From positions 1 to 59,511 of IMG/VR virus record IMGVR_UViG_3300003332_000138: a stretch of DNA of 59,511 nt; one strand, 5' to 3'. A program made the translations under genes and the position numbers. The notes under the pieces were generated by a model. That model saw only the letters and a list, made by a program, of their open reading frames with translations. It was not told the DNA's origin and did not search any database. This document shows, in pieces, positions 1-59,511 of the stretch. The stretch comes from a virus. Positions within the stretch are counted from its first letter, which is position 1. Every line of letters starts with the position of its first letter.

Positions 1-351
1 TTAATTTGCAGGGATGAACTGGCCGGTTTTTGTGTCTATGTATCCACCGGCTGCTTTCTGCATAAGGGTTCCATCGTCTCGCCAAAGATTGCCACCACCT
101 GCTGGTGTGTAATGCCGACCCTGGGTATCCCATTCAGGGCCTGTTTCCTGTGGGGTGATTAAAGTGCTTTTCGAGCTGCTACTGGTTGTTGCTTTCGCAC
201 TGCGTCTTTGTTTGCATTTGTCGGCGTCTAACCTAGACATCCGTGGACCACAGTCAATACTGTCTAGGCGGCTTTTACTCGATGCATTTCCCTGGAGACT
301 GAAAAGAATAACTAGTGACGCGGTTAAGATTATTGTTGTTTTCGTTTTCAT
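1..351 (-). CDS. Small exported protein of unknown function
   Basis: A 116-residue protein with a clear Sec signal peptide: a Lys-rich start, a hydrophobic stretch at about residues 7-20 and a likely cleavage near NASS. The mature part is basic and Ser/Thr-rich, with two Cys (about 34 and 46) that could pair in the periplasm. The C-terminus ends in a GGYIDTKTGQF motif resembling small periplasmic proteins often seen in proteobacterial genomes. The stop codon is at the very first bases of the window, so the gene is complete. An AAGGAG ribosome site precedes the start. It faces left, like the repressor, so it may be expressed in the lysogen. Function unknown. Confidence 0.75.
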   Translation of the reverse strand: MKTKTTIILTASLVILFSLQGNASSKSRLDSIDCGPRMSRLDADKCKQRRSAKATTSSSSKSTLITPQETGPEWDTQGRHYTPAGGGNLWRDDGTLMQKAAGGYIDTKTGQFIPAN

Positions 352-402
352 TCCTAATACTCCTTAGTCTTCTGCACTACGCAGCCCTCAATAGTTAATA
401 TG

Positions 403-434
403 TATTTATGCTAGTTGTAATTCTAGTATAAATA
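403..434. repeat. AT-rich imperfect inverted repeat
   Basis: Two 12-base arms (TATTTATGCTAG and CTAGTATAAATA) match at 11 of 12 positions around an 8-base loop. It lies in the gap between the repressor stop and the exported-protein start. It could be a protein-binding palindrome for the leftward exported-protein gene or a weak terminator after the repressor. Neither role is shown. Confidence 0.45.
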
Positions 435-451
435 CCTATATATTTCCGATT

Positions 452-982
452 CTACCCTGTCGATACATCTGAGCATCCTGCATCCGTACCACAATGCCCT
501 TTCCTTTTTTTTAGGTATTCTTTGTACTCTGGGAATTTACCTTCCATTTCCATACTCACCCAAGCCCACACTTTTTCCCCATCATCCTGGGTGTTGATCC
601 ATGAGGCAATATCGTCCATGTGGCGATTGGTGGCGAGAGTGGTAGCTGGTGTTTTTTTGTGTGGGGCGTGTTTACCCTTGCCGGACCCTCTTAACGATTC
701 TATGTCAGCCGTGATGCTTCCACGGTTTATTCCGGGCCAATCGCTTCCATCTTTCCCTAGGAGAACCCATCTGCCTAAGTCGAGAAACTCCTCATAGGTG
801 AGACCAATAGAGGCGGCTATAGCTATTCTCTTATCTTCAGCACCAGTATTCTCACCAGAAAGAATCCTGTTCAAGTAAGGAGCGGAAATTCCAGCTTCCC
901 TGGCAATTCTTGCCTGCTCTCCGCGCCCAATTTTCTTTATGTGCCATTCCAGTGCTGCTCTGAATTGTTCCTTGTAAGCCAT
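452..982 (-). CDS. XRE-family (CI-like) phage repressor
   Basis: A 176-residue protein whose N-terminal ~65 residues form a helix-turn-helix domain (QARIAREAGISAPYLNRILS). No LexA/S24-type self-cleavage domain is visible in the C-terminal half. The start at 982 is preferred over the ATG at 1000 because a GGAGGT ribosome site (989-994) sits six bases upstream of 982. The gene is divergent from the Cro-like gene and shares an 80-base control region with paired operators, the classic lysogeny switch layout. Without a cleavable domain, induction probably depends on the antirepressor at 1319-2059 rather than RecA-stimulated cleavage; that is inference. Confidence 0.85.
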   Translation of the reverse strand: MAYKEQFRAALEWHIKKIGRGEQARIAREAGISAPYLNRILSGENTGAEDKRIAIAASIGLTYEEFLDLGRWVLLGKDGSDWPGINRGSITADIESLRGSGKGKHAPHKKTPATTLATNRHMDDIASWINTQDDGEKVWAWVSMEMEGKFPEYKEYLKKRKGHCGTDAGCSDVSTG

Positions 983-1000
983 TTTACTACCTCCAAACAT

Positions 1001-1029
1001 ATTATATTACCTATTGGGTAATAAGTAAA
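1001..1029 (-). promoter_or_regulatory. Repressor promoter with operator in its spacer
   Basis: On the minus strand a -35 TTTACT (1024-1029) and -10 TATAAT (1001-1006) are separated by exactly 17 bases. The 19-base palindrome TATTACC-N5-GGTAATA (1005-1023) fills the spacer and overlaps the -10 by two bases, so a bound protein would block RNA polymerase. The predicted start near 994 leaves only a very short leader before the GGAGGT site. Confidence 0.75.
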
Positions 1030-1052
1030 TTAAGTATAAGGCAATTTGTTGC

Positions 1053-1081
1053 TTGACAGGTTATTACCTCAAAGGTAAGAT
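1053..1081 (+). promoter_or_regulatory. Rightward early promoter with operator
   Basis: A perfect -35 TTGACA (1053-1058), a 17-base spacer and -10 TAAGAT (1076-1081). The second operator, TTACC-TCAAA-GGTAA (1064-1078), overlaps the spacer and -10. It has the same half-sites and 5-base spacing as the operator at 1005-1023, so one dimeric regulator probably controls both directions. Transcription should start at about 1088-1089, coinciding with the ATG of the downstream gene. Confidence 0.75.
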
Positions 1082-1088
1082 GTTGCCT

Positions 1089-1322
1089 ATGAGACACGGA
1101 AAACAAATAAAGATAGCAAATTGGATAGGAGAGAGTCCGTCATATATTTCAAGGATCCTTAATGGAAAGAAACGCCCAAGTCCTTCTAGGGCTGAGGTAT
1201 TTGAGGGCGTAACTGGTGTTCCTATGCGTGATTGGCTTTTGTTGGATCACAAAAAATTGAAAGCGAAAGTCGAAATTGCGTACGAGGTAACTTGTCACCA
1301 ACAGCAGGAGACGGCCAAATGA
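1089..1322 (+). CDS. Cro-like small HTH regulator
   Basis: A 77-residue basic protein with a Cro/YdaS-type helix-turn-helix (KIANWIGESPSYISRILNGK) in its first half. It is divergent from the XRE repressor and presumably competes for the two TTACC-N5-GGTAA operators. Upstream in-frame ATGs (1053, 1080) lie inside the promoter, so I choose 1089. This start falls at the predicted transcription start, so the mRNA would be leaderless or nearly so. The stop overlaps the antirepressor start by ATGA. Confidence 0.75.
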   Translation: MRHGKQIKIANWIGESPSYISRILNGKKRPSPSRAEVFEGVTGVPMRDWLLLDHKKLKAKVEIAYEVTCHQQQETAK

Positions 1323-2059
1323 ACGAACTAATCAAGGTAAATCACGAAAAAATCAATGATCAGCATGTCAAAACTGTAAATGCCCGTGAGCTTCACGCCT
1401 TCCTGGAAATTGGTAAAGATTTTTCAAACTGGATCAAATCGAGAATCAAGAAGTACGGATTCACGGAAGATCAAGACTTTGTTTGCTCGCCCGTTTTGGC
1501 GAGCAGTGGAAGAGGAGGTCACAACGCACTCGACTACCATCTTTCCCTCGACATGGCCAAAGAGATATCCATGGTTGAGCGAAACGCAAAGGGTAAAGAA
1601 GCTCGGCAGTATTTTATTGAGTGCGAAAGGGTAGCTCAACAACCAATCGACCCAATGAAAGCTTTAAATGATCCTGCTGCAATGCGTGGCCTTCTACTTT
1701 CCTATTCTGAAAAAGTTCTCGCCCTTGAAGAAGAAGTAAAAGAGCAAGCACCAAAAATTGCAGCTTTTGACAGGATTGCAAACGCAGATGGTTTGACATG
1801 CATAACAGACACAGCAAAATCTCTACAGGTCCGTCCAAAAGATCTTTTCACATACCTTTCAGCAAACCAATGGATATACCGAAAGCCAGGTGGAAAAGGA
1901 TGGATTGCTTACCAGCCAAAACTACAGCAAGGACTCCTGTTTCATAAGGTTACAACCATATCGTTAGGTGATGGTCATGATCGGATAACAGAACAAGTAC
2001 TTGTCACCCCCAAAGGACTGACGAAGCTTGCCGGTTTTTTTCAGGAGGCAAACGCCTAA
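1319..2059 (+). CDS. Phage antirepressor (AntA/AntB N-terminal plus ANT domain)
   Basis: A 246-residue protein. Residues ~10-105 match the AntA/AntB family (VNARELHAFLEIGKDFSNWI, then the DYHLSLDMAKEISMVERN region). Residues ~140-245 match the phage antirepressor KilA-C/ANT domain (WIYRKPGGKGWIAYQ and VTPKGLTKLA). A coiled-coil linker lies between them. An AGGAG site precedes the ATG, which overlaps the stop of the Cro-like gene. Antirepressors of this family bind and inactivate the prophage repressor. Its position immediately after cro, under the early promoter, suggests it reinforces the switch to lytic growth. Confidence 0.9.
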   Translation: MNELIKVNHEKINDQHVKTVNARELHAFLEIGKDFSNWIKSRIKKYGFTEDQDFVCSPVLASSGRGGHNALDYHLSLDMAKEISMVERNAKGKEARQYFIECERVAQQPIDPMKALNDPAAMRGLLLSYSEKVLALEEEVKEQAPKIAAFDRIANADGLTCITDTAKSLQVRPKDLFTYLSANQWIYRKPGGKGWIAYQPKLQQGLLFHKVTTISLGDGHDRITEQVLVTPKGLTKLAGFFQEANA

Positions 2060-2073
2060 CCTAGGGACCAACC

Positions 2074-2352
2074 ATGGCACACAAATCTAATAAACAACTT
2101 GAAGCCCTTCGCCACACGGTTACCGGCATAGGCTGGGCGAACCCTCATCAAGCCGCAATTTACATGGGGATTGCTCATCGTGACGTGTGTGAAATGGTTG
2201 CTAGTGGTGTGTTGGTACACAGCAGGATTGGTCAACGCAATATCCGAATGCGATATTCAGACCTTGACGAATACATGATTTCTAAGCGTAGCGCTCGAAT
2301 AGATATAGGTGCGATTGTTGACGATGTGATGGAGGGCTTGAAATGCAAGTAA
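2074..2352 (+). CDS. Excisionase/MerR-like HTH DNA-binding protein
   Basis: A 92-residue protein with a winged-helix pattern seen in excisionases and phage HTH_17 proteins: a HPHQAAIYMGIAHRDVCEMV-like helix pair followed by a basic wing and a YSDLDEYMISK recognition segment. It may act as an early regulator or a recombination directionality factor. It starts 15 bases after the antirepressor, within the same early operon. Whether it works with an integrase outside the window cannot be told. Confidence 0.65.
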   Translation: MAHKSNKQLEALRHTVTGIGWANPHQAAIYMGIAHRDVCEMVASGVLVHSRIGQRNIRMRYSDLDEYMISKRSARIDIGAIVDDVMEGLKCK

Positions 2353-2368
2353 GGACAGGGAGTAAAGG

Positions 2369-2533
2369 ATGGAAAAAGAAATTTGCGTACAGTGTGGGGA
2401 ACGACTGCCTGTTCACAACCAAAAGTGCGAGGCCTGTCTCACAGGCCCAGAACTTGAGGCATATGCTGATGAATATTGCAAAGAAGACGATGAGGAAATC
2501 CTCCATTTTAGCGGTCCACCGTGCGGTGGCTGA
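2369..2533 (+). CDS. 54-residue zinc-ribbon-like protein
   Basis: A short gene with a GGGAG ribosome site six bases from the ATG. Two CxxC knuckles (CVQC and CEAC, about residues 6-23) make a likely zinc ribbon, followed by an acidic tail and a final Cys. No known function. It lies inside a longer reading frame in another phase (2343-2657) that lacks protein-like composition over this stretch, so I prefer this frame. Confidence 0.65.
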   Translation: MEKEICVQCGERLPVHNQKCEACLTGPELEAYADEYCKEDDEEILHFSGPPCGG

Positions 2534-2657
2534 CGAAGGTAAAGGCGGGTTGGTCAAACTCGCACAAAACCTCGGGGTGATAGTGTGTTACGCCGGGATA
2601 AGTCTTCTTTGTGTTTATCAATTTCTTGTGACATTAGCTGAGTACGGTGGTCGGTGA
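2526..2657 (+). CDS. Possible 43-residue single-span membrane protein
   Basis: Starting from a GTG at 2526, overlapping the zinc-ribbon gene by eight bases, this frame encodes a short basic N-terminus and one strong hydrophobic segment (GVIVCYAGISLLCVYQFLV). Small membrane proteins of this size are common in phage early operons. The ribosome site is weak and the true start could lie further upstream in the same frame. Confidence 0.4.
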   Translation: MADEGKGGLVKLAQNLGVIVCYAGISLLCVYQFLVTLAEYGGR

Positions 2658-2795
2658 TACTGATGAATCTACCGCTCTCCCGTCTTTATGTGATTTTTTG
2701 CCCGTATATCTGGCAAAAATATCAAGAGTCGGATTGAGCGCTTTTCCGGGCGCTGACATAAGTATCGGATGGTTTCTGACTTTGTTAAAACTCTT

Positions 2796-2827
2796 AACCC
2801 ACCCTGGCTTTACGCCTTGAGTGGGTT
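2796..2827 (+). terminator. Weak stem-loop, possible terminator
   Basis: A 7-base stem AACCCAC/GTGGGTT with an 18-base loop, followed by TTTGGGGG. It sits in the 275-base gap after the early operon. The loop is long and the T-run short, so termination would be weak. The same gap holds a 24-codon frame from 2663 that I do not call as a gene. Confidence 0.35.
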
Positions 2828-2868
2828 TTGGGGGTAGATGGAGATTGGCTTCATCTTTTTATAGGATA

Positions 2869-2909
2869 GCACCCCGGTTTGCTTAAGGTCTTACCGGGGT
2901 GCGTTTTCT
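2869..2909 (+). terminator. Intrinsic terminator upstream of the modification island
   Basis: A 10-base perfect stem GCACCCCGGT/ACCGGGGTGC (2869-2878 and 2893-2902) followed by GTTTTCTT. It separates the regulatory early operon from the DHH phosphoesterase gene, whose ATG is only 24 bases beyond. As with the late leaders, the downstream gene has little room for its own promoter, so read-through or antitermination is likely. Confidence 0.75.
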
Positions 2910-2932
2910 TAGAAAGAAAATACAGGTGAAAC

Positions 2933-3787
2933 ATGAAGTGCTTTTATCATTCAGCAGATCTTGATGGTCACTGTTCAGGGGCGATTATTAAACAGAAGTA
3001 TCCTGAATGTGAAATGATTGGGATTAATTACGGCGATGAATTTCCCTGGGGAGATATAAAAGAAGGGGAAGTCGTTTATATGGTGGATTTTTGCCTGCAG
3101 CCTTTTGTGGATATGGATCGGCTTAATTCTTTGTGCAATCTGCATTGGATTGATCATCATATAACAGCGATTGAGGAATCTCGACATCCTCAATTTCTCG
3201 CATCTGGCGGGCAGTTTCTTGACATTGGTAGAGCCGGGTGTGAACTGACTTGGGCTTATGTCCATGGATCGTCTAAGCCATACGAAATTCCGTGGCCGAT
3301 TTACCTGCTAGGAAGGTACGACGTGTGGGATCATTCGGACACCGAAGTTCTTCCTTTTCAATACGGTATGCGACAGATAGAAGACACGTTGCCGGATAAT
3401 CAGGAAATGTGGCAGAAACTGTTCCGGGGCGAGACAGATTATCTGGATATTGTTACACAAGGAAAGCTGATTCTTGCATACGAAAAATCTCAAAACGCCA
3501 AATTCTGCAATGCTTACGCATTTGAAACATCTCTTAATGGCTTCACAGCTATCTGCGTTAACCGTGGTTTTATAAATTCAAAAGTTTTTGATTCTGTTTT
3601 TGATCCCGCTATACATGCTCTCATGATCACCTTCGTGCGAATGAAGCTGCCTGCACGCACATGGCGCGTTTCTGTCTATGCTGAAACTGACGATATTGAT
3701 TGTAGCGCTATTGCCAAGGTTTATGGTGGTGGTGGGCACAAGAATGCTGCTGGTTTTCAGTGTGTTGATCTGCCTTTCTCGATTTAG
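2933..3787 (+). CDS. DHH-family phosphoesterase
   Basis: A 284-residue protein with the DHH/DHHA1 layout. Motif I is ADLDGH (D9, D11), motif II VDF (D52), motif III HWIDHH (D74-H76) and the C-terminal DHHA1 signature is GGGGHKNAAGF (~265-275). The family includes oligoribonuclease/pAp phosphatases and RecJ-like nucleases, using two metal ions. Its length is close to stand-alone NrnA-like enzymes, so it may degrade short oligonucleotides or a cyclic-dinucleotide product; the substrate is not evident. It follows a terminator and directly precedes the cytosine methylase. A host-signalling or anti-defence role is possible but unsupported beyond family membership. Confidence 0.85.
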   Translation: MKCFYHSADLDGHCSGAIIKQKYPECEMIGINYGDEFPWGDIKEGEVVYMVDFCLQPFVDMDRLNSLCNLHWIDHHITAIEESRHPQFLASGGQFLDIGRAGCELTWAYVHGSSKPYEIPWPIYLLGRYDVWDHSDTEVLPFQYGMRQIEDTLPDNQEMWQKLFRGETDYLDIVTQGKLILAYEKSQNAKFCNAYAFETSLNGFTAICVNRGFINSKVFDSVFDPAIHALMITFVRMKLPARTWRVSVYAETDDIDCSAIAKVYGGGGHKNAAGFQCVDLPFSI

Positions 3788-3793
3788 GGCAAC

Positions 3794-5473
3794 ATGATGA
3801 CACGACCATTACAACGCGGTCTTTTTGACGAAATGATCATAGACAACTTTGCCGGAGGTGGAGGAGCCAGCCATGGAATTGAGCTTGCCCTGAACCGTCC
3901 TATTGATGTCGCTGTTAATCATGATCCTGAAGCTGTGGCCATGCATAAGGTTAATCACCCATATACTCGCCACTTTTGTGAAGACGTATTTACTGTGGAT
4001 CCGGTGAAAATTGCTCATGGCCGCCCCGTTGGCCTTGCTTGGTTTTCGCCTGACTGTAAGCATTTTTCAAAAGCAAAAGGTGGTAAGCCGGTATCTCGTA
4101 AAGTTCGTGGCCTTGCCTGGGTGGTTGTTAAATACGCTCAGAAAGTTCGCCCCAGGGTGATCATGCTTGAGAATGTGGAAGAGTTTCTTACATGGGGCCC
4201 ACTTACTGCTGTTTGTGATCAAGACGGGAAAAAAAAGGTTGGAAAAGATGGTGGTGATGTTCTCAAACCTTGTGGACTGAATAAGGGTGCTACATTTTAT
4301 AAGTGGGTATCTACCCTTGAAAAGCTTGGATACTCGGTTGACTGGAAAGTATTGAAAGCCTGTGATTATGGCGCACCTACAATCCGTAAACGATTGTTCC
4401 TTGTGGCCAGGTGTGACGGACAACCAATTGTGTGGCCAGCACCTACCCATGGTCCCGGTACCGGAAAACCGTATAGGACTGCTGCCGACTGTATTGACTG
4501 GTCTATCCCTGCTCCTTCAATTTTTGAGAGAAAGAGGCCACTTGCTGAAAACACCTTGAAGCGGATCGCCAAAGGAATCAGGCGATTTGTTCTTGAATCG
4601 GCAGATCCATTCTTTATTACCTATTACGGGCCCAAGAAAAACGATGTTGATTTTCGAGGTTTCGGCCTGGGTGATCCGGTACCAACACAAACCACGGAGA
4701 ATCGCTTTGGTGTTGTTGAGCCGTTTGTCGTACCTATTGCCAATTATAATGGAAGTGTAACAGCCCATTCTCTGCAAGAACCGTTGCGAACCATTACCGC
4801 TTGGCCTAAAGGGGGTTCTTTTTCCGTAGTTATCCCCCATATCCAGAGACAGTTTGGGAAAAGTGTAGGGCATCGTGCAGGCGATCCTCTTGGTACAATC
4901 ACTTCCGGGGGTGGTGGAAAGTCAGCTCTTGTCTCTGCATTCTTGGCAAAACATTACGGTGGCAACTATACAGGTGCCGGCCTTTCTCCTTCAGAACCAA
5001 TCAGTACCATTACAACGAAAGATCATCATGCTGTTGTCGCTTCGCATTTAATCAAACTGCGGGGCAGCTGCAAGGATGGCCAGAGCGTAAAGCAACCTAT
5101 GCCGACGATAACAGCAGGCGGCTTGCATGTTGGAGAGGTGAGGTCATTCTTAATCAAATATTACGGTACAGCTTGTGGGCAATCTCTTAAAAATCCAGCT
5201 GCTACTGTAACCACCAAAGATCGTCTTGGGTTGATAACAGTTGCAGGGCAAGAATACCAGATAGCAGATATCGGCATGAGAATGCTTGCGCCCAGGGAGC
5301 TTTACCGGGCTCAGGGTTTTCGGGACGATTATATTATTGATCCGATTTTTAATGGCAAGCCTTTAACAAAAACGGCTCAAGTACGGATGTGTGGAAACTC
5401 TGTTTCTCCTTATCCGGCTAAGGCCTTGGTTGAGGCTAATGTGAAGCTTAAAGCCGTTAAGATTGCGGCATAA
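3794..5473 (+). CDS. C5-cytosine DNA methyltransferase with repeat-built target region
   Basis: A 559-residue Dcm-like enzyme. Visible motifs are I (NFAGGGGASHG, ~17-28), IV with the catalytic Cys (SPDCKHFS, C88; Asp rather than Pro just before Cys), VI (LENVEEF), VIII (TIRKRLFLVAR) and C-terminal IX-X (RMCGNSVSPYPAKALVEAN). Between VIII and IX, residues ~290-475 contain six copies of a P-x-x-T-[IVQ]-T motif at about 295, 330, 365, 402, 435 and 468, in modules of ~35 residues. Phage methylases of this type protect DNA from host restriction. No partner restriction enzyme is seen, so it is an orphan. Confidence 0.93.
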   Translation: MMTRPLQRGLFDEMIIDNFAGGGGASHGIELALNRPIDVAVNHDPEAVAMHKVNHPYTRHFCEDVFTVDPVKIAHGRPVGLAWFSPDCKHFSKAKGGKPVSRKVRGLAWVVVKYAQKVRPRVIMLENVEEFLTWGPLTAVCDQDGKKKVGKDGGDVLKPCGLNKGATFYKWVSTLEKLGYSVDWKVLKACDYGAPTIRKRLFLVARCDGQPIVWPAPTHGPGTGKPYRTAADCIDWSIPAPSIFERKRPLAENTLKRIAKGIRRFVLESADPFFITYYGPKKNDVDFRGFGLGDPVPTQTTENRFGVVEPFVVPIANYNGSVTAHSLQEPLRTITAWPKGGSFSVVIPHIQRQFGKSVGHRAGDPLGTITSGGGGKSALVSAFLAKHYGGNYTGAGLSPSEPISTITTKDHHAVVASHLIKLRGSCKDGQSVKQPMPTITAGGLHVGEVRSFLIKYYGTACGQSLKNPAATVTTKDRLGLITVAGQEYQIADIGMRMLAPRELYRAQGFRDDYIIDPIFNGKPLTKTAQVRMCGNSVSPYPAKALVEANVKLKAVKIAA

Positions 5474-5484
5474 GGGAGAAGGAA

Positions 5485-5679
5485 ATGACTTATATAGTAG
5501 GTGATTTGATAGATCCAAAAGAAGAGACAGATGAAGAATTCAATGATTTCAATTTTGCCTATGACAGGATGAATGAAATAGCGAATGAAAAGGAAAACTT
5601 CGTGGTCGGCTTGTGGGAAAAGGATAACGATTACGCTGAATATATTGCCGTTAACGGTGAAGTATTTAAGTCTGAATAG
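5485..5679 (+). CDS. Small acidic protein, unknown function
   Basis: A 64-residue, Glu/Asp-rich protein with no recognisable domain. A GGGAGAAGGAA ribosome site directly follows the methylase stop, and the stop overlaps the next gene's GTG, so it is translated as part of the operon. Its acidity recalls DNA-mimic or inhibitor proteins of phages, but nothing specific supports that. Confidence 0.65.
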   Translation: MTYIVGDLIDPKEETDEEFNDFNFAYDRMNEIANEKENFVVGLWEKDNDYAEYIAVNGEVFKSE

Positions 5680-5942
5680 TGACAATAAAATTTCAACATC
5701 CAAACGGAAACATTCTCTACAAGTGTGACATTTGTGGCCACACGTCTTGGGCAGCTAACGAGTTTGCTGAGTACGGAAGTATGAATCACCTTGACACTTG
5801 TCCCTGGGATCTGCCTCACGCATGTTGTGCCAGGTGCACAGACGAACTGGAAAAACGAATAGAGAGCGGGGCAATGGTTCTGCCAAGATTAATAACTCAC
5901 AAATACTACTCCACCGTATCGAAGCCTAGGCAGGGATACTAA
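5679..5942 (+). CDS. Small Cys-rich, probably zinc-binding protein
   Basis: An 87-residue protein starting with GTG that overlaps the preceding stop by one base. Cys pairs YKCDICGHTSW (~15-18) and CCARCTDE (~49-53), with His nearby, look like a zinc-ribbon fold. It is unrecognised by family. Position and overlap show it is translationally coupled to the acidic protein. Confidence 0.6.
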   Translation: MTIKFQHPNGNILYKCDICGHTSWAANEFAEYGSMNHLDTCPWDLPHACCARCTDELEKRIESGAMVLPRLITHKYYSTVSKPRQGY

Positions 5943-5954
5943 CGAGGGATGGAT

Positions 5955-6104
5955 ATGACAAGAACAGGAATAATGGGGGCAATGAGAAGTGTGTTCCTCC
6001 CGCTAAATGTGAATCAACATTTCAGTTTTCGGCCTACCCCAAAACGGATGAATAGTAAGAAGGCATGGAAGAAGAGATGTAAGCGCGCGAGTCGGAAGAA
6101 ATGA
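5955..6104 (+). CDS. Small very basic protein (49 residues)
   Basis: A short gene with GAGGG six bases before the ATG and an ATGA overlap with the next gene. The C-terminal half is almost all Lys/Arg (KKAWKKRCKRASRKK), suggesting nucleic acid binding. No known family. The alternative ATG at 5949 in the same frame is too close to the ribosome site. Confidence 0.5.
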   Translation: MTRTGIMGAMRSVFLPLNVNQHFSFRPTPKRMNSKKAWKKRCKRASRKK

Positions 6105-6430
6105 TTGCCACAGCTACACCTTGCATCATAGTAGGTAGCACTGGAGATCCATACCTTGACCAGGCCCTTACATCCGGTGGGTGCATTATCTGTGACGAAA
6201 TATTTAACCCGTATGAAACATTGAGTTTGGAGCCAGACCCTACTGAAACTTACTTGTCCAAGGACGAAAACGCCATTAGGGCAACAAAAAGAATGGTGAC
6301 CATGGGGCGGCAGTTTAAAGCTCACCTCAAGTCAGTATTTGTGCCGGTCACGAATTTCGTGAGGCGTTCAATGTTCTGTAAGAGTGGGTATTTACCAAAG
6401 AGAATCAGACGCATCAGGTGTGATAAATGA
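6101..6430 (+). CDS. Hypothetical protein with a CxxC knuckle
   Basis: A 109-residue protein starting in an ATGA overlap. It has one CIIC pair at about residues 28-31 and a basic C-terminus (PKRIRRIRC). No family is recognised. The Cys pair and basic tail suggest zinc or nucleic acid binding. It overlaps the next gene by ATGA as well. Confidence 0.55.
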   Translation: MIATATPCIIVGSTGDPYLDQALTSGGCIICDEIFNPYETLSLEPDPTETYLSKDENAIRATKRMVTMGRQFKAHLKSVFVPVTNFVRRSMFCKSGYLPKRIRRIRCDK

Positions 6431-6684
6431 AAACAGCAATAAAGAAAACATTTGCACTCATATTCTCAGACTACACGATATTGCTCCTCCTTACTTACAA
6501 CGGAATAGGAATGGGCTTGATTGGTCGAAACGACACAGCCTTTGCTTTTATTATCTGTTTAGCGGTGCTTGGTTCGAAAGTATCTCTGGATAATCGTCAT
6601 AAAGATTTGGTTTTAGCACTGGAAGCACATCTTAATATTCTGGATAAGTTTGTAAGGAAAATAGAGGAGACAACAAAAAAATGA
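6427..6684 (+). CDS. Small two-span membrane protein
   Basis: An 85-residue protein with two hydrophobic segments (~13-31 and ~38-52) and a charged amphipathic C-terminal helix. It lies in an operon of DNA-modification and small genes, overlapping both neighbours by four bases. Early phage membrane proteins often act in superinfection exclusion or inhibition of host functions. No specific evidence for either is visible. Confidence 0.6.
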   Translation: MKTAIKKTFALIFSDYTILLLLTYNGIGMGLIGRNDTAFAFIICLAVLGSKVSLDNRHKDLVLALEAHLNILDKFVRKIEETTKK

Positions 6685-7388
6685 TTGAGAAACCCATATT
6701 GTTTTCTGGAGCTATGGTCCGGGCGATTCTGGATGGACGAAAGATTCAAACCCGCAGAATTATAAAGAACCAAAATCTTTCAGGCGCTCCACGTTCCTTC
6801 AAGGCTTATGATCTCGCTGAAGGTGGGTATGGTTTTGAGAATGACGATGATATTTGGAAATCACCATACGGTAAGCCTGGAGACCAACTTTGGGTGCGAG
6901 AGACATGGCGTGTTGGTGCCTGGAAGAAAGAGGGTTTGGTGGCGGTAGATTATGCAGCAGATAATTTTCCAAGGGAAGAATGGTTAAAAGTTACTGATTC
7001 AGAGCAATTTGAACGCCTATCCCAGCAATCAACAGATGACGCAATAAAAGCCAATACCCCAATAATCAATGATCGATTTCATTGGGAATTTGGCAAAGCT
7101 CCTACTCGTTGGCGGCCATCTATCCACATGCCTCGATGGGCAGCACGGATTTTTCTACGAGTCACAGATATTCGAGTTGAGCGGTTACAGGAAATTACAG
7201 GGGCTGATGTGTTTGCGGAGGGCGTTGATAACGGAAAATCAAACCATACAATGGGATCCAGATATGAGAACATGCAGCGCATGGCTTTCGAGGATCTTTG
7301 GGATTCTATTAATGGTAATCGTGAAGGATGCTCCTGGGAAGATAATCCGTGGGTGTGGGTTGTTGAATTTGAGCGGGTAACAAAATGA
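6681..7388 (+). CDS. ASCH/PUA-like phage protein
   Basis: A 235-residue protein with the features of a widespread phage family: N-terminal KPILFSGAMVRAILDGRKIQ with TRR, then LWVRETWR (~73-80), a central W-rich section, and a WPS/W-x-x-RIFLRVTDIRVERLQEIT segment and W-VVEFER end. This matches the ASCH (PUA-like) fold, thought to bind RNA or modified nucleotides. It is sometimes labelled a morphogenetic protein without experimental basis. It overlaps the Dam-like gene by four bases, so a link to DNA modification is plausible. Confidence 0.75.
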   Translation: MIEKPILFSGAMVRAILDGRKIQTRRIIKNQNLSGAPRSFKAYDLAEGGYGFENDDDIWKSPYGKPGDQLWVRETWRVGAWKKEGLVAVDYAADNFPREEWLKVTDSEQFERLSQQSTDDAIKANTPIINDRFHWEFGKAPTRWRPSIHMPRWAARIFLRVTDIRVERLQEITGADVFAEGVDNGKSNHTMGSRYENMQRMAFEDLWDSINGNREGCSWEDNPWVWVVEFERVTK

Positions 7389-8218
7389 AACATCCAGTGA
7401 TGAGATACCACGGAAGCAAGTTTCGCCTGGCACCATGGATCCAGAGTTTCTTTCCTCCTCACCATACTTATGTGGAGCCTTTTGGGGGAGCAGCTGGAGT
7501 TATGCTTCAAAAAAAAAGGTCCATGTCTGAAGTCTATAATGACATGGACGGGGATGTTGTGAATGTATTTCGTGTTCTCAGGGGTCCAGATACGGCGAAA
7601 CAGCTGCAGCGCCTAATAGCCTTGACTCCGTACTCCAGGGAAGATTTCAAGTTGTCGCACAGTAGAACGGACGATCCTATTGAGAATGCAAGAAGAGTTC
7701 TGGTAGCAGCTGCAATGGGTTTTGGTTCTGCAGGAGCAACTAAACATACCACCGGCTTTAGAATTGATTCGGCAAGGAAGTATGGCACAGCTGCTCATCT
7801 GTGGGGAGAGTATCCGGAAGAGATAATGCACTTTTGTGACCGGTTTAAGAATGTAGTTATCGAAAACAAGCCAGCTGCTGATGTTATTGCGAATCACAAT
7901 AGAGCTGACACGTTATTTTATGTGGATCCCCCATATCTGCACAGCACAAGAAATATGGGGGGGAATCGTGGCTATTACCGGCACGAAATGACAGATGCTG
8001 ATCATGAAGAACTTTTGGTGCTCTTAAAAAGTGTCGACGGTTCAGTGATTGTTTCCGGATATGACAACGAGCTTTATAACGATTTACTTGCTGGTTGGGC
8101 GAAATATTCGAAGAAATCACGAATTTCAGCAGGGCGAGGAACGGCAATCAGGATGGAAAACGTATGGCTGAATTCTCGATGTCAGAGGAACCAGGCTCAG
8201 ATGAGGTTGTTTGGATAA
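7385..8218 (+). CDS. Dam-like N6-adenine DNA methyltransferase
   Basis: A 277-residue class-alpha MTase. It shows RYHGSK (~7-12) at the N-terminus, the AdoMet motif YVEPFGGAAGV (~30-40), and the catalytic YVDPPY (~180-185). Length and motif order match the D12/Dam family. The target is unknown; it could be GATC or another site. It forms an operon with the ASCH-like and DUF5131 genes and complements the C5 methylase upstream. No cognate nuclease is visible. Confidence 0.92.
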   Translation: MKHPVMRYHGSKFRLAPWIQSFFPPHHTYVEPFGGAAGVMLQKKRSMSEVYNDMDGDVVNVFRVLRGPDTAKQLQRLIALTPYSREDFKLSHSRTDDPIENARRVLVAAAMGFGSAGATKHTTGFRIDSARKYGTAAHLWGEYPEEIMHFCDRFKNVVIENKPAADVIANHNRADTLFYVDPPYLHSTRNMGGNRGYYRHEMTDADHEELLVLLKSVDGSVIVSGYDNELYNDLLAGWAKYSKKSRISAGRGTAIRMENVWLNSRCQRNQAQMRLFG

Positions 8219-8232
8219 TCAGGAGTTTAATT

Positions 8233-9051
8233 ATGGCAGAAAATAGCAATATAGCATGGACAGATCATACTTGGAATCCATGGCAAGGATGCCGCAAGGT
8301 GTCTCTTGGGTGTCTCAATTGCTACATGTTCAGGGATAAAAAGCGGTACGGGCAAAATCCGTCAAAGGTGGTGAGATCGAAACCTCCGACTTTTAACAAA
8401 CCGCTACGCTGGAAAGAACCAGCAAAAGTTTTTGTTTGTTCCTGGTCTGATTTCTTTATTGAAGACGCTGATCCTTGGCGTGATGAAGCATGGAGCATCA
8501 TTCGCAACTCTCGCCATCTTACTTTTCTACTTTTGACTAAGCGGCCTGAAAATATAAAGGCCAGGTTACCTGAAGATTGGCCTTTACCGAATGTTTGGCT
8601 TGGTGTGACCGCTGAAAACCAAGAGCAAGCAGATAAGAGAATTTCTCTGCTGCTTTCTGTGGAGGCTTCTGTGCGATTCCTCAGTATTGAACCTATGCTC
8701 GGGCCTATTGATCTTCGCAGGATAAAGCCTTGGCACCTGAAACATGGGCCAGATGGGGCAGATTGTTTAAGTGGTGGTTCGTGGGGCCATGAGCATGTGC
8801 GACATATGGCAGGGCAAGATAGCCCAGGCTACTGCAACCACTCTGATGGGCCGAGAGTTGATTGGGTGATTTGTGGTGGCGAGTCTGGCCCAAATGCAAG
8901 GGAAATGAAAGAGGAATGGGCAAAGGATGTCATGGCTCAGTGTCTTGATTGTCACGTCCCGTTCTTCATGAAACAGATGTCTGGATCCACAAAAGAGAAG
9001 AGAGAAGAAATACCGGAATATCTCAATGTGAGAGAGTTTCCGAAGAATTGA
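8233..9051 (+). CDS. DUF5131 (phage Gp37/Gp68) family protein
   Basis: A 272-residue protein starting WTDHTWNPWQGC followed by C-x6-C-x2-C (~20-29), the hallmark of the Gp37/Gp68 family. Later motifs are LLTKRPE, NVWLGVTAEN, RFLSIEPMLG and VICGGESGP. The cysteine cluster and barrel-like repeats resemble radical-SAM enzymes, so an iron-sulfur role is likely though undetermined. The start at 8233 has AGGAGT six bases upstream; an ATG at 8095 in the same frame would overlap the adenine methylase and is rejected. The family is very common beside phage methylases. Confidence 0.88.
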   Translation: MAENSNIAWTDHTWNPWQGCRKVSLGCLNCYMFRDKKRYGQNPSKVVRSKPPTFNKPLRWKEPAKVFVCSWSDFFIEDADPWRDEAWSIIRNSRHLTFLLLTKRPENIKARLPEDWPLPNVWLGVTAENQEQADKRISLLLSVEASVRFLSIEPMLGPIDLRRIKPWHLKHGPDGADCLSGGSWGHEHVRHMAGQDSPGYCNHSDGPRVDWVICGGESGPNAREMKEEWAKDVMAQCLDCHVPFFMKQMSGSTKEKREEIPEYLNVREFPKN

Positions 9052-9071
9052 TAACGGTTGGAGGGAAAACG

Positions 9072-9575
9072 ATGGAATGTGCATGTGATGTAGATGTCGA
9101 TGTGGACACTTTTTCAGAGACTTTAGTGAATGAAAAGCGTGTGGCCAGGAAGCTCCATAAGTGTGGTGAGTGCAGTGGTGATATCCAAACAGGTGACGCA
9201 TACGAATATTACAGAGGCGCTTGTGAGGGTGATATTTTCACTAACAAGACATGTCTTGATTGTCTGAGCATTCGAGAGGTTTTCTTTACCGGTGGATATT
9301 ACTTTGGTCAGATTTTAGAGAATTTTAGAGAGTTTATTAGCGAAACTCAGGGGCAAATATCTGAGGATTGCATTTCCAAGCTAACTCCTAAAGCACAAGA
9401 AATGGTCTGCGAAGACATTGACGAAATGTGGCTAGAATACTGGCTTAACAACCCTACGCACCCGGCTGTTCGATTTGAACTTATGCTGAAAGAACCGCCA
9501 TACTGGAATCGTCCTGGTTGGATGTACTACCGACAAAAGGAAATTGCCATGATGGACTCTGCGGTGTTTGCATGA
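9072..9575 (+). CDS. Hypothetical Cys-rich protein
   Basis: A 167-residue protein with a GGAGGG ribosome site. It begins with a CACDVDVDVD acidic stretch, then Cys pairs (CGEC about 36-39, CLDC about 63-66) likely to hold zinc. The C-terminal half is helical, acidic and Trp/Tyr-rich. Proteins with this zinc-binding pattern occur in phage early regions, but the function is unknown. Confidence 0.6.
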   Translation: MECACDVDVDVDTFSETLVNEKRVARKLHKCGECSGDIQTGDAYEYYRGACEGDIFTNKTCLDCLSIREVFFTGGYYFGQILENFREFISETQGQISEDCISKLTPKAQEMVCEDIDEMWLEYWLNNPTHPAVRFELMLKEPPYWNRPGWMYYRQKEIAMMDSAVFA

Positions 9576-9802
9576 AAAGAATGAAATATGCCATTGAACA
9601 AAGGATGCGGTTTATTGATTTTCTTCTCAACCAATATGGAGAGATAGGTCGGAGTGCACTGGTGGACTATTTTGGGATATCCACTCCACAGGCAACAAAG
9701 GATTTTCGAAGCTATATGAGCCTGGCTCCAGACAACATGAGATATGTAACTACCAGGAAAAGATATGTCCGAAATCCTGAGTTTGTGCGGGTGTATGCAT
9801 AA
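9572..9802 (+). CDS. DeoR/WYL-type HTH domain protein
   Basis: A 76-residue protein overlapping the preceding stop (ATGA). The pattern RFIDFLLNQYGEIGRSALVD followed by FGISTPQATKDFRSY matches the N-terminal winged HTH of DeoR- or WYL-type regulators, but the ligand-binding domain is absent. It probably binds DNA as a stand-alone domain. Confidence 0.7.
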   Translation: MKRMKYAIEQRMRFIDFLLNQYGEIGRSALVDYFGISTPQATKDFRSYMSLAPDNMRYVTTRKRYVRNPEFVRVYA

Positions 9803-9815
9803 CACAGGTGAGCAA

Positions 9816-10190
9816 ATGGAACAATACTACCTACAAGACAATAGGAGTTATGTCGGAAACGATATTCTTTGGTGGGCAAAAGATGGGAGAGGGTATACCA
9901 CCGACTTGAGCAAAGCCCATGTGTATACCAAGGACGAGGCAATCTCTCAGCACCAGAGCAGGGAAACAGATATTCCTTGGCCGAAAGAGTACGTGGATCA
10001 AAAAACACGTCCTACTGTTGATATGCAGTATGTCAGGATTAAAGAAGCTTTGAAAGGGACAGGCGTAAAGCTGATAAAGCCAAAACCACCACAGAAAAAT
10101 GTTTGTAATTGCCATGGATGTGGCCGCTTTTTAAGTGAATTTGACGCTTATAATGGTTGCCCAAAATGTGGAGCTGATAATAGCCATTGA
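9816..10190 (+). CDS. Hypothetical protein with C-terminal zinc ribbon
   Basis: A 124-residue protein. The start at 9816 has AGGTGAG just upstream; an in-frame ATG at 9795 overlaps the previous gene. The N-terminal half (ILWWAKDGRGYTTDLSKA) resembles small phage proteins describing an exposed beta fold. The C-terminus has two Cys pairs (CHGC and CPKC) forming a probable zinc ribbon. Confidence 0.65.
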   Translation: MEQYYLQDNRSYVGNDILWWAKDGRGYTTDLSKAHVYTKDEAISQHQSRETDIPWPKEYVDQKTRPTVDMQYVRIKEALKGTGVKLIKPKPPQKNVCNCHGCGRFLSEFDAYNGCPKCGADNSH

Positions 10191-10218
10191 GTCGTACTAC
10201 AAGTGTAGAGACAACCGG

Positions 10219-10254
10219 TTTGTGTATCATAAATCGCGAAATACGAGACACAAA
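10219..10254. promoter_or_regulatory. Inverted repeat before the winged-helix gene
   Basis: TTTGTGT (10219-10225) and ACACAAA (10248-10254) form a 7-base inverted repeat with a 22-base interval, the second arm abutting the AGGAG ribosome site. A near-direct repeat, GTTTGTGTATCA and GTTTGTGATCA, spans the first arm and the start codon region. This could be an operator for local regulation or a loose hairpin. Confidence 0.35.
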
Positions 10255-10268
10255 GGAGTTTGTGATCA

Positions 10269-10553
10269 ATGAGTGAGACACAAAATGAAGGAAAAGTGTA
10301 CGAAATAACTTACTCGATAAAAGGCGGCACTTACGACGATGGAATCAGAGTGAATGGGGTATTCCTTTTCAGTGTTGTTATGCGCAGGGTGTACAGGGCA
10401 ATAGTTGATGGACGGAAAGACCATGCATTTTATATCAGAGATCATCTTCTAGACCTTGGTTTTGAACACACACGTCGGCAAATAAGCAATGCCCTACAGT
10501 CATTAAAACACAAAGGCCTGCTGAAATATAATGGCAGATGGAATGCCGTGTAA
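10269..10553 (+). CDS. Probable winged-helix DNA-binding protein
   Basis: A 94-residue protein with AGGAG ten bases upstream. The C-terminal half (RRQISNALQSLKHKGLLKY, then NGRW) looks like a recognition helix and wing. It may regulate its own promoter region, which carries an inverted repeat. The ~78-base gap before it is the largest in this stretch of the early operon. Confidence 0.6.
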   Translation: MSETQNEGKVYEITYSIKGGTYDDGIRVNGVFLFSVVMRRVYRAIVDGRKDHAFYIRDHLLDLGFEHTRRQISNALQSLKHKGLLKYNGRWNAV

Positions 10554-10587
10554 CGCTGTGGCTCAGTTGTCCAGGGGAGAAATGAAA

Positions 10588-11019
10588 ATGGATGAGAATA
10601 TTTGTAGTGTTGATGGAGAATCAGTTTGCCACGAGGGTGGTAGGTGTTCATTTTGCTATATCGGAACTGGTGGTGTTATTGGAAAACCACCTACCCCTTT
10701 GGGGTCTACTGAAGCTGGTTTGTGCTGTGCTGATTGCGGCGTTACTGGTGATTACTGTGGCTACCACCAGCTTGGTAGCCAGAAAATAAGCTTATGCGTT
10801 ACCTGTGCCGAGAGGGAAGTGACTGTTTGGCACATTACTCTGGCCGATGAGGATAGTGGCGGGATTGTCCACCAGACCATTAACAAAGCTATTGAAACCA
10901 TGACAGTGATTATACGGGAAATGGAAAATCAAGACGATGACAGCGACAGCTACAGTATTCATAAACAAAAAATGAGCAGGTTGGAAGTTGTGACCATGCC
11001 AGAGTTTCAGGGATTTTAA
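10588..11019 (+). CDS. Cys-rich zinc-binding-like protein
   Basis: A 143-residue protein with many Cys: CSFC (~19-22), CCADC with CGYH (~47-58) and CVTC (~71-74). This suggests two zinc sites in the N-terminal half. The C-terminus is an acidic helix. The start at 10588 lies eight bases from GGGGAG; 10582 is also possible. No known family. Confidence 0.6.
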   Translation: MDENICSVDGESVCHEGGRCSFCYIGTGGVIGKPPTPLGSTEAGLCCADCGVTGDYCGYHQLGSQKISLCVTCAEREVTVWHITLADEDSGGIVHQTINKAIETMTVIIREMENQDDDSDSYSIHKQKMSRLEVVTMPEFQGF

Positions 11020-11382
11020 ATGAAAACTGAAAAACTAATGGAAGGAACATGGACGCTAGTTGCCCCAAATGGCAACAGGTATCATGCAGATTCTCCTTTA
11101 AAATGCTGCCGTTCGGAACAGTCAACAAGAGTTCCAGATGAGATTGCGCTACAGCGATTGGCCGATTTTATGGAAGAGGACGAGTGGGTTAGCGTGAAAA
11201 CAAAGCCAACAAAAGACATGCTTGAACATGGTGACTGGGGCGCTTTCTGGTGCTTTTTTGCTAGTGAAGAATTTGGTGAAAATAAGCAAGGCATAAGGAT
11301 CTTCACAGAAGGATCAGGGTGGAATGATGATGGCGTTACCCACTGGATGCCATTACCTGCTGCACCGAAAGGAAGAACATGA
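11020..11382 (+). CDS. DUF551-domain protein
   Basis: A 120-residue protein. It carries W-V-S-V at ~56-58 and a C-terminal GWNDDGVTHWMPLPAAP segment, the signature of DUF551, a short domain common in phages of enteric and other Gram-negative bacteria. The N-terminal part (WTLVAPNGNRY) resembles small phage proteins fused to it. Function unknown. It starts directly after the preceding stop and overlaps the following gene by ATGA. Confidence 0.75.
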   Translation: MKTEKLMEGTWTLVAPNGNRYHADSPLKCCRSEQSTRVPDEIALQRLADFMEEDEWVSVKTKPTKDMLEHGDWGAFWCFFASEEFGENKQGIRIFTEGSGWNDDGVTHWMPLPAAPKGRT

Positions 11383-11639
11383 AATGCCCAAAGTGTGCAA
11401 AAGAGTTTGAGGAATGCCCTCAGTGCAGAAGCCAATACCCTCATCAAGAATGTTTGAAGGATGAAATGTGCCACGATTGCATGATTCTTGATGCTAAAGA
11501 AAATGACTACGACTCGTTGGGGCATAGTAATCCTCAAGGAAATACGCAGTGCGGAAAACTTGGACGAATGCACAGGTGGAAAAGATATAACTGGGACAAA
11601 ACACTTTGTTTATATCCTGGTTGCAATGCCAGATGTTAG
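11379..11639 (+). CDS. Small zinc-ribbon protein
   Basis: An 86-residue protein with up to ten Cys, including CPKC (3-6), CPQC (13-16), C-x6-C-x2-C around 25-34 and a C-terminal pair (CLYPGC). It probably binds two zinc ions. Unrecognised by family; it is part of the Cys-rich run between 9 and 12 kb. Confidence 0.6.
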   Translation: MKCPKCAKEFEECPQCRSQYPHQECLKDEMCHDCMILDAKENDYDSLGHSNPQGNTQCGKLGRMHRWKRYNWDKTLCLYPGCNARC

Positions 11640-11672
11640 GGCAGAATAATAAATTTAAGGCGAATTTTAAAA

Positions 11673-11900
11673 ATGGCTAAAGCGGATAAAATAGACCCTG
11701 CAGATAAAAAATACTGCATCTATTTCAACGATTGCAAAGATGGCGAGAGTTGCCCAGAAGCTGCGACTCTTGAAGCCATGAGGAAACTAGCCAGCCAACG
11801 AAAAACCTTGCATGGTCACGATTGTTACCGTGACCGTCCCTCCTGTTTTATTCCTACATCGAGATATCATGTCACCAATGAAACCTGCCGTAGGCGATAA
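11673..11900 (+). CDS. Hypothetical Cys-containing small protein
   Basis: A 75-residue basic protein with five Cys, several in spaced pairs (YCIYFNDCKDGESC and a C-terminal CYRDRPSC). AAGGCG lies upstream of its ATG. The C-terminal end overlaps the next gene in another frame. No family recognised. Confidence 0.5.
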   Translation: MAKADKIDPADKKYCIYFNDCKDGESCPEAATLEAMRKLASQRKTLHGHDCYRDRPSCFIPTSRYHVTNETCRRR

Positions 11901-12048
11901 GCGTAAGTGTATGATGCAAAAGGATATGATGATGCCAAGAAAGTGGTGCGAACTGGCTCAACAGAGGGATATTTGCAAAGGCTGCAAGTACTCCGAGCAA
12001 AGAGAGAAAAGCAGGTACCAACTCAAGAAAAAGGATTGTGATCAGTGA
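11869..12048 (+). CDS. Small Met/Cys-rich protein
   Basis: A 59-residue protein (start could also be 11878) with C-x13-C-x7-C-x2-C, consistent with a zinc finger, and an unusual Met-rich stretch (CMMQKDMMMPRKWC). A weak ribosome site and overlap with its neighbour make the exact start uncertain. The stop overlaps the GTG of the replication gene. Confidence 0.5.
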   Translation: MSPMKPAVGDKRKCMMQKDMMMPRKWCELAQQRDICKGCKYSEQREKSRYQLKKKDCDQ

Positions 12049-12932
12049 ATAGTGATATACGAATTTCGACAGCCTTTTTTGCACACCGAAAGACCAGGCG
12101 GCTGGAAATGGTACTTGGTGCGGAAGGGGTGATGGCCCTGGTAAAGTTATGGGTTAATGTGGCTATTTTGAAACCAAAAGGTGAGCTTGTCGGGTGGGAT
12201 AGTATCGATATTTCTCTCACTGCAGAATACAAAGGTGATCATGAGGAGCTTGCTAAAACTTTAGTTGATATTGGCTTTCTTGATCATGATGGAAATATCT
12301 ATTCTGTCCACAATTGGAACAAACATCAGCCATGGGCATCGGATGCTGATTCAAGGAGTATCAATGCTGCAAAAAATCAAGTTCTCCGCTGGTGTTTAAA
12401 GAAAATCCCAAACAAAAAAGCTCGTGAAGATTTTAAGGAGTGGTACAGGTCTTACAGTTTTCAAAAGGGTGACAATACGGAAACCATACTAACCGTATAC
12501 GACTCGTATACGGGCGGTATACCAAACGTATACGGGTCGAATACTAATAGTAATACTCCATCTCCATCTCCATCTCCATCTCCATCTCCATCTCCAAAAG
12601 ATATAGATATAGGGAAATTTGAAAAGTGCCGTCCTGAATGGATTTCTTCGGAGTTGTGGAATGAAATTATTGTCAGCAGAATTGCTAAAAAATTACAGAA
12701 CACGGCACTTGCCTTGAAGACGTTTACAAATTCTCTCAAGAATGGTGTTGATGCCGGCTACTCTATCGAGACTTGCGTAGGGGAATATGTAGCCGCTAAA
12801 TGGGAACGGTTTGATCATTCGTGGATAAAAAAAGGAGACAACAATGGTAATGGCAACAGCAAACAACGCGGTACCGGATTTGTTGAGGCAGGCCGCAACA
12901 GGGACTGGCTTGGTGAATCAGCAGTGCGATAA
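12045..12932 (+). CDS. Phage replisome organiser-like protein
   Basis: A 295-residue protein starting with GTG. The N-terminal ~110 residues (RISTAFFAHRKTRRLEMVLG, later GFLDHDGNIYSVHNWNKHQPW) match the winged-helix N-terminal domain of phage replication initiators/DnaT-like organisers. A Pro-Ser repeat linker follows (~172-184), then a helical C-terminal region. It overlaps the DnaC-like loader by 89 bases in another frame. It probably marks the phage origin and recruits the loader. Confidence 0.75.
   Translation: MNSDIRISTAFFAHRKTRRLEMVLGAEGVMALVKLWVNVAILKPKGELVGWDSIDISLTAEYKGDHEELAKTLVDIGFLDHDGNIYSVHNWNKHQPWASDADSRSINAAKNQVLRWCLKKIPNKKAREDFKEWYRSYSFQKGDNTETILTVYDSYTGGIPNVYGSNTNSNTPSPSPSPSPSPSPKDIDIGKFEKCRPEWISSELWNEIIVSRIAKKLQNTALALKTFTNSLKNGVDAGYSIETCVGEYVAAKWERFDHSWIKKGDNNGNGNSKQRGTGFVEAGRNRDWLGESAVR
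12556..12596 (+). repeat. CTCCAT hexanucleotide microsatellite
   Basis: Six full copies of CTCCAT plus a five-base partial copy run without interruption inside the replisome-organiser gene, encoding an alternating Pro-Ser linker. Copy changes by one unit keep the frame and alter linker length only. Confidence 0.95.
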
Positions 12933-13617
12933 ACATAGGGTTCAGCTTTACAGGATCCCCAGCGGAAAAGTGATCTGTGAAGAGTGCGAGGGGGAAAAAA
13001 AAGAAGCAAACATGAAAGCCAGAATTGCAACCCGCCTGGAGGAGGACAAGATGGCGGCTGTCAGAAACGCTTACAGTGCTCTTGGGTTACCAGCCAGGCT
13101 GGCACGCTGCAGTTTTGCCAGTTACATGGAAGCCAATCATTCCAGGGAACATAAGGAAAAATGTTTGCAGTACGTCAAGCAGTGGCCTGATGTCGGTGGC
13201 ATTGTGATGCTTGGCAGTGTAGGAACCGGCAAAACTCACCTGGCTGTTTCTATTTGTAAAAGCCTTTGTGAGCAGGCGGTTACGTGCAAAATATCCACTG
13301 TAACGAAAATTATAAGAGAGATTCGCTCGAGCTGGAAAAAAAACGGCAACAATACGGAAGCCGAAATTATAGCGAGGTATGCGGGTATAGGGCTGTTGGT
13401 GATTGATGAGGTGGGCTCGCAGTACGGATCTGATTCGGAACGGATATCTATCACTGAAATAATCAACGACAGGTACGAGCGGATGCACCCGACGATTCTG
13501 ATCGGTAATGTGACATTGCCTGAGCTTACGGAGCTGATGGGGGAACGAGTTGTGGACCGGGTTGCTCAGGATGGTTTTACCCTTGTTTTTGACTGGGAAT
13601 CTTTTCGGAGATCATAA
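12844..13617 (+). CDS. dnaC-like: DnaC-like helicase loader ATPase
   Basis: A 257-residue AAA+ protein. Walker A is GSVGTGKT (~125-132) and Walker B LLVIDEVG (~179-186); a sensor-like IGNVT and an arginine-containing RVVDRV segment follow. The N-terminal ~60 residues contain C-x2-H and C-x2-C, a likely zinc site. This is the DnaC/IstB family that loads the replicative helicase. AGGAG lies upstream and the start overlaps the organiser gene. No helicase or primase is encoded nearby, so host DnaB is presumably used. Confidence 0.9.
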   Translation: MVMATANNAVPDLLRQAATGTGLVNQQCDKHRVQLYRIPSGKVICEECEGEKKEANMKARIATRLEEDKMAAVRNAYSALGLPARLARCSFASYMEANHSREHKEKCLQYVKQWPDVGGIVMLGSVGTGKTHLAVSICKSLCEQAVTCKISTVTKIIREIRSSWKKNGNNTEAEIIARYAGIGLLVIDEVGSQYGSDSERISITEIINDRYERMHPTILIGNVTLPELTELMGERVVDRVAQDGFTLVFDWESFRRS

Positions 13618-13673
13618 GGCGTAAAAAAGGGATACAAAATTGTAATCCATCCTAAAGCGGGGAATACACGGCA

Positions 13674-13722
13674 GTAAACATGGGGTAAAAGCGGAGTAAA
13701 CACGGATATAAGTTGGTAAACA
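13674..13722 (+). repeat. GTAAACA short direct repeats (iteron-like)
   Basis: GTAAACA begins at 13674, 13696 and 13716, and GTAAAA at 13685. The first three are spaced exactly 11 bases, about one helical turn, so they would lie on one face of DNA. They fill the gap between the helicase loader and the recombinase. They may be replication iterons, recombinase or regulator binding sites. Confidence 0.55.
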
Positions 13723-13731
13723 GGGGGAGTA

Positions 13732-14349
13732 ATGAAGGGTTCAAGGCCGTTAAGTGGTAATGAAATAAAAAGGTTACGTGAAATGTTCAAGGGAAAAATG
13801 GGGCCTCGAAATCTGGCATTGTTCCTCTTGGGAGCTAATACTGGGTTTAGGATTTCGGAGCTTTTGGCTATCACCCTGGGGGATGTTTTAAATGATGATG
13901 GCAGCATCAAGGATGTTCTCACGGTTTCCAAGCGATTTGTGAAGGGCAAGAAAGAGAGTCGTTCAGTGCACCTGAGTGTGCACGGGAAGCGAGCTATTGC
14001 TCCATGGTTGCGAATAATGAGTCAGCGAAATTTTGTGCAGCAAGGTGACGCACTGTTTCAGCGCATAGGCGGTGGTGGTGCAATATCCAGAGGACAGGCG
14101 TGGAAGGTGCTTACTGCAGCATATCGATTAGCTGGCTTAGATGGGAAACTTGGTACTCATGCTATGCGCAAAACCTTTGCCAATAATGTGTACGATCATT
14201 TGCTTGGTCGGGCAGCAGCTGGTGAGCCAGTTGATGCTTTCCGGGAAACTTCAAAGGCCCTGGGACATAGCGATATCAGAGCCACAGACAAGTACTTGTC
14301 CTTTCGGACGGAAGATCTTGATGAAACTATTGACGCTGTAGGCGTTTAA
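13732..14349 (+). CDS. Tyrosine recombinase, catalytic domain only
   Basis: A 205-residue tyrosine recombinase with the full active site: R40 (TGFRISELL), a Lys-rich beta region (~67-77), H143 and R146 (THAMRKTFA), H179 (LGHSDIRAT) and Y188 (DKYLS). The N-terminal core-binding and arm-binding domains of normal phage integrases (~320-400 residues) are missing. It sits between replication and packaging genes, about 45 kb from the tRNA-Glu junction, so it may resolve genome multimers or invert DNA rather than integrate. A further integrase may lie left of the window. Confidence 0.88.
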   Translation: MKGSRPLSGNEIKRLREMFKGKMGPRNLALFLLGANTGFRISELLAITLGDVLNDDGSIKDVLTVSKRFVKGKKESRSVHLSVHGKRAIAPWLRIMSQRNFVQQGDALFQRIGGGGAISRGQAWKVLTAAYRLAGLDGKLGTHAMRKTFANNVYDHLLGRAAAGEPVDAFRETSKALGHSDIRATDKYLSFRTEDLDETIDAVGV

Positions 14350-14359
14350 GGAAAGGGTT

Positions 14360-14554
14360 ATGGCAAAAAAAAACGAGCAGAAATTAACGGCTGAGGATTT
14401 GCGAGTGCGCTTCCAGTGCGACACAGTGGAGACTGTTTATGTCTGGGCCAAGCGGTACAGAGAGATATTGCAGCCTATGAAGATTGGCCGGAAACTGTTG
14501 TTTAATATTGAGAATGTTAAAAAATTTGAAGAGCACATGAAGGTAAAAAGTTAG
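14360..14554 (+). CDS. Small HTH (excisionase/MerR-like) protein
   Basis: A 64-residue basic protein. The pattern TAEDLRVRFQCDTVETVYVW, a turn, then IGRKLLFNIENVKKFEEH matches HTH_17 excisionase-like domains. It starts 10 bases after the recombinase stop, so it may be its directionality factor or accessory protein. Confidence 0.65.
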   Translation: MAKKNEQKLTAEDLRVRFQCDTVETVYVWAKRYREILQPMKIGRKLLFNIENVKKFEEHMKVKS

Positions 14555-15387
14555 TGAAACATTTTATCAGCAAGGTGTGTCCGATTACTGGTGGCGTACC
14601 AACCACCATGGACAAAGAATATTTTGACAAGATGTGTAAATTTCACCAGAACCAGAAGTATAAGAACGGATCGCAAAAGGGCGAGGTTATACGCTTTCAC
14701 TGTGCTGAGGTTTGCCGGGGAAAGGTGTTACCAGAAGAATTGAAAATTAAGAAAATATCAAAACTGATAAAGGAACGGAAAGAGACCATAAAAGCTATAG
14801 GAGAATGTGAAGTGGTAACTGCTAAACAAAAAATGATCGAAGCTAATTTTGAAATCTGCGAGGATATTCTAAAAAAGACTGTAGATGTTCTCGGATTAAA
14901 AAAAATAGATGTGAATGACATCCCTAGCCTGGTGGGTAAGCTTGTAAAGGAGCGGGATGAGGCAATGTCAATCCTTGAGGATCTCAACTCTACCCTGTCT
15001 GATGATCGTCCCTTTGAATTTGTCGTGAACGAAGCCAGATTAGACGGTCAATATGCCAGTTTGACCTTTGTCCTTAATGAAGCATTCCAGCAGGCATCTG
15101 GAGGAAAGGGGAAAGAGCGGCACGCCAATGATGGCGAACCTTTTGAAGAACAGAAAATCTGTACGATTACCAGAAGCGTTGGTCTTGGTTATCCCCTTGG
15201 CCAGGCAATGAAGAAAACAGAGGAGTCATTACGCCTGGGTGTGCGTGGCTTGCCAGAGCTACTGGGGGCTATAAATTATCTTTGCGCTGGCTACATTGTT
15301 ATGAAAGAGGGGTTTGATGGTGAGAGATTAGATATCCTCGATCGTTATGAAGAAAATGATCCTCAACAGGACAATAAAGCGGCATGA
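14554..15387 (+). CDS. Hypothetical coiled-coil protein
   Basis: A 277-residue protein starting with GTG that overlaps the preceding stop. The N-terminal ~50 residues have scattered Cys/His (CPITGG, CKFHQNQ, HCAEVC) that may bind zinc. A long charged helical region (~60-150) probably forms a coiled coil, and the C-terminal part has Gly-rich turns and an amphipathic helix. Not recognised. Confidence 0.6.
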   Translation: MKHFISKVCPITGGVPTTMDKEYFDKMCKFHQNQKYKNGSQKGEVIRFHCAEVCRGKVLPEELKIKKISKLIKERKETIKAIGECEVVTAKQKMIEANFEICEDILKKTVDVLGLKKIDVNDIPSLVGKLVKERDEAMSILEDLNSTLSDDRPFEFVVNEARLDGQYASLTFVLNEAFQQASGGKGKERHANDGEPFEEQKICTITRSVGLGYPLGQAMKKTEESLRLGVRGLPELLGAINYLCAGYIVMKEGFDGERLDILDRYEENDPQQDNKAA

Positions 15388-15692
15388 GTTCGGATAAAAT
15401 ATACGATTGTGCCTTTTATTTTAAATGTGCCAGAAATAAGGGCAAAATACTACATGATAATCGACCTAATACACATGTTGAGCTGTTTGGAGCATATCAG
15501 TTTAGAAGAAAACACAAAAGAGCGGCAAGGAATTTTTCTCCAAGGCTTCCTTACCGGCCAGCAGATCAGAATGTTTTTTATGATACCATGTATCGCCTGA
15601 AGATTAATGACGTTTGGTACCGCCCGGGGAAAGCGAAGTACGTGTTTATTACTAAACGGGAAGTTATAGAAGTTCTTCTTGGGATTTTGTGA
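15384..15692 (+). CDS. Hypothetical basic protein
   Basis: A 102-residue, Lys/Arg- and Tyr-rich protein starting in an overlap with the previous stop. A YDCAFYFKCARNKG start and basic centre (RRKHKRAARN) suggest nucleic acid contact. No family recognised. Confidence 0.5.
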   Translation: MSSDKIYDCAFYFKCARNKGKILHDNRPNTHVELFGAYQFRRKHKRAARNFSPRLPYRPADQNVFYDTMYRLKINDVWYRPGKAKYVFITKREVIEVLLGIL

Positions 15693-15700
15693 GGGTTATT

Positions 15701-15982
15701 ATGAGTCTCGTTTTTTATGAAAAACTTGAAGCAGGTGACGTTATAGGTGGCCTTGAAATACTCGGACACTCACACACCGACAGTGGCGGTAATCGATGGA
15801 TGAATGTTCTTTGTCATTGTGGGGAAGAATTTAAGGCATCATCTTGGAGACTAAAAAAGCAACACACAAAAAGCTGTGGTTGTTTGGTTAGAAAGATGTG
15901 CTCTTTGAGAAATATCAACACTCCGTACAAGGATAGATGTAAAAGTGCCAAAAAAGGTTGGAAAACGAGAAGGGACACATAA
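15701..15982 (+). CDS. Zinc-binding phage protein (CxCG...SCGC type)
   Basis: A 93-residue protein. VLCHCGEEF (~38-46) and KSCGC (~61-65) form the C-x-C...C-x-C zinc pattern found in the N-terminal part of AP2/HNH-like phage DNA-binding proteins. The HNH or AP2 part is missing here, so it is a stand-alone zinc domain. The start at 15701 has GAGGG upstream; the alternative GTG at 15689 overlaps the previous gene. Confidence 0.6.
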   Translation: MSLVFYEKLEAGDVIGGLEILGHSHTDSGGNRWMNVLCHCGEEFKASSWRLKKQHTKSCGCLVRKMCSLRNINTPYKDRCKSAKKGWKTRRDT

Positions 15983-16039
15983 TGTTTGAATTAACCTTTA
16001 ACTTGTTGATGCCAGTAATTTTAATACAGGGAAAATAAT

Positions 16040-16417
16040 ATGACACCAGAACAAAAAGCAAGAGATATGCTGGAAAGGATGGGAATCAAAGGGGCGCAGG
16101 AGATGACTGCAGGTAGTCTTGTTGAACTCGCTAATCTTATTAGTTCACATAGTGCGAAAGACAAGATTGCTGACTGTACTGATTTACAGTATCTGTCATT
16201 TGAACAGATGATGCAAAAATACCCTGGAATAGAAAAGGCTATGGATTTGGCTTTAGAGCTTAGGAGTCATTGCCGTACTTATAATTTGCCTGCAGATATG
16301 GAACTTAATGGCGTCTCTTGGAATGCAACAGCGCTGAGAGAACGTGGTTTTCAAAGAGGGCAGCAGTTCGCGCGTGACAGAGTTTGTTCCTGTTTGAACT
16401 TGAAATGTGTAGAATGA
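16040..16417 (+). CDS. Hypothetical protein
   Basis: A 125-residue mostly helical protein with no recognised domain. It has a plausible upstream AGGG and a 57-base gap from the preceding gene. The C-terminus has a CSCLNLKC cluster. Confidence 0.5.
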   Translation: MTPEQKARDMLERMGIKGAQEMTAGSLVELANLISSHSAKDKIADCTDLQYLSFEQMMQKYPGIEKAMDLALELRSHCRTYNLPADMELNGVSWNATALRERGFQRGQQFARDRVCSCLNLKCVE

Positions 16418-16431
16418 GGGTGGTGTGTTAA

Positions 16432-16644
16432 GTGAGCAATACAATGATAAAAAGGCGTAGCCCGAAGGAAAAGATACTAGCCAAGATAGATGCGGAACTT
16501 GATGAAGTCCCCACGAAAAAGCTCACCGGTTCATTGTTGTTCAGGGTTGACTGCAGCCAGGGTGGATTATTAAAACTGAATATAACTACTGATGAAAATG
16601 TAGATATTTCTAATGGTAAATCAGAGGAAAGAAAAAGAAATTGA
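16432..16644 (+). CDS. Hypothetical small protein before the late region
   Basis: A 70-residue protein from a GTG with a moderate GGTGG site. It begins with a charged region, then a short beta-like section (SLLFRVDCSQGGLLKLNITT) and a charged tail. Its stop codon lies inside the -35 element of the promoter for the packaging genes. Confidence 0.5.
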   Translation: MSNTMIKRRSPKEKILAKIDAELDEVPTKKLTGSLLFRVDCSQGGLLKLNITTDENVDISNGKSEERKRN

Positions 16645-16669
16645 CAAAAAGAACAGAGTAACGGATAAT
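16641..16669 (+). promoter_or_regulatory. Late promoter for the packaging operon
   Basis: A perfect -35 TTGACA (16641-16646), 17-base spacer and -10 GATAAT (16664-16669). Transcription should start near 16676, giving a leader of about 116 bases before the terminase small-subunit ATG. The leader carries a small CCCCG/CGGGG hairpin (16706-16724) and the intrinsic terminator at 16732-16781. Confidence 0.65.
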
Positions 16670-16731
16670 ACCGACAATTGAATAACACTTACGGTTACTG
16701 ACAAACCCCGTTCACAATCCGGGGGATTTTG

Positions 16732-16781
16732 AGGCCCGTTCCTTTAGCGCAAATGCGTTTGAGGGACGGGCCTTTTTTTTT
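16732..16781 (+). terminator. Intrinsic terminator in the terminase leader
   Basis: A GC-rich stem with arms GGCCCGTTCC and GGGACGGGCC (one mismatch) followed by nine T (16773-16781), then GG and eight more T. The ATG of the terminase small subunit follows immediately at 16792. Transcription of that gene must read through this terminator. It is one of four similar leaders. Confidence 0.85.
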
Positions 16782-16791
16782 GGTTTTTTTT

Positions 16792-17415
16792 ATGGCGAAG
16801 AAGAAAAACACACGGAAGAAAAAAACAAAACAAAAAGTTTTGGATTGGGAAGGGATTGAGCGGGAGTATTGCGCCAATCAAATCTCGATCAAAGAGATAG
16901 GCCGGAGGTTCGGTTGTTCTGATACTGCCATATCAAAAAAAGCGAAGGAAAATGGATGGAAACGAACGCTCGCTAACCGAGTGAGAGCAAGGGTTAAAGA
17001 AGAGTTGGTTCGTGGCGAGGTTTGCGAGGAGGTTTGCGGTGAGGTTTGCGGGAACAACGCAAACGAAAAAGAGATTGTTGAACATGCCGCTAAGCGTGGT
17101 GCTGAAGTTATCCGGCTGCATCGAAAAGATGTCCAGAAGATGCGGGATATGGAAGAGAAACTTCTGGGTGAGCTGGGTGATGATCCTACTAAGGTTCATG
17201 TCTCTCAGTACAAAGGTGAAATCTATACGAAGACGCTTAGCCTTACCGTTTCGGAGAAGGCTGGTGCTTTGCAGGCTCTGGCCAATGTGCAGCATAAGCG
17301 GATCCAGCTTGAACGACAGGCGTATAACCTGAATGATGGTGAAGAGGTGAGTGATAATCCTCTTACTGGGCTTTTGAAGAGTCTCGATAGTGGCGGCTTG
17401 CCAAGTAATGAGTGA
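16792..17415 (+). CDS. Terminase small subunit
   Basis: A 207-residue basic protein. The N-terminal region (GIEREYCANQISIKEIGRRF and CSDTAISKKAKENGW) is an HTH typical of terminase small subunits that recognise packaging sites. It is followed by a Cys repeat, a coiled coil (~105-150) and a C-terminal tail. No ribosome site lies before the ATG at 16792, since only T-runs precede it. A TTG at 16729 in the same frame has GGGGGA upstream and would run through the terminator hairpin. The stop overlaps the large-subunit start. Confidence 0.85.
   Translation: MAKKKNTRKKKTKQKVLDWEGIEREYCANQISIKEIGRRFGCSDTAISKKAKENGWKRTLANRVRARVKEELVRGEVCEEVCGEVCGNNANEKEIVEHAAKRGAEVIRLHRKDVQKMRDMEEKLLGELGDDPTKVHVSQYKGEIYTKTLSLTVSEKAGALQALANVQHKRIQLERQAYNLNDGEEVSDNPLTGLLKSLDSGGLPSNE
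17017..17050 (+). repeat. GAGGTTTGCG tandem repeat, 12-base period
   Basis: GAGGTTTGCG occurs at 17017, 17029 and 17041. In the terminase small subunit it encodes EVC repeated with a 4-residue period, putting three Cys on one helical face. Confidence 0.9.
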
Positions 17416-18940
17416 TACCCAGGAACTTAAAGAGATTGAAAAATATCTGGGCGATATCGAATGGCGGCTGGATAACCTCTATTACATCAAAGACAAGTAC
17501 GGAAAAGTTATAAAGTTTGTGCGGAATGAGTCGCAGATGGAGCTTTGGCGCAACCGGCACTTCCTGAACATTATTTTGAAAGATCGTCAGCGTGGGTTTT
17601 CCACTCTGATTGCAATTCTGATCCTTGATACCTGCTTTTTTAATAGCCACCAGGAGTGTGGCATTATTGACATCTCTTTACCGGATGGAAAGAAGAAACT
17701 GGCAAAAATCCATTTTGCTTACGAGCGCTTGCCGGAAGAATTAACGGCTGAGAATCCTTTGGTGACCGATAACAAGGAAGCACTGGAATGGGAGAATGGC
17801 TCCACAGTTTATGTTGGCACTTCTCATCGTGGTGGAACATTACAGATTCTTCATATCTCTGAAGCTGGAAAGATATCTGCAAGAAATCCGGAAAAAGCAA
17901 GAGAGATACGAACAGGAGCGATGAACACAATTGCTCCGGGATGTTGGATTTTTAACGAGTCAACAGCAGAAGGTGTCGGTGGAGAGTTCTACGAAGACTG
18001 TCAGACAGCACAGCAGCTGGAGAGAACAGGATCCAGACTTACATCTCTGGATTATAAATTTCATTTCTTCGGCTGGTGGATGGGAAACCACAACGAACTG
18101 GATCCTACTGGCATCAGCTTCGATTCGCATGAGGACAGAAAATACTTCGATGAACTTGAAGAAGAGATCGGAGAAAAGCTGAGTACACGCAAACGGGCAT
18201 GGTATGTCAAAAAGCGGGCCCAGCAGAAAGATGACATGCTTAGAGAGTTTCCGTCTACCCCGGAAGAAGCATTTAAGGCGGCAATCGAAGGAGCATATCT
18301 TTCTAAGCAGCTGAATTTTCTCTACTCAAACGGGCGTATTGGAATAGTTCCCCATGACCCTGCTGTTCCTGTTAATTCAGGTTGGGATTTTGGAATCAGT
18401 GATCATATGACTATCTGGTTTCATCAGCGTGTAGGACTACAGCATAGACTTATTGGTTACATGGCTGGAACAGATGACGATGTTTTGTATTACTGGATGC
18501 AGATGCAAAAACTACAATATATTTGGGGTAAACACTTCCTGCCACATGATGGAGCAGCCAGGCGAATAGGCACTGCCAAGAGTGGAGAAGCACCACCACA
18601 AACAATTGAAGATATCTTGAATGATGCAGGGATGCAAAACACTGAGATAGTACCAAGGATCGAAAAGAAATTTACTGCTATTCAAGAAGTAAGGCAATTT
18701 ATGCCCAAGTGCTTCTTTGATGAAAAAGAGTGTGCCGATGGCATCAAGTGCCTGCAGAACTTCAAGCGAGAGTGGGATGAAAAAATGGGCTGCTGGAAGG
18801 ACAGGCCGTTACATAACTGGGCAATGCACGGATATGACGGAATCGAAACCCTTATTCGTGGCCTTGGCATATATGGGGACGCTGTGTCCAATGTGTCACA
18901 AAGAAGATCACAGGTTCCACCACCAAACCCTTATGTGTAG
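17408..18940 (+). CDS. Terminase large subunit
   Basis: A 510-residue packaging ATPase/nuclease. A deviant Walker A, KDRQRGFST (~58-66), is typical of terminases lacking the classic Lys in GKT. A Walker B-like ILHISEAG follows at about 150-157. The nuclease half shows SGWDFGISDHMTIWF (~325-340), with the first RuvC-like Asp, and later acidic residues near the C-terminus. It overlaps the small subunit by eight bases and directly precedes the portal. Its type (Terminase_6-like) is inferred by eye. Confidence 0.9.
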   Translation: MSDTQELKEIEKYLGDIEWRLDNLYYIKDKYGKVIKFVRNESQMELWRNRHFLNIILKDRQRGFSTLIAILILDTCFFNSHQECGIIDISLPDGKKKLAKIHFAYERLPEELTAENPLVTDNKEALEWENGSTVYVGTSHRGGTLQILHISEAGKISARNPEKAREIRTGAMNTIAPGCWIFNESTAEGVGGEFYEDCQTAQQLERTGSRLTSLDYKFHFFGWWMGNHNELDPTGISFDSHEDRKYFDELEEEIGEKLSTRKRAWYVKKRAQQKDDMLREFPSTPEEAFKAAIEGAYLSKQLNFLYSNGRIGIVPHDPAVPVNSGWDFGISDHMTIWFHQRVGLQHRLIGYMAGTDDDVLYYWMQMQKLQYIWGKHFLPHDGAARRIGTAKSGEAPPQTIEDILNDAGMQNTEIVPRIEKKFTAIQEVRQFMPKCFFDEKECADGIKCLQNFKREWDEKMGCWKDRPLHNWAMHGYDGIETLIRGLGIYGDAVSNVSQRRSQVPPPNPYV

Positions 18941-18949
18941 TGAGTTGAT

Positions 18950-21199
18950 ATGAATGCTATGACAGAAACTAAAAAAATGGGGTGCAGCACACCTCAGTTG
19001 ATGTTGATCCTGCAGGAAATAGAGAATCAACCGGCATGGCGCACCCAGGCAGATAAGGAAGCTGATTATATCGATGGTAATCAGCTGGACAATGAAAAAC
19101 TGCAGGATCAGGTATCCAAGGGTATTGCCCCACTTATCGAAAATGTCATGGGTCGGGTTGTTAATGATATCAGAGGTATTGAGGCCAAGAACCACACGGA
19201 CCTGAAGGCCATTGCTGAAGATATGAAGGCGAATATCGATGTTGTTGATGCCGTTAATCAGAAACTTGCCAAGGCCGAGCGTGAATCAGGTGCTGATCGT
19301 GCTGTAACACTTGCCCATGCCAAGCAGATTGGTGTTGGTCTTGGATGGGCTGAGGTTGCCAGGGAACCGAATCCTTTTAAATTCCCCTACCGGGTGTCAG
19401 AGATTCACCGTAACGAAATATGGTGGGATATGCGCAGTCGGGAACCGGATCTGTCGGATGCTATGTGGCTGCTCAGAAAGAAATGGTCAAATGTTGAGGC
19501 CGTTGTTTCTCAGTTTAAAGGCAAAGAGCAAATGATTCGGGCGGCTTCTTCCACATCAACCAATTTCGATGAACTCACATTTGTAAGTGATGGTGGCGGT
19601 GAGACGGGACTAGGACAATCCCTTGATATAACCCGTGGCTGGACCATTGAGGAATCTGAATGGCGGGACTTTGAAACAAATCGTGTCTGTCTGATTGAGG
19701 TCTATACCAGGCATCATAGAACAGCCATCGTTTTCAAATTGCAGGACGGCAGAATCCTTGAATACGACAAGAAAGACGAGCTGCACAGGCAGGCCGTTCT
19801 TTCAGGTGTACAGCTTGTAAAAGCTACGGTATCCGATATCTACAAGACATTCTTTCTTGGCCCCCATGTTCTGCATGAAGAAAAGGTGAAGACCACCACT
19901 GGCAGGTTCCCATACATTCCATTTTTTGGTGAGCGCGAAGATAGAACGGGCATTCCTTTTGGTTCTGCCAGGAGCTTAATGTCTCAGCAGGATGAATTGA
20001 ATTCTCGTAACTCCCAGTTGTTTTGGGGGCTTGGTGCAGTGAGGACAAAACGCACGGAAGGTGCTGTGGCAATGTCAGATGCTGATTTCAGGCAGATGAT
20101 AGGCCGACGTGATGCTGATATTGTTTTAGACGAAAAGGCCATGCGGACGGGGGGAATCTTTGAAGTTGAAAGAGATTTCAACGCCAATTCTCAGCAGTTT
20201 GAACGGCTGAATGATATCAGGAATTCGATGCATACTGTTTCTGGTGTTTCTGAAAGTTTTCAGGGGCAGGGTGGATCTAATCAGACATCATCTGGTTTAT
20301 CCATGCAGATTGAGCAATCCCAGCAGAGCCTGGCCACAATAACAGACAACCTTCGGTATGCACGGATGATGCTGGGTGATGCCCTGATAGAGATGATCAT
20401 CGAAGACTTTGAGGATGATGAAGATGTCCTGATTGAGGGGAATATCCTCAAAGATGACAGGTGGGTGAAGATCAACGCTTCTACTGTGGATGAAGCAACC
20501 GGGAAAGCATACAAAACAAACGATGTGCAGCGGGTGAAGATTACCATGTCTCTTGCCGATGTTCCCAGCACTCCATCGTATAGACAACAGGCGTTATCAG
20601 CACTTACCGAGTTTGCCAAGAGCTCCAGTCCCGCTATTCAGCAGATTTTATCACCACATATTGCAGCTCTTGCAGAAGTACCCAACCGTGAGGAGATTGT
20701 TGAGGCTATTCGTAATGCGGAACATGCTCCGACTGAAGAGGAGATTGAACAGCAGATTAAAGATGCTGTTGACCAGGCTTTAATGAAGGCACAAACGGCT
20801 CTCAAGGAACAGGAGATTGCGCTCAAGACCAGAGAACTTGATATCAAAGAAGATGTTGGTATCGCTCAGATTCAAAAAATGCTGGCTGAGACTGTGAACA
20901 AGGCTATTGAATCTATCTACTCAGCGACTCAGGCAGGACGCGAGATAGCAGCAACTCCACAAATAGCAGGAGTTGCGGATCAGATTTTAGGTTCTGCAGG
21001 TTTTGAAGATAGTGATCTTCCACCGGTTATTGTTACTCCGGATGCGATGGTAAGTGAGTTATCTCCTGAACCAGCACAAAACACATCTCCCATGTTTCCA
21101 CCTCGAGTACAGGAACCTGATCTTGAGATGGCGGCAATGGAAGAAGATGCAGCACTGGAGAATCCTGGTGTTGGAATGCAGGAAGGAATTGAAGCATGA
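18950..21199 (+). CDS. Portal protein (P22-like)
   Basis: A 749-residue protein with P22 gp1-type features: an N-terminal helical region with IENVMGRVVNDIRGIEAKNH (~62-82), a WW-containing core (NEIWWDMRSREPDLSDA), FGSARSLMSQQDELNSRNSQ (~330-350) and a long C-terminal helical barrel with coiled coil (~590-660). It sits between terminase and scaffold, as in short-tailed phages. It forms the dodecameric vertex through which DNA is packaged and ejected. Confidence 0.93.
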   Translation: MNAMTETKKMGCSTPQLMLILQEIENQPAWRTQADKEADYIDGNQLDNEKLQDQVSKGIAPLIENVMGRVVNDIRGIEAKNHTDLKAIAEDMKANIDVVDAVNQKLAKAERESGADRAVTLAHAKQIGVGLGWAEVAREPNPFKFPYRVSEIHRNEIWWDMRSREPDLSDAMWLLRKKWSNVEAVVSQFKGKEQMIRAASSTSTNFDELTFVSDGGGETGLGQSLDITRGWTIEESEWRDFETNRVCLIEVYTRHHRTAIVFKLQDGRILEYDKKDELHRQAVLSGVQLVKATVSDIYKTFFLGPHVLHEEKVKTTTGRFPYIPFFGEREDRTGIPFGSARSLMSQQDELNSRNSQLFWGLGAVRTKRTEGAVAMSDADFRQMIGRRDADIVLDEKAMRTGGIFEVERDFNANSQQFERLNDIRNSMHTVSGVSESFQGQGGSNQTSSGLSMQIEQSQQSLATITDNLRYARMMLGDALIEMIIEDFEDDEDVLIEGNILKDDRWVKINASTVDEATGKAYKTNDVQRVKITMSLADVPSTPSYRQQALSALTEFAKSSSPAIQQILSPHIAALAEVPNREEIVEAIRNAEHAPTEEEIEQQIKDAVDQALMKAQTALKEQEIALKTRELDIKEDVGIAQIQKMLAETVNKAIESIYSATQAGREIAATPQIAGVADQILGSAGFEDSDLPPVIVTPDAMVSELSPEPAQNTSPMFPPRVQEPDLEMAAMEEDAALENPGVGMQEGIEA

Positions 21200-21267
21200 A
21201 ATAGAAAAATAATAAGAAGTATTTAACAATTGGGTTCCTCAGTTCTGGTTGATCCCCAGAACTGAGG
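21189..21267 (+). promoter_or_regulatory. Scaffold leader: weak promoter and 12-base-pair hairpin
   Basis: A weak promoter candidate (TTGAAG at 21189, TAATAA at 21210, spacer 15) would start transcription near 21222. A perfect 12-base stem CCTCAGTTCTGG/CCAGAACTGAGG (21237-21267, 7-base loop) follows. It has no T-run, so it is probably structural or regulatory rather than a terminator. Confidence 0.5.
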
Positions 21268-21281
21268 ACGTAAGACAAAAA

Positions 21282-21336
21282 AACCGCTGTATGGAGCGAA
21301 GGGGCCATACCCCCTTCTCTGTACGGCGGTTTTTTT
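21282..21336 (+). terminator. Intrinsic terminator in the scaffold leader
   Basis: Outer stem ACCGCTGTA/TACGGCGGT (with one G-U pair) and inner stem GAAGGGG/CCCCTTC, followed by seven T. An ATG sits immediately after the T-run at 21337, as at the other leaders. The 5' arm carries TGTATGGAGC, shared with two other late leaders. Confidence 0.8.
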
Positions 21337-21375
21337 ATGCCCAACATAAACACGTTACCTGGATGGGTGACGTAA
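21337..21375 (+). CDS. Possible 12-residue leader peptide
   Basis: An ATG directly after the T-run opens a 12-codon frame (MPNINTLPGWVT) ending 48 bases before the scaffold ATG. There is no strong ribosome site. Its place mirrors the start codons that abut the T-runs of the other late leaders. It could be a chance frame. Confidence 0.2.
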   Translation: MPNINTLPGWVT

Positions 21376-21423
21376 AAGAAATAACGCAGCCTGGATGGGC
21401 AGCGCAGAAAGAAGGTGGTGTGA

Positions 21424-22461
21424 ATGGCTACAGAAATTAATGCAGTGGATGCTGCAGAGTCGGCAGTTGAAAACGGTTTTGATGCAGATGGCAATATCTC
21501 GGATGAGAACATGGCAGCGGCATTGACCGGTGGGGAAATTGAACTCGAAACGAAAGTCGAGACTGAAACGGATGTGAAGGTTGAGACAGATGTTGAGCAG
21601 GACGATGACAAGCCAGGTGATTTGAAAGATGAGCCACAGGGCGACCCTGATACTGACAAAGATGATGTGCCAACAGGTGTGCAGTCAAAAAAAGGAGATT
21701 TTATCATTCCTTACGATGACCTGATTAAGGAACGTGACGGACGGCATACAGAAAGGGCCAGGGCAGATGGTTTACAGGAGCAACTTAATGCGGCCAATAA
21801 ACGGCTTACTGAAGTGACAACTCCTGTGGCTGGCGATCTGGAAACAGATAAGGAGCCCGGTACCCAGGATAAAGACACCCCTGATAAGCAGAAGGTGATC
21901 TCGCAAGAGGCGCTTGATGAAATGATGGAGGATTACCCGCAGGCGGGTGCCGCCATTATGGCTCTCGTTAAAAGCAATGAACTGTTGGTGCAGCAGGTCG
22001 GAGACCTGACAAATCAATCAGAAGACAATGCTGTCACTGTGGCGTTGGGTGAACACGTTAATACCATTATTGGCGTACACAATGACTACGAGGCAATTTT
22101 AGACTCCGGTCGTTTGAAAGAATGGATCAATGGGTTACCAGCTCTGGATAGAGAAGGGCCTGAGAGAGTCTTCAATTCAGGTAATACCAAGGAAGTTATC
22201 GAGCTAGTGGACAAATTTAAAGCAGAAACCACCAGTGAAGATGATCCACCAAAGGTAGATCCGGACAAAAAGATAGCTGATGCCGAGGCAAAAGCAGCAA
22301 ACGAAACCAATACCCCTGTGAGTTTAAGCGACATTCCGGGCAGCGTTCAGCCCCATGATGAGCAGAACGCTCTTCTGGAGATGTCTCAGGGGAATTTTAT
22401 GGACAAAATGAGCAATCTTTCAGCCGCCGATCAGTTGGCAGCGCTGGATAAGATGCTTTAA
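21424..22461 (+). CDS. Scaffolding protein
   Basis: A 345-residue, strongly acidic, mostly helical protein. The N-terminal ~90 residues are rich in Glu, Asp and Thr (ELETKVETETDVKVETD), and a helical region runs to the C-terminus, which has charged and hydrophobic helices typical of coat-binding ends. Position between portal and major capsid and composition match scaffolds. No protease is encoded nearby, so it is probably expelled intact, as in P22. Confidence 0.8.
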   Translation: MATEINAVDAAESAVENGFDADGNISDENMAAALTGGEIELETKVETETDVKVETDVEQDDDKPGDLKDEPQGDPDTDKDDVPTGVQSKKGDFIIPYDDLIKERDGRHTERARADGLQEQLNAANKRLTEVTTPVAGDLETDKEPGTQDKDTPDKQKVISQEALDEMMEDYPQAGAAIMALVKSNELLVQQVGDLTNQSEDNAVTVALGEHVNTIIGVHNDYEAILDSGRLKEWINGLPALDREGPERVFNSGNTKEVIELVDKFKAETTSEDDPPKVDPDKKIADAEAKAANETNTPVSLSDIPGSVQPHDEQNALLEMSQGNFMDKMSNLSAADQLAALDKML

Positions 22462-22484
22462 CAAAATAGTAAGGAGTATTTGAG

Positions 22485-23759
22485 ATGCCTACCAATATCC
22501 CATGGGGAGATGTAAAAGCGATTCGTAAGCAGTCGGCTGGTTTATTCACTGCAACGATGCAACGTAGTACCAATCTTGGCCGCATGACCGGGAAGCTTCC
22601 CACCCAGGCAGATGCTGAGAATAAACTTCGGTTCCAGTCCAGTAATGATATGCCAATCGTTACCTGTATGGATCTGGCAAAGAATAAAGGTGATGAGGTC
22701 GAATTTGACTACATCCAGGCCTTGAGCGGGTACCCGATTATGGGCAGCGAGATTGCAGCAGGTAAGGGCAAGTCTCTTTCATGGTCTGAAGGTCGTCTGC
22801 GTATTAATCAGGCTCGTTATCCAATCGATGGCGGTAATGCAATGTCCCGTCAGCGTACCGTGCATGAGATTCGTAAACTATGCCGTGCCTTGGGCTTTAA
22901 CTACATGACCCGTTATCAGGACCAGCGAATTATTGTTCATGCTGCCGGCGCCCGTGGTTTTGCCAGTGACATTGAGTGGGCTATTCCTCTTGCTGCACAT
23001 GAGAAGTTTGCCGAGGTTATGGTCAATCCTGTGCTGGCTCCTACACGTAACCGGCACTTTATGAGTACTGGTACAGGTATGGAGGGCATTGCCGCATCTG
23101 GTGATGAGATCACTATCGAAACCACTGATATCATGAACACCGATCTGGTTGATGCAATTGCAACAAAGATTGATGGTATGCCCCTGCCTCCTCCTCCTGT
23201 CATCTTCAAGGATGATCAGTTGGCCTATGACAGTCCTACCCGTGTATTGCTGGTTTCCAGTGAGCAGTACAACTCCTTCCTGAAGTCTGGCGATTTCCGT
23301 ACCTGGCAGAGTAACGCTATGGCTCGGGCAAGACTTGCTAAGGACAATCCACTGTTCCTTGGAGAAGCTGGTCTGTGGCGTGGAATCCTCATCGTGAAAA
23401 TGCCTAAGCCTATTCGTTTCCGTGCTGGTGATCCTCTCAACTGGTGTGCATCAAGAACCAGCGCAGACGAAACAATCACCGATGTGGTTCCAGCATCTTT
23501 TGGAACTACCCATGCGGTTGATCGTGCCATTCTGCTTGGTGGCCAGAGTGTTGCCCAGGCCTTTGGTAAGACCAAGAAGTCCGGAAATCCCTTCTTCTGG
23601 GAAGAGGAAACCTCTGACTTTGGTGACAAAGAGGAAATCATGGTTGGTGATATGGCTGGAGTCTCCAAGATCCGCTTTGATATCGATCATGGTGAGCAGA
23701 TTGAACCAACAGATCTTGGTGCTATGGTTTTTGACACCGCTGTTGAGCTCTCTGCGTAA
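22485..23759 (+). CDS. Major capsid protein (N4-gp56/DUF4043 family)
   Basis: A 424-residue protein starting MPTNIPWGDVKAIRKQSAGL. Regions such as GRMTGKLPTQADAENKLRFQ, GDEVEFDYIQALSGYPIMGS and YPIDGGNAMSRQRTVHEIRK match the N4-gp56/DUF4043 family. The fold is HK97-like. An AAGGAG site precedes it. Codon use favours common codons, as for an abundant protein. A stable hairpin follows the stop. Confidence 0.93.
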   Translation: MPTNIPWGDVKAIRKQSAGLFTATMQRSTNLGRMTGKLPTQADAENKLRFQSSNDMPIVTCMDLAKNKGDEVEFDYIQALSGYPIMGSEIAAGKGKSLSWSEGRLRINQARYPIDGGNAMSRQRTVHEIRKLCRALGFNYMTRYQDQRIIVHAAGARGFASDIEWAIPLAAHEKFAEVMVNPVLAPTRNRHFMSTGTGMEGIAASGDEITIETTDIMNTDLVDAIATKIDGMPLPPPPVIFKDDQLAYDSPTRVLLVSSEQYNSFLKSGDFRTWQSNAMARARLAKDNPLFLGEAGLWRGILIVKMPKPIRFRAGDPLNWCASRTSADETITDVVPASFGTTHAVDRAILLGGQSVAQAFGKTKKSGNPFFWEEETSDFGDKEEIMVGDMAGVSKIRFDIDHGEQIEPTDLGAMVFDTAVELSA

Positions 23760-23767
23760 GCAATAGT

Positions 23768-23806
23768 CATTACCGGGTGTCCTCTTAATGGAGATGCCCG
23801 GTAATG
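23768..23806 (+). other. Stable hairpin after the capsid gene
   Basis: A perfect 10-base stem CATTACCGGG/CCCGGTAATG with a 19-base loop, without a T-run. It lies between the capsid and decoration genes. It probably protects or is a processing site of the capsid mRNA, allowing more capsid message than downstream message. Confidence 0.7.
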
Positions 23807-23831
23807 CAAACCATAAATAAGGAGTTTTAAG

Positions 23832-24320
23832 ATGGCTGATGTAACTAGAAAATATGCCCATTCCATGCGAAAGCATCAGGGCATTACCGCCTATGGCAAT
23901 CTCAGTGCGATTAAATGCACCTTTGAGACCAATGCTTCCGGTGTCTTTGTTGATTCTAACCAGGCAAGTGCTGTGGTCCAGGCTGATGTTGTTCGCCTTG
24001 GTCCCGTGCTTCCTGCAGGAATGGAACTGCATGACATGCTGGCAATTGTCTCTTCTGCGTTCACTGCGCTGACGACTGCCAAGGTCGGTTTTGCCTATGT
24101 TGACGGTGTTGATGATGCGGATGTTCCACAGGATGATGATTACTTTGCTGCGGCTCTGGCAACCAATGCTGCTGCCAGAACTAGAGCGACCAATGCAGCG
24201 GTTGTTCCAGTGAAGCTGCCAAAGGATGCGTTTCTCACCTTGACAGTAGCGGGTGCGGATCATGCTTCTGCCGGACGTCTTGATATTATCGTCACTGGCA
24301 TCATGAAAGGCGTGGAATAA
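23832..24320 (+). CDS. Capsid-associated (decoration-like) protein
   Basis: A 162-residue protein directly after the major capsid gene, with GGAG upstream. It is rich in Ala, Val and Thr with beta-strand patterns and no Cys-rich domain. It is likely a virion protein such as a decoration or cementing protein. This rests on position, size and composition only. Confidence 0.55.
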   Translation: MADVTRKYAHSMRKHQGITAYGNLSAIKCTFETNASGVFVDSNQASAVVQADVVRLGPVLPAGMELHDMLAIVSSAFTALTTAKVGFAYVDGVDDADVPQDDDYFAAALATNAAARTRATNAAVVPVKLPKDAFLTLTVAGADHASAGRLDIIVTGIMKGVE

Positions 24321-24344
24321 GCACGAAAAGTGTTTTGCATAAAT

Positions 24345-24378
24345 AAAAATCGGGGTGGCTACGGCTTCCCCGATTTTT
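24345..24378. terminator. Bidirectional intrinsic terminator after head genes
   Basis: An 11-base perfect stem AAAAATCGGGG/CCCCGATTTTT with a 12-base loop, giving T-runs on both strands. It ends the head operon. The next gene starts 34 bases later with GGAAAGG upstream, so partial read-through is probable. Confidence 0.85.
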
Positions 24379-24411
24379 CAAAAGGAATCCACGAAGGAAA
24401 GGTGACAACGA

Positions 24412-25245
24412 ATGAAGAATGAAAATATAGCGAAGGTCTGCCATGAGGTGAATCGGGCATACAGCGCGGCCATTGGTGATTTTGACACAGTGCCATGGGA
24501 AGAGGCTCCAAAGAGTCAGGTTGAGAGTTGCCTTACCGGTGTGGCATTCCATCTTGAGAATGAACACAATCCGGAAGAGTCTCACGAGTCCTGGATGAAG
24601 CAAAAAGAAGATGATGGCTGGATCTTCGGGGAAGAGAAGGATGAAGAGCTGAAAACACATCCTTGCATGGTTCCTTATGAGGACCTTCCTGTTGAGCAGA
24701 AGGCAAAGGACTTTATCTTTGCTGCCATTGTTAATGCTATGGCTGGAATGGATGTACAGACTGTGGTGGAGACTGCCCTTAAAGATATCAAAGTGGGTGG
24801 CAGTGTTCAGGATATTTCCAAAACTGTAACAAGCCTGGTACCGGTGAAATATGTGGGTCGTCGTAATGTGTATACCGATGGCACTTGTGGAACTGGTCTC
24901 ACTTTTGTGAAAGGTGAAACAAAGCTTATCACTCCTGCCAGGGCTGCAAAGATGCTGAAGCATAAAGGGGTTTATATCCTGGGTGAGATGGTAACAGAGG
25001 TTGCCACTAAGGATGCAGCTGCAGAAGACAAGGTGGAAGAGTCTGATGAAGTTGATGAAACTGTTGTTAAAGAACAGCTTATTCAAGGTGCGAAGGATTC
25101 CATCATGAATATGAAGACCAAGGCTCCAATCATGGAGTTTGCAGCACGAAACTTTTCAGGGGTTAATCTGGATAATAAGCATACTGTTGCAGACCTGCAG
25201 CAGGAAGCTATTCAGATGATCGATCAGTTCGGGCTTGTCAATTGA
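24412..25245 (+). CDS. RyR-domain protein in the virion gene cluster
   Basis: A 277-residue protein. The N-terminal ~105 residues match the RyR domain first named in ryanodine receptors: VCHEVNRAYSAAIGD (~9-23), VPWEEAP (~27-33), SWMKQKEDDGWIFGEEKDEE (~63-82), HPCMVPYEDLPVEQKAKD (~84-101). A second part (~130-190) looks beta-rich, and the C-terminus is an acidic helix followed by a hydrophobic end. RyR domains occur in some phages, but their role there is not known. Its place between head and neck genes suggests a virion or assembly function. Confidence 0.85.
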   Translation: MKNENIAKVCHEVNRAYSAAIGDFDTVPWEEAPKSQVESCLTGVAFHLENEHNPEESHESWMKQKEDDGWIFGEEKDEELKTHPCMVPYEDLPVEQKAKDFIFAAIVNAMAGMDVQTVVETALKDIKVGGSVQDISKTVTSLVPVKYVGRRNVYTDGTCGTGLTFVKGETKLITPARAAKMLKHKGVYILGEMVTEVATKDAAAEDKVEESDEVDETVVKEQLIQGAKDSIMNMKTKAPIMEFAARNFSGVNLDNKHTVADLQQEAIQMIDQFGLVN

Positions 25246-25904
25246 ACGCAGAAGAGCTGATAGAGGCTGTTGTCGATATCATCCAGGATGACAGTATTGA
25301 GGGAGAGGAGATTCTCTCCTATCTCAACCTTGGGCAACTGGCGATTGCAAACAGGGTATTACTTCCTGGTCTTGCTGATGGACATGCCACTTTGTCCACT
25401 GTACTTGACGACTTCATGGTTTCACTGCCGACTGATTATCACCGTGGTCTTTTTCTTGCTCAGAGTGACGATAGCATCCCGACGGTGGTTAAAACCATGG
25501 GTGATATTGTCACTGTCACTGGAATGCCGTTGTCTAAGGACACAGGATCTGCAGTCAATATAGTTGCAGCCCAAGCTAGGAAGTTTGTGTATCAGCCGGT
25601 ACCGGAAGCGGGGGCAGAAGTAGAGATATTCTATCACCGCAAGCCAATACCAATGACAGAAAGTAATAAGAGCTTTCCTGATGGCTTATCTGCAGACAGT
25701 TCGGGGAATGATGATGCTGACCAGGCACTTATTTATTACGCATGTTGGCGTTCTTTTGCAAAGATTGAACAGGGATTGGAAGGTGCGAAGGTTGATACAA
25801 AATACTACCTCGGTCTGTTTGAAGAGACGCTGGAGATAATTGACCTACACAGTACCAGAGAGGGAAAGTCTTATCCTAAACCTCTTCCTAATAAGGTGTG
25901 GTGA
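25242..25904 (+). CDS. Neck/adaptor protein (P22 gp4-like position)
   Basis: A 220-residue protein overlapping the RyR gene, with a TTG start as the first option in frame. The N-terminal helix-rich part (EELIEAVVDIIQDDSIEGEE) and the pattern of a YYACWRSFAKIEQ helix near the C-terminus resemble portal-bound adaptors of short-tailed phages. It is followed directly by the gp10-like gene, in P22 order. Confidence 0.7.
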   Translation: MNAEELIEAVVDIIQDDSIEGEEILSYLNLGQLAIANRVLLPGLADGHATLSTVLDDFMVSLPTDYHRGLFLAQSDDSIPTVVKTMGDIVTVTGMPLSKDTGSAVNIVAAQARKFVYQPVPEAGAEVEIFYHRKPIPMTESNKSFPDGLSADSSGNDDADQALIYYACWRSFAKIEQGLEGAKVDTKYYLGLFEETLEIIDLHSTREGKSYPKPLPNKVW

Positions 25905-26827
25905 TGGGTAAACCTCGGAACCTTTTTTCTGGAACATCTGGGCTTAACACTGTTTCTGATCCTGTTCGTATTTCTTATGATCCCGAAACAGGAGTATCGG
26001 ATTTAGCCGAAGCGGTAAATATCACAATTGATCAGTCTGGGAGACCGAATAGAAGGCGTGGCTTTTTAAAAAAGCAAGATGGCCTTTTTCATTCTGCTTT
26101 TTGTGATGGTGGCGATTGTTTTTGTATTCAAGACAGAGAAGACAATGCAGCAATTATGCAGATTGCCCAGGATTTTTCTTTGACTGGTATCAGGAGCGGT
26201 CTTCCCCTGGAGAGGCGTGTTGCGTTCTGTCAGGTTGGTTCGCAGACGTTCTATCTCAATGGCCTACAGAATGGTGTGATTGAGGATGGAGTATCCAGGC
26301 CTTGGCCGGTTGATGAATATGTTGGTGTCGAGACTGACAGGGTTTTTTCGCCGGCTCCGGTTGGTGAGCATTTTGCGTGGATGAACGGCAGGATGTTTAT
26401 CAGTGAGGGTAAGGTTGTCTGGTGGTCTGAATTATTTAAGTATGGCCTCTTTGAGAAGAAAAAATCGTTCTGGCAGTTCCATACAAAGATCCGAATGATA
26501 AAGCCTGTTGCGTCAGGACTTTTTATCTCTGACGAAAAGAACACTTGGTTTTATGGATTTGGTAATCCCAACGAACCAGAGATCCTTGCAAAGGTAGCAG
26601 ATTACCCAGCACTGGAATGGTCAGACTCCATTGAATACGTGGAAGGGGCTGATATTGGGCTTAATAGCGGATTATGCGCTTTATGGTCGAGTACAGAAGG
26701 GGCATGTCTTGGAACAGCTTCCGGACAGTTTCTGAACTTAACAAAAGAGAAAATAATCTATCCAAAGGAAACCCGGCAAGGAGCTGGGCTTTTGGTTGGG
26801 TACAATTTTATTCACACAGTGAGATGA
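25904..26827 (+). CDS. Tail stabilisation protein (P22 gp10-like)
   Basis: A 307-residue protein, start at 25904 overlapping the previous stop. It is beta-rich, with segments such as EAVNITIDQSGRPNRRRGFL (~34-53), an HFAWMNGRMFISEG-like motif (~152-165) and W-rich strands. This matches the 'phage stabilisation protein' beta-propeller of gp10-like proteins, though shorter than P22 gp10. Order after the gp4-like adaptor supports this. Confidence 0.75.
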   Translation: MGKPRNLFSGTSGLNTVSDPVRISYDPETGVSDLAEAVNITIDQSGRPNRRRGFLKKQDGLFHSAFCDGGDCFCIQDREDNAAIMQIAQDFSLTGIRSGLPLERRVAFCQVGSQTFYLNGLQNGVIEDGVSRPWPVDEYVGVETDRVFSPAPVGEHFAWMNGRMFISEGKVVWWSELFKYGLFEKKKSFWQFHTKIRMIKPVASGLFISDEKNTWFYGFGNPNEPEILAKVADYPALEWSDSIEYVEGADIGLNSGLCALWSSTEGACLGTASGQFLNLTKEKIIYPKETRQGAGLLVGYNFIHTVR

Positions 26828-26919
26828 AAGTAGAAACTCTTGTCCGTATTTTAATCAGAGTAGCGAAACAGTTCATATCGCTTGCCGAACAAGCATTGCA
26901 AGAATCTGACAAAAAGTAA
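26824..26919 (+). CDS. 31-residue small tail-region protein
   Basis: A 31-residue amphipathic helical peptide starting in ATGA overlap with the gp10-like gene. Short proteins with a similar LVRILIRVAKQF-like sequence recur beside gp10-like genes in podovirus prophages. Function unknown. Confidence 0.6.
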   Translation: MKVETLVRILIRVAKQFISLAEQALQESDKK

Positions 26920-26987
26920 GTAAAAATACGCTGAAAACCCTCTCCTCGGACACGGAAGAAAGCGAATAGACCATCACGCCAATTAGG

Positions 26988-27017
26988 CCTCGTGGAAAAA
27001 GTAGTAAATCCACGAGG
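26988..27017 (+). promoter_or_regulatory. Hairpin masking a ribosome-binding site
   Basis: A perfect 9-base stem CCTCGTGGA/TCCACGAGG with a 12-base loop. The 3' arm contains the GAGG Shine-Dalgarno sequence for the gene at 27026, eight bases before its ATG. In the folded state translation would be low. It could be a repression site or temperature- or protein-sensitive switch. Confidence 0.6.
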
Positions 27018-27025
27018 TAAATAAA

Positions 27026-27760
27026 ATGGCACTTCGACTTTCAACCGGACTCCGAGAAGCAATGATGGGTGGAGATGCGGAGATCAAAGAGATCGTAACA
27101 TCTTCCGTTATTTCTTTTGGTGACGGTGACGGTACAGACAGTAGAGATACTATCAATGACAGTGGCAATGGCCTGGGTGTCTTTGATGTTGATGATTACA
27201 TCCAGGTAAAAGATTCCACCAGTAATGATGGAAAATATAGAATCCGCTCTGTTGCTGCAGGGATCATTGAGGTTGACGCTGGTAGTTTTGTCAATGAAGT
27301 GACTGGAGCAGATGTCGTTCTCGCGACTGCCAAAGGTGGTTCAATGAAGAATGCGCTGGCCTTTGGTCGGCTTGACATCTACTCAGGAACCCAGCCGCTT
27401 GATGCTGACTCAGCGGAAACTGGTACCTTGCTTGTAAGTATTACTCTTGGGTCTGGGACTTTTGTACCAGGAACCAAAACAAACGGTATCAATCTCAAAG
27501 AACTTGGAAGTGATGCTTCCGGGACAACATTATCGAAGGCGATTGCTGAAGCGTGGTCAGGATCTGCAGTTGCTTCAGCTACTGCCGGTTGGTTTAGGCA
27601 TTATGATAATGCTGTTGATACTGGTATTTCCACCTCGGCCGTTCGGGCAGATGGTGCAGTCGGTACAAGTGGAGCAGAACTGAATATGTCGAATACGACT
27701 ATCTCAAGCGGTGGAACCACATCCATTGATCAGGCTGACTTTACACTTCCTGCTGTGTAA
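27026..27760 (+). CDS. Virion structural protein, unknown role
   Basis: A 244-residue protein rich in Asp, Gly, Ser and Thr with beta-strand patterns and no Cys. Sections such as DGDGTDSRDTIND and GGTTSIDQADFTL are typical of tail or fibre-associated phage proteins. Its ribosome site lies within a hairpin arm. Assigned as structural by position and composition. Confidence 0.55.
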   Translation: MALRLSTGLREAMMGGDAEIKEIVTSSVISFGDGDGTDSRDTINDSGNGLGVFDVDDYIQVKDSTSNDGKYRIRSVAAGIIEVDAGSFVNEVTGADVVLATAKGGSMKNALAFGRLDIYSGTQPLDADSAETGTLLVSITLGSGTFVPGTKTNGINLKELGSDASGTTLSKAIAEAWSGSAVASATAGWFRHYDNAVDTGISTSAVRADGAVGTSGAELNMSNTTISSGGTTSIDQADFTLPAV

Positions 27761-27763
27761 TCG

Positions 27764-28111
27764 GTGCATACTCTGATTGGCTCTATGGACAACGACCTTT
27801 GCGAGAAGGTCGTTGAAGTTCTTGCCAGGTCTGTTGAGATTTCTGGAGACAAGCAGACCGTGAGCGAATTGTTGCGTGAAATTGTAGAGCACAGGGAAGG
27901 TAACAAGAAGATACTGGAGCTTACTCATTCTGTAAGATGCAATCAGTGTGGTGGCAATGTCCGTATTATGCCTGTTAACACATCTCTTGGAGACAATATA
28001 GGTTATGGGTACAAGTCTGCAATTCTTTGCACTGACAGTACCTGCTTGCACTGTGAATATCACCCATTCCCCCCACATGAAACAGTTAAGAGGTTCGGAC
28101 TATGCCATTAG
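27764..28111 (+). CDS. Hypothetical protein with zinc-binding cysteines
   Basis: A 115-residue protein from GTG (a later ATG at 27785 is also possible). The first half is helical (DLCEKVVEVLARSV), and the second has CNQCGG (~60-65) and CTDSTCLHC (~88-96), a probable zinc site. It overlaps the next gene by ten bases. Role in tail assembly unknown. Confidence 0.55.
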   Translation: MHTLIGSMDNDLCEKVVEVLARSVEISGDKQTVSELLREIVEHREGNKKILELTHSVRCNQCGGNVRIMPVNTSLGDNIGYGYKSAILCTDSTCLHCEYHPFPPHETVKRFGLCH

Positions 28112-31110
28112 AAGGCTGGCCATCAAAAAAGGCGATTACGTTAACTATTCCACCTCAACCAGAGGAGTTACTCAACTATCCTCTATTGGTCGCTGTCAAT
28201 GGATCTATGGGGATTGATGACCTTAATGGGTCACCAATGGCATTGGATATCTCTGACACTCCCCTTAGGTTGGCTGCATACGACGTTGATAATGACAAAG
28301 AGTGTCGAGTCGAGCTGTGCTCGTTTGGGGATAAGTTTGTTCTTAGGGTTAGAGTCCCGGTTGTATCTGCCGTTAGTGATACGAAAATCAGGTTGTATTA
28401 CGATTCTGATCATATTGACAATAATATTGTTTCGTTAGAAGATACGGATATTGTTTGTCTTGTTGAGGGTACGGTGCCTGAAGCCCTTGGCGGTGTTGAT
28501 TTTTTTGAGGCCATTTCTGATGATCTGCTTACTGCAGGTACGGCATCTTACGGGCTCAATGCGAGGTATGATGTACTTAAGTATACCCAGTCTTTTTATG
28601 CTGTTGGTAATATTGGTATGGATGTTCCGTATAACGATGATCTTAATCTGCGGTTAAATGATTGGACTATCGAGGTTTGGATCAACATGGCTGGTGTTAC
28701 CGGTGTTCAGCGAATACTGGGTAAGGCGCAAGATACCAATCTGCGTGAGCAGTATTATGTGTATATAGAATCAGATCGTAGGGTGCGATTGACACTGAGT
28801 AGTGGGGCTGATGGTGGTATTACTAATTATACCACAGGGGTGGTGCCTGCCTCAGGTTGGACTCATCTAGCTTTTGAGCGTTATGGTGATATCATAGCGA
28901 TGTATATAGACGGGGTGCTTGATAAGTCGTTTGGGTACAGCAATAATATTTATTCCGGGATTGAATATGATCTTGGTGTGTGTACTACAAGTTATAACAA
29001 CACTGATAATTTCAATGGTGCTCTTGATCAATTACTGATTACGCTTCGTGGTAAGTATGGCCTCGCCGGTTTTACGCCTCCATCATATCCTCTGTCCCTG
29101 AAAAATATTGAAGCAACACAAAGCAGGAAAAGGGATCCGTCGTTTGTCTGGGACGATAATGTTGTGTTGATGCAAAGTTGTGCTGTTGCAATTGACCGTA
29201 AGGCTACTTTTGTTGATACTGTGCTTTATGCTAGTGAGGTGTCTTCTGCATATTTTAATGACGATCAATACGGGTATAAAGATGTTATTTTTGGAGATCG
29301 TGATCTGAGTGGGCTGACCAAGGATAATGGTGTCTTGAAGATTGATGTGTACTTTTCAGATACCTCGAACAATATACAGGCTTTCTTTTTTGAGGTTGGG
29401 TCTACTGCGAGTCGTGGGGATTATGAGTGGCGGCACCATTTCACAGATAAATCTTATGGTGGGTACAATAATGATCTAGTAGAAGGTGGTCGGTCTCTGC
29501 GTAACTCTGATGTCAATAGCTTCTCTGGAAGGTTGAGTACTACATACACAACATTGTATATACCTTTTTCTACATTTAGCACAACAGGTGAAAATGAGCT
29601 TGATGTTGCATTGATAAATCGTCTTACGTTTGGTTTCCTAATTTGCGGCACGAGCGGCACAAGGATGGCAAAGGTAAAAAATGTTGAAATAGTAAAACTT
29701 GACAATATTCCACAGACAAAGCCAGCAGGGTCGTTGGCTACCCAGTTTGGTGGTGTTGTCGATACTGACTTTGATGTAACAAATGCTGTGCCAGAGCTAC
29801 AATTGTCAGGGACATCTGGGCTCTCTCTCACAGATTCAGGTGACGCTGATTTGATAGCGACATTTTCCATTCAGGCGGTGATTCGTCCCACAACCTTGCT
29901 GGATAATTCTGCAACCGTAGATAGTGTTATCGTTTCAAGACGTGAGCATCCTACGGCTTCAGTAGCCTCGTATGCGCTTGTAATCAACCCCGACGGTCAA
30001 CTTGAGCTAAAGACCGGAGCAGGAACAGTTAAGTCTACCAAAGCATCTTGGTCTGCTGGGCAGGAGTACTTTGTTGTGGCAACCTATGACGAGAACGGTG
30101 CAGCACCAATCGCTGAGTTGTGGGTCGATGGCACTAAAGAGACTCTTGCTACAAATACCCCTGCAGTGATGGTTGGAGGGGATAACGAAACGCTGGTTGG
30201 TGCGCTGGACACTTCTGGCACGGATGGTTTTGAAGGGTCTGTACGCAACGTCGTGATCTCTGACGAGGTTTTGTCCGACGGCTGGATTCAGACATCATAC
30301 TTAAATGAAACAGACGCTTTGTTTTCTGCAGCATTCCCTCAGATAGCTGTTGACCTTCCGAGTTTATATGCTGTCCTCGATGGTGTATACGGTGAGGACA
30401 TTGCAGGGACAATGTTGTCTATGACAAGTGATTTGATAGGTACTGAGGTCTTTATCGGTACTGTTGCCGCAGAACTACCTTCCCTGACCGCTTCAATCCA
30501 TAAAGAGTTTGTTCCTGATAGGATATTAACTGCGGATCTACCGAGCATGTCTGCTCACGTTGTGACGGGGCGAAGAATCGTTGCAGAACTTTTAGGCATG
30601 AAAGGTTCTCTAGTAGGGCAAGTTGGCAGGCGTGGTGATATAGCAGGAACAATATCATCCTTAACGGCAAAATTCTATTCAGGAAACCTGCTCAAATCTG
30701 ATCTCCCAAGGTTATACGCTGGTATTAAGGGTTCAAATGAGATCATCGCAAGAATGTCAGGAACGATTAAGCCGATTGAGTGCACTATAAGTGGAGACAG
30801 TGAAATTCTCTCTCAGATAGATGCGAGCCTCAGGGGCATGTATTCAACTGGACATATAACAAATGGTGCTGTCGGATCTATCGCCGGAATCATGCCATCA
30901 ATAGGGAGTGACCTGGAAGGCATTCGCGGCATCGTCGCTGAACTTGTTGCTAGAAGATTGCCAAGGATGAAAGCTAGATTAGGGGCAGACTTTTCAGCAG
31001 CTGGTGATCGTGAGATCCACGCAACACTCCCTTCTCTTGATGGAAGTTTGGGCGAATGGGCTGATCAGGAGTTTATTGTTCTTAGGCACGAAAGAGGGGT
31101 TATCCGGTAA
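28102..31110 (+). CDS. Large tail protein with LamG-like domains and LPSL repeats
   Basis: A 1002-residue protein. An N-terminal DUF2341-like beta domain (~20-110) ends in TKIRLYYDSD. A concanavalin A/LamG-like domain at ~185-330 has WTIEVWINMAG, GWTHLAFERYGD and IAMYIDGVLD. A second at ~605-735 has ATFSIQAVIRP, FVVATYDENG and AELWVDGTKE. Residues ~745-990 are a degenerate repeat of the type A-x-LPSL-x-A-x-L-x-G, about 22-25 residues each. Such lectin-like folds often bind cell-surface sugars, so this may be a receptor-contacting tail part. Confidence 0.75.
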   Translation: MPLEGWPSKKAITLTIPPQPEELLNYPLLVAVNGSMGIDDLNGSPMALDISDTPLRLAAYDVDNDKECRVELCSFGDKFVLRVRVPVVSAVSDTKIRLYYDSDHIDNNIVSLEDTDIVCLVEGTVPEALGGVDFFEAISDDLLTAGTASYGLNARYDVLKYTQSFYAVGNIGMDVPYNDDLNLRLNDWTIEVWINMAGVTGVQRILGKAQDTNLREQYYVYIESDRRVRLTLSSGADGGITNYTTGVVPASGWTHLAFERYGDIIAMYIDGVLDKSFGYSNNIYSGIEYDLGVCTTSYNNTDNFNGALDQLLITLRGKYGLAGFTPPSYPLSLKNIEATQSRKRDPSFVWDDNVVLMQSCAVAIDRKATFVDTVLYASEVSSAYFNDDQYGYKDVIFGDRDLSGLTKDNGVLKIDVYFSDTSNNIQAFFFEVGSTASRGDYEWRHHFTDKSYGGYNNDLVEGGRSLRNSDVNSFSGRLSTTYTTLYIPFSTFSTTGENELDVALINRLTFGFLICGTSGTRMAKVKNVEIVKLDNIPQTKPAGSLATQFGGVVDTDFDVTNAVPELQLSGTSGLSLTDSGDADLIATFSIQAVIRPTTLLDNSATVDSVIVSRREHPTASVASYALVINPDGQLELKTGAGTVKSTKASWSAGQEYFVVATYDENGAAPIAELWVDGTKETLATNTPAVMVGGDNETLVGALDTSGTDGFEGSVRNVVISDEVLSDGWIQTSYLNETDALFSAAFPQIAVDLPSLYAVLDGVYGEDIAGTMLSMTSDLIGTEVFIGTVAAELPSLTASIHKEFVPDRILTADLPSMSAHVVTGRRIVAELLGMKGSLVGQVGRRGDIAGTISSLTAKFYSGNLLKSDLPRLYAGIKGSNEIIARMSGTIKPIECTISGDSEILSQIDASLRGMYSTGHITNGAVGSIAGIMPSIGSDLEGIRGIVAELVARRLPRMKARLGADFSAAGDREIHATLPSLDGSLGEWADQEFIVLRHERGVIR

Positions 31111-31586
31111 TGAACATAAAAAAAGCTACTATTGATTTGAATCTGAAGATAAGGGCAGGCGCACAATACAGCGACTCATTTGAGTTTACGTCAATGGTTA
31201 AGTTTGGCGATAAATTTATAGGCACGAAAGATACAGGGTTGTTTGAAATTGGTGGAGATAGTGACGATGGCGTTAATATTGATGCATATTTCATCCCGCT
31301 AAAAACAGACTTTGGATTAGCCAATCCCAAAAGGATGAGGTTTGGATATTTTGGTTTTAAGTCAGCCAGTGACTTGTCACTTGAAGTGTCAACAGATGAT
31401 GAGTCTCCACGGTCATATACTGTTTCTGCTCGTTTGTCTGGGCAGCAGGGTGGAAGAAAGTCGATAGGGAGGAATGGTAAAGGCCGCTACTGGTCTTATA
31501 AAATAGGAAATACAAATGGAGCAGACTTCTCGTTTGATTCGTTAAAAGTTTTACCTGTAATTCTCAGTATGGGACGTAATGGCTAA
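31110..31586 (+). CDS. Tail-associated protein
   Basis: A 158-residue beta-rich protein overlapping the stop of the LamG-like protein by one base and the next gene by eight bases. It has Gly-rich loops and aromatic strands (RMRFGYFGFKSASDLSLEVS). Small proteins of this type commonly sit between large tail genes. Function unknown. Confidence 0.5.
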   Translation: MNIKKATIDLNLKIRAGAQYSDSFEFTSMVKFGDKFIGTKDTGLFEIGGDSDDGVNIDAYFIPLKTDFGLANPKRMRFGYFGFKSASDLSLEVSTDDESPRSYTVSARLSGQQGGRKSIGRNGKGRYWSYKIGNTNGADFSFDSLKVLPVILSMGRNG

Positions 31587-33927
31587 CAGGCTACCAATAT
31601 CTACCAGTTACACTCCTGGTTTAGAGGATTATTGCAGAACATTCCAGGGCTTCGCTGAAAGTCAGATGAATATCCTTGAGAATCAGATGAGTTTTCGGAG
31701 TTTGGAACAAGGATCCAGACAAGTGCGTCCCGTAGATGGTGTTAAGATTGACTGTACAGTCAACAATAACATACGACAGATAAAAATATCAGTTACCGAC
31801 GAACCTCTTGAAGCAGAAACCGGTGAATGGGAGGTGTTTGTTGAAGAAGCTGATCTTAGATTCTTTATCCGTGTCGGTATGCCAGATGACATTTTGTACG
31901 ATGGAGTTGGCTTTGTTATTGGTGATTCAACCAGATATTACTGGTTTGACTTCAAGTATGGACCAGGTGAAAACGAACTGCACTTTTGGTATCCAGGGGA
32001 GATTGTTAGTGAGGTTATCGATGAACTTGAAAAAAAGGCGTACTATATTGTCGCCCCCTTTCTTGACCCTGTAGTCAGGTTGCAAGTGGCAACTCTGCCA
32101 TTCTACACGTATCAGGAATATGTAAGATCCTTTGAGATGACAGATAGACACGCTGAAGAACAGTCTGATGGTGAAGAGTTTTGGACGCAAAGGCTGGTTG
32201 CCGGCTATCATTATGTTTCATACAACAGGATGTTTGCTGTCCACCCCCAAAATACAATATTCCCTCCATCGGGGCCACATCTAGTAGATCCTCTTCGGGG
32301 AGTAACCATGGAACCCCAGAATAGGATGCATTACAACAAAGACGACAGGTCTTTAGTCTGGTACCACGCAACTCAAATGTGGGGTGGAGATGAAAGTACT
32401 TGTGCCGTGACCTCTAGAGCAACCGGATGTCTAACTGGCAAATTCTTCAAGCTCAAGGTTGCCATGATACAGGATGAGCTCACCGGGGTGTGGTTTGAAG
32501 GGTGGACTCACGAATCGTATAACTCTTTCTCTGTTAATGGTTTTGACTCAACAGGGTTTGGATATGGTGAGTCTATAGTTGGGCTTTGCATGTATGAGCC
32601 AGTTGGCGTGCAAGCGGATATTGTTTTTTTTGATAAAGGTAGGGCAGTTATGCATATCCCTTACCAGCATCAATTATATGAATTTGAGTACAGGGCTTCA
32701 GGTGACGGGGAAGAAACTACTTACTCTTTGTATTCATGTGATGAAATTCCATCTGACCCAGATGGCTTCAATGAAAAAGCTAAAGGTATGAAGTTCGAGG
32801 TTGACGGCCTTGTCCTTTACAATACGGCACAATGTTATGATCAACATGGAAGTGGTTCTACTATTATTGTTGCAGATAAAGATGAAACGACTGTCTTTAA
32901 TTGGATAGGTGAAGCAGAGGAATATCCTCCGTGCGGGGAAATCGAGGATGTTGATTGTTATGATGCTGATCTTTATATGCATAGGTATGAGAAGACTAGG
33001 TATGAGAAGACTGTTTCTGATTCTCCACCCAATTGGACTGATATTAACATTTTCACAATGTCTGGTACGAAATACTCTTTCCAAAAGTATGATGGAAGCC
33101 ATCCAGAAACCTATGCATGGGAGATGAATATAGTTGGTGAGTGTTGTGGTTGTGTTGTTCCTATAACATCTCACTGCAGTATTGCATGTGTGACTCGTAG
33201 TATGACTTCAAGAAATAGTCTTTCTGTGTCGTCTGGTGCTCTTGGAACTATTGTAGATATGTCTGTTCCATGCCAAAATGTAACTATTACAAATAGTATA
33301 GAGAAAAGGACTGAAAATATTAGCATTAGTGCTTTTGCCAGCTTTGGCGGGGCATGTCCTGCAGACACACCTTTTTGCGGTGATAGTTGGAATCCGAGAT
33401 TCAGTTCCGATGACTGCAAAACAGACTTTGGGTATCTGATCAGTTGCGCAAACGATGGTGAGCCGTTGAATTTTGGAACAGGCTACTTTGGAGAAAACCA
33501 CACTGGATGGCCAACTGATTATGAATTTATTAACCCTCTTGATGACTTTGAAGATCTTGGTGTCTTCCCTTTTGAACTACCAAGTCTGGAGTTTTACAGA
33601 TATATTTTTGGTACTATTCAGTGGAAAACTCCTGACAATTGGGTCTCAAATGAGACCTCTACAGAAGTTTTAAACGAGCTTGATATCGACGTTCCTGGCG
33701 TACATACTCTTCCAGCTGACGAAGTTCTCAAGATGCGTATTCTTGACGATAGAGATAGTGTCGATTCTCAAGGGATAATGACAGCAATTCAAATGTTTCC
33801 AGAACATTTGCCGCACAAGGTCTATCACGATGGAACAGAGATCTATGCTGACATTATAGATAAAATGGTTGAGCAGGGAATATTCAATACTGAAACAGAT
33901 ATGGTTCACGACTTTGGACTTTTATAG
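31579..33927 (+). CDS. Large tail protein, unknown family
   Basis: A 782-residue beta-rich protein with many aromatic residues. Residues ~520-640 are unusually Cys-rich for a tail protein (CCGCVVPITSHCSIAC, CGDSWNPRF), perhaps disulfide- or metal-bound. An in-frame 15-base duplication encodes RYEKT twice near residue 470. N-terminal residues ~1-60 are helical. No family recognised; a virion role follows from position and size. Confidence 0.6.
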   Translation: MANRLPISTSYTPGLEDYCRTFQGFAESQMNILENQMSFRSLEQGSRQVRPVDGVKIDCTVNNNIRQIKISVTDEPLEAETGEWEVFVEEADLRFFIRVGMPDDILYDGVGFVIGDSTRYYWFDFKYGPGENELHFWYPGEIVSEVIDELEKKAYYIVAPFLDPVVRLQVATLPFYTYQEYVRSFEMTDRHAEEQSDGEEFWTQRLVAGYHYVSYNRMFAVHPQNTIFPPSGPHLVDPLRGVTMEPQNRMHYNKDDRSLVWYHATQMWGGDESTCAVTSRATGCLTGKFFKLKVAMIQDELTGVWFEGWTHESYNSFSVNGFDSTGFGYGESIVGLCMYEPVGVQADIVFFDKGRAVMHIPYQHQLYEFEYRASGDGEETTYSLYSCDEIPSDPDGFNEKAKGMKFEVDGLVLYNTAQCYDQHGSGSTIIVADKDETTVFNWIGEAEEYPPCGEIEDVDCYDADLYMHRYEKTRYEKTVSDSPPNWTDINIFTMSGTKYSFQKYDGSHPETYAWEMNIVGECCGCVVPITSHCSIACVTRSMTSRNSLSVSSGALGTIVDMSVPCQNVTITNSIEKRTENISISAFASFGGACPADTPFCGDSWNPRFSSDDCKTDFGYLISCANDGEPLNFGTGYFGENHTGWPTDYEFINPLDDFEDLGVFPFELPSLEFYRYIFGTIQWKTPDNWVSNETSTEVLNELDIDVPGVHTLPADEVLKMRILDDRDSVDSQGIMTAIQMFPEHLPHKVYHDGTEIYADIIDKMVEQGIFNTETDMVHDFGLL

Positions 33928-33937
33928 GGGGTAAGAT

Positions 33938-35854
33938 ATGTCATTTGTACCGCAAGTACCAAGTGTATCTTTTGGGGGATCTGGTGCGTATCAGATCGTT
34001 AATGATCACTTTGATAACACCACTGCTTACGCTGATTCAGCGTTTAGTTTGGCACAGAATTATGCTTTGGAGTTGTCAAGCTTAATTAAGGATCTGGTTG
34101 TACCTGACACATCAGGACTTGACGTTGCTAGTCCATACGTCCCAGAGATAGACTACAGCTCCAGGCCTACTTTGGGGAGTGTTACTATCCCTGACGAATG
34201 GCCTGATGCACCACCATCACAACCTGTATTGGCAATCCCTCCTACGCTTCCTGAAATTAATATGCCAGTGATGAGTTTTTCACCTCCTGCGTGGGATTCT
34301 CCTGACAAACCGACAAAAGACAACATAACAACACCAGGGGATGTCCCTGTGTTGCTTCAGCCTGATGTTCCGGTAGCACCAAGTATTGTCTTACCTGATG
34401 CACCAAACCTGCAGGATATTATATTACCTTCTCCTCCATCGATAACTTTGCCGGAGTTTAGCGGAACACTTCCAGATGATGTCCTTACACCACCCGCAGA
34501 ATTCAACTGGGAGGAAAGCCCGTACAATTCGGATGTATGGTATCCACTGCTTGATAACGTCCTTGATGGGCTGCAGAACGGTGGAACGGGTCTTGCCCCA
34601 GAAGTTGAGGCAGAGATCTGGAGCAGGGCTAAAAACAGAACAGCCATCGAGAATGATAAGGCTTTGCAAAATGTACGCGATACCTATGGGGCTAAAGGCT
34701 ACGACCTTCCCCCAGGTGCATTAGCAAGTGCCGAGACTGAAATTCATAAAACTATTGTTCGTAGTGACACAGATCTTAGTTCAGATATTGCAGTGAAACA
34801 GGCAGAACTTGCCAAGGAACATACACAGTTTATTACAGAGAAGGGTATTAATCTTGAAGGCATTTTGAGAGATTTTCATAATACCCAAGCGAATAGAACT
34901 CTTGACGCTGCACGGGAACTTGCGAATGGTGGCATTGCTGTATTTAATGCGAAAGTAGCTGCTTTTTCTGTGAGAATCGAAAGGTACAAGGCTGAGGCTA
35001 TTGCCTATGACTCAAGGGTTAAGGCTGCACTTACCGAAATTGAGATATTTAAGGGTATGGTTGAGTCGGCAAAGGTTTCTTCGGACATACAGAAAAATCT
35101 GGTGGACATTTATGAGGCGCAGATATCGGCCCTTGATACTCGTGTGAAGATGTATGCAACACAGATGGAGAGTGTGAAAATAGCAGCTGAAATAGAGCAG
35201 ACAAAGCTTGAGACTTTCAAGCTTGAGACTGAGGCCTATATTGCTCGTATGCAGGGTGAAAAGATAAAATTTGATCTGTACGGCACTGAGGTTGAAGCGG
35301 AAAAGGTAAAGGCTCAGACATATGCGGAACAAGTGAGATCTTTTGTCGCAGAGGTTGAGGCGAAGAGGACAGAGTCTGATCTGAATATCGCAAAACTTGA
35401 CACTGTCCTAAAATCTAATCAGCTACTCATTGAAGGCTACAGAGGTGAGTTGAGCGGTTATGTGGCTGAAGTTGACGCTGCCAGTAAAAAGGTCAGTGCT
35501 GTGGTAAGTGGATTCACGGCAGAGGTTTCTGGTTACTCTGCGGAGACTGGGGCAATTGAGGCCATGTACAATGCCAAGGTCAAAGAGATCGAGGCCAGTA
35601 TAAGCAGCTCTGGTTTTGAATTGCAAAAAGCTGTTGCCACTATAAATGCTACTACACAAGGTTATGTTTCTATTAACTCATTGAGAGAGAAAGGAACTGA
35701 GGGCATTATGAGTGTTGAGGCTCAACTTGCTGCAGCAGCCATGAATGCTGTCAATACGTCAGCATCTCTTGGTACAAGCTATGATGAGAGTTTTAGTAAG
35801 AGGTTGTCTCACAGTATGCAGCTGGGTGAGTCGCATACTTATCAAGAGAAGTGA
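33938..35854 (+). CDS. Proline-rich and coiled-coil tail protein
   Basis: A 638-residue protein with a Pro-rich N-terminal region (~60-200, many P-x-x-P), then a small globular part, and a long alpha-helical coiled coil (~265-600) rich in Ala, Glu and Lys. This two-part build suits an extended fibre, needle or injection component. It has a GGGGG ribosome site. It ends the middle tail operon before the third leader. Confidence 0.6.
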   Translation: MSFVPQVPSVSFGGSGAYQIVNDHFDNTTAYADSAFSLAQNYALELSSLIKDLVVPDTSGLDVASPYVPEIDYSSRPTLGSVTIPDEWPDAPPSQPVLAIPPTLPEINMPVMSFSPPAWDSPDKPTKDNITTPGDVPVLLQPDVPVAPSIVLPDAPNLQDIILPSPPSITLPEFSGTLPDDVLTPPAEFNWEESPYNSDVWYPLLDNVLDGLQNGGTGLAPEVEAEIWSRAKNRTAIENDKALQNVRDTYGAKGYDLPPGALASAETEIHKTIVRSDTDLSSDIAVKQAELAKEHTQFITEKGINLEGILRDFHNTQANRTLDAARELANGGIAVFNAKVAAFSVRIERYKAEAIAYDSRVKAALTEIEIFKGMVESAKVSSDIQKNLVDIYEAQISALDTRVKMYATQMESVKIAAEIEQTKLETFKLETEAYIARMQGEKIKFDLYGTEVEAEKVKAQTYAEQVRSFVAEVEAKRTESDLNIAKLDTVLKSNQLLIEGYRGELSGYVAEVDAASKKVSAVVSGFTAEVSGYSAETGAIEAMYNAKVKEIEASISSSGFELQKAVATINATTQGYVSINSLREKGTEGIMSVEAQLAAAAMNAVNTSASLGTSYDESFSKRLSHSMQLGESHTYQEK

Positions 35855-35885
35855 TTTTAGTAAATTGTTGGGTATATTCAAATGC

Positions 35886-35913
35886 TGGACTAAATGGGAA
35901 TATGTAATATACT
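35886..35913 (+). promoter_or_regulatory. Late promoter candidate before the ejection genes
   Basis: -35 TGGACT and -10 TATACT with a 16-base spacer, start expected near 35920. That gives a ~120-base leader to the ATG at 36041, close to the other late leaders. The sequence GAATATGTAATATACT resembles GAATATATGATACTAT in the fourth leader. A small ATCAC/GTGAT hairpin follows at about 35951-35965. Confidence 0.5.
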
Positions 35914-35980
35914 GAATTAACCAAAATTAATAATTCTGTCTACCTGGCTGATCACCGGCAGTGATAGAAGCAATATTCAA

Positions 35981-36022
35981 GGCACTTGTATGGGAGCTTC
36001 CCGCACAAGTGCCTTTTTTTTT
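35981..36022 (+). terminator. Intrinsic terminator in the ejection-gene leader
   Basis: Outer stem GGCACTTGT/ACAAGTGCC (9 base pairs, perfect), inner GGGA/TCCC with GCT loop, then nine T. The next gene's ATG is only 18 bases beyond, with GGAG between. The 5' arm contains TTGTATGGGAGC, nearly the same as in the fourth leader. Confidence 0.9.
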
Positions 36023-36040
36023 GCAAAATGGAGATATGTC

Positions 36041-37237
36041 ATGGCTGAGAAAGAAAAGAGAAAACGTGAACCAAATTTTACGCCTGTGAGTAGTGAAGAT
36101 TATGCCGCTATTCGTTCAGGAAAAAAACCGGTCGGATTTGGTGCTAGGGCAAAACAGATCCAAGCTGCGCAACCATCTGTCTCACAAATAGCAGATACTG
36201 CCAATAAGACTCTCGTTGATCCTCTGTTGGAACCGGTTAAGAGCGCAGGCAGAGCATTTTTTAAAGGGACTGGAATTGAAGAAGATTTCAACAGAAATAA
36301 TGAAACCCGAAGACAAAGGTCACAACCGGAACGTGGAGCCATAACAGTTGGTGAGGCGAGTAAATTGGAATCACCAATACCTTTTGTTGGTGGAGCAAGA
36401 CCGGTGCCGGTTGTGCAGGGCACGCAGTCAGTAGCGCAACCTGTTATCGAGCAAGGGGAAAATAAAACTTCACTTACCGGAAACAATGTCAGTGGACCTG
36501 AAATAGTACAGGACGTAGCCGATAATGGTGACAAAACGTATTCATTAACTCAGGACGATGGTGGCTATGGAACTATGACTGTCCATGGTAACGATCGTTC
36601 GACAGGATTTGGAGCTGTGCGGCAATCTCCAGCGCAAAAGGAAGCACAGGCCATGACAGAAAGGTTTCAATCTGCCGTGCAACGTACTCCTGAAGGTGAT
36701 GAGGCTCGTAGACAGCAACATGCCGAGTGGCTTGGTAGGCAATCTGGCGGGGCTGTTGGTGGGGCGAGGGCAAGAGAAGAGTATTTGAGAAGAAAAGAAG
36801 GTCTTGAAAAAGAAAAAGTTAGGACAGACCGGGAGTCGTCACTTGCGAATCGGGAAATCGATGTTCAGGAAGGTGAAATCAAACAGAATGCTGATGCAGC
36901 TGCCGCCACAGAGGCAGGGATAAACAGCAGGTTCGACAAAGAGATTGAGTATAAAAAATCAACAGCATCAAGTAATTCTGCAACGCTGTCACCAGCGGCT
37001 CAATTAAAAGGCCGGATGGCGATTAGGAAGCAACATCAATCCTACGCCAAAGATCAACTTGGGCAGGAGGTGTTAAACTTTGAGGATTGGCTCGGGACTG
37101 TGTATTCACCGGCTGACCTGAACGCTTATGGGCTTTCGGGTAGTGACATGAAAGGGCCATTAGCAGATTTGGAAGAAAATCCTGCACTTGCTTTACAATT
37201 TAAACAGAAATACGGATACCTACCACAAGGTTATTGA
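36041..37237 (+). CDS. Internal virion (ejection-like) protein
   Basis: A 398-residue hydrophilic protein, Gln- and Ala-rich, with little predicted fold in the N-terminal half and a long charged helix (~225-310). An upstream in-frame ATG at 35990 lies within the terminator hairpin, so I use 36041, which has GGAG seven bases before it. It immediately precedes the giant polyvalent gene, the usual position of ejection proteins. Function inferred from place and composition. Confidence 0.6.
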   Translation: MAEKEKRKREPNFTPVSSEDYAAIRSGKKPVGFGARAKQIQAAQPSVSQIADTANKTLVDPLLEPVKSAGRAFFKGTGIEEDFNRNNETRRQRSQPERGAITVGEASKLESPIPFVGGARPVPVVQGTQSVAQPVIEQGENKTSLTGNNVSGPEIVQDVADNGDKTYSLTQDDGGYGTMTVHGNDRSTGFGAVRQSPAQKEAQAMTERFQSAVQRTPEGDEARRQQHAEWLGRQSGGAVGGARAREEYLRRKEGLEKEKVRTDRESSLANREIDVQEGEIKQNADAAAATEAGINSRFDKEIEYKKSTASSNSATLSPAAQLKGRMAIRKQHQSYAKDQLGQEVLNFEDWLGTVYSPADLNAYGLSGSDMKGPLADLEENPALALQFKQKYGYLPQGY

Positions 37238-37238
37238 T

Positions 37239-40200
37239 ATGGCAGAAAATCATTTCGACAAGTTTGACGCTGAAGAAAAAAATGTGCCTCCTGTAAGTGA
37301 AGGGAATCACTTTGATCGCTTTGACCAATCAGCGACAGGAGCTCCCCGAGAATCAGCTGGTGCGAATGAGAATCAAGGAAGTGATTCTATTCCAGAAGAT
37401 CGTGGAATAGTAGGTGATACAGTTTCTCACCTTGCCCGTGGTGGTGCCAATCTCGCTAAAATGGTTGGTGGAGCAATGCGAGTTGCTGACTTAAACCCTG
37501 ATGACAATGACGGGTTTATGGATCGTGCAGGACAAAAGCTCATAGACATGGGGGAAAGCGCACCGAAACACGCCAAAATATTCAGGCCGGATCAACGTGA
37601 GGCACAGGGAGAGGAAGGTTTTGCTAAGAGAACCTACGGCATGGCTCTTGAATCTGCCCCTGCTTCTCTCACTCCCATGGCTACCGCTGCCGTTGGTGCA
37701 GGCATAGGATCTTTTGCCGGTCCGGTAGGGACGGTTGTCGGTGGTGGCCTTGGTCTTCTTGGCGGTATTATTGGAACCTTTGGTATGGGAACATACAACG
37801 AGGCCAGAACGACTGCTCTTAAACATTTAAAGAAAACTCGCCCTGAACTATCAAAGAACGAAGTAACACAGATGGCCCACGACAACGGCATGAGCCATGC
37901 TCTGTATGAAGTTGGAACAGAAGCCCTTGGAGACATTGCGGCAATGGCTACTTTTGGCATGGGGAAAGTCTTTTTCCATACCGCTAAGAATGGCGTGAAA
38001 GCGACTCTCAAAGGGGTGCTTGCGGGTGGACCTAAAGAATTTTCTAAGAAGTTTGCCAAAGCCTATGTAACAGATATGCCTTTCGAGGCCGGTTCAGAGA
38101 TTCTTGCGTATTATGGTCAATCTAAAGCAGACGAAAAGATAGGAATTGGTGAAGGTGCCACAGGGAAAGGGATGCTTGAAGCTGCTGGAACTGCAGCTTG
38201 GATGAGTGGTATTCTTGGTGGTGGTATCAGTGGATATAACGCTGTTCAGAGCAGAAAGGTAATGAAGAGCCTGAACTCTGATGATGTCGTAATCAGGGAG
38301 AGAGCTGCCAACACCATTGCTGGAGATATCAGTAGGAACCTTGATGACAAAAAAATTGCAAAGCAATGGCGAGTCGAAGCACAAAATGCAATTGCCTCGG
38401 GGGAGAAGATCCCGCTTGACGAAAAGATTGTAGACTTTGGAAAAGAAAAGGTGGCAGAGGATAACGGGACAGCATCGTCCACGCAAGAAGTTCCCCCTCC
38501 GACAGACAGACAAGCCCCTCCAGATGTAGAGCAAAAACCCCAAGGCGTTATTGCAAAGGCTGCAGACAAGGCACCTGTTCAGGCCGATAGCAATTCAGGG
38601 GCTGAAGCACCAGGATTTGGCGCTATACCTGGTAATGTACCCCCTGAAGGCGAAGAACAAAAAACAATTTTCAAGGCGATTAATGCAGTTCCAGAAGAAA
38701 CATTTGAAACTATTGTAAAAACAAAAGGACAAGATGAAACGACCACGCAAGCAAACCAGGAAGGAGAAGATCAAGGGCTGCAGAAAAACAAGGGAGAAGG
38801 TGAAGCCCAAGCAGAAATAGAAACTCACACCCTACCAGATGGAAGGCTTATTAATAAGCTTACTGGTGAAATAGTAGATCCTCCTAAAAAAACGATTGAG
38901 GAAGAGTACAACGAATATTCTCCGGATCTTCCCCCAACCGACAATATCCTGCCGGAAGGATTAACAGGAAAAGCCGCTGTCGATTTTGTTAAGGCGAAGA
39001 GTGAAGGGCTTGATGATCAGGGTGCCGAGAATTACGCACGGTTAAATAATGGTACACCGAAGAAAGGAGAACAGGGTGAAGAAAAGATACAGCAAAATGT
39101 GGATGGAGTTTCTAGTGAACCTGCAGCAGTCAAAGAAGAAAGTAAAACTACTGAGAGATCAGCAGGGGAAACCAAGCGGGTTGAGGTTGTAAATAACAGC
39201 AAGTCTGTTGCTCATGGCCAGGAAGTAGATACCGCTCCGAGTGAGAAACAGAAAGAGGCTGAGAATTACAAGAAGGGGCATGTTCGTCTTGACGGTATGG
39301 ATATAACCATTGAGAACCCTGCCGGTTCTACCAGGTCAGGAACTGACCAAACCGGCAATGAATGGTCGCAGAAACTGAAACATGACTACGGTTATGTGAA
39401 AGGTTCTGTCGGCTATGACAAAGATCATGTCGATGTCTTCTTTGCAAATGGATATACGGGTGGTGCCGGAAAAGTTCACATTGTAAATCAACACAATCAG
39501 GATGGCTCTTTTGATGAGCACAAAGTCGTGATTGGAGCCAGGACAAAAGGTGCTGCCAGGCAAACCTATCTGTCCAACTACGAAAAAGGCTGGAAAGGTG
39601 GCAAGTCTGTGGTGGAAATGCCCATGGACGAGTTCAAACAATGGGTAAAAGGTGAAGGGCCGAGTAAGGGCAAGCTTGTTACTGATGGTACTGAGAAAAC
39701 TGGTGGTAGTACGGGGAGTAATGGGAGCAACCCCGATACTGTAAATAATCCACCTACTCAGGACATCATCGAGCACACTACCAAAAAGGGCAAGGTCATA
39801 AAGGGCATTGTCCTGACAGATATTACCATGGGGGAAGCAAAGGAAATCGACAAGTACACTTTCAGGAAGGATGGTGGCTTCTTCATTAGGGAAAAACATC
39901 TAAAGGTAGAAGAAAAAGTATTAGAGCAAACTTCCGCCAAAATTGACGAGGAAAAGCCTGAAACTGTCAAAAGTGATGAGCCAGACAAGCCCAAAGCTAA
40001 CAAGCTCACTCCAAGGCAAAAAGAAGCAATGGAGTGGTTTAACGCTGGGCAGTCCGTTGGTGAAGAAGGGATGAACAAAGGGGTTGATGGCTACAAAGGC
40101 AGAATTCGCCCAGCAATCCTGAAGAAACTGGAAGAGAAAGGGTTGATTGAGTTCCTTGGTGGCTTCGATGAATGGTATTCCGTTGAAGTTATCGAACGGG

Positions 40201-43200
40201 ACAATATGAGGGAAACAGAAGCCAATCTTTTGGAACGGCAACAGAAGAAGTCTAAAGAAAAAAGAAAAAAAGGAGAACAAGATGGGATTCGGGGCGATGT
40301 TGAAAAATCTGGCAACGGGGACAACGGAAGCGGAACGGCAGGAAATGAAGGAATTACTGACAAAGACTCCGGACGCACAAGCGGCAATGGACAGGTTGCC
40401 CAAGGAACAGCCGACCAAACCCCAGCCGAAGAAAAAGAAGAAGGAGCGATTCGGAGCGGTGGAGCTATCAGCAGTTCAGAGAAGGAATCAGGCAACGAAG
40501 GAGTCTCTGGATTATTAAAAACTGTCGATAATGAAAAATCTGCATACGGGAAAAACAATACTCTTGTTTCCAAGAGCAGAGCTGACGAGATCCGGGCAAA
40601 ACTGAAAGAAAAGTTGAATCAGCTTTCTTCTGGTATTGACCCTGAAATGATTTCCCTTGGTACCGAGCTCGCTGTTTTCCATATTGAGGCCGGAGCCCGG
40701 AAGTTTACAGATTTTTCCAAGGCCATGATTAATGATCTTGGTGATAAGATAAAGCCTTTCCTCCGTTCTTTTTATGAGGGTGCCAGGTATTATCCTGGTC
40801 TTGACAATAAAGGGATGAGTGGCGCTGAAGAAATTGAAAGTGCAAGTACCTCTGATGTTACCGACAAGAATGTCGGAGACAAAACTGAGAAAGACAAAGT
40901 AGACGGGTCGATAGGTTTAAACCCTGATGGTCAAAATGTCTTTATTGATAAGAACGGGAACCGGCAACATGAAGATGGTACTTTCCTTGTCGGATCGTCT
41001 GTTGCGATTGATCTTGCGGGTAATGGGATTGTAGTTAAATCTCCCCAAATGCTTTTTGAGAGGGGTGATACTCAATTTCTTACCGTTGAGGAAGTCGCTG
41101 AGTTTAAAAATGCGGAAACTGGACAAACAAAGCCTGAAAGTGGTACAATAGAGGCAGGAGGAAAGAAAAATGAGCCAATACTCGCAGATGTCCAGGGAGT
41201 TTCTGAAGACAAACAATCCGGAAGAACTGGAAAGATTAAAGACGGAAGGCAAACTTCAGGAGTTCGAGAAGGATCTGACGGAACTGTACGAGGACCAGGA
41301 ACAGACAATAATCGGACAGATGACAAAGGAACTTCCGGAAAATTACGAGGACAGGGCAGTAAGTCTGAAACAAGCAAAGATGGTAGCAAGGGAGCAGTCG
41401 AGAGCAGACATGAGGGAGTTTCTGCAAGGCCTGTAGACTACCATATCACCGATTCTGATTCTCTTGGTTCTGGCGGTGCGACTACCAAAGCCAGAGCAAA
41501 CATCAAAGCAATCAGAATTCTCAAGAACATCCAAAAAGAAAAACGTCCAGCCACACCCGAAGAACAGAAGGCACTCGTCAAATATGTTGGGTGGGGCTCT
41601 TCTGAACTCGCTAACGGAATTTTTCCCGTAAAAAAATGGAGCCATGACTCCAGGAAGTTAGAGCCCACATATAAAAAAGGTTGGGCTACCATGGGTAAGG
41701 AACTTGAAACACTCCTTACAAAAGAAGAATACGCAGACGCCAAGCGTTCAACTCTGAATGCTCATTACACTTCCAAAGAAGTTATTGACGGTATGTACTC
41801 AGCCCTTGAGCAGTTTGGTTACAAGGGTGGCGGCAGGGCCATTGAACCCGGTAGTGGTGTCGGCCATTTTGTCGGGCTCCTTCCTGAAAACATGCCTGAT
41901 ACCCAGTTTACAACTATCGAAATGGATTCGATTTCTGCTGGAATAGCAGAGGCACTCTATCCAAATCACGATATCCGCAATCAAGATTATTCAAAGTTTA
42001 AAGCACCTAAAAACTTTTTCGATTTTGCAATCGGCAATCCTCCTTTTGACAGTATCCCCGTGACCACAGACAAGGAGTATGCAAAGCACAAGTTTGCACT
42101 CCATGACTTTTTCTTTGCTAAAACCATTGACCGGGTTCGGCCTGGTGGTGTGATGATGCTTGTTACCAGCAGGTACACAATGGACAAGTCCGGAGATAAG
42201 GCTCGTCATTATCTTAGTCAACGAGCTGATTTCCTTGGTGCGATCAGATTACCACAAACAGCTTTCAAAAAAAATGCAGGGACCGACGTTGTTACTGATG
42301 TAATTTTCCTTCAAAAGCGAGAAGAAGGGAAAGCGAAAGGCGGTTTACCGTGGAATAGCCTCAAAACGATCAAGGCGAAGGATAAGAACAAGAATACTCA
42401 TGAATTTAGTATCAACGAATACTTTGCGGATAATCCTGAAATGGTACTTGGCTCTCATGCGGCAGAAGGCAGTATGTATAGTGGCAACGAGTACACAGTG
42501 AAACCAAAACAGGGCGAAATCGGAGAACACTTCTCTAAAGCAGTTCAAAACCTCCCCAAAGATATCTATGAGCAGGGTGAAACAGTAACGGATCAGGAAG
42601 TCGCTGAAATTGAATTTGCACCTGACATTATAAAGGAAGGTGCTTTTTTCCTCGATGCAAAAGGAAACGTTCTCCTTAAAGAGGATGGTGTCGGCCAAGC
42701 TGTGTCAACGGCAAAAGGGAAGAAGAAGGCTCTTATTAAAAACTTCATAACACTTCGTGATGCGGTACGTGAAGTGCTTTATGTTCAGCTCTCTGAAACT
42801 GGTAGCTTGAAAGCTGCCCAGAGAAACCTAAACAAAGCATACAACGGTTTTGTTGAAAAGCATGGCCCAATTAACAAGGCCACAAAAGTTACCAGGACAT
42901 TGAACGATGGTGCCGAATCAATCAGCTATCGTTATCCGAATTTCCAGCCTTTCAGCATGGACCCAGATTCTTACCGGGTCGCTGCAATAGAGATTTATGA
43001 CCTTGAAACTGGAAAAACAAAGAAGGCTGATATCTTCACCGAGCGTGTCATATCCCCTGCAGTAGAGCCTAAAGTCGAATCGTTGACAGATGCTCTCCAT
43101 GTAAGCATGTATCAGAATGGTAGGGTTGATATTCCGGCAATTGCAGGACTTATGGACGTATCAGAACAAGAGGCGATTGATGGCCTTGGTGATGCAATCT

Positions 43201-46200
43201 TTCACGATCCTGATGGCAGAAAGTGGGTGACGGATGATGAATATCTTTCCGGGAATGTAAGAGAGAAGTTGGTAAACGCCAAAGATGCGGCAGAGGTTGA
43301 TAAAAAATATAAGCGTAACGTAAAGGCTCTTGAATCTGTCCAACCGGAAGACTTGCCTGCATCCAGGGTAACTATTTCTCTTGGTATGCCCATTATCAAC
43401 AAAAAATATATTGAAAAGTTTGCTTCGGAAGTTCTTGAAATGGATATTGCCGTTTCCCAGGCTCCCTTAACGAATGATTGGAAAGTCGTTGCTCACAGCG
43501 GTCAGGAAGCTGCAACGGCAACCAGTGATTACGGTACTCCTCGAAGAAACGCAGCAGCATTGCTTGACCACGCCCTTAACGGGAAATCTGTCACTGTCCG
43601 TGATCAAGATTCAGACGGGAAAACCTGGGTGAATAAAACTGCAACGGAAACAGCAAATGCAAAACTCCAGAAGTTAAAAACAAAATTCACCACCTGGATA
43701 TGGGAAGATGCAACCAGGGCCGATAATCTCCTAAGAAGATACAACGACGAATATAATAATATCGTAAAGCGTGAATACGGGGGCGACCATATTAATGTTA
43801 TGACCTTCCCCGGTCTGAGTAGTTCTATTAAACCATACGATCACCAGAAACGGGCGGCATGGCGTATTATCCAGAGTGGCAACACCTATATGGCTCACAG
43901 TGTTGGCGCAGGAAAGACAATTGCGTCAATCATTGCAGGGATGGAACAGAAGAGGCTTGGAATAAAGAAAAAGCCTGTTTGGGTTGTTCCTAATCACATG
44001 CTTAAACAATTCTCCAGTGAATTTCTTGAAACATATCCTGCAGCAAAGATCCTTGTAGCAGACGAGCAACAATTTACAGCGAAAAACCGTAACCGATTTA
44101 TGGGCAAGGTCGCTGTTGAGAATTGGGACGCTATTATCATTACCCATTCAGCTTTCAAGAAAATTCCAATGTCTGCAGAGTTTCAGGCTCAGTTTATCGA
44201 AGAGCAGCTTGACGAGGTGGAAATCTTCATGCAGGAGGCAAAGGACGAAGGCGAGTATGCCAAAACAAAACAGATCGAACGCCAGAAAAAGAAATTACAG
44301 GCTCAACTTGAAAAGATAATGTCTGGCGCCGAAAAAGATAAAGGCGTGACATTTGAGGAAACTGGCATCGATCAAATATATGTTGATGAAGCTCAAGAGT
44401 ACCGCAAGTTAAGTTTTGTAACCAAGAAAGGAGATTTGAAAGGTATTGATCCCAACGGGTCACAGCTTGCTTTCGATTTGTATACAAAAACTCAGTACCT
44501 TGAATCACAGACTCCTGGACGTTCACTTGTGCTGATGAGCGGTACACCAGTAACCAATACCCTTGGGGAAGTCTTTGCAATCCAGAGATTCTTGCAAGGT
44601 GACAAACTTAAAGACCTTGGAATTGATTACTTTGATGGCTGGGCGGCTACTTTTGGTGATACTGTCACGAATATTGAAGCCACACCAGCAGGGACGTATA
44701 AGCCTGTCACAAGGTTTGCTAAATTTAACAACATGGCAGCGCTTTCAAATATGTGGGCCGAGATTGGTGATTATGTCCATGCTAAGGACTTACATTATAT
44801 TACTCGCCCAAGTGTTATTGGCGGGTCCAGGAATGTTGTTATTGGTGAATCTAGTTCTATCCAGAAAGCATACAAGAAAGCCCTCGGTGAGAGAATTAAA
44901 ACTATTGAGGCCAGATCAGGCAAACCGGAAAAGGGCCAAGATATAATCCTTTCAGTTATTACCGATGGTAGACATGCCGCCATGGATGATAAATATATAG
45001 ATCCAGCTGCTCCGGTCCGAGAAGATTCAAAAATGACAAAGATGCTCGGCAATATAGAAAAAATATGGCGTGATACTGCAGACAATAAATCGACACAGAT
45101 GGTTTTTGCCGACCTTGGTATGCCAGGTTCCCTTGAAAAACGAGGGTTTTCTACATATCTCCACATTAAAGAGGAATTAATCAGAAGCGGCATTCCTGAA
45201 AACGAAATTGTTTTCATGCAGGATTACAAAAAATCAGACCAGAAGATAAAGCTCTACAAAGACCTTAATGCCGGGAAGGTTCGTATTATTATCGGCTCTT
45301 CTCAGTCCATGGGAACGGGTGTTAATGCTCAGAAACGCCTTGTTGCCCTCCATCATTTTGACCCAAACAGTTACTTGCCTTCTAATATTGAGCAGAGGGA
45401 AGGGCGTATAGTCAGACAGGGTAATACCAACGACAAAGTACATCTTTACGCTTACGTGACCAGGGGCAGCTATGACGAGACAATGTGGCAATTCCTGGAG
45501 ACTAAGCAGAGGTTTATTGATCAATTCCTTTCCGGAAAGGTTGGCGATGATTCTGTCTCTGACATAGATGGCGCTTCCAATAGTTATGCAATGGCAAAGG
45601 CCATGTCTTCCGATAATCCGCTTATTCTTGAGATGGCAGGGGTGGAAAATGAATTAAACACCTTAAAGTCACTTTACACCGGGCATCTTGATTCGCAGCG
45701 AAGTTTAAGATTTGGAAAATCAAGAGCCCAGCGGGGAATCGAATCTAACGAAAAACTTGTAAAAAGGATCGAGGCGGCGCTCAAAAATCGTATACCGACA
45801 AAAGGAGATGCCTTTGGGATGAAGGTTGACGGTGTTGATTACTCTGACAGGAACAAAGCAGGTAAAGCGTTTATCCAAAGACAGATTGATATGATAGACG
45901 GTAAAATCAGGTTTAATGAAATGGTAAAACTTGGTGATATTGCAGGGTTTGGAGTTTGGGGAACTAATGTCGGGATGAAAGGCAGTTACGCCTCAAAAAT
46001 AACTGTTGTTGATAAAGAATCTGGCCTTGTTGTCACTGACATTGCCTGGGCAACAAAACCAGAGCTCAAAGAGGCAAGTCCATCCGGAATAGTAAGGCAA
46101 TTGGAGAACCAGGCGCAAGGACTTGATCGCAGGCTTGAACGTGTAAAAGAAGAAATTGAAAAGGATTATGGTGTGATCAAGGGCGCGGATGAGCGCATTG

Positions 46201-49200
46201 GTGCAAAGTTTGAGTATCAAGATACTCTGGAAGAGAAACAAAAACGCCTTGAAGAGATACAGGACGAACTTGAGAAGGCAGAGAACGACAACGCTGGACT
46301 GGATGACGATTCTGAGGTAAAACTTTCCATAGGTGAAAAAACAAAAGCAGTAAATATTCCGATAATTGGAGAAGATACCAGTGATGACGGACAAAGAGAT
46401 GCGGAAACTCTTGAAAGAAGCATCAAAAAAGGACGCAAAAGGGCCGGTAAGGACACGGACAGAGGAAGAGGACATATCACGGCTGTCAACGTGCACCCTA
46501 AGCTTTCCGAAGGGCTGGAGAAAATCGCAAAAGTCTTCGGCAAAAGAGTAGTTTTTGTTAAAGATGGCGGTTCCGGACTTCTAAACAGTAGCGGTTATGC
46601 TATTGTCTCTGTTAATCCTGACGTTCTTTATATCAATACCGAGAACGACTACCTACCTACCACCGTTCTTGGCCACGAATTATTGCATCATCTTAGCAAT
46701 GACAGGCCAGGGCTCTATAACACTTTTAAAAATGTTCTTTTTTCAGGCAACATCATTAATAAGGAAAAATGGAATGAATTTAAAAGTGACTACAATGACC
46801 GTCTTGCTAAAATCGGTTTTGCCCCGATATCTGAAAGCGGTATCCAAGAGGAGTATGTTGCAGATTTTCTAGGGGATCTTGTCTCTGATAAAACTTTCTG
46901 GAACCAGCTCGCAAAAGAAAATCCTGGAATTTTTAAACGGCTTGCAAAGGCCGTTATTAAATTTTTTGATAGCATTATTTCCAAATTCAAGACAACCATT
47001 CCTGGGGCAGAATCGGACAAATTCTTTAAGGACATGGTTTTTGCCCGTAAACTTGCTACTGCAGTTTTGGCTGATTACGCTGGTGGGGTTAACACTCCTA
47101 GCGACACATCAAATCCCAATATAAAGCATTCTTTACCAAAGAAAGAATCTGGTGGAGATAAAACTTTTAATCAGACTCTCGCAGAAGTTGCACCTGGAGC
47201 CGTGAAATATATAAAGGCTGAAAAGCCGGATATGAACTTTCTGGAGATTCTTTTCTCGACTCCTGAGTATGCTTTTAAGAAATTCGGTGCAGCCTGGCGT
47301 GTATTACAGGCCCAACTTGACAGAAGGGATCTGAAAAACGACCTTGAGAATGATATCCTTGGAGAAAACTACAAGGATAAAGATGGGAATCTTATTGAAC
47401 AGGGAGAATTTTTTGATAAGTCCAATAAACTCAAGAAAGAGAACGTCGAATCCTATAATAAAGTTTCAGGGTATCTCGTTGGAGCAGATCAGACTGGTGA
47501 CGGATATCGAATAAAGAATGAGCTTGAAGAATGGGTAGTAAAGGACCGGCAGAAAAAAGTTGTAGAACGTTTTAAAATAAGCGAGCATCCGGAAGGAGAG
47601 GCTGAAGCTCTTGCTGTTGAATCTATGCGGCAGCACGAAGCTGCTGACTTGAGAAGCGAGGGATTTAATGAAGAGGAGGTTCGGCTTGTTCTCCTTTCCA
47701 GGAAGCTGACAAACAGGGCTTTTGATCTACTGATTGCTGATTTGCGCAAAATTGAGCAGGAAGCAAAAGAGGCTGGGCTCCCGACTCCTGCGCTTGGTGA
47801 AATAGATGAAGCTGGCCGCTATGGTGTGTATAACGGTAAGAAGTTGATTGCAGCCTACGAAAGCCAGGAAGAGGCAGCAGACAGTTTAAGTAATGCGGCA
47901 AAGGTTATCTCCTATGCAATCTACTCTAAAAAAGGCGGTGCTGTTGTCCGTGGGGATTTTACACAGCGGGACAAAGCGGAAGCTTGGGCAGCAAAGAATG
48001 ATATCGAAATTCGGGAGAAGGGTTCCTTCACCGTTAAGAGTAAGGGGAAATACACAAAACTTGAGATCCGGAAAAGAACTGATGATGAACTCCGGCCGCT
48101 TACTATTCAGGAAGCCATTGCCCAGATGAATGATCTTCGGGGTGTATTCTTTCCTCGTCTGCGTGAACCCGGCGCTTATGTGATGATTGCAAAAAAGGAT
48201 GGTTCTAATCCTATTCGCGAACATTTTGATATAGCAGGGCTCGATGATACGAAAGGTTGGAAGGCTACCAGGCTCATTAAAAAAGCTATCAACTCAGGGA
48301 CACCTGCAGGACGAAGAATTAAAGAGTTACGTTCCCAAGGATACGATGTAACGCTCAAAAAAGATGATTCGATTTCAGAAGATGTTTTTGACGCGACCAG
48401 ACTGACCAGTTCCCTCGATGCAATCCTGCAGCAGGCCATGAGTGTTGCAGATAAAAACGACTCAGATCAACTGGAGATGGGGAAACAGATTAACAAAATT
48501 CTCACTCTGCAAGTTGCTGATATCTTCAAGGCCCGTGGTTACCTTTCCACACGTATGAAACGTACAGAAGAAGTATGGGAAGGGTATGAGGAAGATATGC
48601 AGAAAGCCCTTGTTCAGTACGGGCGTAATCTGGCGGCTGGTGTGGCCAAGCGTGATACAGCACAAAAGATGATCCTTGCCTTTACTGGAAAGGACTACAG
48701 CTGGAACGATTATAAAAATGATGTGGGTGAAGCGGCCGACTGGGACGAATACAGCAAGATCGTAGAGAAAAGACGTGTTGACCCGGGTAAACAGAAAGTT
48801 CTTTTCAGCCAGGTGCGAAAGTTCATCATAGATGTTTTACGCAATGATGAGCAGGCCGACAGGGTTATGGGATTCATGAAGGGGCTTGCTGCTGTAAAGT
48901 TCCTTGGCTTTCGTATCAGTTCTGCTGCAATCAATATGACAAATATGGTACAGGCTGTTCCTGCAACTATTTCGGCTAACACCGATGACTCCATCCTGAA
49001 GTCGCTGAACCGTGTGAAACATGCTGTTACTGTCTACACGCAATACAGAACCAAAAAAGGGAAGATATCAGAAACGGACAGAGATATTTTTCAGGATATC
49101 ACAAGCAGGGGATGGGACCAGGCGCAATATAATATGGAACTGGCTTCTGCTTTGAAATCTAAACTTGGTGACCGGTGGGCGAAATTCACCGACGCATCTA

Positions 49201-50270
49201 TGTTTCTATTTGGTGCCGCAGAAAAGGTGAACCGGGCAACAACCATCTTTGCAGCCTATAAGGCTGTAGAGAAGCAGCGTCCGAATATGTCGCATGATGA
49301 TATTATGGCAGAAGCCAAGTATATCAGTGATCGGGCTCATGGCGTGTATGGCAAAGAAACTATGCCTGCATGGGCAAGGGGAGCATATAACCCCATGAAA
49401 CTTGCTTACACATTCCAGAAGTTTTCCCATAACTATATGCTGAATATGCTGGAAATGGGATTTAGCAAACAGGATTGGAAGGCTGTAAGTTATATGCTGC
49501 TCTCTCCTGCTATCCTTGGTGGTACCGGTGCGACATTGGCAACGCCCATGATAGCAGCAATGGCCTCGGCACTTGGTATAGGTGGTGATGATCCTGAAGA
49601 AGCGTTTTACTCCTGGGTAGAAGAAACCTTTGGAAGTGATCGCATGGCAAGGCATGGTTTGCCGGGGATGGCAGGGGTGAACTTTAAAGGGTCCCTGCAG
49701 ATGCACAACCCTATGCCTCGTAAGTTGAGCGAGATCGGTGGAGCACCACAAGGAGTTTTGACAGATCTTTGGAAAGGCTCTAAACACTTTCTTGATGGTA
49801 AAATCTATAAGGGGTTTGAATCCATGGCTCCAACAGCCTTTGGCAATATGTCAAAAGCTGTCAGGGAGAGCAGGGAAGGTGTGACCACAGGCTCTTACTC
49901 TTCAGTGTATTATGGTAACGAACCATTAAAAGCTAACACATTGGACGCTGTTGTCAGGTTTCTTTCGTTTAATCCTTCACGACTTTCAGGAATACGTGAG
50001 AAGCAGTGGAGTGAGAAAAAGGTTTATAAGAAGTATCAAGAGCGCAGAAAAAAAATAAACTCCAGAATCAAAAAAGAATGGCTGCAGTCCAATGGGGATA
50101 TCCCGGATAAAGTCTGGGGTGAGATATGGAAAGAAGTGTTCCGCTACAATGATCTGGTACGTGGATCAGGGCGCAGTGATATCAGTCCTATTACAGCAAG
50201 AAGTATCAGAAACCTTATCCGTAGATCACTGCGAGCCCCAAAGCGTGAGCGTTTGAGGATGGCTGTATGA
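37239..50270 (+). CDS. Giant polyvalent (DarB-like) protein: MTase, SNF2-type helicase, peptidase
   Basis: A 4343-residue protein co-delivered with DNA in related phages. Residues ~143-188 are Gly/Ala-rich and hydrophobic. Residues ~679-808 match the inorganic-pyrophosphatase-like polyvalent domain (GSVGYDKDHVDVFF). A winged-helix-like part lies at ~922-985. An N6-adenine MTase lies at ~1405-1695 with NPPF at 1600. An SNF2-type helicase has AHSVGAGKT (2219-2227), DEAQ (2383-2386), SGTP (2434-2437) and EQREGRIVRQ (2718-2727). A zincin-like HELLHH is at 3146-3151. The C-terminal ~450 residues resemble other polyvalent proteins. Role in anti-restriction is inferred from P1 DarB. Confidence 0.92.
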   Translation: MAENHFDKFDAEEKNVPPVSEGNHFDRFDQSATGAPRESAGANENQGSDSIPEDRGIVGDTVSHLARGGANLAKMVGGAMRVADLNPDDNDGFMDRAGQKLIDMGESAPKHAKIFRPDQREAQGEEGFAKRTYGMALESAPASLTPMATAAVGAGIGSFAGPVGTVVGGGLGLLGGIIGTFGMGTYNEARTTALKHLKKTRPELSKNEVTQMAHDNGMSHALYEVGTEALGDIAAMATFGMGKVFFHTAKNGVKATLKGVLAGGPKEFSKKFAKAYVTDMPFEAGSEILAYYGQSKADEKIGIGEGATGKGMLEAAGTAAWMSGILGGGISGYNAVQSRKVMKSLNSDDVVIRERAANTIAGDISRNLDDKKIAKQWRVEAQNAIASGEKIPLDEKIVDFGKEKVAEDNGTASSTQEVPPPTDRQAPPDVEQKPQGVIAKAADKAPVQADSNSGAEAPGFGAIPGNVPPEGEEQKTIFKAINAVPEETFETIVKTKGQDETTTQANQEGEDQGLQKNKGEGEAQAEIETHTLPDGRLINKLTGEIVDPPKKTIEEEYNEYSPDLPPTDNILPEGLTGKAAVDFVKAKSEGLDDQGAENYARLNNGTPKKGEQGEEKIQQNVDGVSSEPAAVKEESKTTERSAGETKRVEVVNNSKSVAHGQEVDTAPSEKQKEAENYKKGHVRLDGMDITIENPAGSTRSGTDQTGNEWSQKLKHDYGYVKGSVGYDKDHVDVFFANGYTGGAGKVHIVNQHNQDGSFDEHKVVIGARTKGAARQTYLSNYEKGWKGGKSVVEMPMDEFKQWVKGEGPSKGKLVTDGTEKTGGSTGSNGSNPDTVNNPPTQDIIEHTTKKGKVIKGIVLTDITMGEAKEIDKYTFRKDGGFFIREKHLKVEEKVLEQTSAKIDEEKPETVKSDEPDKPKANKLTPRQKEAMEWFNAGQSVGEEGMNKGVDGYKGRIRPAILKKLEEKGLIEFLGGFDEWYSVEVIERDNMRETEANLLERQQKKSKEKRKKGEQDGIRGDVEKSGNGDNGSGTAGNEGITDKDSGRTSGNGQVAQGTADQTPAEEKEEGAIRSGGAISSSEKESGNEGVSGLLKTVDNEKSAYGKNNTLVSKSRADEIRAKLKEKLNQLSSGIDPEMISLGTELAVFHIEAGARKFTDFSKAMINDLGDKIKPFLRSFYEGARYYPGLDNKGMSGAEEIESASTSDVTDKNVGDKTEKDKVDGSIGLNPDGQNVFIDKNGNRQHEDGTFLVGSSVAIDLAGNGIVVKSPQMLFERGDTQFLTVEEVAEFKNAETGQTKPESGTIEAGGKKNEPILADVQGVSEDKQSGRTGKIKDGRQTSGVREGSDGTVRGPGTDNNRTDDKGTSGKLRGQGSKSETSKDGSKGAVESRHEGVSARPVDYHITDSDSLGSGGATTKARANIKAIRILKNIQKEKRPATPEEQKALVKYVGWGSSELANGIFPVKKWSHDSRKLEPTYKKGWATMGKELETLLTKEEYADAKRSTLNAHYTSKEVIDGMYSALEQFGYKGGGRAIEPGSGVGHFVGLLPENMPDTQFTTIEMDSISAGIAEALYPNHDIRNQDYSKFKAPKNFFDFAIGNPPFDSIPVTTDKEYAKHKFALHDFFFAKTIDRVRPGGVMMLVTSRYTMDKSGDKARHYLSQRADFLGAIRLPQTAFKKNAGTDVVTDVIFLQKREEGKAKGGLPWNSLKTIKAKDKNKNTHEFSINEYFADNPEMVLGSHAAEGSMYSGNEYTVKPKQGEIGEHFSKAVQNLPKDIYEQGETVTDQEVAEIEFAPDIIKEGAFFLDAKGNVLLKEDGVGQAVSTAKGKKKALIKNFITLRDAVREVLYVQLSETGSLKAAQRNLNKAYNGFVEKHGPINKATKVTRTLNDGAESISYRYPNFQPFSMDPDSYRVAAIEIYDLETGKTKKADIFTERVISPAVEPKVESLTDALHVSMYQNGRVDIPAIAGLMDVSEQEAIDGLGDAIFHDPDGRKWVTDDEYLSGNVREKLVNAKDAAEVDKKYKRNVKALESVQPEDLPASRVTISLGMPIINKKYIEKFASEVLEMDIAVSQAPLTNDWKVVAHSGQEAATATSDYGTPRRNAAALLDHALNGKSVTVRDQDSDGKTWVNKTATETANAKLQKLKTKFTTWIWEDATRADNLLRRYNDEYNNIVKREYGGDHINVMTFPGLSSSIKPYDHQKRAAWRIIQSGNTYMAHSVGAGKTIASIIAGMEQKRLGIKKKPVWVVPNHMLKQFSSEFLETYPAAKILVADEQQFTAKNRNRFMGKVAVENWDAIIITHSAFKKIPMSAEFQAQFIEEQLDEVEIFMQEAKDEGEYAKTKQIERQKKKLQAQLEKIMSGAEKDKGVTFEETGIDQIYVDEAQEYRKLSFVTKKGDLKGIDPNGSQLAFDLYTKTQYLESQTPGRSLVLMSGTPVTNTLGEVFAIQRFLQGDKLKDLGIDYFDGWAATFGDTVTNIEATPAGTYKPVTRFAKFNNMAALSNMWAEIGDYVHAKDLHYITRPSVIGGSRNVVIGESSSIQKAYKKALGERIKTIEARSGKPEKGQDIILSVITDGRHAAMDDKYIDPAAPVREDSKMTKMLGNIEKIWRDTADNKSTQMVFADLGMPGSLEKRGFSTYLHIKEELIRSGIPENEIVFMQDYKKSDQKIKLYKDLNAGKVRIIIGSSQSMGTGVNAQKRLVALHHFDPNSYLPSNIEQREGRIVRQGNTNDKVHLYAYVTRGSYDETMWQFLETKQRFIDQFLSGKVGDDSVSDIDGASNSYAMAKAMSSDNPLILEMAGVENELNTLKSLYTGHLDSQRSLRFGKSRAQRGIESNEKLVKRIEAALKNRIPTKGDAFGMKVDGVDYSDRNKAGKAFIQRQIDMIDGKIRFNEMVKLGDIAGFGVWGTNVGMKGSYASKITVVDKESGLVVTDIAWATKPELKEASPSGIVRQLENQAQGLDRRLERVKEEIEKDYGVIKGADERIGAKFEYQDTLEEKQKRLEEIQDELEKAENDNAGLDDDSEVKLSIGEKTKAVNIPIIGEDTSDDGQRDAETLERSIKKGRKRAGKDTDRGRGHITAVNVHPKLSEGLEKIAKVFGKRVVFVKDGGSGLLNSSGYAIVSVNPDVLYINTENDYLPTTVLGHELLHHLSNDRPGLYNTFKNVLFSGNIINKEKWNEFKSDYNDRLAKIGFAPISESGIQEEYVADFLGDLVSDKTFWNQLAKENPGIFKRLAKAVIKFFDSIISKFKTTIPGAESDKFFKDMVFARKLATAVLADYAGGVNTPSDTSNPNIKHSLPKKESGGDKTFNQTLAEVAPGAVKYIKAEKPDMNFLEILFSTPEYAFKKFGAAWRVLQAQLDRRDLKNDLENDILGENYKDKDGNLIEQGEFFDKSNKLKKENVESYNKVSGYLVGADQTGDGYRIKNELEEWVVKDRQKKVVERFKISEHPEGEAEALAVESMRQHEAADLRSEGFNEEEVRLVLLSRKLTNRAFDLLIADLRKIEQEAKEAGLPTPALGEIDEAGRYGVYNGKKLIAAYESQEEAADSLSNAAKVISYAIYSKKGGAVVRGDFTQRDKAEAWAAKNDIEIREKGSFTVKSKGKYTKLEIRKRTDDELRPLTIQEAIAQMNDLRGVFFPRLREPGAYVMIAKKDGSNPIREHFDIAGLDDTKGWKATRLIKKAINSGTPAGRRIKELRSQGYDVTLKKDDSISEDVFDATRLTSSLDAILQQAMSVADKNDSDQLEMGKQINKILTLQVADIFKARGYLSTRMKRTEEVWEGYEEDMQKALVQYGRNLAAGVAKRDTAQKMILAFTGKDYSWNDYKNDVGEAADWDEYSKIVEKRRVDPGKQKVLFSQVRKFIIDVLRNDEQADRVMGFMKGLAAVKFLGFRISSAAINMTNMVQAVPATISANTDDSILKSLNRVKHAVTVYTQYRTKKGKISETDRDIFQDITSRGWDQAQYNMELASALKSKLGDRWAKFTDASMFLFGAAEKVNRATTIFAAYKAVEKQRPNMSHDDIMAEAKYISDRAHGVYGKETMPAWARGAYNPMKLAYTFQKFSHNYMLNMLEMGFSKQDWKAVSYMLLSPAILGGTGATLATPMIAAMASALGIGGDDPEEAFYSWVEETFGSDRMARHGLPGMAGVNFKGSLQMHNPMPRKLSEIGGAPQGVLTDLWKGSKHFLDGKIYKGFESMAPTAFGNMSKAVRESREGVTTGSYSSVYYGNEPLKANTLDAVVRFLSFNPSRLSGIREKQWSEKKVYKKYQERRKKINSRIKKEWLQSNGDIPDKVWGEIWKEVFRYNDLVRGSGRSDISPITARSIRNLIRRSLRAPKRERLRMAV

Positions 50271-50280
50271 TTAAAAGCAT

Positions 50281-50308
50281 TTGTATCGTAGCGAATATAT
50301 GATACTAT
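50281..50308 (+). promoter_or_regulatory. Late promoter candidate before the fibre genes
   Basis: -35 TTGTAT and -10 TACTAT with a 16-base spacer, start expected near 50315, ~113 bases before the ATG at 50428. A GGTGA/TCACC hairpin (50340-50356) follows. The architecture equals the other late leaders. Confidence 0.5.
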
Positions 50309-50373
50309 AGCCAAAACAATAAAATAGAATTTTGCCCATGGTGACTGATCATCACCTGCGCAGACTTAATTAA

Positions 50374-50418
50374 GGCCGCTTGTATGGAAGCTTTTCCATA
50401 TTTGCGGCCTTTTTTTTT
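50374..50418 (+). terminator. Intrinsic terminator in the fibre-gene leader
   Basis: Outer stem GGCCGC/GCGGCC, an internal TTG/TTT bulge, inner stem TATGGAA/TTCCATA with a GCTT loop, then nine T. The gene's ATG follows nine bases after the T-run, with only GGGA as a ribosome site. It is the most symmetrical of the four late-leader terminators. Confidence 0.92.
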
Positions 50419-50427
50419 GGGAAAAAT

Positions 50428-51999
50428 ATGGCAGCTCCATCATACACCACTGACCTTGTTACTCTCGCTATAGGTGATCTTGGCACTGAATCATGGGACG
50501 AATCATCAAACGCCGCATATGATGATGGTGGTGCGATGGTTGATGATAGTAACCTTTATTATAACGGTTCGTCTTGTGTCTCAGCACAGTTCACTAAGGA
50601 TGGTATAGCCACTATCCTTATGGATTATGGTTCTGGAGTTACAATACCTGCTGATGGTGCAGTCTTGATTCATCATCTTTGGGCTGCTCCACCAGCTCTT
50701 GCGACTCTTGCGCTTGGTGGTGTTCGTATAATGGTTGGTGATAGCCTTGGTGATTTATACGGTTGGCCTTGTTCTGGCTCTGATGCCCCTCCATCCCCTC
50801 GCGGTGGTTGGGCAAACTATGCAATAAATCCTGCTATCGGTTCTCCGGTTTACACTGTTGGGACTCCTACTGGAGCATACAGCGTGTTTGGAATTGCCGT
50901 ATCGGCAACAGCCCAGGCCCGTGGTAATCCAAATGCCTGCAATGCTGTGCGCTATGGCAGATGCACATCAATCTACGAACATGGCGAAGCAGCCAATTAC
51001 GCCACTTTTGCAGGGTATGCTGCCATAGACAGTCTTTCGGCAAACAAGTGGAATCTCCTTGACCCGGTAAAAGGCGGCTACGAGCATCAAGGCCTGATGT
51101 CCCTTGGCACCGCCACCAATGCTGTTGATTTCAGGGATGCAAATGTAAATATTTCCATTGCTGATACCATTAATGTGACTGCGGCGTTTAATAGGGTTGA
51201 GGTGAACAACGCCTCTTCCAATATTGAATGGACAGCTGTTTCAATCTCTGCCCTGGGGACGACATCAAAGGGAAATTTTGTGGCCGTGGACAATGCGACC
51301 ATAGTCAAGACCTCCTGTACCTTTACTGATATGGACTCGTTTACCTATCAGACCAACTCTACCATTCTTTCTACCACCCATCGCCGTTGCGGATTAATCA
51401 CTCAGGGCGGGGCCACCATGACATCTGGCACCGTTGACAAACCAAGCGGATCTGTGGGGATGCTGGCCAGTAGTCTGAACGCTGTCACAAAATACACTTT
51501 CAATTCTGATGGCACAGGACATGCGGTTGATCTTGGCACTGTATCAGGAAACACATCTGTTACCTGGGACAACAGCGACAATGGGTACACCGATGCGTCG
51601 TCTGGAAATGAGACGATTGTTGTCAGTGTTGATAATGGAATCACTTTGACAATCAATGTTGCGGAAGGTGCTAGTACCCCATCAGTTTATAACACTGGGA
51701 CGGGAACGGTGGATGTCGTCTCCGGCTTGGTAACTATTACGATCTCATCACCGGTCAGTTTGGTTGGTGCCGAGGTGCGACTATACGACATGGACAATAT
51801 CCCGGATGGAAGCCTTGGGACTGAATTGTCTGGCGTAGAATCCCACACATCAGCAACTTACACATACTCAGGTTCTGGAGGTAATCTTATTTGGATACAA
51901 ATCATGTTAGACGGTTACGAGGAATTTGGGCAGCAATACACGATGCCAGCATCTGACACTACTTTTACGGCACTTTTAAATCTTGACTTAAACAAATAG
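50428..51999 (+). CDS. Tail or fibre protein
   Basis: A 523-residue beta-rich protein, dominated by Ser, Thr, Gly and Asn with little Lys, as in receptor-binding or tail-spike parts. The C-terminal ~100 residues resemble an Ig-like or carbohydrate-binding beta-sandwich (VYNTGTGTVDVVSG, VRLYDMDNIPDG). An in-frame TTG at 50380 inside the hairpin is rejected. It is followed after nine bases by another structural gene. Confidence 0.6.
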   Translation: MAAPSYTTDLVTLAIGDLGTESWDESSNAAYDDGGAMVDDSNLYYNGSSCVSAQFTKDGIATILMDYGSGVTIPADGAVLIHHLWAAPPALATLALGGVRIMVGDSLGDLYGWPCSGSDAPPSPRGGWANYAINPAIGSPVYTVGTPTGAYSVFGIAVSATAQARGNPNACNAVRYGRCTSIYEHGEAANYATFAGYAAIDSLSANKWNLLDPVKGGYEHQGLMSLGTATNAVDFRDANVNISIADTINVTAAFNRVEVNNASSNIEWTAVSISALGTTSKGNFVAVDNATIVKTSCTFTDMDSFTYQTNSTILSTTHRRCGLITQGGATMTSGTVDKPSGSVGMLASSLNAVTKYTFNSDGTGHAVDLGTVSGNTSVTWDNSDNGYTDASSGNETIVVSVDNGITLTINVAEGASTPSVYNTGTGTVDVVSGLVTITISSPVSLVGAEVRLYDMDNIPDGSLGTELSGVESHTSATYTYSGSGGNLIWIQIMLDGYEEFGQQYTMPASDTTFTALLNLDLNK

Positions 52000-52008
52000 G
52001 AGTAAAAA

Positions 52009-53544
52009 ATGGGCGTTATAATCGACCACACAAATTACCATCTCTACCTTAAGCAATCAACGCAACCGAGATCAGGGACCCCTGACGGTAACTGGTATTA
52101 CGACAAGGCAAACGATATCATCGAGCTTATTGGTGTTGATGAGTTAGCAACGTTTGACCACACTGGAATGGGCGGTGGCGCATCAGATGCTAATCAGCTT
52201 ACAAACGCTGATGGTATCACTCTGCGTGGAATGTATAACTTTGATAACCAGGAGCGTGTAATTGATGAAACATTGCGCCAATTTCTTCGTGGTACCAGTG
52301 GTACTTATCGATTTGCTGGTGCTTTCAACTTTATCAATGGCGTTAAACTTGATGACACTGTCCTTGGAGATGGCTCTACCGACAGGAATAAGATTCGTGG
52401 TTCTGGATGGATTGAATATGCAGACACCCAGAATGGTAAGACTGATGTTGATCGTATTTATCACGGTATGCTTTCCCTTGTAGAAATTCAAGCGACTACA
52501 GTATCAAGGGTTGCCCTTGTTGCCAATATTCTTGAGGCTACATTGCAAGCGGCTACATGGCTTGACTTTAACCGTCAAGGGCCAATAGATGAAGCAATCC
52601 AAGTTTACGGTGATACTACTTATGGTGATGCTACCGCTGGTGACTTTGATGACACATCATCTATCGCTGTTATTCGTACTCGTAGTTGGGGGTACAACCC
52701 TGGAGAGACAACATCAACACTTACCAAGATCACAGAGTTTTCTGGTTTCTCTGCCGGTTATGGTGTGGGCGAATCTCTTAACCCTGCAAACACATATACC
52801 CTCGCAGATGTCTTTGGTGGCGCACAGATTGCACCATGGACGGGTATGTCGCTCGTTAAAGATACCCCGACAACAAAAACAGGGTTTAATGAGGCTGATG
52901 GTGATTTTACTTGGATCTTGCTGAACACTGGCGGTGGTACTGCGAAAGAGTGTGCAGCATTTCTTGATGCTCTTACCCTGCAAAACTTAGACATTGATGA
53001 CGGTACTGGTTCTTACGATGGGCAGAAAGGTAGAGTTTGGTATCAAAGAGATGCTGATGGCCTTATCGTCACAATATCAGCAGAAGGTGAGGGCCTATTT
53101 ATTGATGGGCTATCGACTGCTGAAAAACAGAATGTCATTCTTACTGATGATGCTGCTTCCGAAAAAACATACCCATTCTTTCCAGAAGGAAAAATAGATC
53201 CAGGCGCTCCAGCCATTGCTGACGCCAATGCTTGGTTTCAGGTCTATTATACTGATGGTGCTGCTGATGCTGACTTTGACAAAGCTGGTGCTGTAACCGT
53301 AAGGGACTCTGGCGGTAGTGACGTAAAAGGCAATGTGTTAGCCGAGCAGGTTGGCGGATATATTAGTTTTCCATATGCCTACGATACAGATACCGACGCA
53401 GGACTGTCTGCCGGGGTAGATAAGGAAATGGTTTGCGTGGTTGAGGGTAAAGGCGGTGCGGCACAGGCCATCACCTATTTCACAATGAAACGTGAAACAA
53501 CAATAGCCATTCCCTGCGCTCCTCTGGCTGATTTGAACGCTTAA
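52009..53544 (+). CDS. Tail-tip or fibre protein, unknown
   Basis: A 511-residue beta-rich protein with AGGAG upstream. The middle has Gly/Asp/Thr-rich strands and the C-terminal ~120 residues (WFQVYYTDGAADADFDKAG) look like a separate beta-sandwich domain. It begins GVIIDHTNYHLYLKQ, resembling the N-terminus of the next gene (YDGAARRIYLKQG), so the two may share a mounting domain. Structural role by context. Confidence 0.6.
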   Translation: MGVIIDHTNYHLYLKQSTQPRSGTPDGNWYYDKANDIIELIGVDELATFDHTGMGGGASDANQLTNADGITLRGMYNFDNQERVIDETLRQFLRGTSGTYRFAGAFNFINGVKLDDTVLGDGSTDRNKIRGSGWIEYADTQNGKTDVDRIYHGMLSLVEIQATTVSRVALVANILEATLQAATWLDFNRQGPIDEAIQVYGDTTYGDATAGDFDDTSSIAVIRTRSWGYNPGETTSTLTKITEFSGFSAGYGVGESLNPANTYTLADVFGGAQIAPWTGMSLVKDTPTTKTGFNEADGDFTWILLNTGGGTAKECAAFLDALTLQNLDIDDGTGSYDGQKGRVWYQRDADGLIVTISAEGEGLFIDGLSTAEKQNVILTDDAASEKTYPFFPEGKIDPGAPAIADANAWFQVYYTDGAADADFDKAGAVTVRDSGGSDVKGNVLAEQVGGYISFPYAYDTDTDAGLSAGVDKEMVCVVEGKGGAAQAITYFTMKRETTIAIPCAPLADLNA

Positions 53545-53546
53545 CA

Positions 53547-54890
53547 ATGAGCGTTGCAGTCCCAGTAGTAGAATCATACGATGGCGCAGCGAGGCGCATC
53601 TATCTCAAACAAGGGGTGGATGCGTTCCACTGGGTAGAAGATATTTATCGTGAATACATCAATGAACGTGCCACTGTTGAGGATTATCAGAAGTGGTTCC
53701 CTATGTTGAAGTGTTCCGGGAACGAACCTAAAGGTGGGGGAAAATTCACCCCTAGGTATGTAACCATGATTAATGGTTGCAGGGTGATTCCATACGATGA
53801 AAACATTCTCATAACTGTCACGGGCGAAGCGATCACTGATAACGCAGACGTTGACCCTGATCCTTTTGATACTTCTTCAAGAACCCAACCGTTAAAACTC
53901 TACATAACCCCACCAGCTGCCGAGATCGTAAGAGATGTTGAAGCACTTGAGGCCATCGAGGCCATGTCGTTCGACAGGTGTGTCACTATTGATATTCATC
54001 ACGGACTATCAGGCACAGCATACCCGGCAGGAAATACTGAATACTTTTCAAACAACATGACTGACGGCCTCCAGATAGCGATCAATCGGAGGATCCACAA
54101 ATTCTGTATTCAGCACGACATTGAACTTGGTGCTGAATCACAGGTGCCTAGCTACAAATTCGAGGGCCTTGATGCCCTGAACACTTTAATCAATGTCCTT
54201 GATGCTGCTGATGTCGCAGGGTGTCAATTCGCGAAGGTAACTTTGTCTGGAATACTTGATGGGCTTGCCCTTGTTGAAGACTCCAGACTGTTGAACGTAA
54301 ATAGCATAAACGGCATTGCACACAACTGCCAAGTTGAACCAGGAACCTTGGTCTTGGCTCCTGGGGTATTCCATCTCCTTGATAGTAACTCAGGGCTTCC
54401 TGGGCTTGATGCTCCTCATATTGATTTTGACGGATCAGGGGCAAGTTTTGGGGCAAGGGGATTTGATGGTGGTTTAGTTCTTGAGAACAAGAATGGACCA
54501 GAGGCTGCGAGTATAGATCTTGCTTCCGGCCAAGTCAAAATAGACATGGCCACTGTTACCAACGGTACCATTGTTATTCGTGGTGATGGGAAATGTGTTG
54601 ACTTGGCGACTGGTGAGCATATCTGGACCGGAGTTTACGGAGACTTAATCATTGTAAATGAGACAAACTCTCCAGACTCCATCTCAAGGGCAGTTTGGTC
54701 AACAGAGATCGAGACAGGGTACATTGCTGCAGAGATTCTTAGGCTGATGTCGGCTGCACTTGCCGGTCAAATTTCAGGAGCAGCAGGGACAGAGATAATA
54801 ATAAAAGACATCAATGGCCTTGTGAACAGGATAACGGCAACAGTTGATGAGAACGGTAACCGGTCATCGCTTGTTCTGGATGTTGACTGA
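53547..54890 (+). CDS. Tail-associated structural protein
   Basis: A 447-residue protein. An N-terminal mounting-like part (~1-75) with WVEDIYREYINERATVEDYQ and a CSGNEPKGGGKFTPRYV strand is common in phage tail-tip genes. A middle helical part and a Gly/Asp-rich strand region follow. The C-terminal ~60 residues resemble trailing segments of phage tail proteins that carry a NRITATVDENGNR motif. It overlaps the next small gene by one base. Confidence 0.6.
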   Translation: MSVAVPVVESYDGAARRIYLKQGVDAFHWVEDIYREYINERATVEDYQKWFPMLKCSGNEPKGGGKFTPRYVTMINGCRVIPYDENILITVTGEAITDNADVDPDPFDTSSRTQPLKLYITPPAAEIVRDVEALEAIEAMSFDRCVTIDIHHGLSGTAYPAGNTEYFSNNMTDGLQIAINRRIHKFCIQHDIELGAESQVPSYKFEGLDALNTLINVLDAADVAGCQFAKVTLSGILDGLALVEDSRLLNVNSINGIAHNCQVEPGTLVLAPGVFHLLDSNSGLPGLDAPHIDFDGSGASFGARGFDGGLVLENKNGPEAASIDLASGQVKIDMATVTNGTIVIRGDGKCVDLATGEHIWTGVYGDLIIVNETNSPDSISRAVWSTEIETGYIAAEILRLMSAALAGQISGAAGTEIIIKDINGLVNRITATVDENGNRSSLVLDVD

Positions 54891-55054
54891 TGTTCCCTGG
54901 TAGATATTTCGGAAAAAGGTATTTCCCAGGAAAGTACTTCCCACCAAACGGTGTGGTTGCAAAAATTCTGGTCACGTTGTCAGGGCCTATAAAAAAAGCA
55001 GCTCACGTTCTGGCCTTCATCAAAAAACTGCCAGAAAAAGGGTTCAAGCGATGA
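54890..55054 (+). CDS. Small FPGRYFGKRYFPG-type protein
   Basis: A 54-residue basic protein with the repeated aromatic motif FPGRYFGKRYFPGKYFPP at its N-terminus, a pattern seen in small phage proteins next to tail-tip genes. The rest is a hydrophobic-basic helix. It overlaps the preceding stop and the following start (ATGA). Function unknown. Confidence 0.7.
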   Translation: MFPGRYFGKRYFPGKYFPPNGVVAKILVTLSGPIKKAAHVLAFIKKLPEKGFKR

Positions 55055-55185
55055 AAAGAGAGATGCCTGTTGTCCAGGTGAAAAAAGATGCGCCTGTTAA
55101 CAATGTTAAACATTTGACAACATTGTTAACCATCCAGAAAGAGCAGCCAGTTTTGGCGTTTAAGGAGGTTAGGCCATGGGCTTAA
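55051..55185 (+). CDS. Small basic protein (44 residues)
   Basis: A 44-residue protein in ATGA overlap with the preceding gene and overlapping the next start by ten bases. It contains a strong palindrome (55096-55130) in its coding sequence. No family recognised. Coupling on both sides supports it being translated. Confidence 0.5.
   Translation: MKREMPVVQVKKDAPVNNVKHLTTLLTIQKEQPVLAFKEVRPWA
55096..55130. repeat. Perfect 12-base inverted repeat inside a small gene
   Basis: GTTAACAATGTT (55096-55107) and AACATTGTTAAC (55119-55130) form a perfect 12-base-pair stem with an 11-base loop. It is AT-rich, and lies in the coding region of the 44-residue gene. It could be an operator, a processing hairpin, or a target site. 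Confidence 0.8.
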
Positions 55186-55529
55186 CAGCAACAGAAAAGC
55201 AAGGGTTTGAATCATATTTTATTCATGGTGATTTTTCCGAAGTAATGGAAACCGGCGAAACGATTGATGTCGGGAATTCCACTGTCACTGTTCTTGATGC
55301 TGGAGAATATGACATTAGCACCAATCCTCCTACTGAGATCACTGCTCCAGAAGATGCGACAGACACAGTAACTGACCAGGGTACCATTGCTGCTGACGGG
55401 ATGAAACTAAAAGTAAGGATAAGAGGTGGTGATGAGGCTGGTAGCCCGTACCATATAACATTTAGAATTGTCACGTCCATTGGGAATAAGTGGGAAGTTG
55501 ACGGCCAGATAAAGATCAAGGAGAAGTAA
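55176..55529 (+). CDS. Tail or virion protein, unknown
   Basis: A 117-residue acidic, beta-rich protein with GGAGG upstream. It resembles small phage beta-sandwich proteins encoded after the fibre genes (GNSTVTVLDAGEYDIS, KVRIRGGDEAGSPYHITFR). Its stop overlaps the next start. Confidence 0.5.
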   Translation: MGLTATEKQGFESYFIHGDFSEVMETGETIDVGNSTVTVLDAGEYDISTNPPTEITAPEDATDTVTDQGTIAADGMKLKVRIRGGDEAGSPYHITFRIVTSIGNKWEVDGQIKIKEK

Positions 55530-56002
55530 TGAACATCCCACCGTGGCTAATAGAGCTAACCCTTATTGGAATTGGAGTTTTCGTCTTTTATCTGTACAGA
55601 CGTAATGACCAAATCCTTGAGAAAAACAAGGCAGAGGCAGCAACTCTTATCGCTGAAAATAAAGCAGCCGATGCAGAGGCGAGAAAGGAGATAAGGGAAG
55701 AGATGAAAGAACTAAAAGCGGAACTTCATTCCAGGGTTAGTAACTCTGAAGAAAAACTCCTGGCAGCAATAGAAAAGATACCTGACAATATGGTATCGAC
55801 AGTGCGCTGTGATGGGGATCAGAAGGTCTGGGGTGTTCGTTTTGAGAGTCTTGTGAAATCTATTGAGGTTGCTGGTGAGACAAGGGCAAAAGCCGATTTG
55901 GCGACTCATTCAGCATTTGAAGAAACATTACTTAAAGTGGTCACCGAGGTTAAGCAACTCGCTGACTGTGTAACTAATTTAGCAAATAAAAAGGAGTGTT
56001 GA
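55529..56002 (+). CDS. Inner-membrane-anchored coiled-coil protein
   Basis: A 157-residue protein with one N-terminal membrane segment (LIELTLIGIGVFVFYLYRR, ~6-24) and a long charged coiled coil, with N-terminus out or in undetermined. It resembles i-spanins in size and layout (N-terminal anchor, periplasmic coiled coil). The lipoprotein gene directly follows, as o-spanins often follow i-spanins. It could alternatively be a holin-associated protein. Confidence 0.55.
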   Translation: MNIPPWLIELTLIGIGVFVFYLYRRNDQILEKNKAEAATLIAENKAADAEARKEIREEMKELKAELHSRVSNSEEKLLAAIEKIPDNMVSTVRCDGDQKVWGVRFESLVKSIEVAGETRAKADLATHSAFEETLLKVVTEVKQLADCVTNLANKKEC

Positions 56003-56004
56003 TT

Positions 56005-56580
56005 ATGTGGAAAAGAATTTGTTACCTGATGGTTTGTTTGAGTCTATTCGGGTTGAGTGGATGTGGAAGCATGTTTTCTTCACGGGGTGCTGAGAACACT
56101 ATGGTGGTAGCTTCTCCAGCCTTTGAAGGGTTGAACGAAAACCAGGAAGCATTTGGTTACCTATCTGATGAGTTTAGAGAGAATAACTCATTTACCGACA
56201 AAGAAAGTCAAACCCTTATCCAAGCTGAAGGTGCTTTACTAAGTGAGTTTACTTATCTCCAAGAGATAACCACAGTAGCAGGGTCTGTTCCATATTATGA
56301 ATATGTTGCGGCCTATAAACGGATTAAGCGTAACGTTAAAATCATGGGAACAATCCTTGATGCTTATATCCAAAAGTACCCACGATCCACTCAGATTATT
56401 TACTCAATGACAAGAGGAAACATTGCTTATCTATTCCATGTCATGAATACGTCCATATACACTGCTGACGAAGAAATTTCAGGTAGAGAAGCGTCTACTG
56501 TGGTAACTCAGTTCTCGCAACTCTATAAAGCAGTAAAGCCCTTGATATCAACGGCTACTGTTGCTGCTACTGTTCTGTAG
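56005..56580 (+). CDS. Lipoprotein
   Basis: A 191-residue lipoprotein: a hydrophobic leader with lipobox LFGLSGC and the +2 Gly, so probably sorted to the outer membrane. It has AAGGAG upstream of an ATG at 56005. The mature part is helical. As it follows a membrane-anchored coiled-coil protein, it may be the outer-membrane partner of a spanin pair, although it is longer than usual o-spanins. Confidence 0.7.
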   Translation: MWKRICYLMVCLSLFGLSGCGSMFSSRGAENTMVVASPAFEGLNENQEAFGYLSDEFRENNSFTDKESQTLIQAEGALLSEFTYLQEITTVAGSVPYYEYVAAYKRIKRNVKIMGTILDAYIQKYPRSTQIIYSMTRGNIAYLFHVMNTSIYTADEEISGREASTVVTQFSQLYKAVKPLISTATVAATVL

Positions 56581-56587
56581 GTGAGTT

Positions 56588-57310
56588 ATGAAAACAATAC
56601 TTTCAATTATCATATTTGTTTTTATCCATAGCGGGGCATTTGCTGCTGTAGTCTGCATAGATTCCAGCAAGGCTATAACCCTACTTCCCGAACTACTGAG
56701 CGAAATTGCCTCTGATGAATGCGGTGGTACTACTGTTCCTATTCCCCCTGTCATCATCACACCCACGGCGGAAAAACCTGTTAAGTATTTGACAGATTAT
56801 AAATGGGAAGACAGTAATGAAGTGGTGCCAGGGAAGGCTATACTCCTCCCACCAAAATCATTAACAGGGAGTATCTTACGAACGTCTGTCAATGATGAGG
56901 AGATGAAGTTCCACTCTGTTTGGAGAAGTGGTGTAGAAATATGGTATGCCACTCACAATATTGCCCATTATGGAAAGGCAAGTCTTGAGGTAGAAACAAC
57001 CGAGACAATATACAGAACAAAGTCGGATGATCCTCCTCCAGCTTCTGCAAGAGAAGAGTTAATATACTGGGGTAGACATAATGGGGATCGCCCTACGTGG
57101 TACGGTAATCCTATAACTAAGCGAATGGATAAGTATCCAAGTGTACTTCGTGTGATTGTTCCAGGATGCCTTGATACGACAATAACTCATGACGGGAGAC
57201 GTAAGGTAGAGGGTGGCCTGATTGTAAAGCAGAGTGACGTTCCAGGTAGAGGGTTAGCCGTCATCTATAGCTCATCATGCAAATCTAAGAAAGCGTACTT
57301 GGACTATTGA
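56588..57310 (+). CDS. Exported protein of unknown function
   Basis: A 240-residue protein with a signal peptide (hydrophobic ~4-16, cleavage after AFA near residue 19). The mature part is basic in places, has few Cys (CID, ECGG, GCLD, SCKSKK) and a Pro-rich spacer (TVPIPPVIITPTAEKP). It lies in the lysis region, so a periplasmic or cell-wall role is possible. Confidence 0.6.
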   Translation: MKTILSIIIFVFIHSGAFAAVVCIDSSKAITLLPELLSEIASDECGGTTVPIPPVIITPTAEKPVKYLTDYKWEDSNEVVPGKAILLPPKSLTGSILRTSVNDEEMKFHSVWRSGVEIWYATHNIAHYGKASLEVETTETIYRTKSDDPPPASAREELIYWGRHNGDRPTWYGNPITKRMDKYPSVLRVIVPGCLDTTITHDGRRKVEGGLIVKQSDVPGRGLAVIYSSSCKSKKAYLDY

Positions 57311-57311
57311 T

Positions 57312-57413
57312 ATGAAGTCACTTATTACCATCCCCTTACTGATCATATTGGCCATAGGTGTCATACTCATTGCTGTAGTGTTTAAGCTTGTTGACTGGGG
57401 AGTTGAAGCATGA
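57312..57413 (+). CDS. Small single-span membrane protein, possible holin
   Basis: A 33-residue protein with one strong hydrophobic segment (TIPLLIILAIGVILIAVVFK) and a short charged tail. It starts two bases after the previous stop and overlaps the phospholipase-like gene by ATGA. Its size and place make it a holin or pinholin candidate, but class cannot be proven from one segment. Confidence 0.5.
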   Translation: MKSLITIPLLIILAIGVILIAVVFKLVDWGVEA

Positions 57414-57841
57414 AATTAAAGTTTATTACTTATCGTGGAGTTCGCTACCTAGCCCCAACGCCATTTGACTTCTGTTATGAAGAAATAGAGGACTATGAGT
57501 CCTTCTGTGGAGCTGGCAAGGGTATAGGAGACCGTGCCGTGCCTGAGAACATTGGCGGCAAGAAGTGTTCTCACATCTGCCACATACATGACTTTTGCTG
57601 GTTCATAGCAATGAACTCAGTCCTTGATTTTATGATAAGTAATGCTGTTTTTATGTACAACTTCACAGTGTACCTTTTCCATAAAGTTGGTTTTTTCACT
57701 GGGGCATGGATGGTGGCCAAGGTCCTGCTGTACGTGGGATCAGTGTCCACTGTCGGGTATAGGATATTTAAGAATTTGAAACGGGAACAGTATGAAGATT
57801 TTGAAAATTTTAAGAAGTCTTTTGCCTCAACGGGGAGCTAA
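57410..57841 (+). CDS. Phospholipase A2-like membrane protein
   Basis: A 143-residue protein. The segment FCGAGKGIGDRAVPENIG (~32-49) is followed by CSHICHIHDFC (~53-63). This fits the phospholipase A2 signature of a Gly-rich calcium loop followed by a C-x-x-x-H-D-x-C catalytic helix; H60 and D61 are the likely dyad. The C-terminal half has two or so membrane-like stretches (~70-118). A related phage family shares the IHDW/IHDF core. It lies between the holin-like gene and the endolysin, suggesting a lysis or envelope-damage role. Confidence 0.7.
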   Translation: MKLKFITYRGVRYLAPTPFDFCYEEIEDYESFCGAGKGIGDRAVPENIGGKKCSHICHIHDFCWFIAMNSVLDFMISNAVFMYNFTVYLFHKVGFFTGAWMVAKVLLYVGSVSTVGYRIFKNLKREQYEDFENFKKSFASTGS

Positions 57842-57950
57842 GGTTATTCCAGCTGTTGAGATGAAATTGCGTATAAAGGACATGGAAGAGCGCATTGCTC
57901 TCAGTAAAAATAAAAAAAAGGATAATGATAATGGTAAGAGCAAAATTTAA
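57792..57950 (+). CDS. Small basic protein overlapping both neighbours
   Basis: A 52-residue basic helical protein starting inside the phospholipase-like gene in another frame (50-base overlap) and ending 20 bases inside the next gene. GGGAA lies upstream. It has an amphipathic N-terminal helix (MKILKILRSLLP). Nested small genes are typical of lysis cassettes, but this one could be a chance frame. Confidence 0.45.
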   Translation: MKILKILRSLLPQRGAKVIPAVEMKLRIKDMEERIALSKNKKKDNDNGKSKI

Positions 57951-58155
57951 GGTTGGTATTGTGAGTCACCTTGAGCATGGTGGTGAGGTTGTCCTGGAGG
58001 CGGTTACTTGCGGTTCAGAAGAAAATAAAAAATTCTGGAAATATACTCCTGCAGGACATTTAAAAATGCATATCGATAATCCAGAGGCTATGGCACAATT
58101 CAAGCCCGGGCAGGAATTTTATCTTGACCTGACACCAGCTCCTATCGGTGACTGA
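57931..58155 (+). CDS. Hypothetical protein beside the endolysin
   Basis: A 74-residue protein with AAGGAT upstream. It has a beta-rich pattern (RAKFKVGIVSHLEHGGEVVL, NKKFWKYTPAGHLKMHI) and matches a small phage family encoded next to GH108 endolysins. Two bases separate it from the endolysin gene. Confidence 0.6.
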   Translation: MVRAKFKVGIVSHLEHGGEVVLEAVTCGSEENKKFWKYTPAGHLKMHIDNPEAMAQFKPGQEFYLDLTPAPIGD

Positions 58156-58156
58156 A

Positions 58157-58753
58157 ATGACAGATGGTGAGGGATTCTTCAAAGATGCCTTAATGCGAAC
58201 CCTGGACATTGAGGGACTCTACTCAGACAACCCTCTTGACCCAGGAGGCGAAACCTTTATGGGGATCTCCAGGTATTGGCATCCTTCATGGATAGGGTGG
58301 GAAGTGCTCGACATATATGGCTACAGCGTTCTTCCTGAAGGTATGCGAGCAAACTTGCACCGCATGGTAGAAGATTTCTATAAATTTAATTTCTGGGATC
58401 GCCTGCAGGGGGAGAAACTTGCTAAGTTTTCTGAAGCTATTGCGGAAAAAGTTTTCGATACAGCGGTGAATCTATCTGTAACTGACTCAATAAAATGGCT
58501 ACAGGAAGCGCTTAATCTTTTAAACCGCAATACAGAATCATACCCTGACATGGTAGTTGATGGTCGTATCGGGAAAATAACAGTAGGCACCTTGGAAAGA
58601 TATTTAATCACTCGCCCAGGATCCCCAGAGCAAAATGAAAATCGATTATTGAAGGTGTTTGGTATTTTACAGGGCTATCACTATGTTCAAGAAATGAGAA
58701 AGTACCCTGAGAAGGAAATATTCAGAGGTTGGTTTGATAGGGCTGCTTCTTGA
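58157..58753 (+). CDS. GH108 endolysin (N-acetylmuramidase)
   Basis: A 198-residue peptidoglycan hydrolase. The N-terminal GH108 domain has the signature IEGLYSDNPLDPGGETFMGIS (catalytic Glu ~19), normally written EGGYxxxPxDxGGxT. Its second Gly is Leu here, a conservative exchange at a non-catalytic position. Residues ~95-160 match the PG_binding_3 domain (DTAVNLSVTDSIKWLQEALN and DGRIGKITV). No signal peptide, so it relies on a holin. It is the last phage gene in the window. Confidence 0.92.
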   Translation: MTDGEGFFKDALMRTLDIEGLYSDNPLDPGGETFMGISRYWHPSWIGWEVLDIYGYSVLPEGMRANLHRMVEDFYKFNFWDRLQGEKLAKFSEAIAEKVFDTAVNLSVTDSIKWLQEALNLLNRNTESYPDMVVDGRIGKITVGTLERYLITRPGSPEQNENRLLKVFGILQGYHYVQEMRKYPEKEIFRGWFDRAAS

Positions 58754-58759
58754 AATACA

Positions 58760-58787
58760 CGCAACAAATCCGCAACCCATACGCAAC
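58760..58787. repeat. CGCAAC triple repeat, 11-base period, beside tRNA-Glu
   Basis: CGCAAC at 58760, 58771 and 58782, spaced by exactly 11 bases. The group lies about 50 bases from the 3' end of tRNA-Glu at the likely prophage right end. Regularly spaced short repeats near a tRNA end resemble the arm-type binding sites of tyrosine integrases. Confidence 0.6.
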
Positions 58788-58797
58788 CAAAACTAAA

Positions 58798-58829
58798 ACA
58801 GCCACTCAGAAAATGTCCTAAGTGGCTGT
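58798..58829 (-). terminator. Terminator for tRNA-Glu
   Basis: A 9-base stem ACAGCCACT/AGTGGCTGT with a 14-base loop. On the minus strand it is followed by TTTAGTTTTGG, so it terminates the tRNA transcript. If the prophage ends at the tRNA 3' end, this terminator is phage-borne and replaces the host's own. Confidence 0.75.
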
Positions 58830-58836
58830 AATCGTT

Positions 58837-58911
58837 TGGTGACCCCAAGGGGAATCGAACCCCTGTTCCCGGCGTGAGAGGCCGGTGTCCTGACCGCTAG
58901 ACGATGGGGCC
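58837..58911 (-). tRNA. tRNA-Glu (anticodon CTC)
   Basis: On the minus strand a complete 75-base cloverleaf: acceptor GGCCCCA pairs with TGGGGTC (one G-U), anticodon stem CCGGC/GCCGG with loop CTCTCAC (anticodon CTC), T-loop GTTCGATTC, and an encoded CCA at the 3' end. Its 3' end faces the phage, the usual orientation of an integration site. Confidence 0.96.
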
Positions 58912-58965
58912 ATGATAGAGAGCGTTTTTACCTGTTTGGCTGAAACTTGTCAAGCTTTAGTTCCA

Positions 58966-59511
58966 TCACCTTTTGAGTTTGTTTGTGGATAGATTGTGGT
59001 CGTTAGTAAGTTGTGTGCCAAATCGAATACAGGACGCCAGCACATCCTTTTTGTTTTTAATAGCATCGATTTCTTCTACATTATTTATGAGCAAAGGTGC
59101 GCCATACTTTATGTCTAAAGTATCACAAAGGCATTGTATAACAAGTTCAGTCCCAGAAAATAATTTTTCACCTTTTGTAGCTGCACAGCTGAGTAGATAG
59201 CCTGAACGATTGATTGCTTGTGGCTGAACATTATGTAATAAATATTTCCGTGCCCATTGTGCCTGGCATCGGTCTATAAAAGTTTTTAGCTGTGCACTGA
59301 CGGAATAGAAATATATAGGGCTCACAAAAAAGAGTCGATGGGCCTCATCAATTTTATTATACAGCTCAGACATATCATCATTTATTATGCATTTTCCAGT
59401 CTTATTGCATCCTCCACATCCCTGACAAGGTTGAATATTAAGACTGTTCAGGTAAATATATTCCACACTGTTATGGGGAGATTGTAATATCCCACTGGCA
59501 ACTGCTTGTGC
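58966..59511 (-). CDS. Flavodoxin-family (NADPH-dependent FMN reductase-like) protein, partial
   Basis: 181 codons are visible; the reading frame is open to the window edge and the N-terminus is missing. The segment CQGCGGCNKTGKCIINDDM (~29-47 of the visible part) and FFVSPIYFYSVSAQLKTFID (~61-80) match the flavodoxin-fold NADPH-dependent oxidoreductases with extra Cys. The Cys cluster suggests a redox role or iron-sulfur-adjacent site. It is a host gene beyond the prophage. Confidence 0.85.
   Translation of the reverse strand, partial: AQAVASGILQSPHNSVEYIYLNSLNIQPCQGCGGCNKTGKCIINDDMSELYNKIDEAHRLFFVSPIYFYSVSAQLKTFIDRCQAQWARKYLLHNVQPQAINRSGYLLSCAATKGEKLFSGTELVIQCLCDTLDIKYGAPLLINNVEEIDAIKNKKDVLASCIRFGTQLTNDHNLSTNKLKR

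What the first reader, a model, noticed from the sequence alone, without database searches (positions are those of the whole stretch)
50281..50428. Four late leaders share one plan: promoter, hairpin, strong terminator, then start codon
Before the terminase (16641-16792), scaffold (21189-21337), ejection (35886-36041) and fibre (50281-50428) genes I see a promoter-like element ~115-120 bases ahead of a start codon, a small hairpin, and a strong intrinsic terminator with 7-9 T. In three cases the T-run ends within 20 bases of the gene's ATG, so no promoter can lie between. Each block must therefore be expressed through its own terminator. This looks like a coordinated attenuation or antitermination switch, or a set of RNA processing sites at 5' ends of late messages.
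Basis: partly seen in the sequence, partly recalled or inferred. Interest (0 to 1): 0.75.

Follow-up and report, generated by a model that had tools for sequence, protein, structure and literature searches.

The report
Terminator-gated leaders before four late operons
Four blocks of late genes in this prophage each sit right behind a strong transcription stop signal, and a short sequence shared by the best two of these leaders recurs in the same place in three other virus groups, so the virus probably turns on its late genes by overriding several stop signals rather than one.

Summary
The four strongest plus-strand intrinsic terminators of the window stand directly before the terminase, scaffold, putative ejection and putative fibre genes; shuffled sequence almost never yields one. 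Three leave only 9-18 bases before the ATG, so those genes must be reached by read-through. The promoter is convincing only at the terminase leader, marginal at the ejection leader, and not demonstrable at the scaffold or fibre leaders. The small hairpin is significant at the scaffold leader, nominal at the fibre leader, and not significant at the other two.

New here: a motif, CGG(T/C)NACTGA, 32-40 bases before the terminator stem. It is exact at the terminase leader, one mismatch off at the fibre leader, and degenerate at the other two, which share a CTGG(T/C)TGATC hairpin instead. The same plan occurs before portal and capsid genes of one phage group, before the portal of an unrelated podovirus, and twice in a third phage, including the fibre-equivalent position. 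No shared motif lies in the promoter region. Most relatives lack the plan; F116-like phages carry another motif in corresponding gaps.

Best reading: terminator-gated late operons opened by an antitermination factor or RNA acting at a transcribed element. No factor was identified and nothing has been measured.

The parts
16641..16669 (+). sigma-70-type promoter TTGACA-17-GATAAT of the terminase leader
   Evidence: 11 of 12 consensus matches; none of 300 shuffles scores as well
16692..16701 (+). leader element CGGTTACTGA, 39 nt before the terminator stem, followed by a small CCCCG...CGGGG hairpin at 16706-16724
   Evidence: motif shared by nine leaders; the hairpin alone is not significant
16731..16781 (+). 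intrinsic terminator with T9; terminase small-subunit ATG follows at 16792
   Evidence: PHROG 1206 terminase small subunit
21189..21215 (+). weak promoter-like stretch of the scaffold leader
   Evidence: not distinguishable from shuffles, p 0.65
21237..21267 (+). 12-bp hairpin with loop TTGATCC, holding CTGGTTGATC 32 nt before the terminator stem
   Evidence: z -4.5 against shuffles
21277..21336 (+). terminator with T7 before the scaffold gene (ATG 21424)
35886..35913 (+). promoter-like TGGACT-16-TATACT of the ejection leader
   Evidence: 9 of 12; p 0.12
35934..35969 (+). hairpin holding CTGGCTGATC, 34 nt before the terminator stem
   Evidence: fold (p 0.09)
35978..36022 (+). terminator with T9 before the putative ejection gene (ATG 36041)
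50281..50309 (+). promoter-like stretch of the fibre leader
   Evidence: not distinguishable from shuffles, p 0.32; not listed
50331..50364 (+). hairpin holding the element TGGTGACTGA at 50339-50348, 33 nt before the terminator stem
   Evidence: one mismatch to CGGTNACTGA; hairpin p 0.03; motif
50372..50418 (+). terminator with T9 before the putative fibre gene (ATG 50428)
   Evidence: a like leader lies after the giant ORF of G001

Best explanation
The late region is split into four units, each gated by an intrinsic terminator directly in front of its first gene. Without the lytic signal, RNA polymerase starting in or reading into a leader stops at the terminator and yields a short RNA. In the lytic phase a phage or host antitermination factor, or the leader RNA itself, acts at a transcribed element (CGGTNACTGA, or the related CTGGYTGATC hairpin) 32-40 nt before the terminator stem and lets polymerase through the gates. 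Shown: terminators, positions, the shared element and its recurrence. Inferred: termination, read-through, timing, a promoter at every leader, and the factor.
For: Four exceptional terminators at four late gene starts with no room for a promoter behind three of them. Motif 33-40 nt before the stem in the clear cases, score 80.8 against 62.1 +/- 2.1 for nine leaders and 67.8 against 54.5 +/- 2.0 without L178; none in the promoter or initially transcribed region. Plan recurs in the L074/L154/L155/L156 group before portal and capsid genes, in L178 before an unrelated portal, twice in G001. IMG/VR scan for the strict pattern: four contigs, all of one group. A strong promoter ahead of the terminase gate would otherwise be wasteful.
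Against: No antiterminator recognised. Promoters not demonstrable at scaffold and fibre leaders. Element degenerate at scaffold and ejection leaders, 3 mismatches. Most relatives lack the plan. No transcription data.
Confidence: 0.5

Rival explanations
1. Insulators: the terminators only stop stray transcription from upstream genes into late genes, which are served by incomplete termination or by promoters not recognised here.
For: Terminators before operons are common in phages; Y7 has a terminator ahead of its late promoter motif at the terminase gap. Promoter evidence is weak at two leaders.
Against: No room for a promoter behind three terminators; a strong promoter lies ahead of the terminase terminator; does not explain the shared element.
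Confidence: 0.17
2. Q/AlpA-type antitermination: a phage protein binds DNA inside each late promoter and loads onto polymerase there; the leader element is incidental.
For: Layout matches AlpA targets: promoter, terminator 26-54 nt after the start, first gene directly behind (PMC7969949). The terminase promoter is strong.
Against: No shared motif in the promoter region, z -0.6 and -1.2; no Q or AlpA family match; AlpA site GGGACGN5GGTA absent. A factor with degenerate sites could be missed.
Confidence: 0.13
3. Activator site: the element is a DNA site for a late activator, as the F116 motif may be, with transcription starting inside or after the hairpin, so that the terminator stops only upstream transcription.
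For: F116-like phages have a conserved motif in corresponding gaps with -10-like sequences downstream in some; the element is DNA-conserved and at a near-constant distance.
Against: No consistent -10-like hexamer by eye at the right distance downstream of the element (not scored statistically); the start would fall in a GC-rich stem.
Confidence: 0.12
4. Small RNAs or 5' UTR structures: the hairpins make stable short RNAs, or processed or stabilised 5' ends, with late mRNAs arising by partial read-through.
For: Promoter, hairpin and terminator form a complete sRNA unit; Gifsy-1 IsrK is such a dual RNA (PMC4825925).
Against: No Rfam match reached its gathering score in the leaders; does not by itself explain four copies at late gene starts.
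Confidence: 0.08

Closest known systems
AlpA-controlled operons of Pseudomonas aeruginosa (PMC7969949, PMC9371919)
   Same: Promoter, intrinsic terminator tens of nt after the start site, first gene directly behind; more than one operon under one antiterminator
   Different: AlpA binds between -35 and -10; here the shared motif lies in the leader near the terminator, and no AlpA-like protein or site was found
Lambda Q and its late promoter pR' with terminator tR'
   Same: Late genes gated by a leader terminator
   Different: One late operon in lambda; Q needs a promoter-embedded site; here up to four units and no Q homologue recognised
HK022 put RNA (PMC9378689)
   Same: A transcribed element upstream of terminators, possibly with no phage protein needed
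   Different: put is about 70 nt with two stem-loops in two early operons; here a short motif with variable hairpins before late genes; homology to put not tested
Multi-unit late control of F116-like phages (this work) and late activators of P2- or Mu-like phages (own knowledge)
   Same: Several late units under one shared signal; F116-like gaps correspond in position
   Different: P2 and Mu activate initiation; the F116 motif CCCCCTGTARGGTT is not the element found here

Membership tests
Lambda Q / AlpA antitermination | Shared DNA binding element inside the late promoters | tested here: not met
   No motif above shuffles in the promoter region of nine leaders; AlpA site absent
Lambda Q / AlpA antitermination | A Q- or AlpA-family protein encoded by the phage | tested here: not met
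   No match in Pfam or PHROGs among scanned window proteins; a few small early ORFs were scanned in one library only, and Q proteins can lack sequence similarity
Lambda Q / AlpA antitermination | Intrinsic terminator between late promoter and first gene | tested here: inconclusive
   Terminator present in all four; promoter clear only at the terminase
HK022 put RNA | About 70-nt RNA of two stem-loops, similar to putL/putR, that binds the beta' zinc-binding domain | not tested
   No put alignment or model was at hand; whether Rfam holds a put family was not checked
Lambda N / nut | boxA followed by a boxB hairpin | tested here: not met
   Best boxA match has 3-4 of 8 mismatches in every leader
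RfaH / ops | ops sequence GGCGGTAGNNTG in the leader | tested here: not met
   4-6 mismatches at best
Any antitermination system | Measured termination and its relief | not testable with these tools
   Needs Term-seq and reporter assays

The most novel reading that the evidence does not exclude
A previously undescribed antitermination element, a 10-nt transcribed signal plus hairpin, exchanged between unrelated podoviruses and used as a multi-gate late switch, acting either as RNA or through a new class of factor.
Probability: 0.3. Interest if true: 0.78.

Novelty: new variant of a known kind. Interest (0 to 1): 0.57.

Why it matters
The antitermination switches I know gate one or two operons per phage. 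A phage that gates four late units through copies of a shared leader signal would show antitermination used as a regulon-wide switch, in place of the late activators of P2- or Mu-like phages, and the element gives a direct handle for finding the factor.

Tried and rejected
Relatives were sought by portal, large terminase, ejection, capsid and fibre proteins; the tail gene at 33938 gave none. No DNA-level relative of 35500-50700 in phage records. A shared 7-nt loop (CTGATCA) as the general element was dropped: it fits three leaders at most. Window-wide counts of CGGTNACTGA with one mismatch do not exceed chance (13 against 8.9), so only its place before terminators is informative. Pattern search in 399 genomes of the phylum of a Parazoarcus genome: 7 genomes matched, about the rate of the reversed-pattern control; judged chance by reading the matched sequences. 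The looser IMG/VR scan gave 34 stretches; most have no terminator, and L178 was the only new convincing one. A covariance model was not built because the alignment of terminator stems was poor. Structure models of two candidate genes had pLDDT 48 and 38 and were not searched. Promoter scoring stopped with an error before the L154 and capsid leaders were scored.

Full report
What the window is. A virus record of 59,511 bases: a temperate podovirus-like genome with repressor, antirepressor, integrase, replication genes, terminase, portal, capsid protein, a 4,360-codon giant ORF, tail genes and endolysin, ending beside a tRNA-Glu and a minus-strand gene with an FMN-reductase domain that may be host DNA. 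Its portal is about 40% identical to those of F116-like Pseudomonas phages, Pseudoalteromonas phage Y7, Shewanella phage Y11 and Burkholderiales prophages. The host is unknown.

The observation. The four terminators are real and exceptional: the only + strand hairpins of at most -20 kcal/mol with seven or more T, against one in 20 whole-window shuffles. Each lies in the gap before a late gene; three end 9-18 bases before the ATG. The promoter claim holds at the terminase leader (TTGACA-17-GATAAT), is marginal at the ejection leader, and cannot be told from chance at the scaffold and fibre leaders. The small hairpin is significant alone only at the scaffold leader and nominal at the fibre leader.

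Likeness among the four leaders. Scaffold, ejection and fibre terminators share TGTATGG in the 5' part of the hairpin. Scaffold and ejection leaders share CTGG(T/C)TGATC at 32 and 34 nt before the stem. This suggests, but does not prove, that leader cassettes were copied or kept alike within this genome.

Relatives. Scanning relatives for strong terminators at gene starts, without using any motif, found the plan before portal and capsid genes in L074, L076 and L114 (capsid protein 62-64% identical) and before the small terminase gene of L061. An exact scan of IMG/VR for GGTTACTGAC-N50-80-T8GG returned four contigs, all in that first group, one of them new (L154). A looser scan added L178, a podovirus with a different portal family, with CGGTTACTGA, a CCCC-GGGG hairpin and a T9 terminator before its portal. 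Reading the whole L061 contig (G001) revealed a second leader, T9 and -36 kcal/mol, directly after its giant ORF, the place of the window's fibre leader.

The shared element. Motif discovery over nine leaders gives CGG(T/C)NACTGA, 32-40 nt before the stem except at the scaffold and ejection leaders (21 and 23), score 80.8 against 62.1 +/- 2.1 in shuffles. Without L178, which was found by the motif, it is 67.8 against 54.5 +/- 2.0. L074 was found by its terminator, not by the motif. An earlier run on seven leaders agrees. The motif widths and regions were chosen after looking at the sequences, so the scores are not strict significance levels. The promoter region and the initially transcribed region share nothing above chance. 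That argues against a Q- or AlpA-type promoter site and for a transcribed signal, though not conclusively: some leaders may have no promoter, and the alignment is by terminator, not by transcription start.

Limits of conservation. The plan is not general. L070, with a capsid protein 85% identical, has a small hairpin but no terminator before its scaffold gene. L059, terminase 70% identical, has a promoter-like sequence but no terminator before its small terminase gene. A strict pattern found leaders in only two of 50 relatives' records; it missed the two of G001, so it undercounts. The fibre gene of L147 and L148 has no such leader. F116, 8P, Y7 and Y11 carry (C/T)GTARGGNT-like motifs in several corresponding late gaps, so a split of the late region into several units seems the older trait, and terminator gating one way to control it.

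Mechanism. Since the genes behind three terminators can only be reached through them, some relief of termination is needed. A single processive event at the terminase leader would suffice in principle; the repeated elements suggest that each gate loads its own factor. Candidates are a put-like RNA, a small RNA-binding protein, or a specialised elongation factor. None was identified: most window proteins were scanned against PHROGs, Pfam or both, and structure models of two genes upstream of the terminase were too poor to use.

Literature. AlpA relieves terminators that begin 26 and 54 nt after the start sites of two operons, before their first genes (PMC7969949). GafZ does the like for a gene transfer agent cluster (PMC11150451). 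HK022 put acts as RNA (PMC9378689). In the library searched I found no report of a phage with several terminator-gated late units; subscription papers are largely missing from it.

Verdict. Observation partly confirmed, interpretation partly supported, with new comparative evidence for a shared leader element. New variant of a known kind; probability of the antitermination reading about one half.

Noticed in passing
L055 (13749, 22476, 33964, 41361), L056 (18900), L057 (7433, 13386, 30436, 43907), L058 (4938, 24361, 41836): F116-like phages carry a (C/T)GTARGGNT motif, C-rich just upstream in the Pseudomonas phages, in several late intergenic gaps (terminase, scaffold, ejection, holin), perhaps a late promoter or activator site.
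   Followed up: partly
window 24346-24378: A weaker bidirectional terminator (about -22 kcal/mol, T5) after the capsid genes; many relatives have a terminator at the same place, so it looks like an ordinary operon feature.
   Followed up: partly
window 21337-21424: A 12-codon ORF starts at the end of the scaffold T-run, and CCTGGATGGG is repeated twice between it and the scaffold ATG.
   Followed up: no
window 16782-16792: The small-terminase ATG directly follows GGTTTTTTTT, with no Shine-Dalgarno sequence in sight.
   Followed up: no
window 58837-59466 (minus strand): tRNA-Glu (CTC) beside a gene with an FMN-reductase domain, perhaps host DNA next to an attachment site.
   Followed up: no
L061, about 9320-9330: The L061 small-terminase leader also carries GTAAGGTT upstream of its promoter-like sequence, resembling the F116-type motif.
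   Followed up: no
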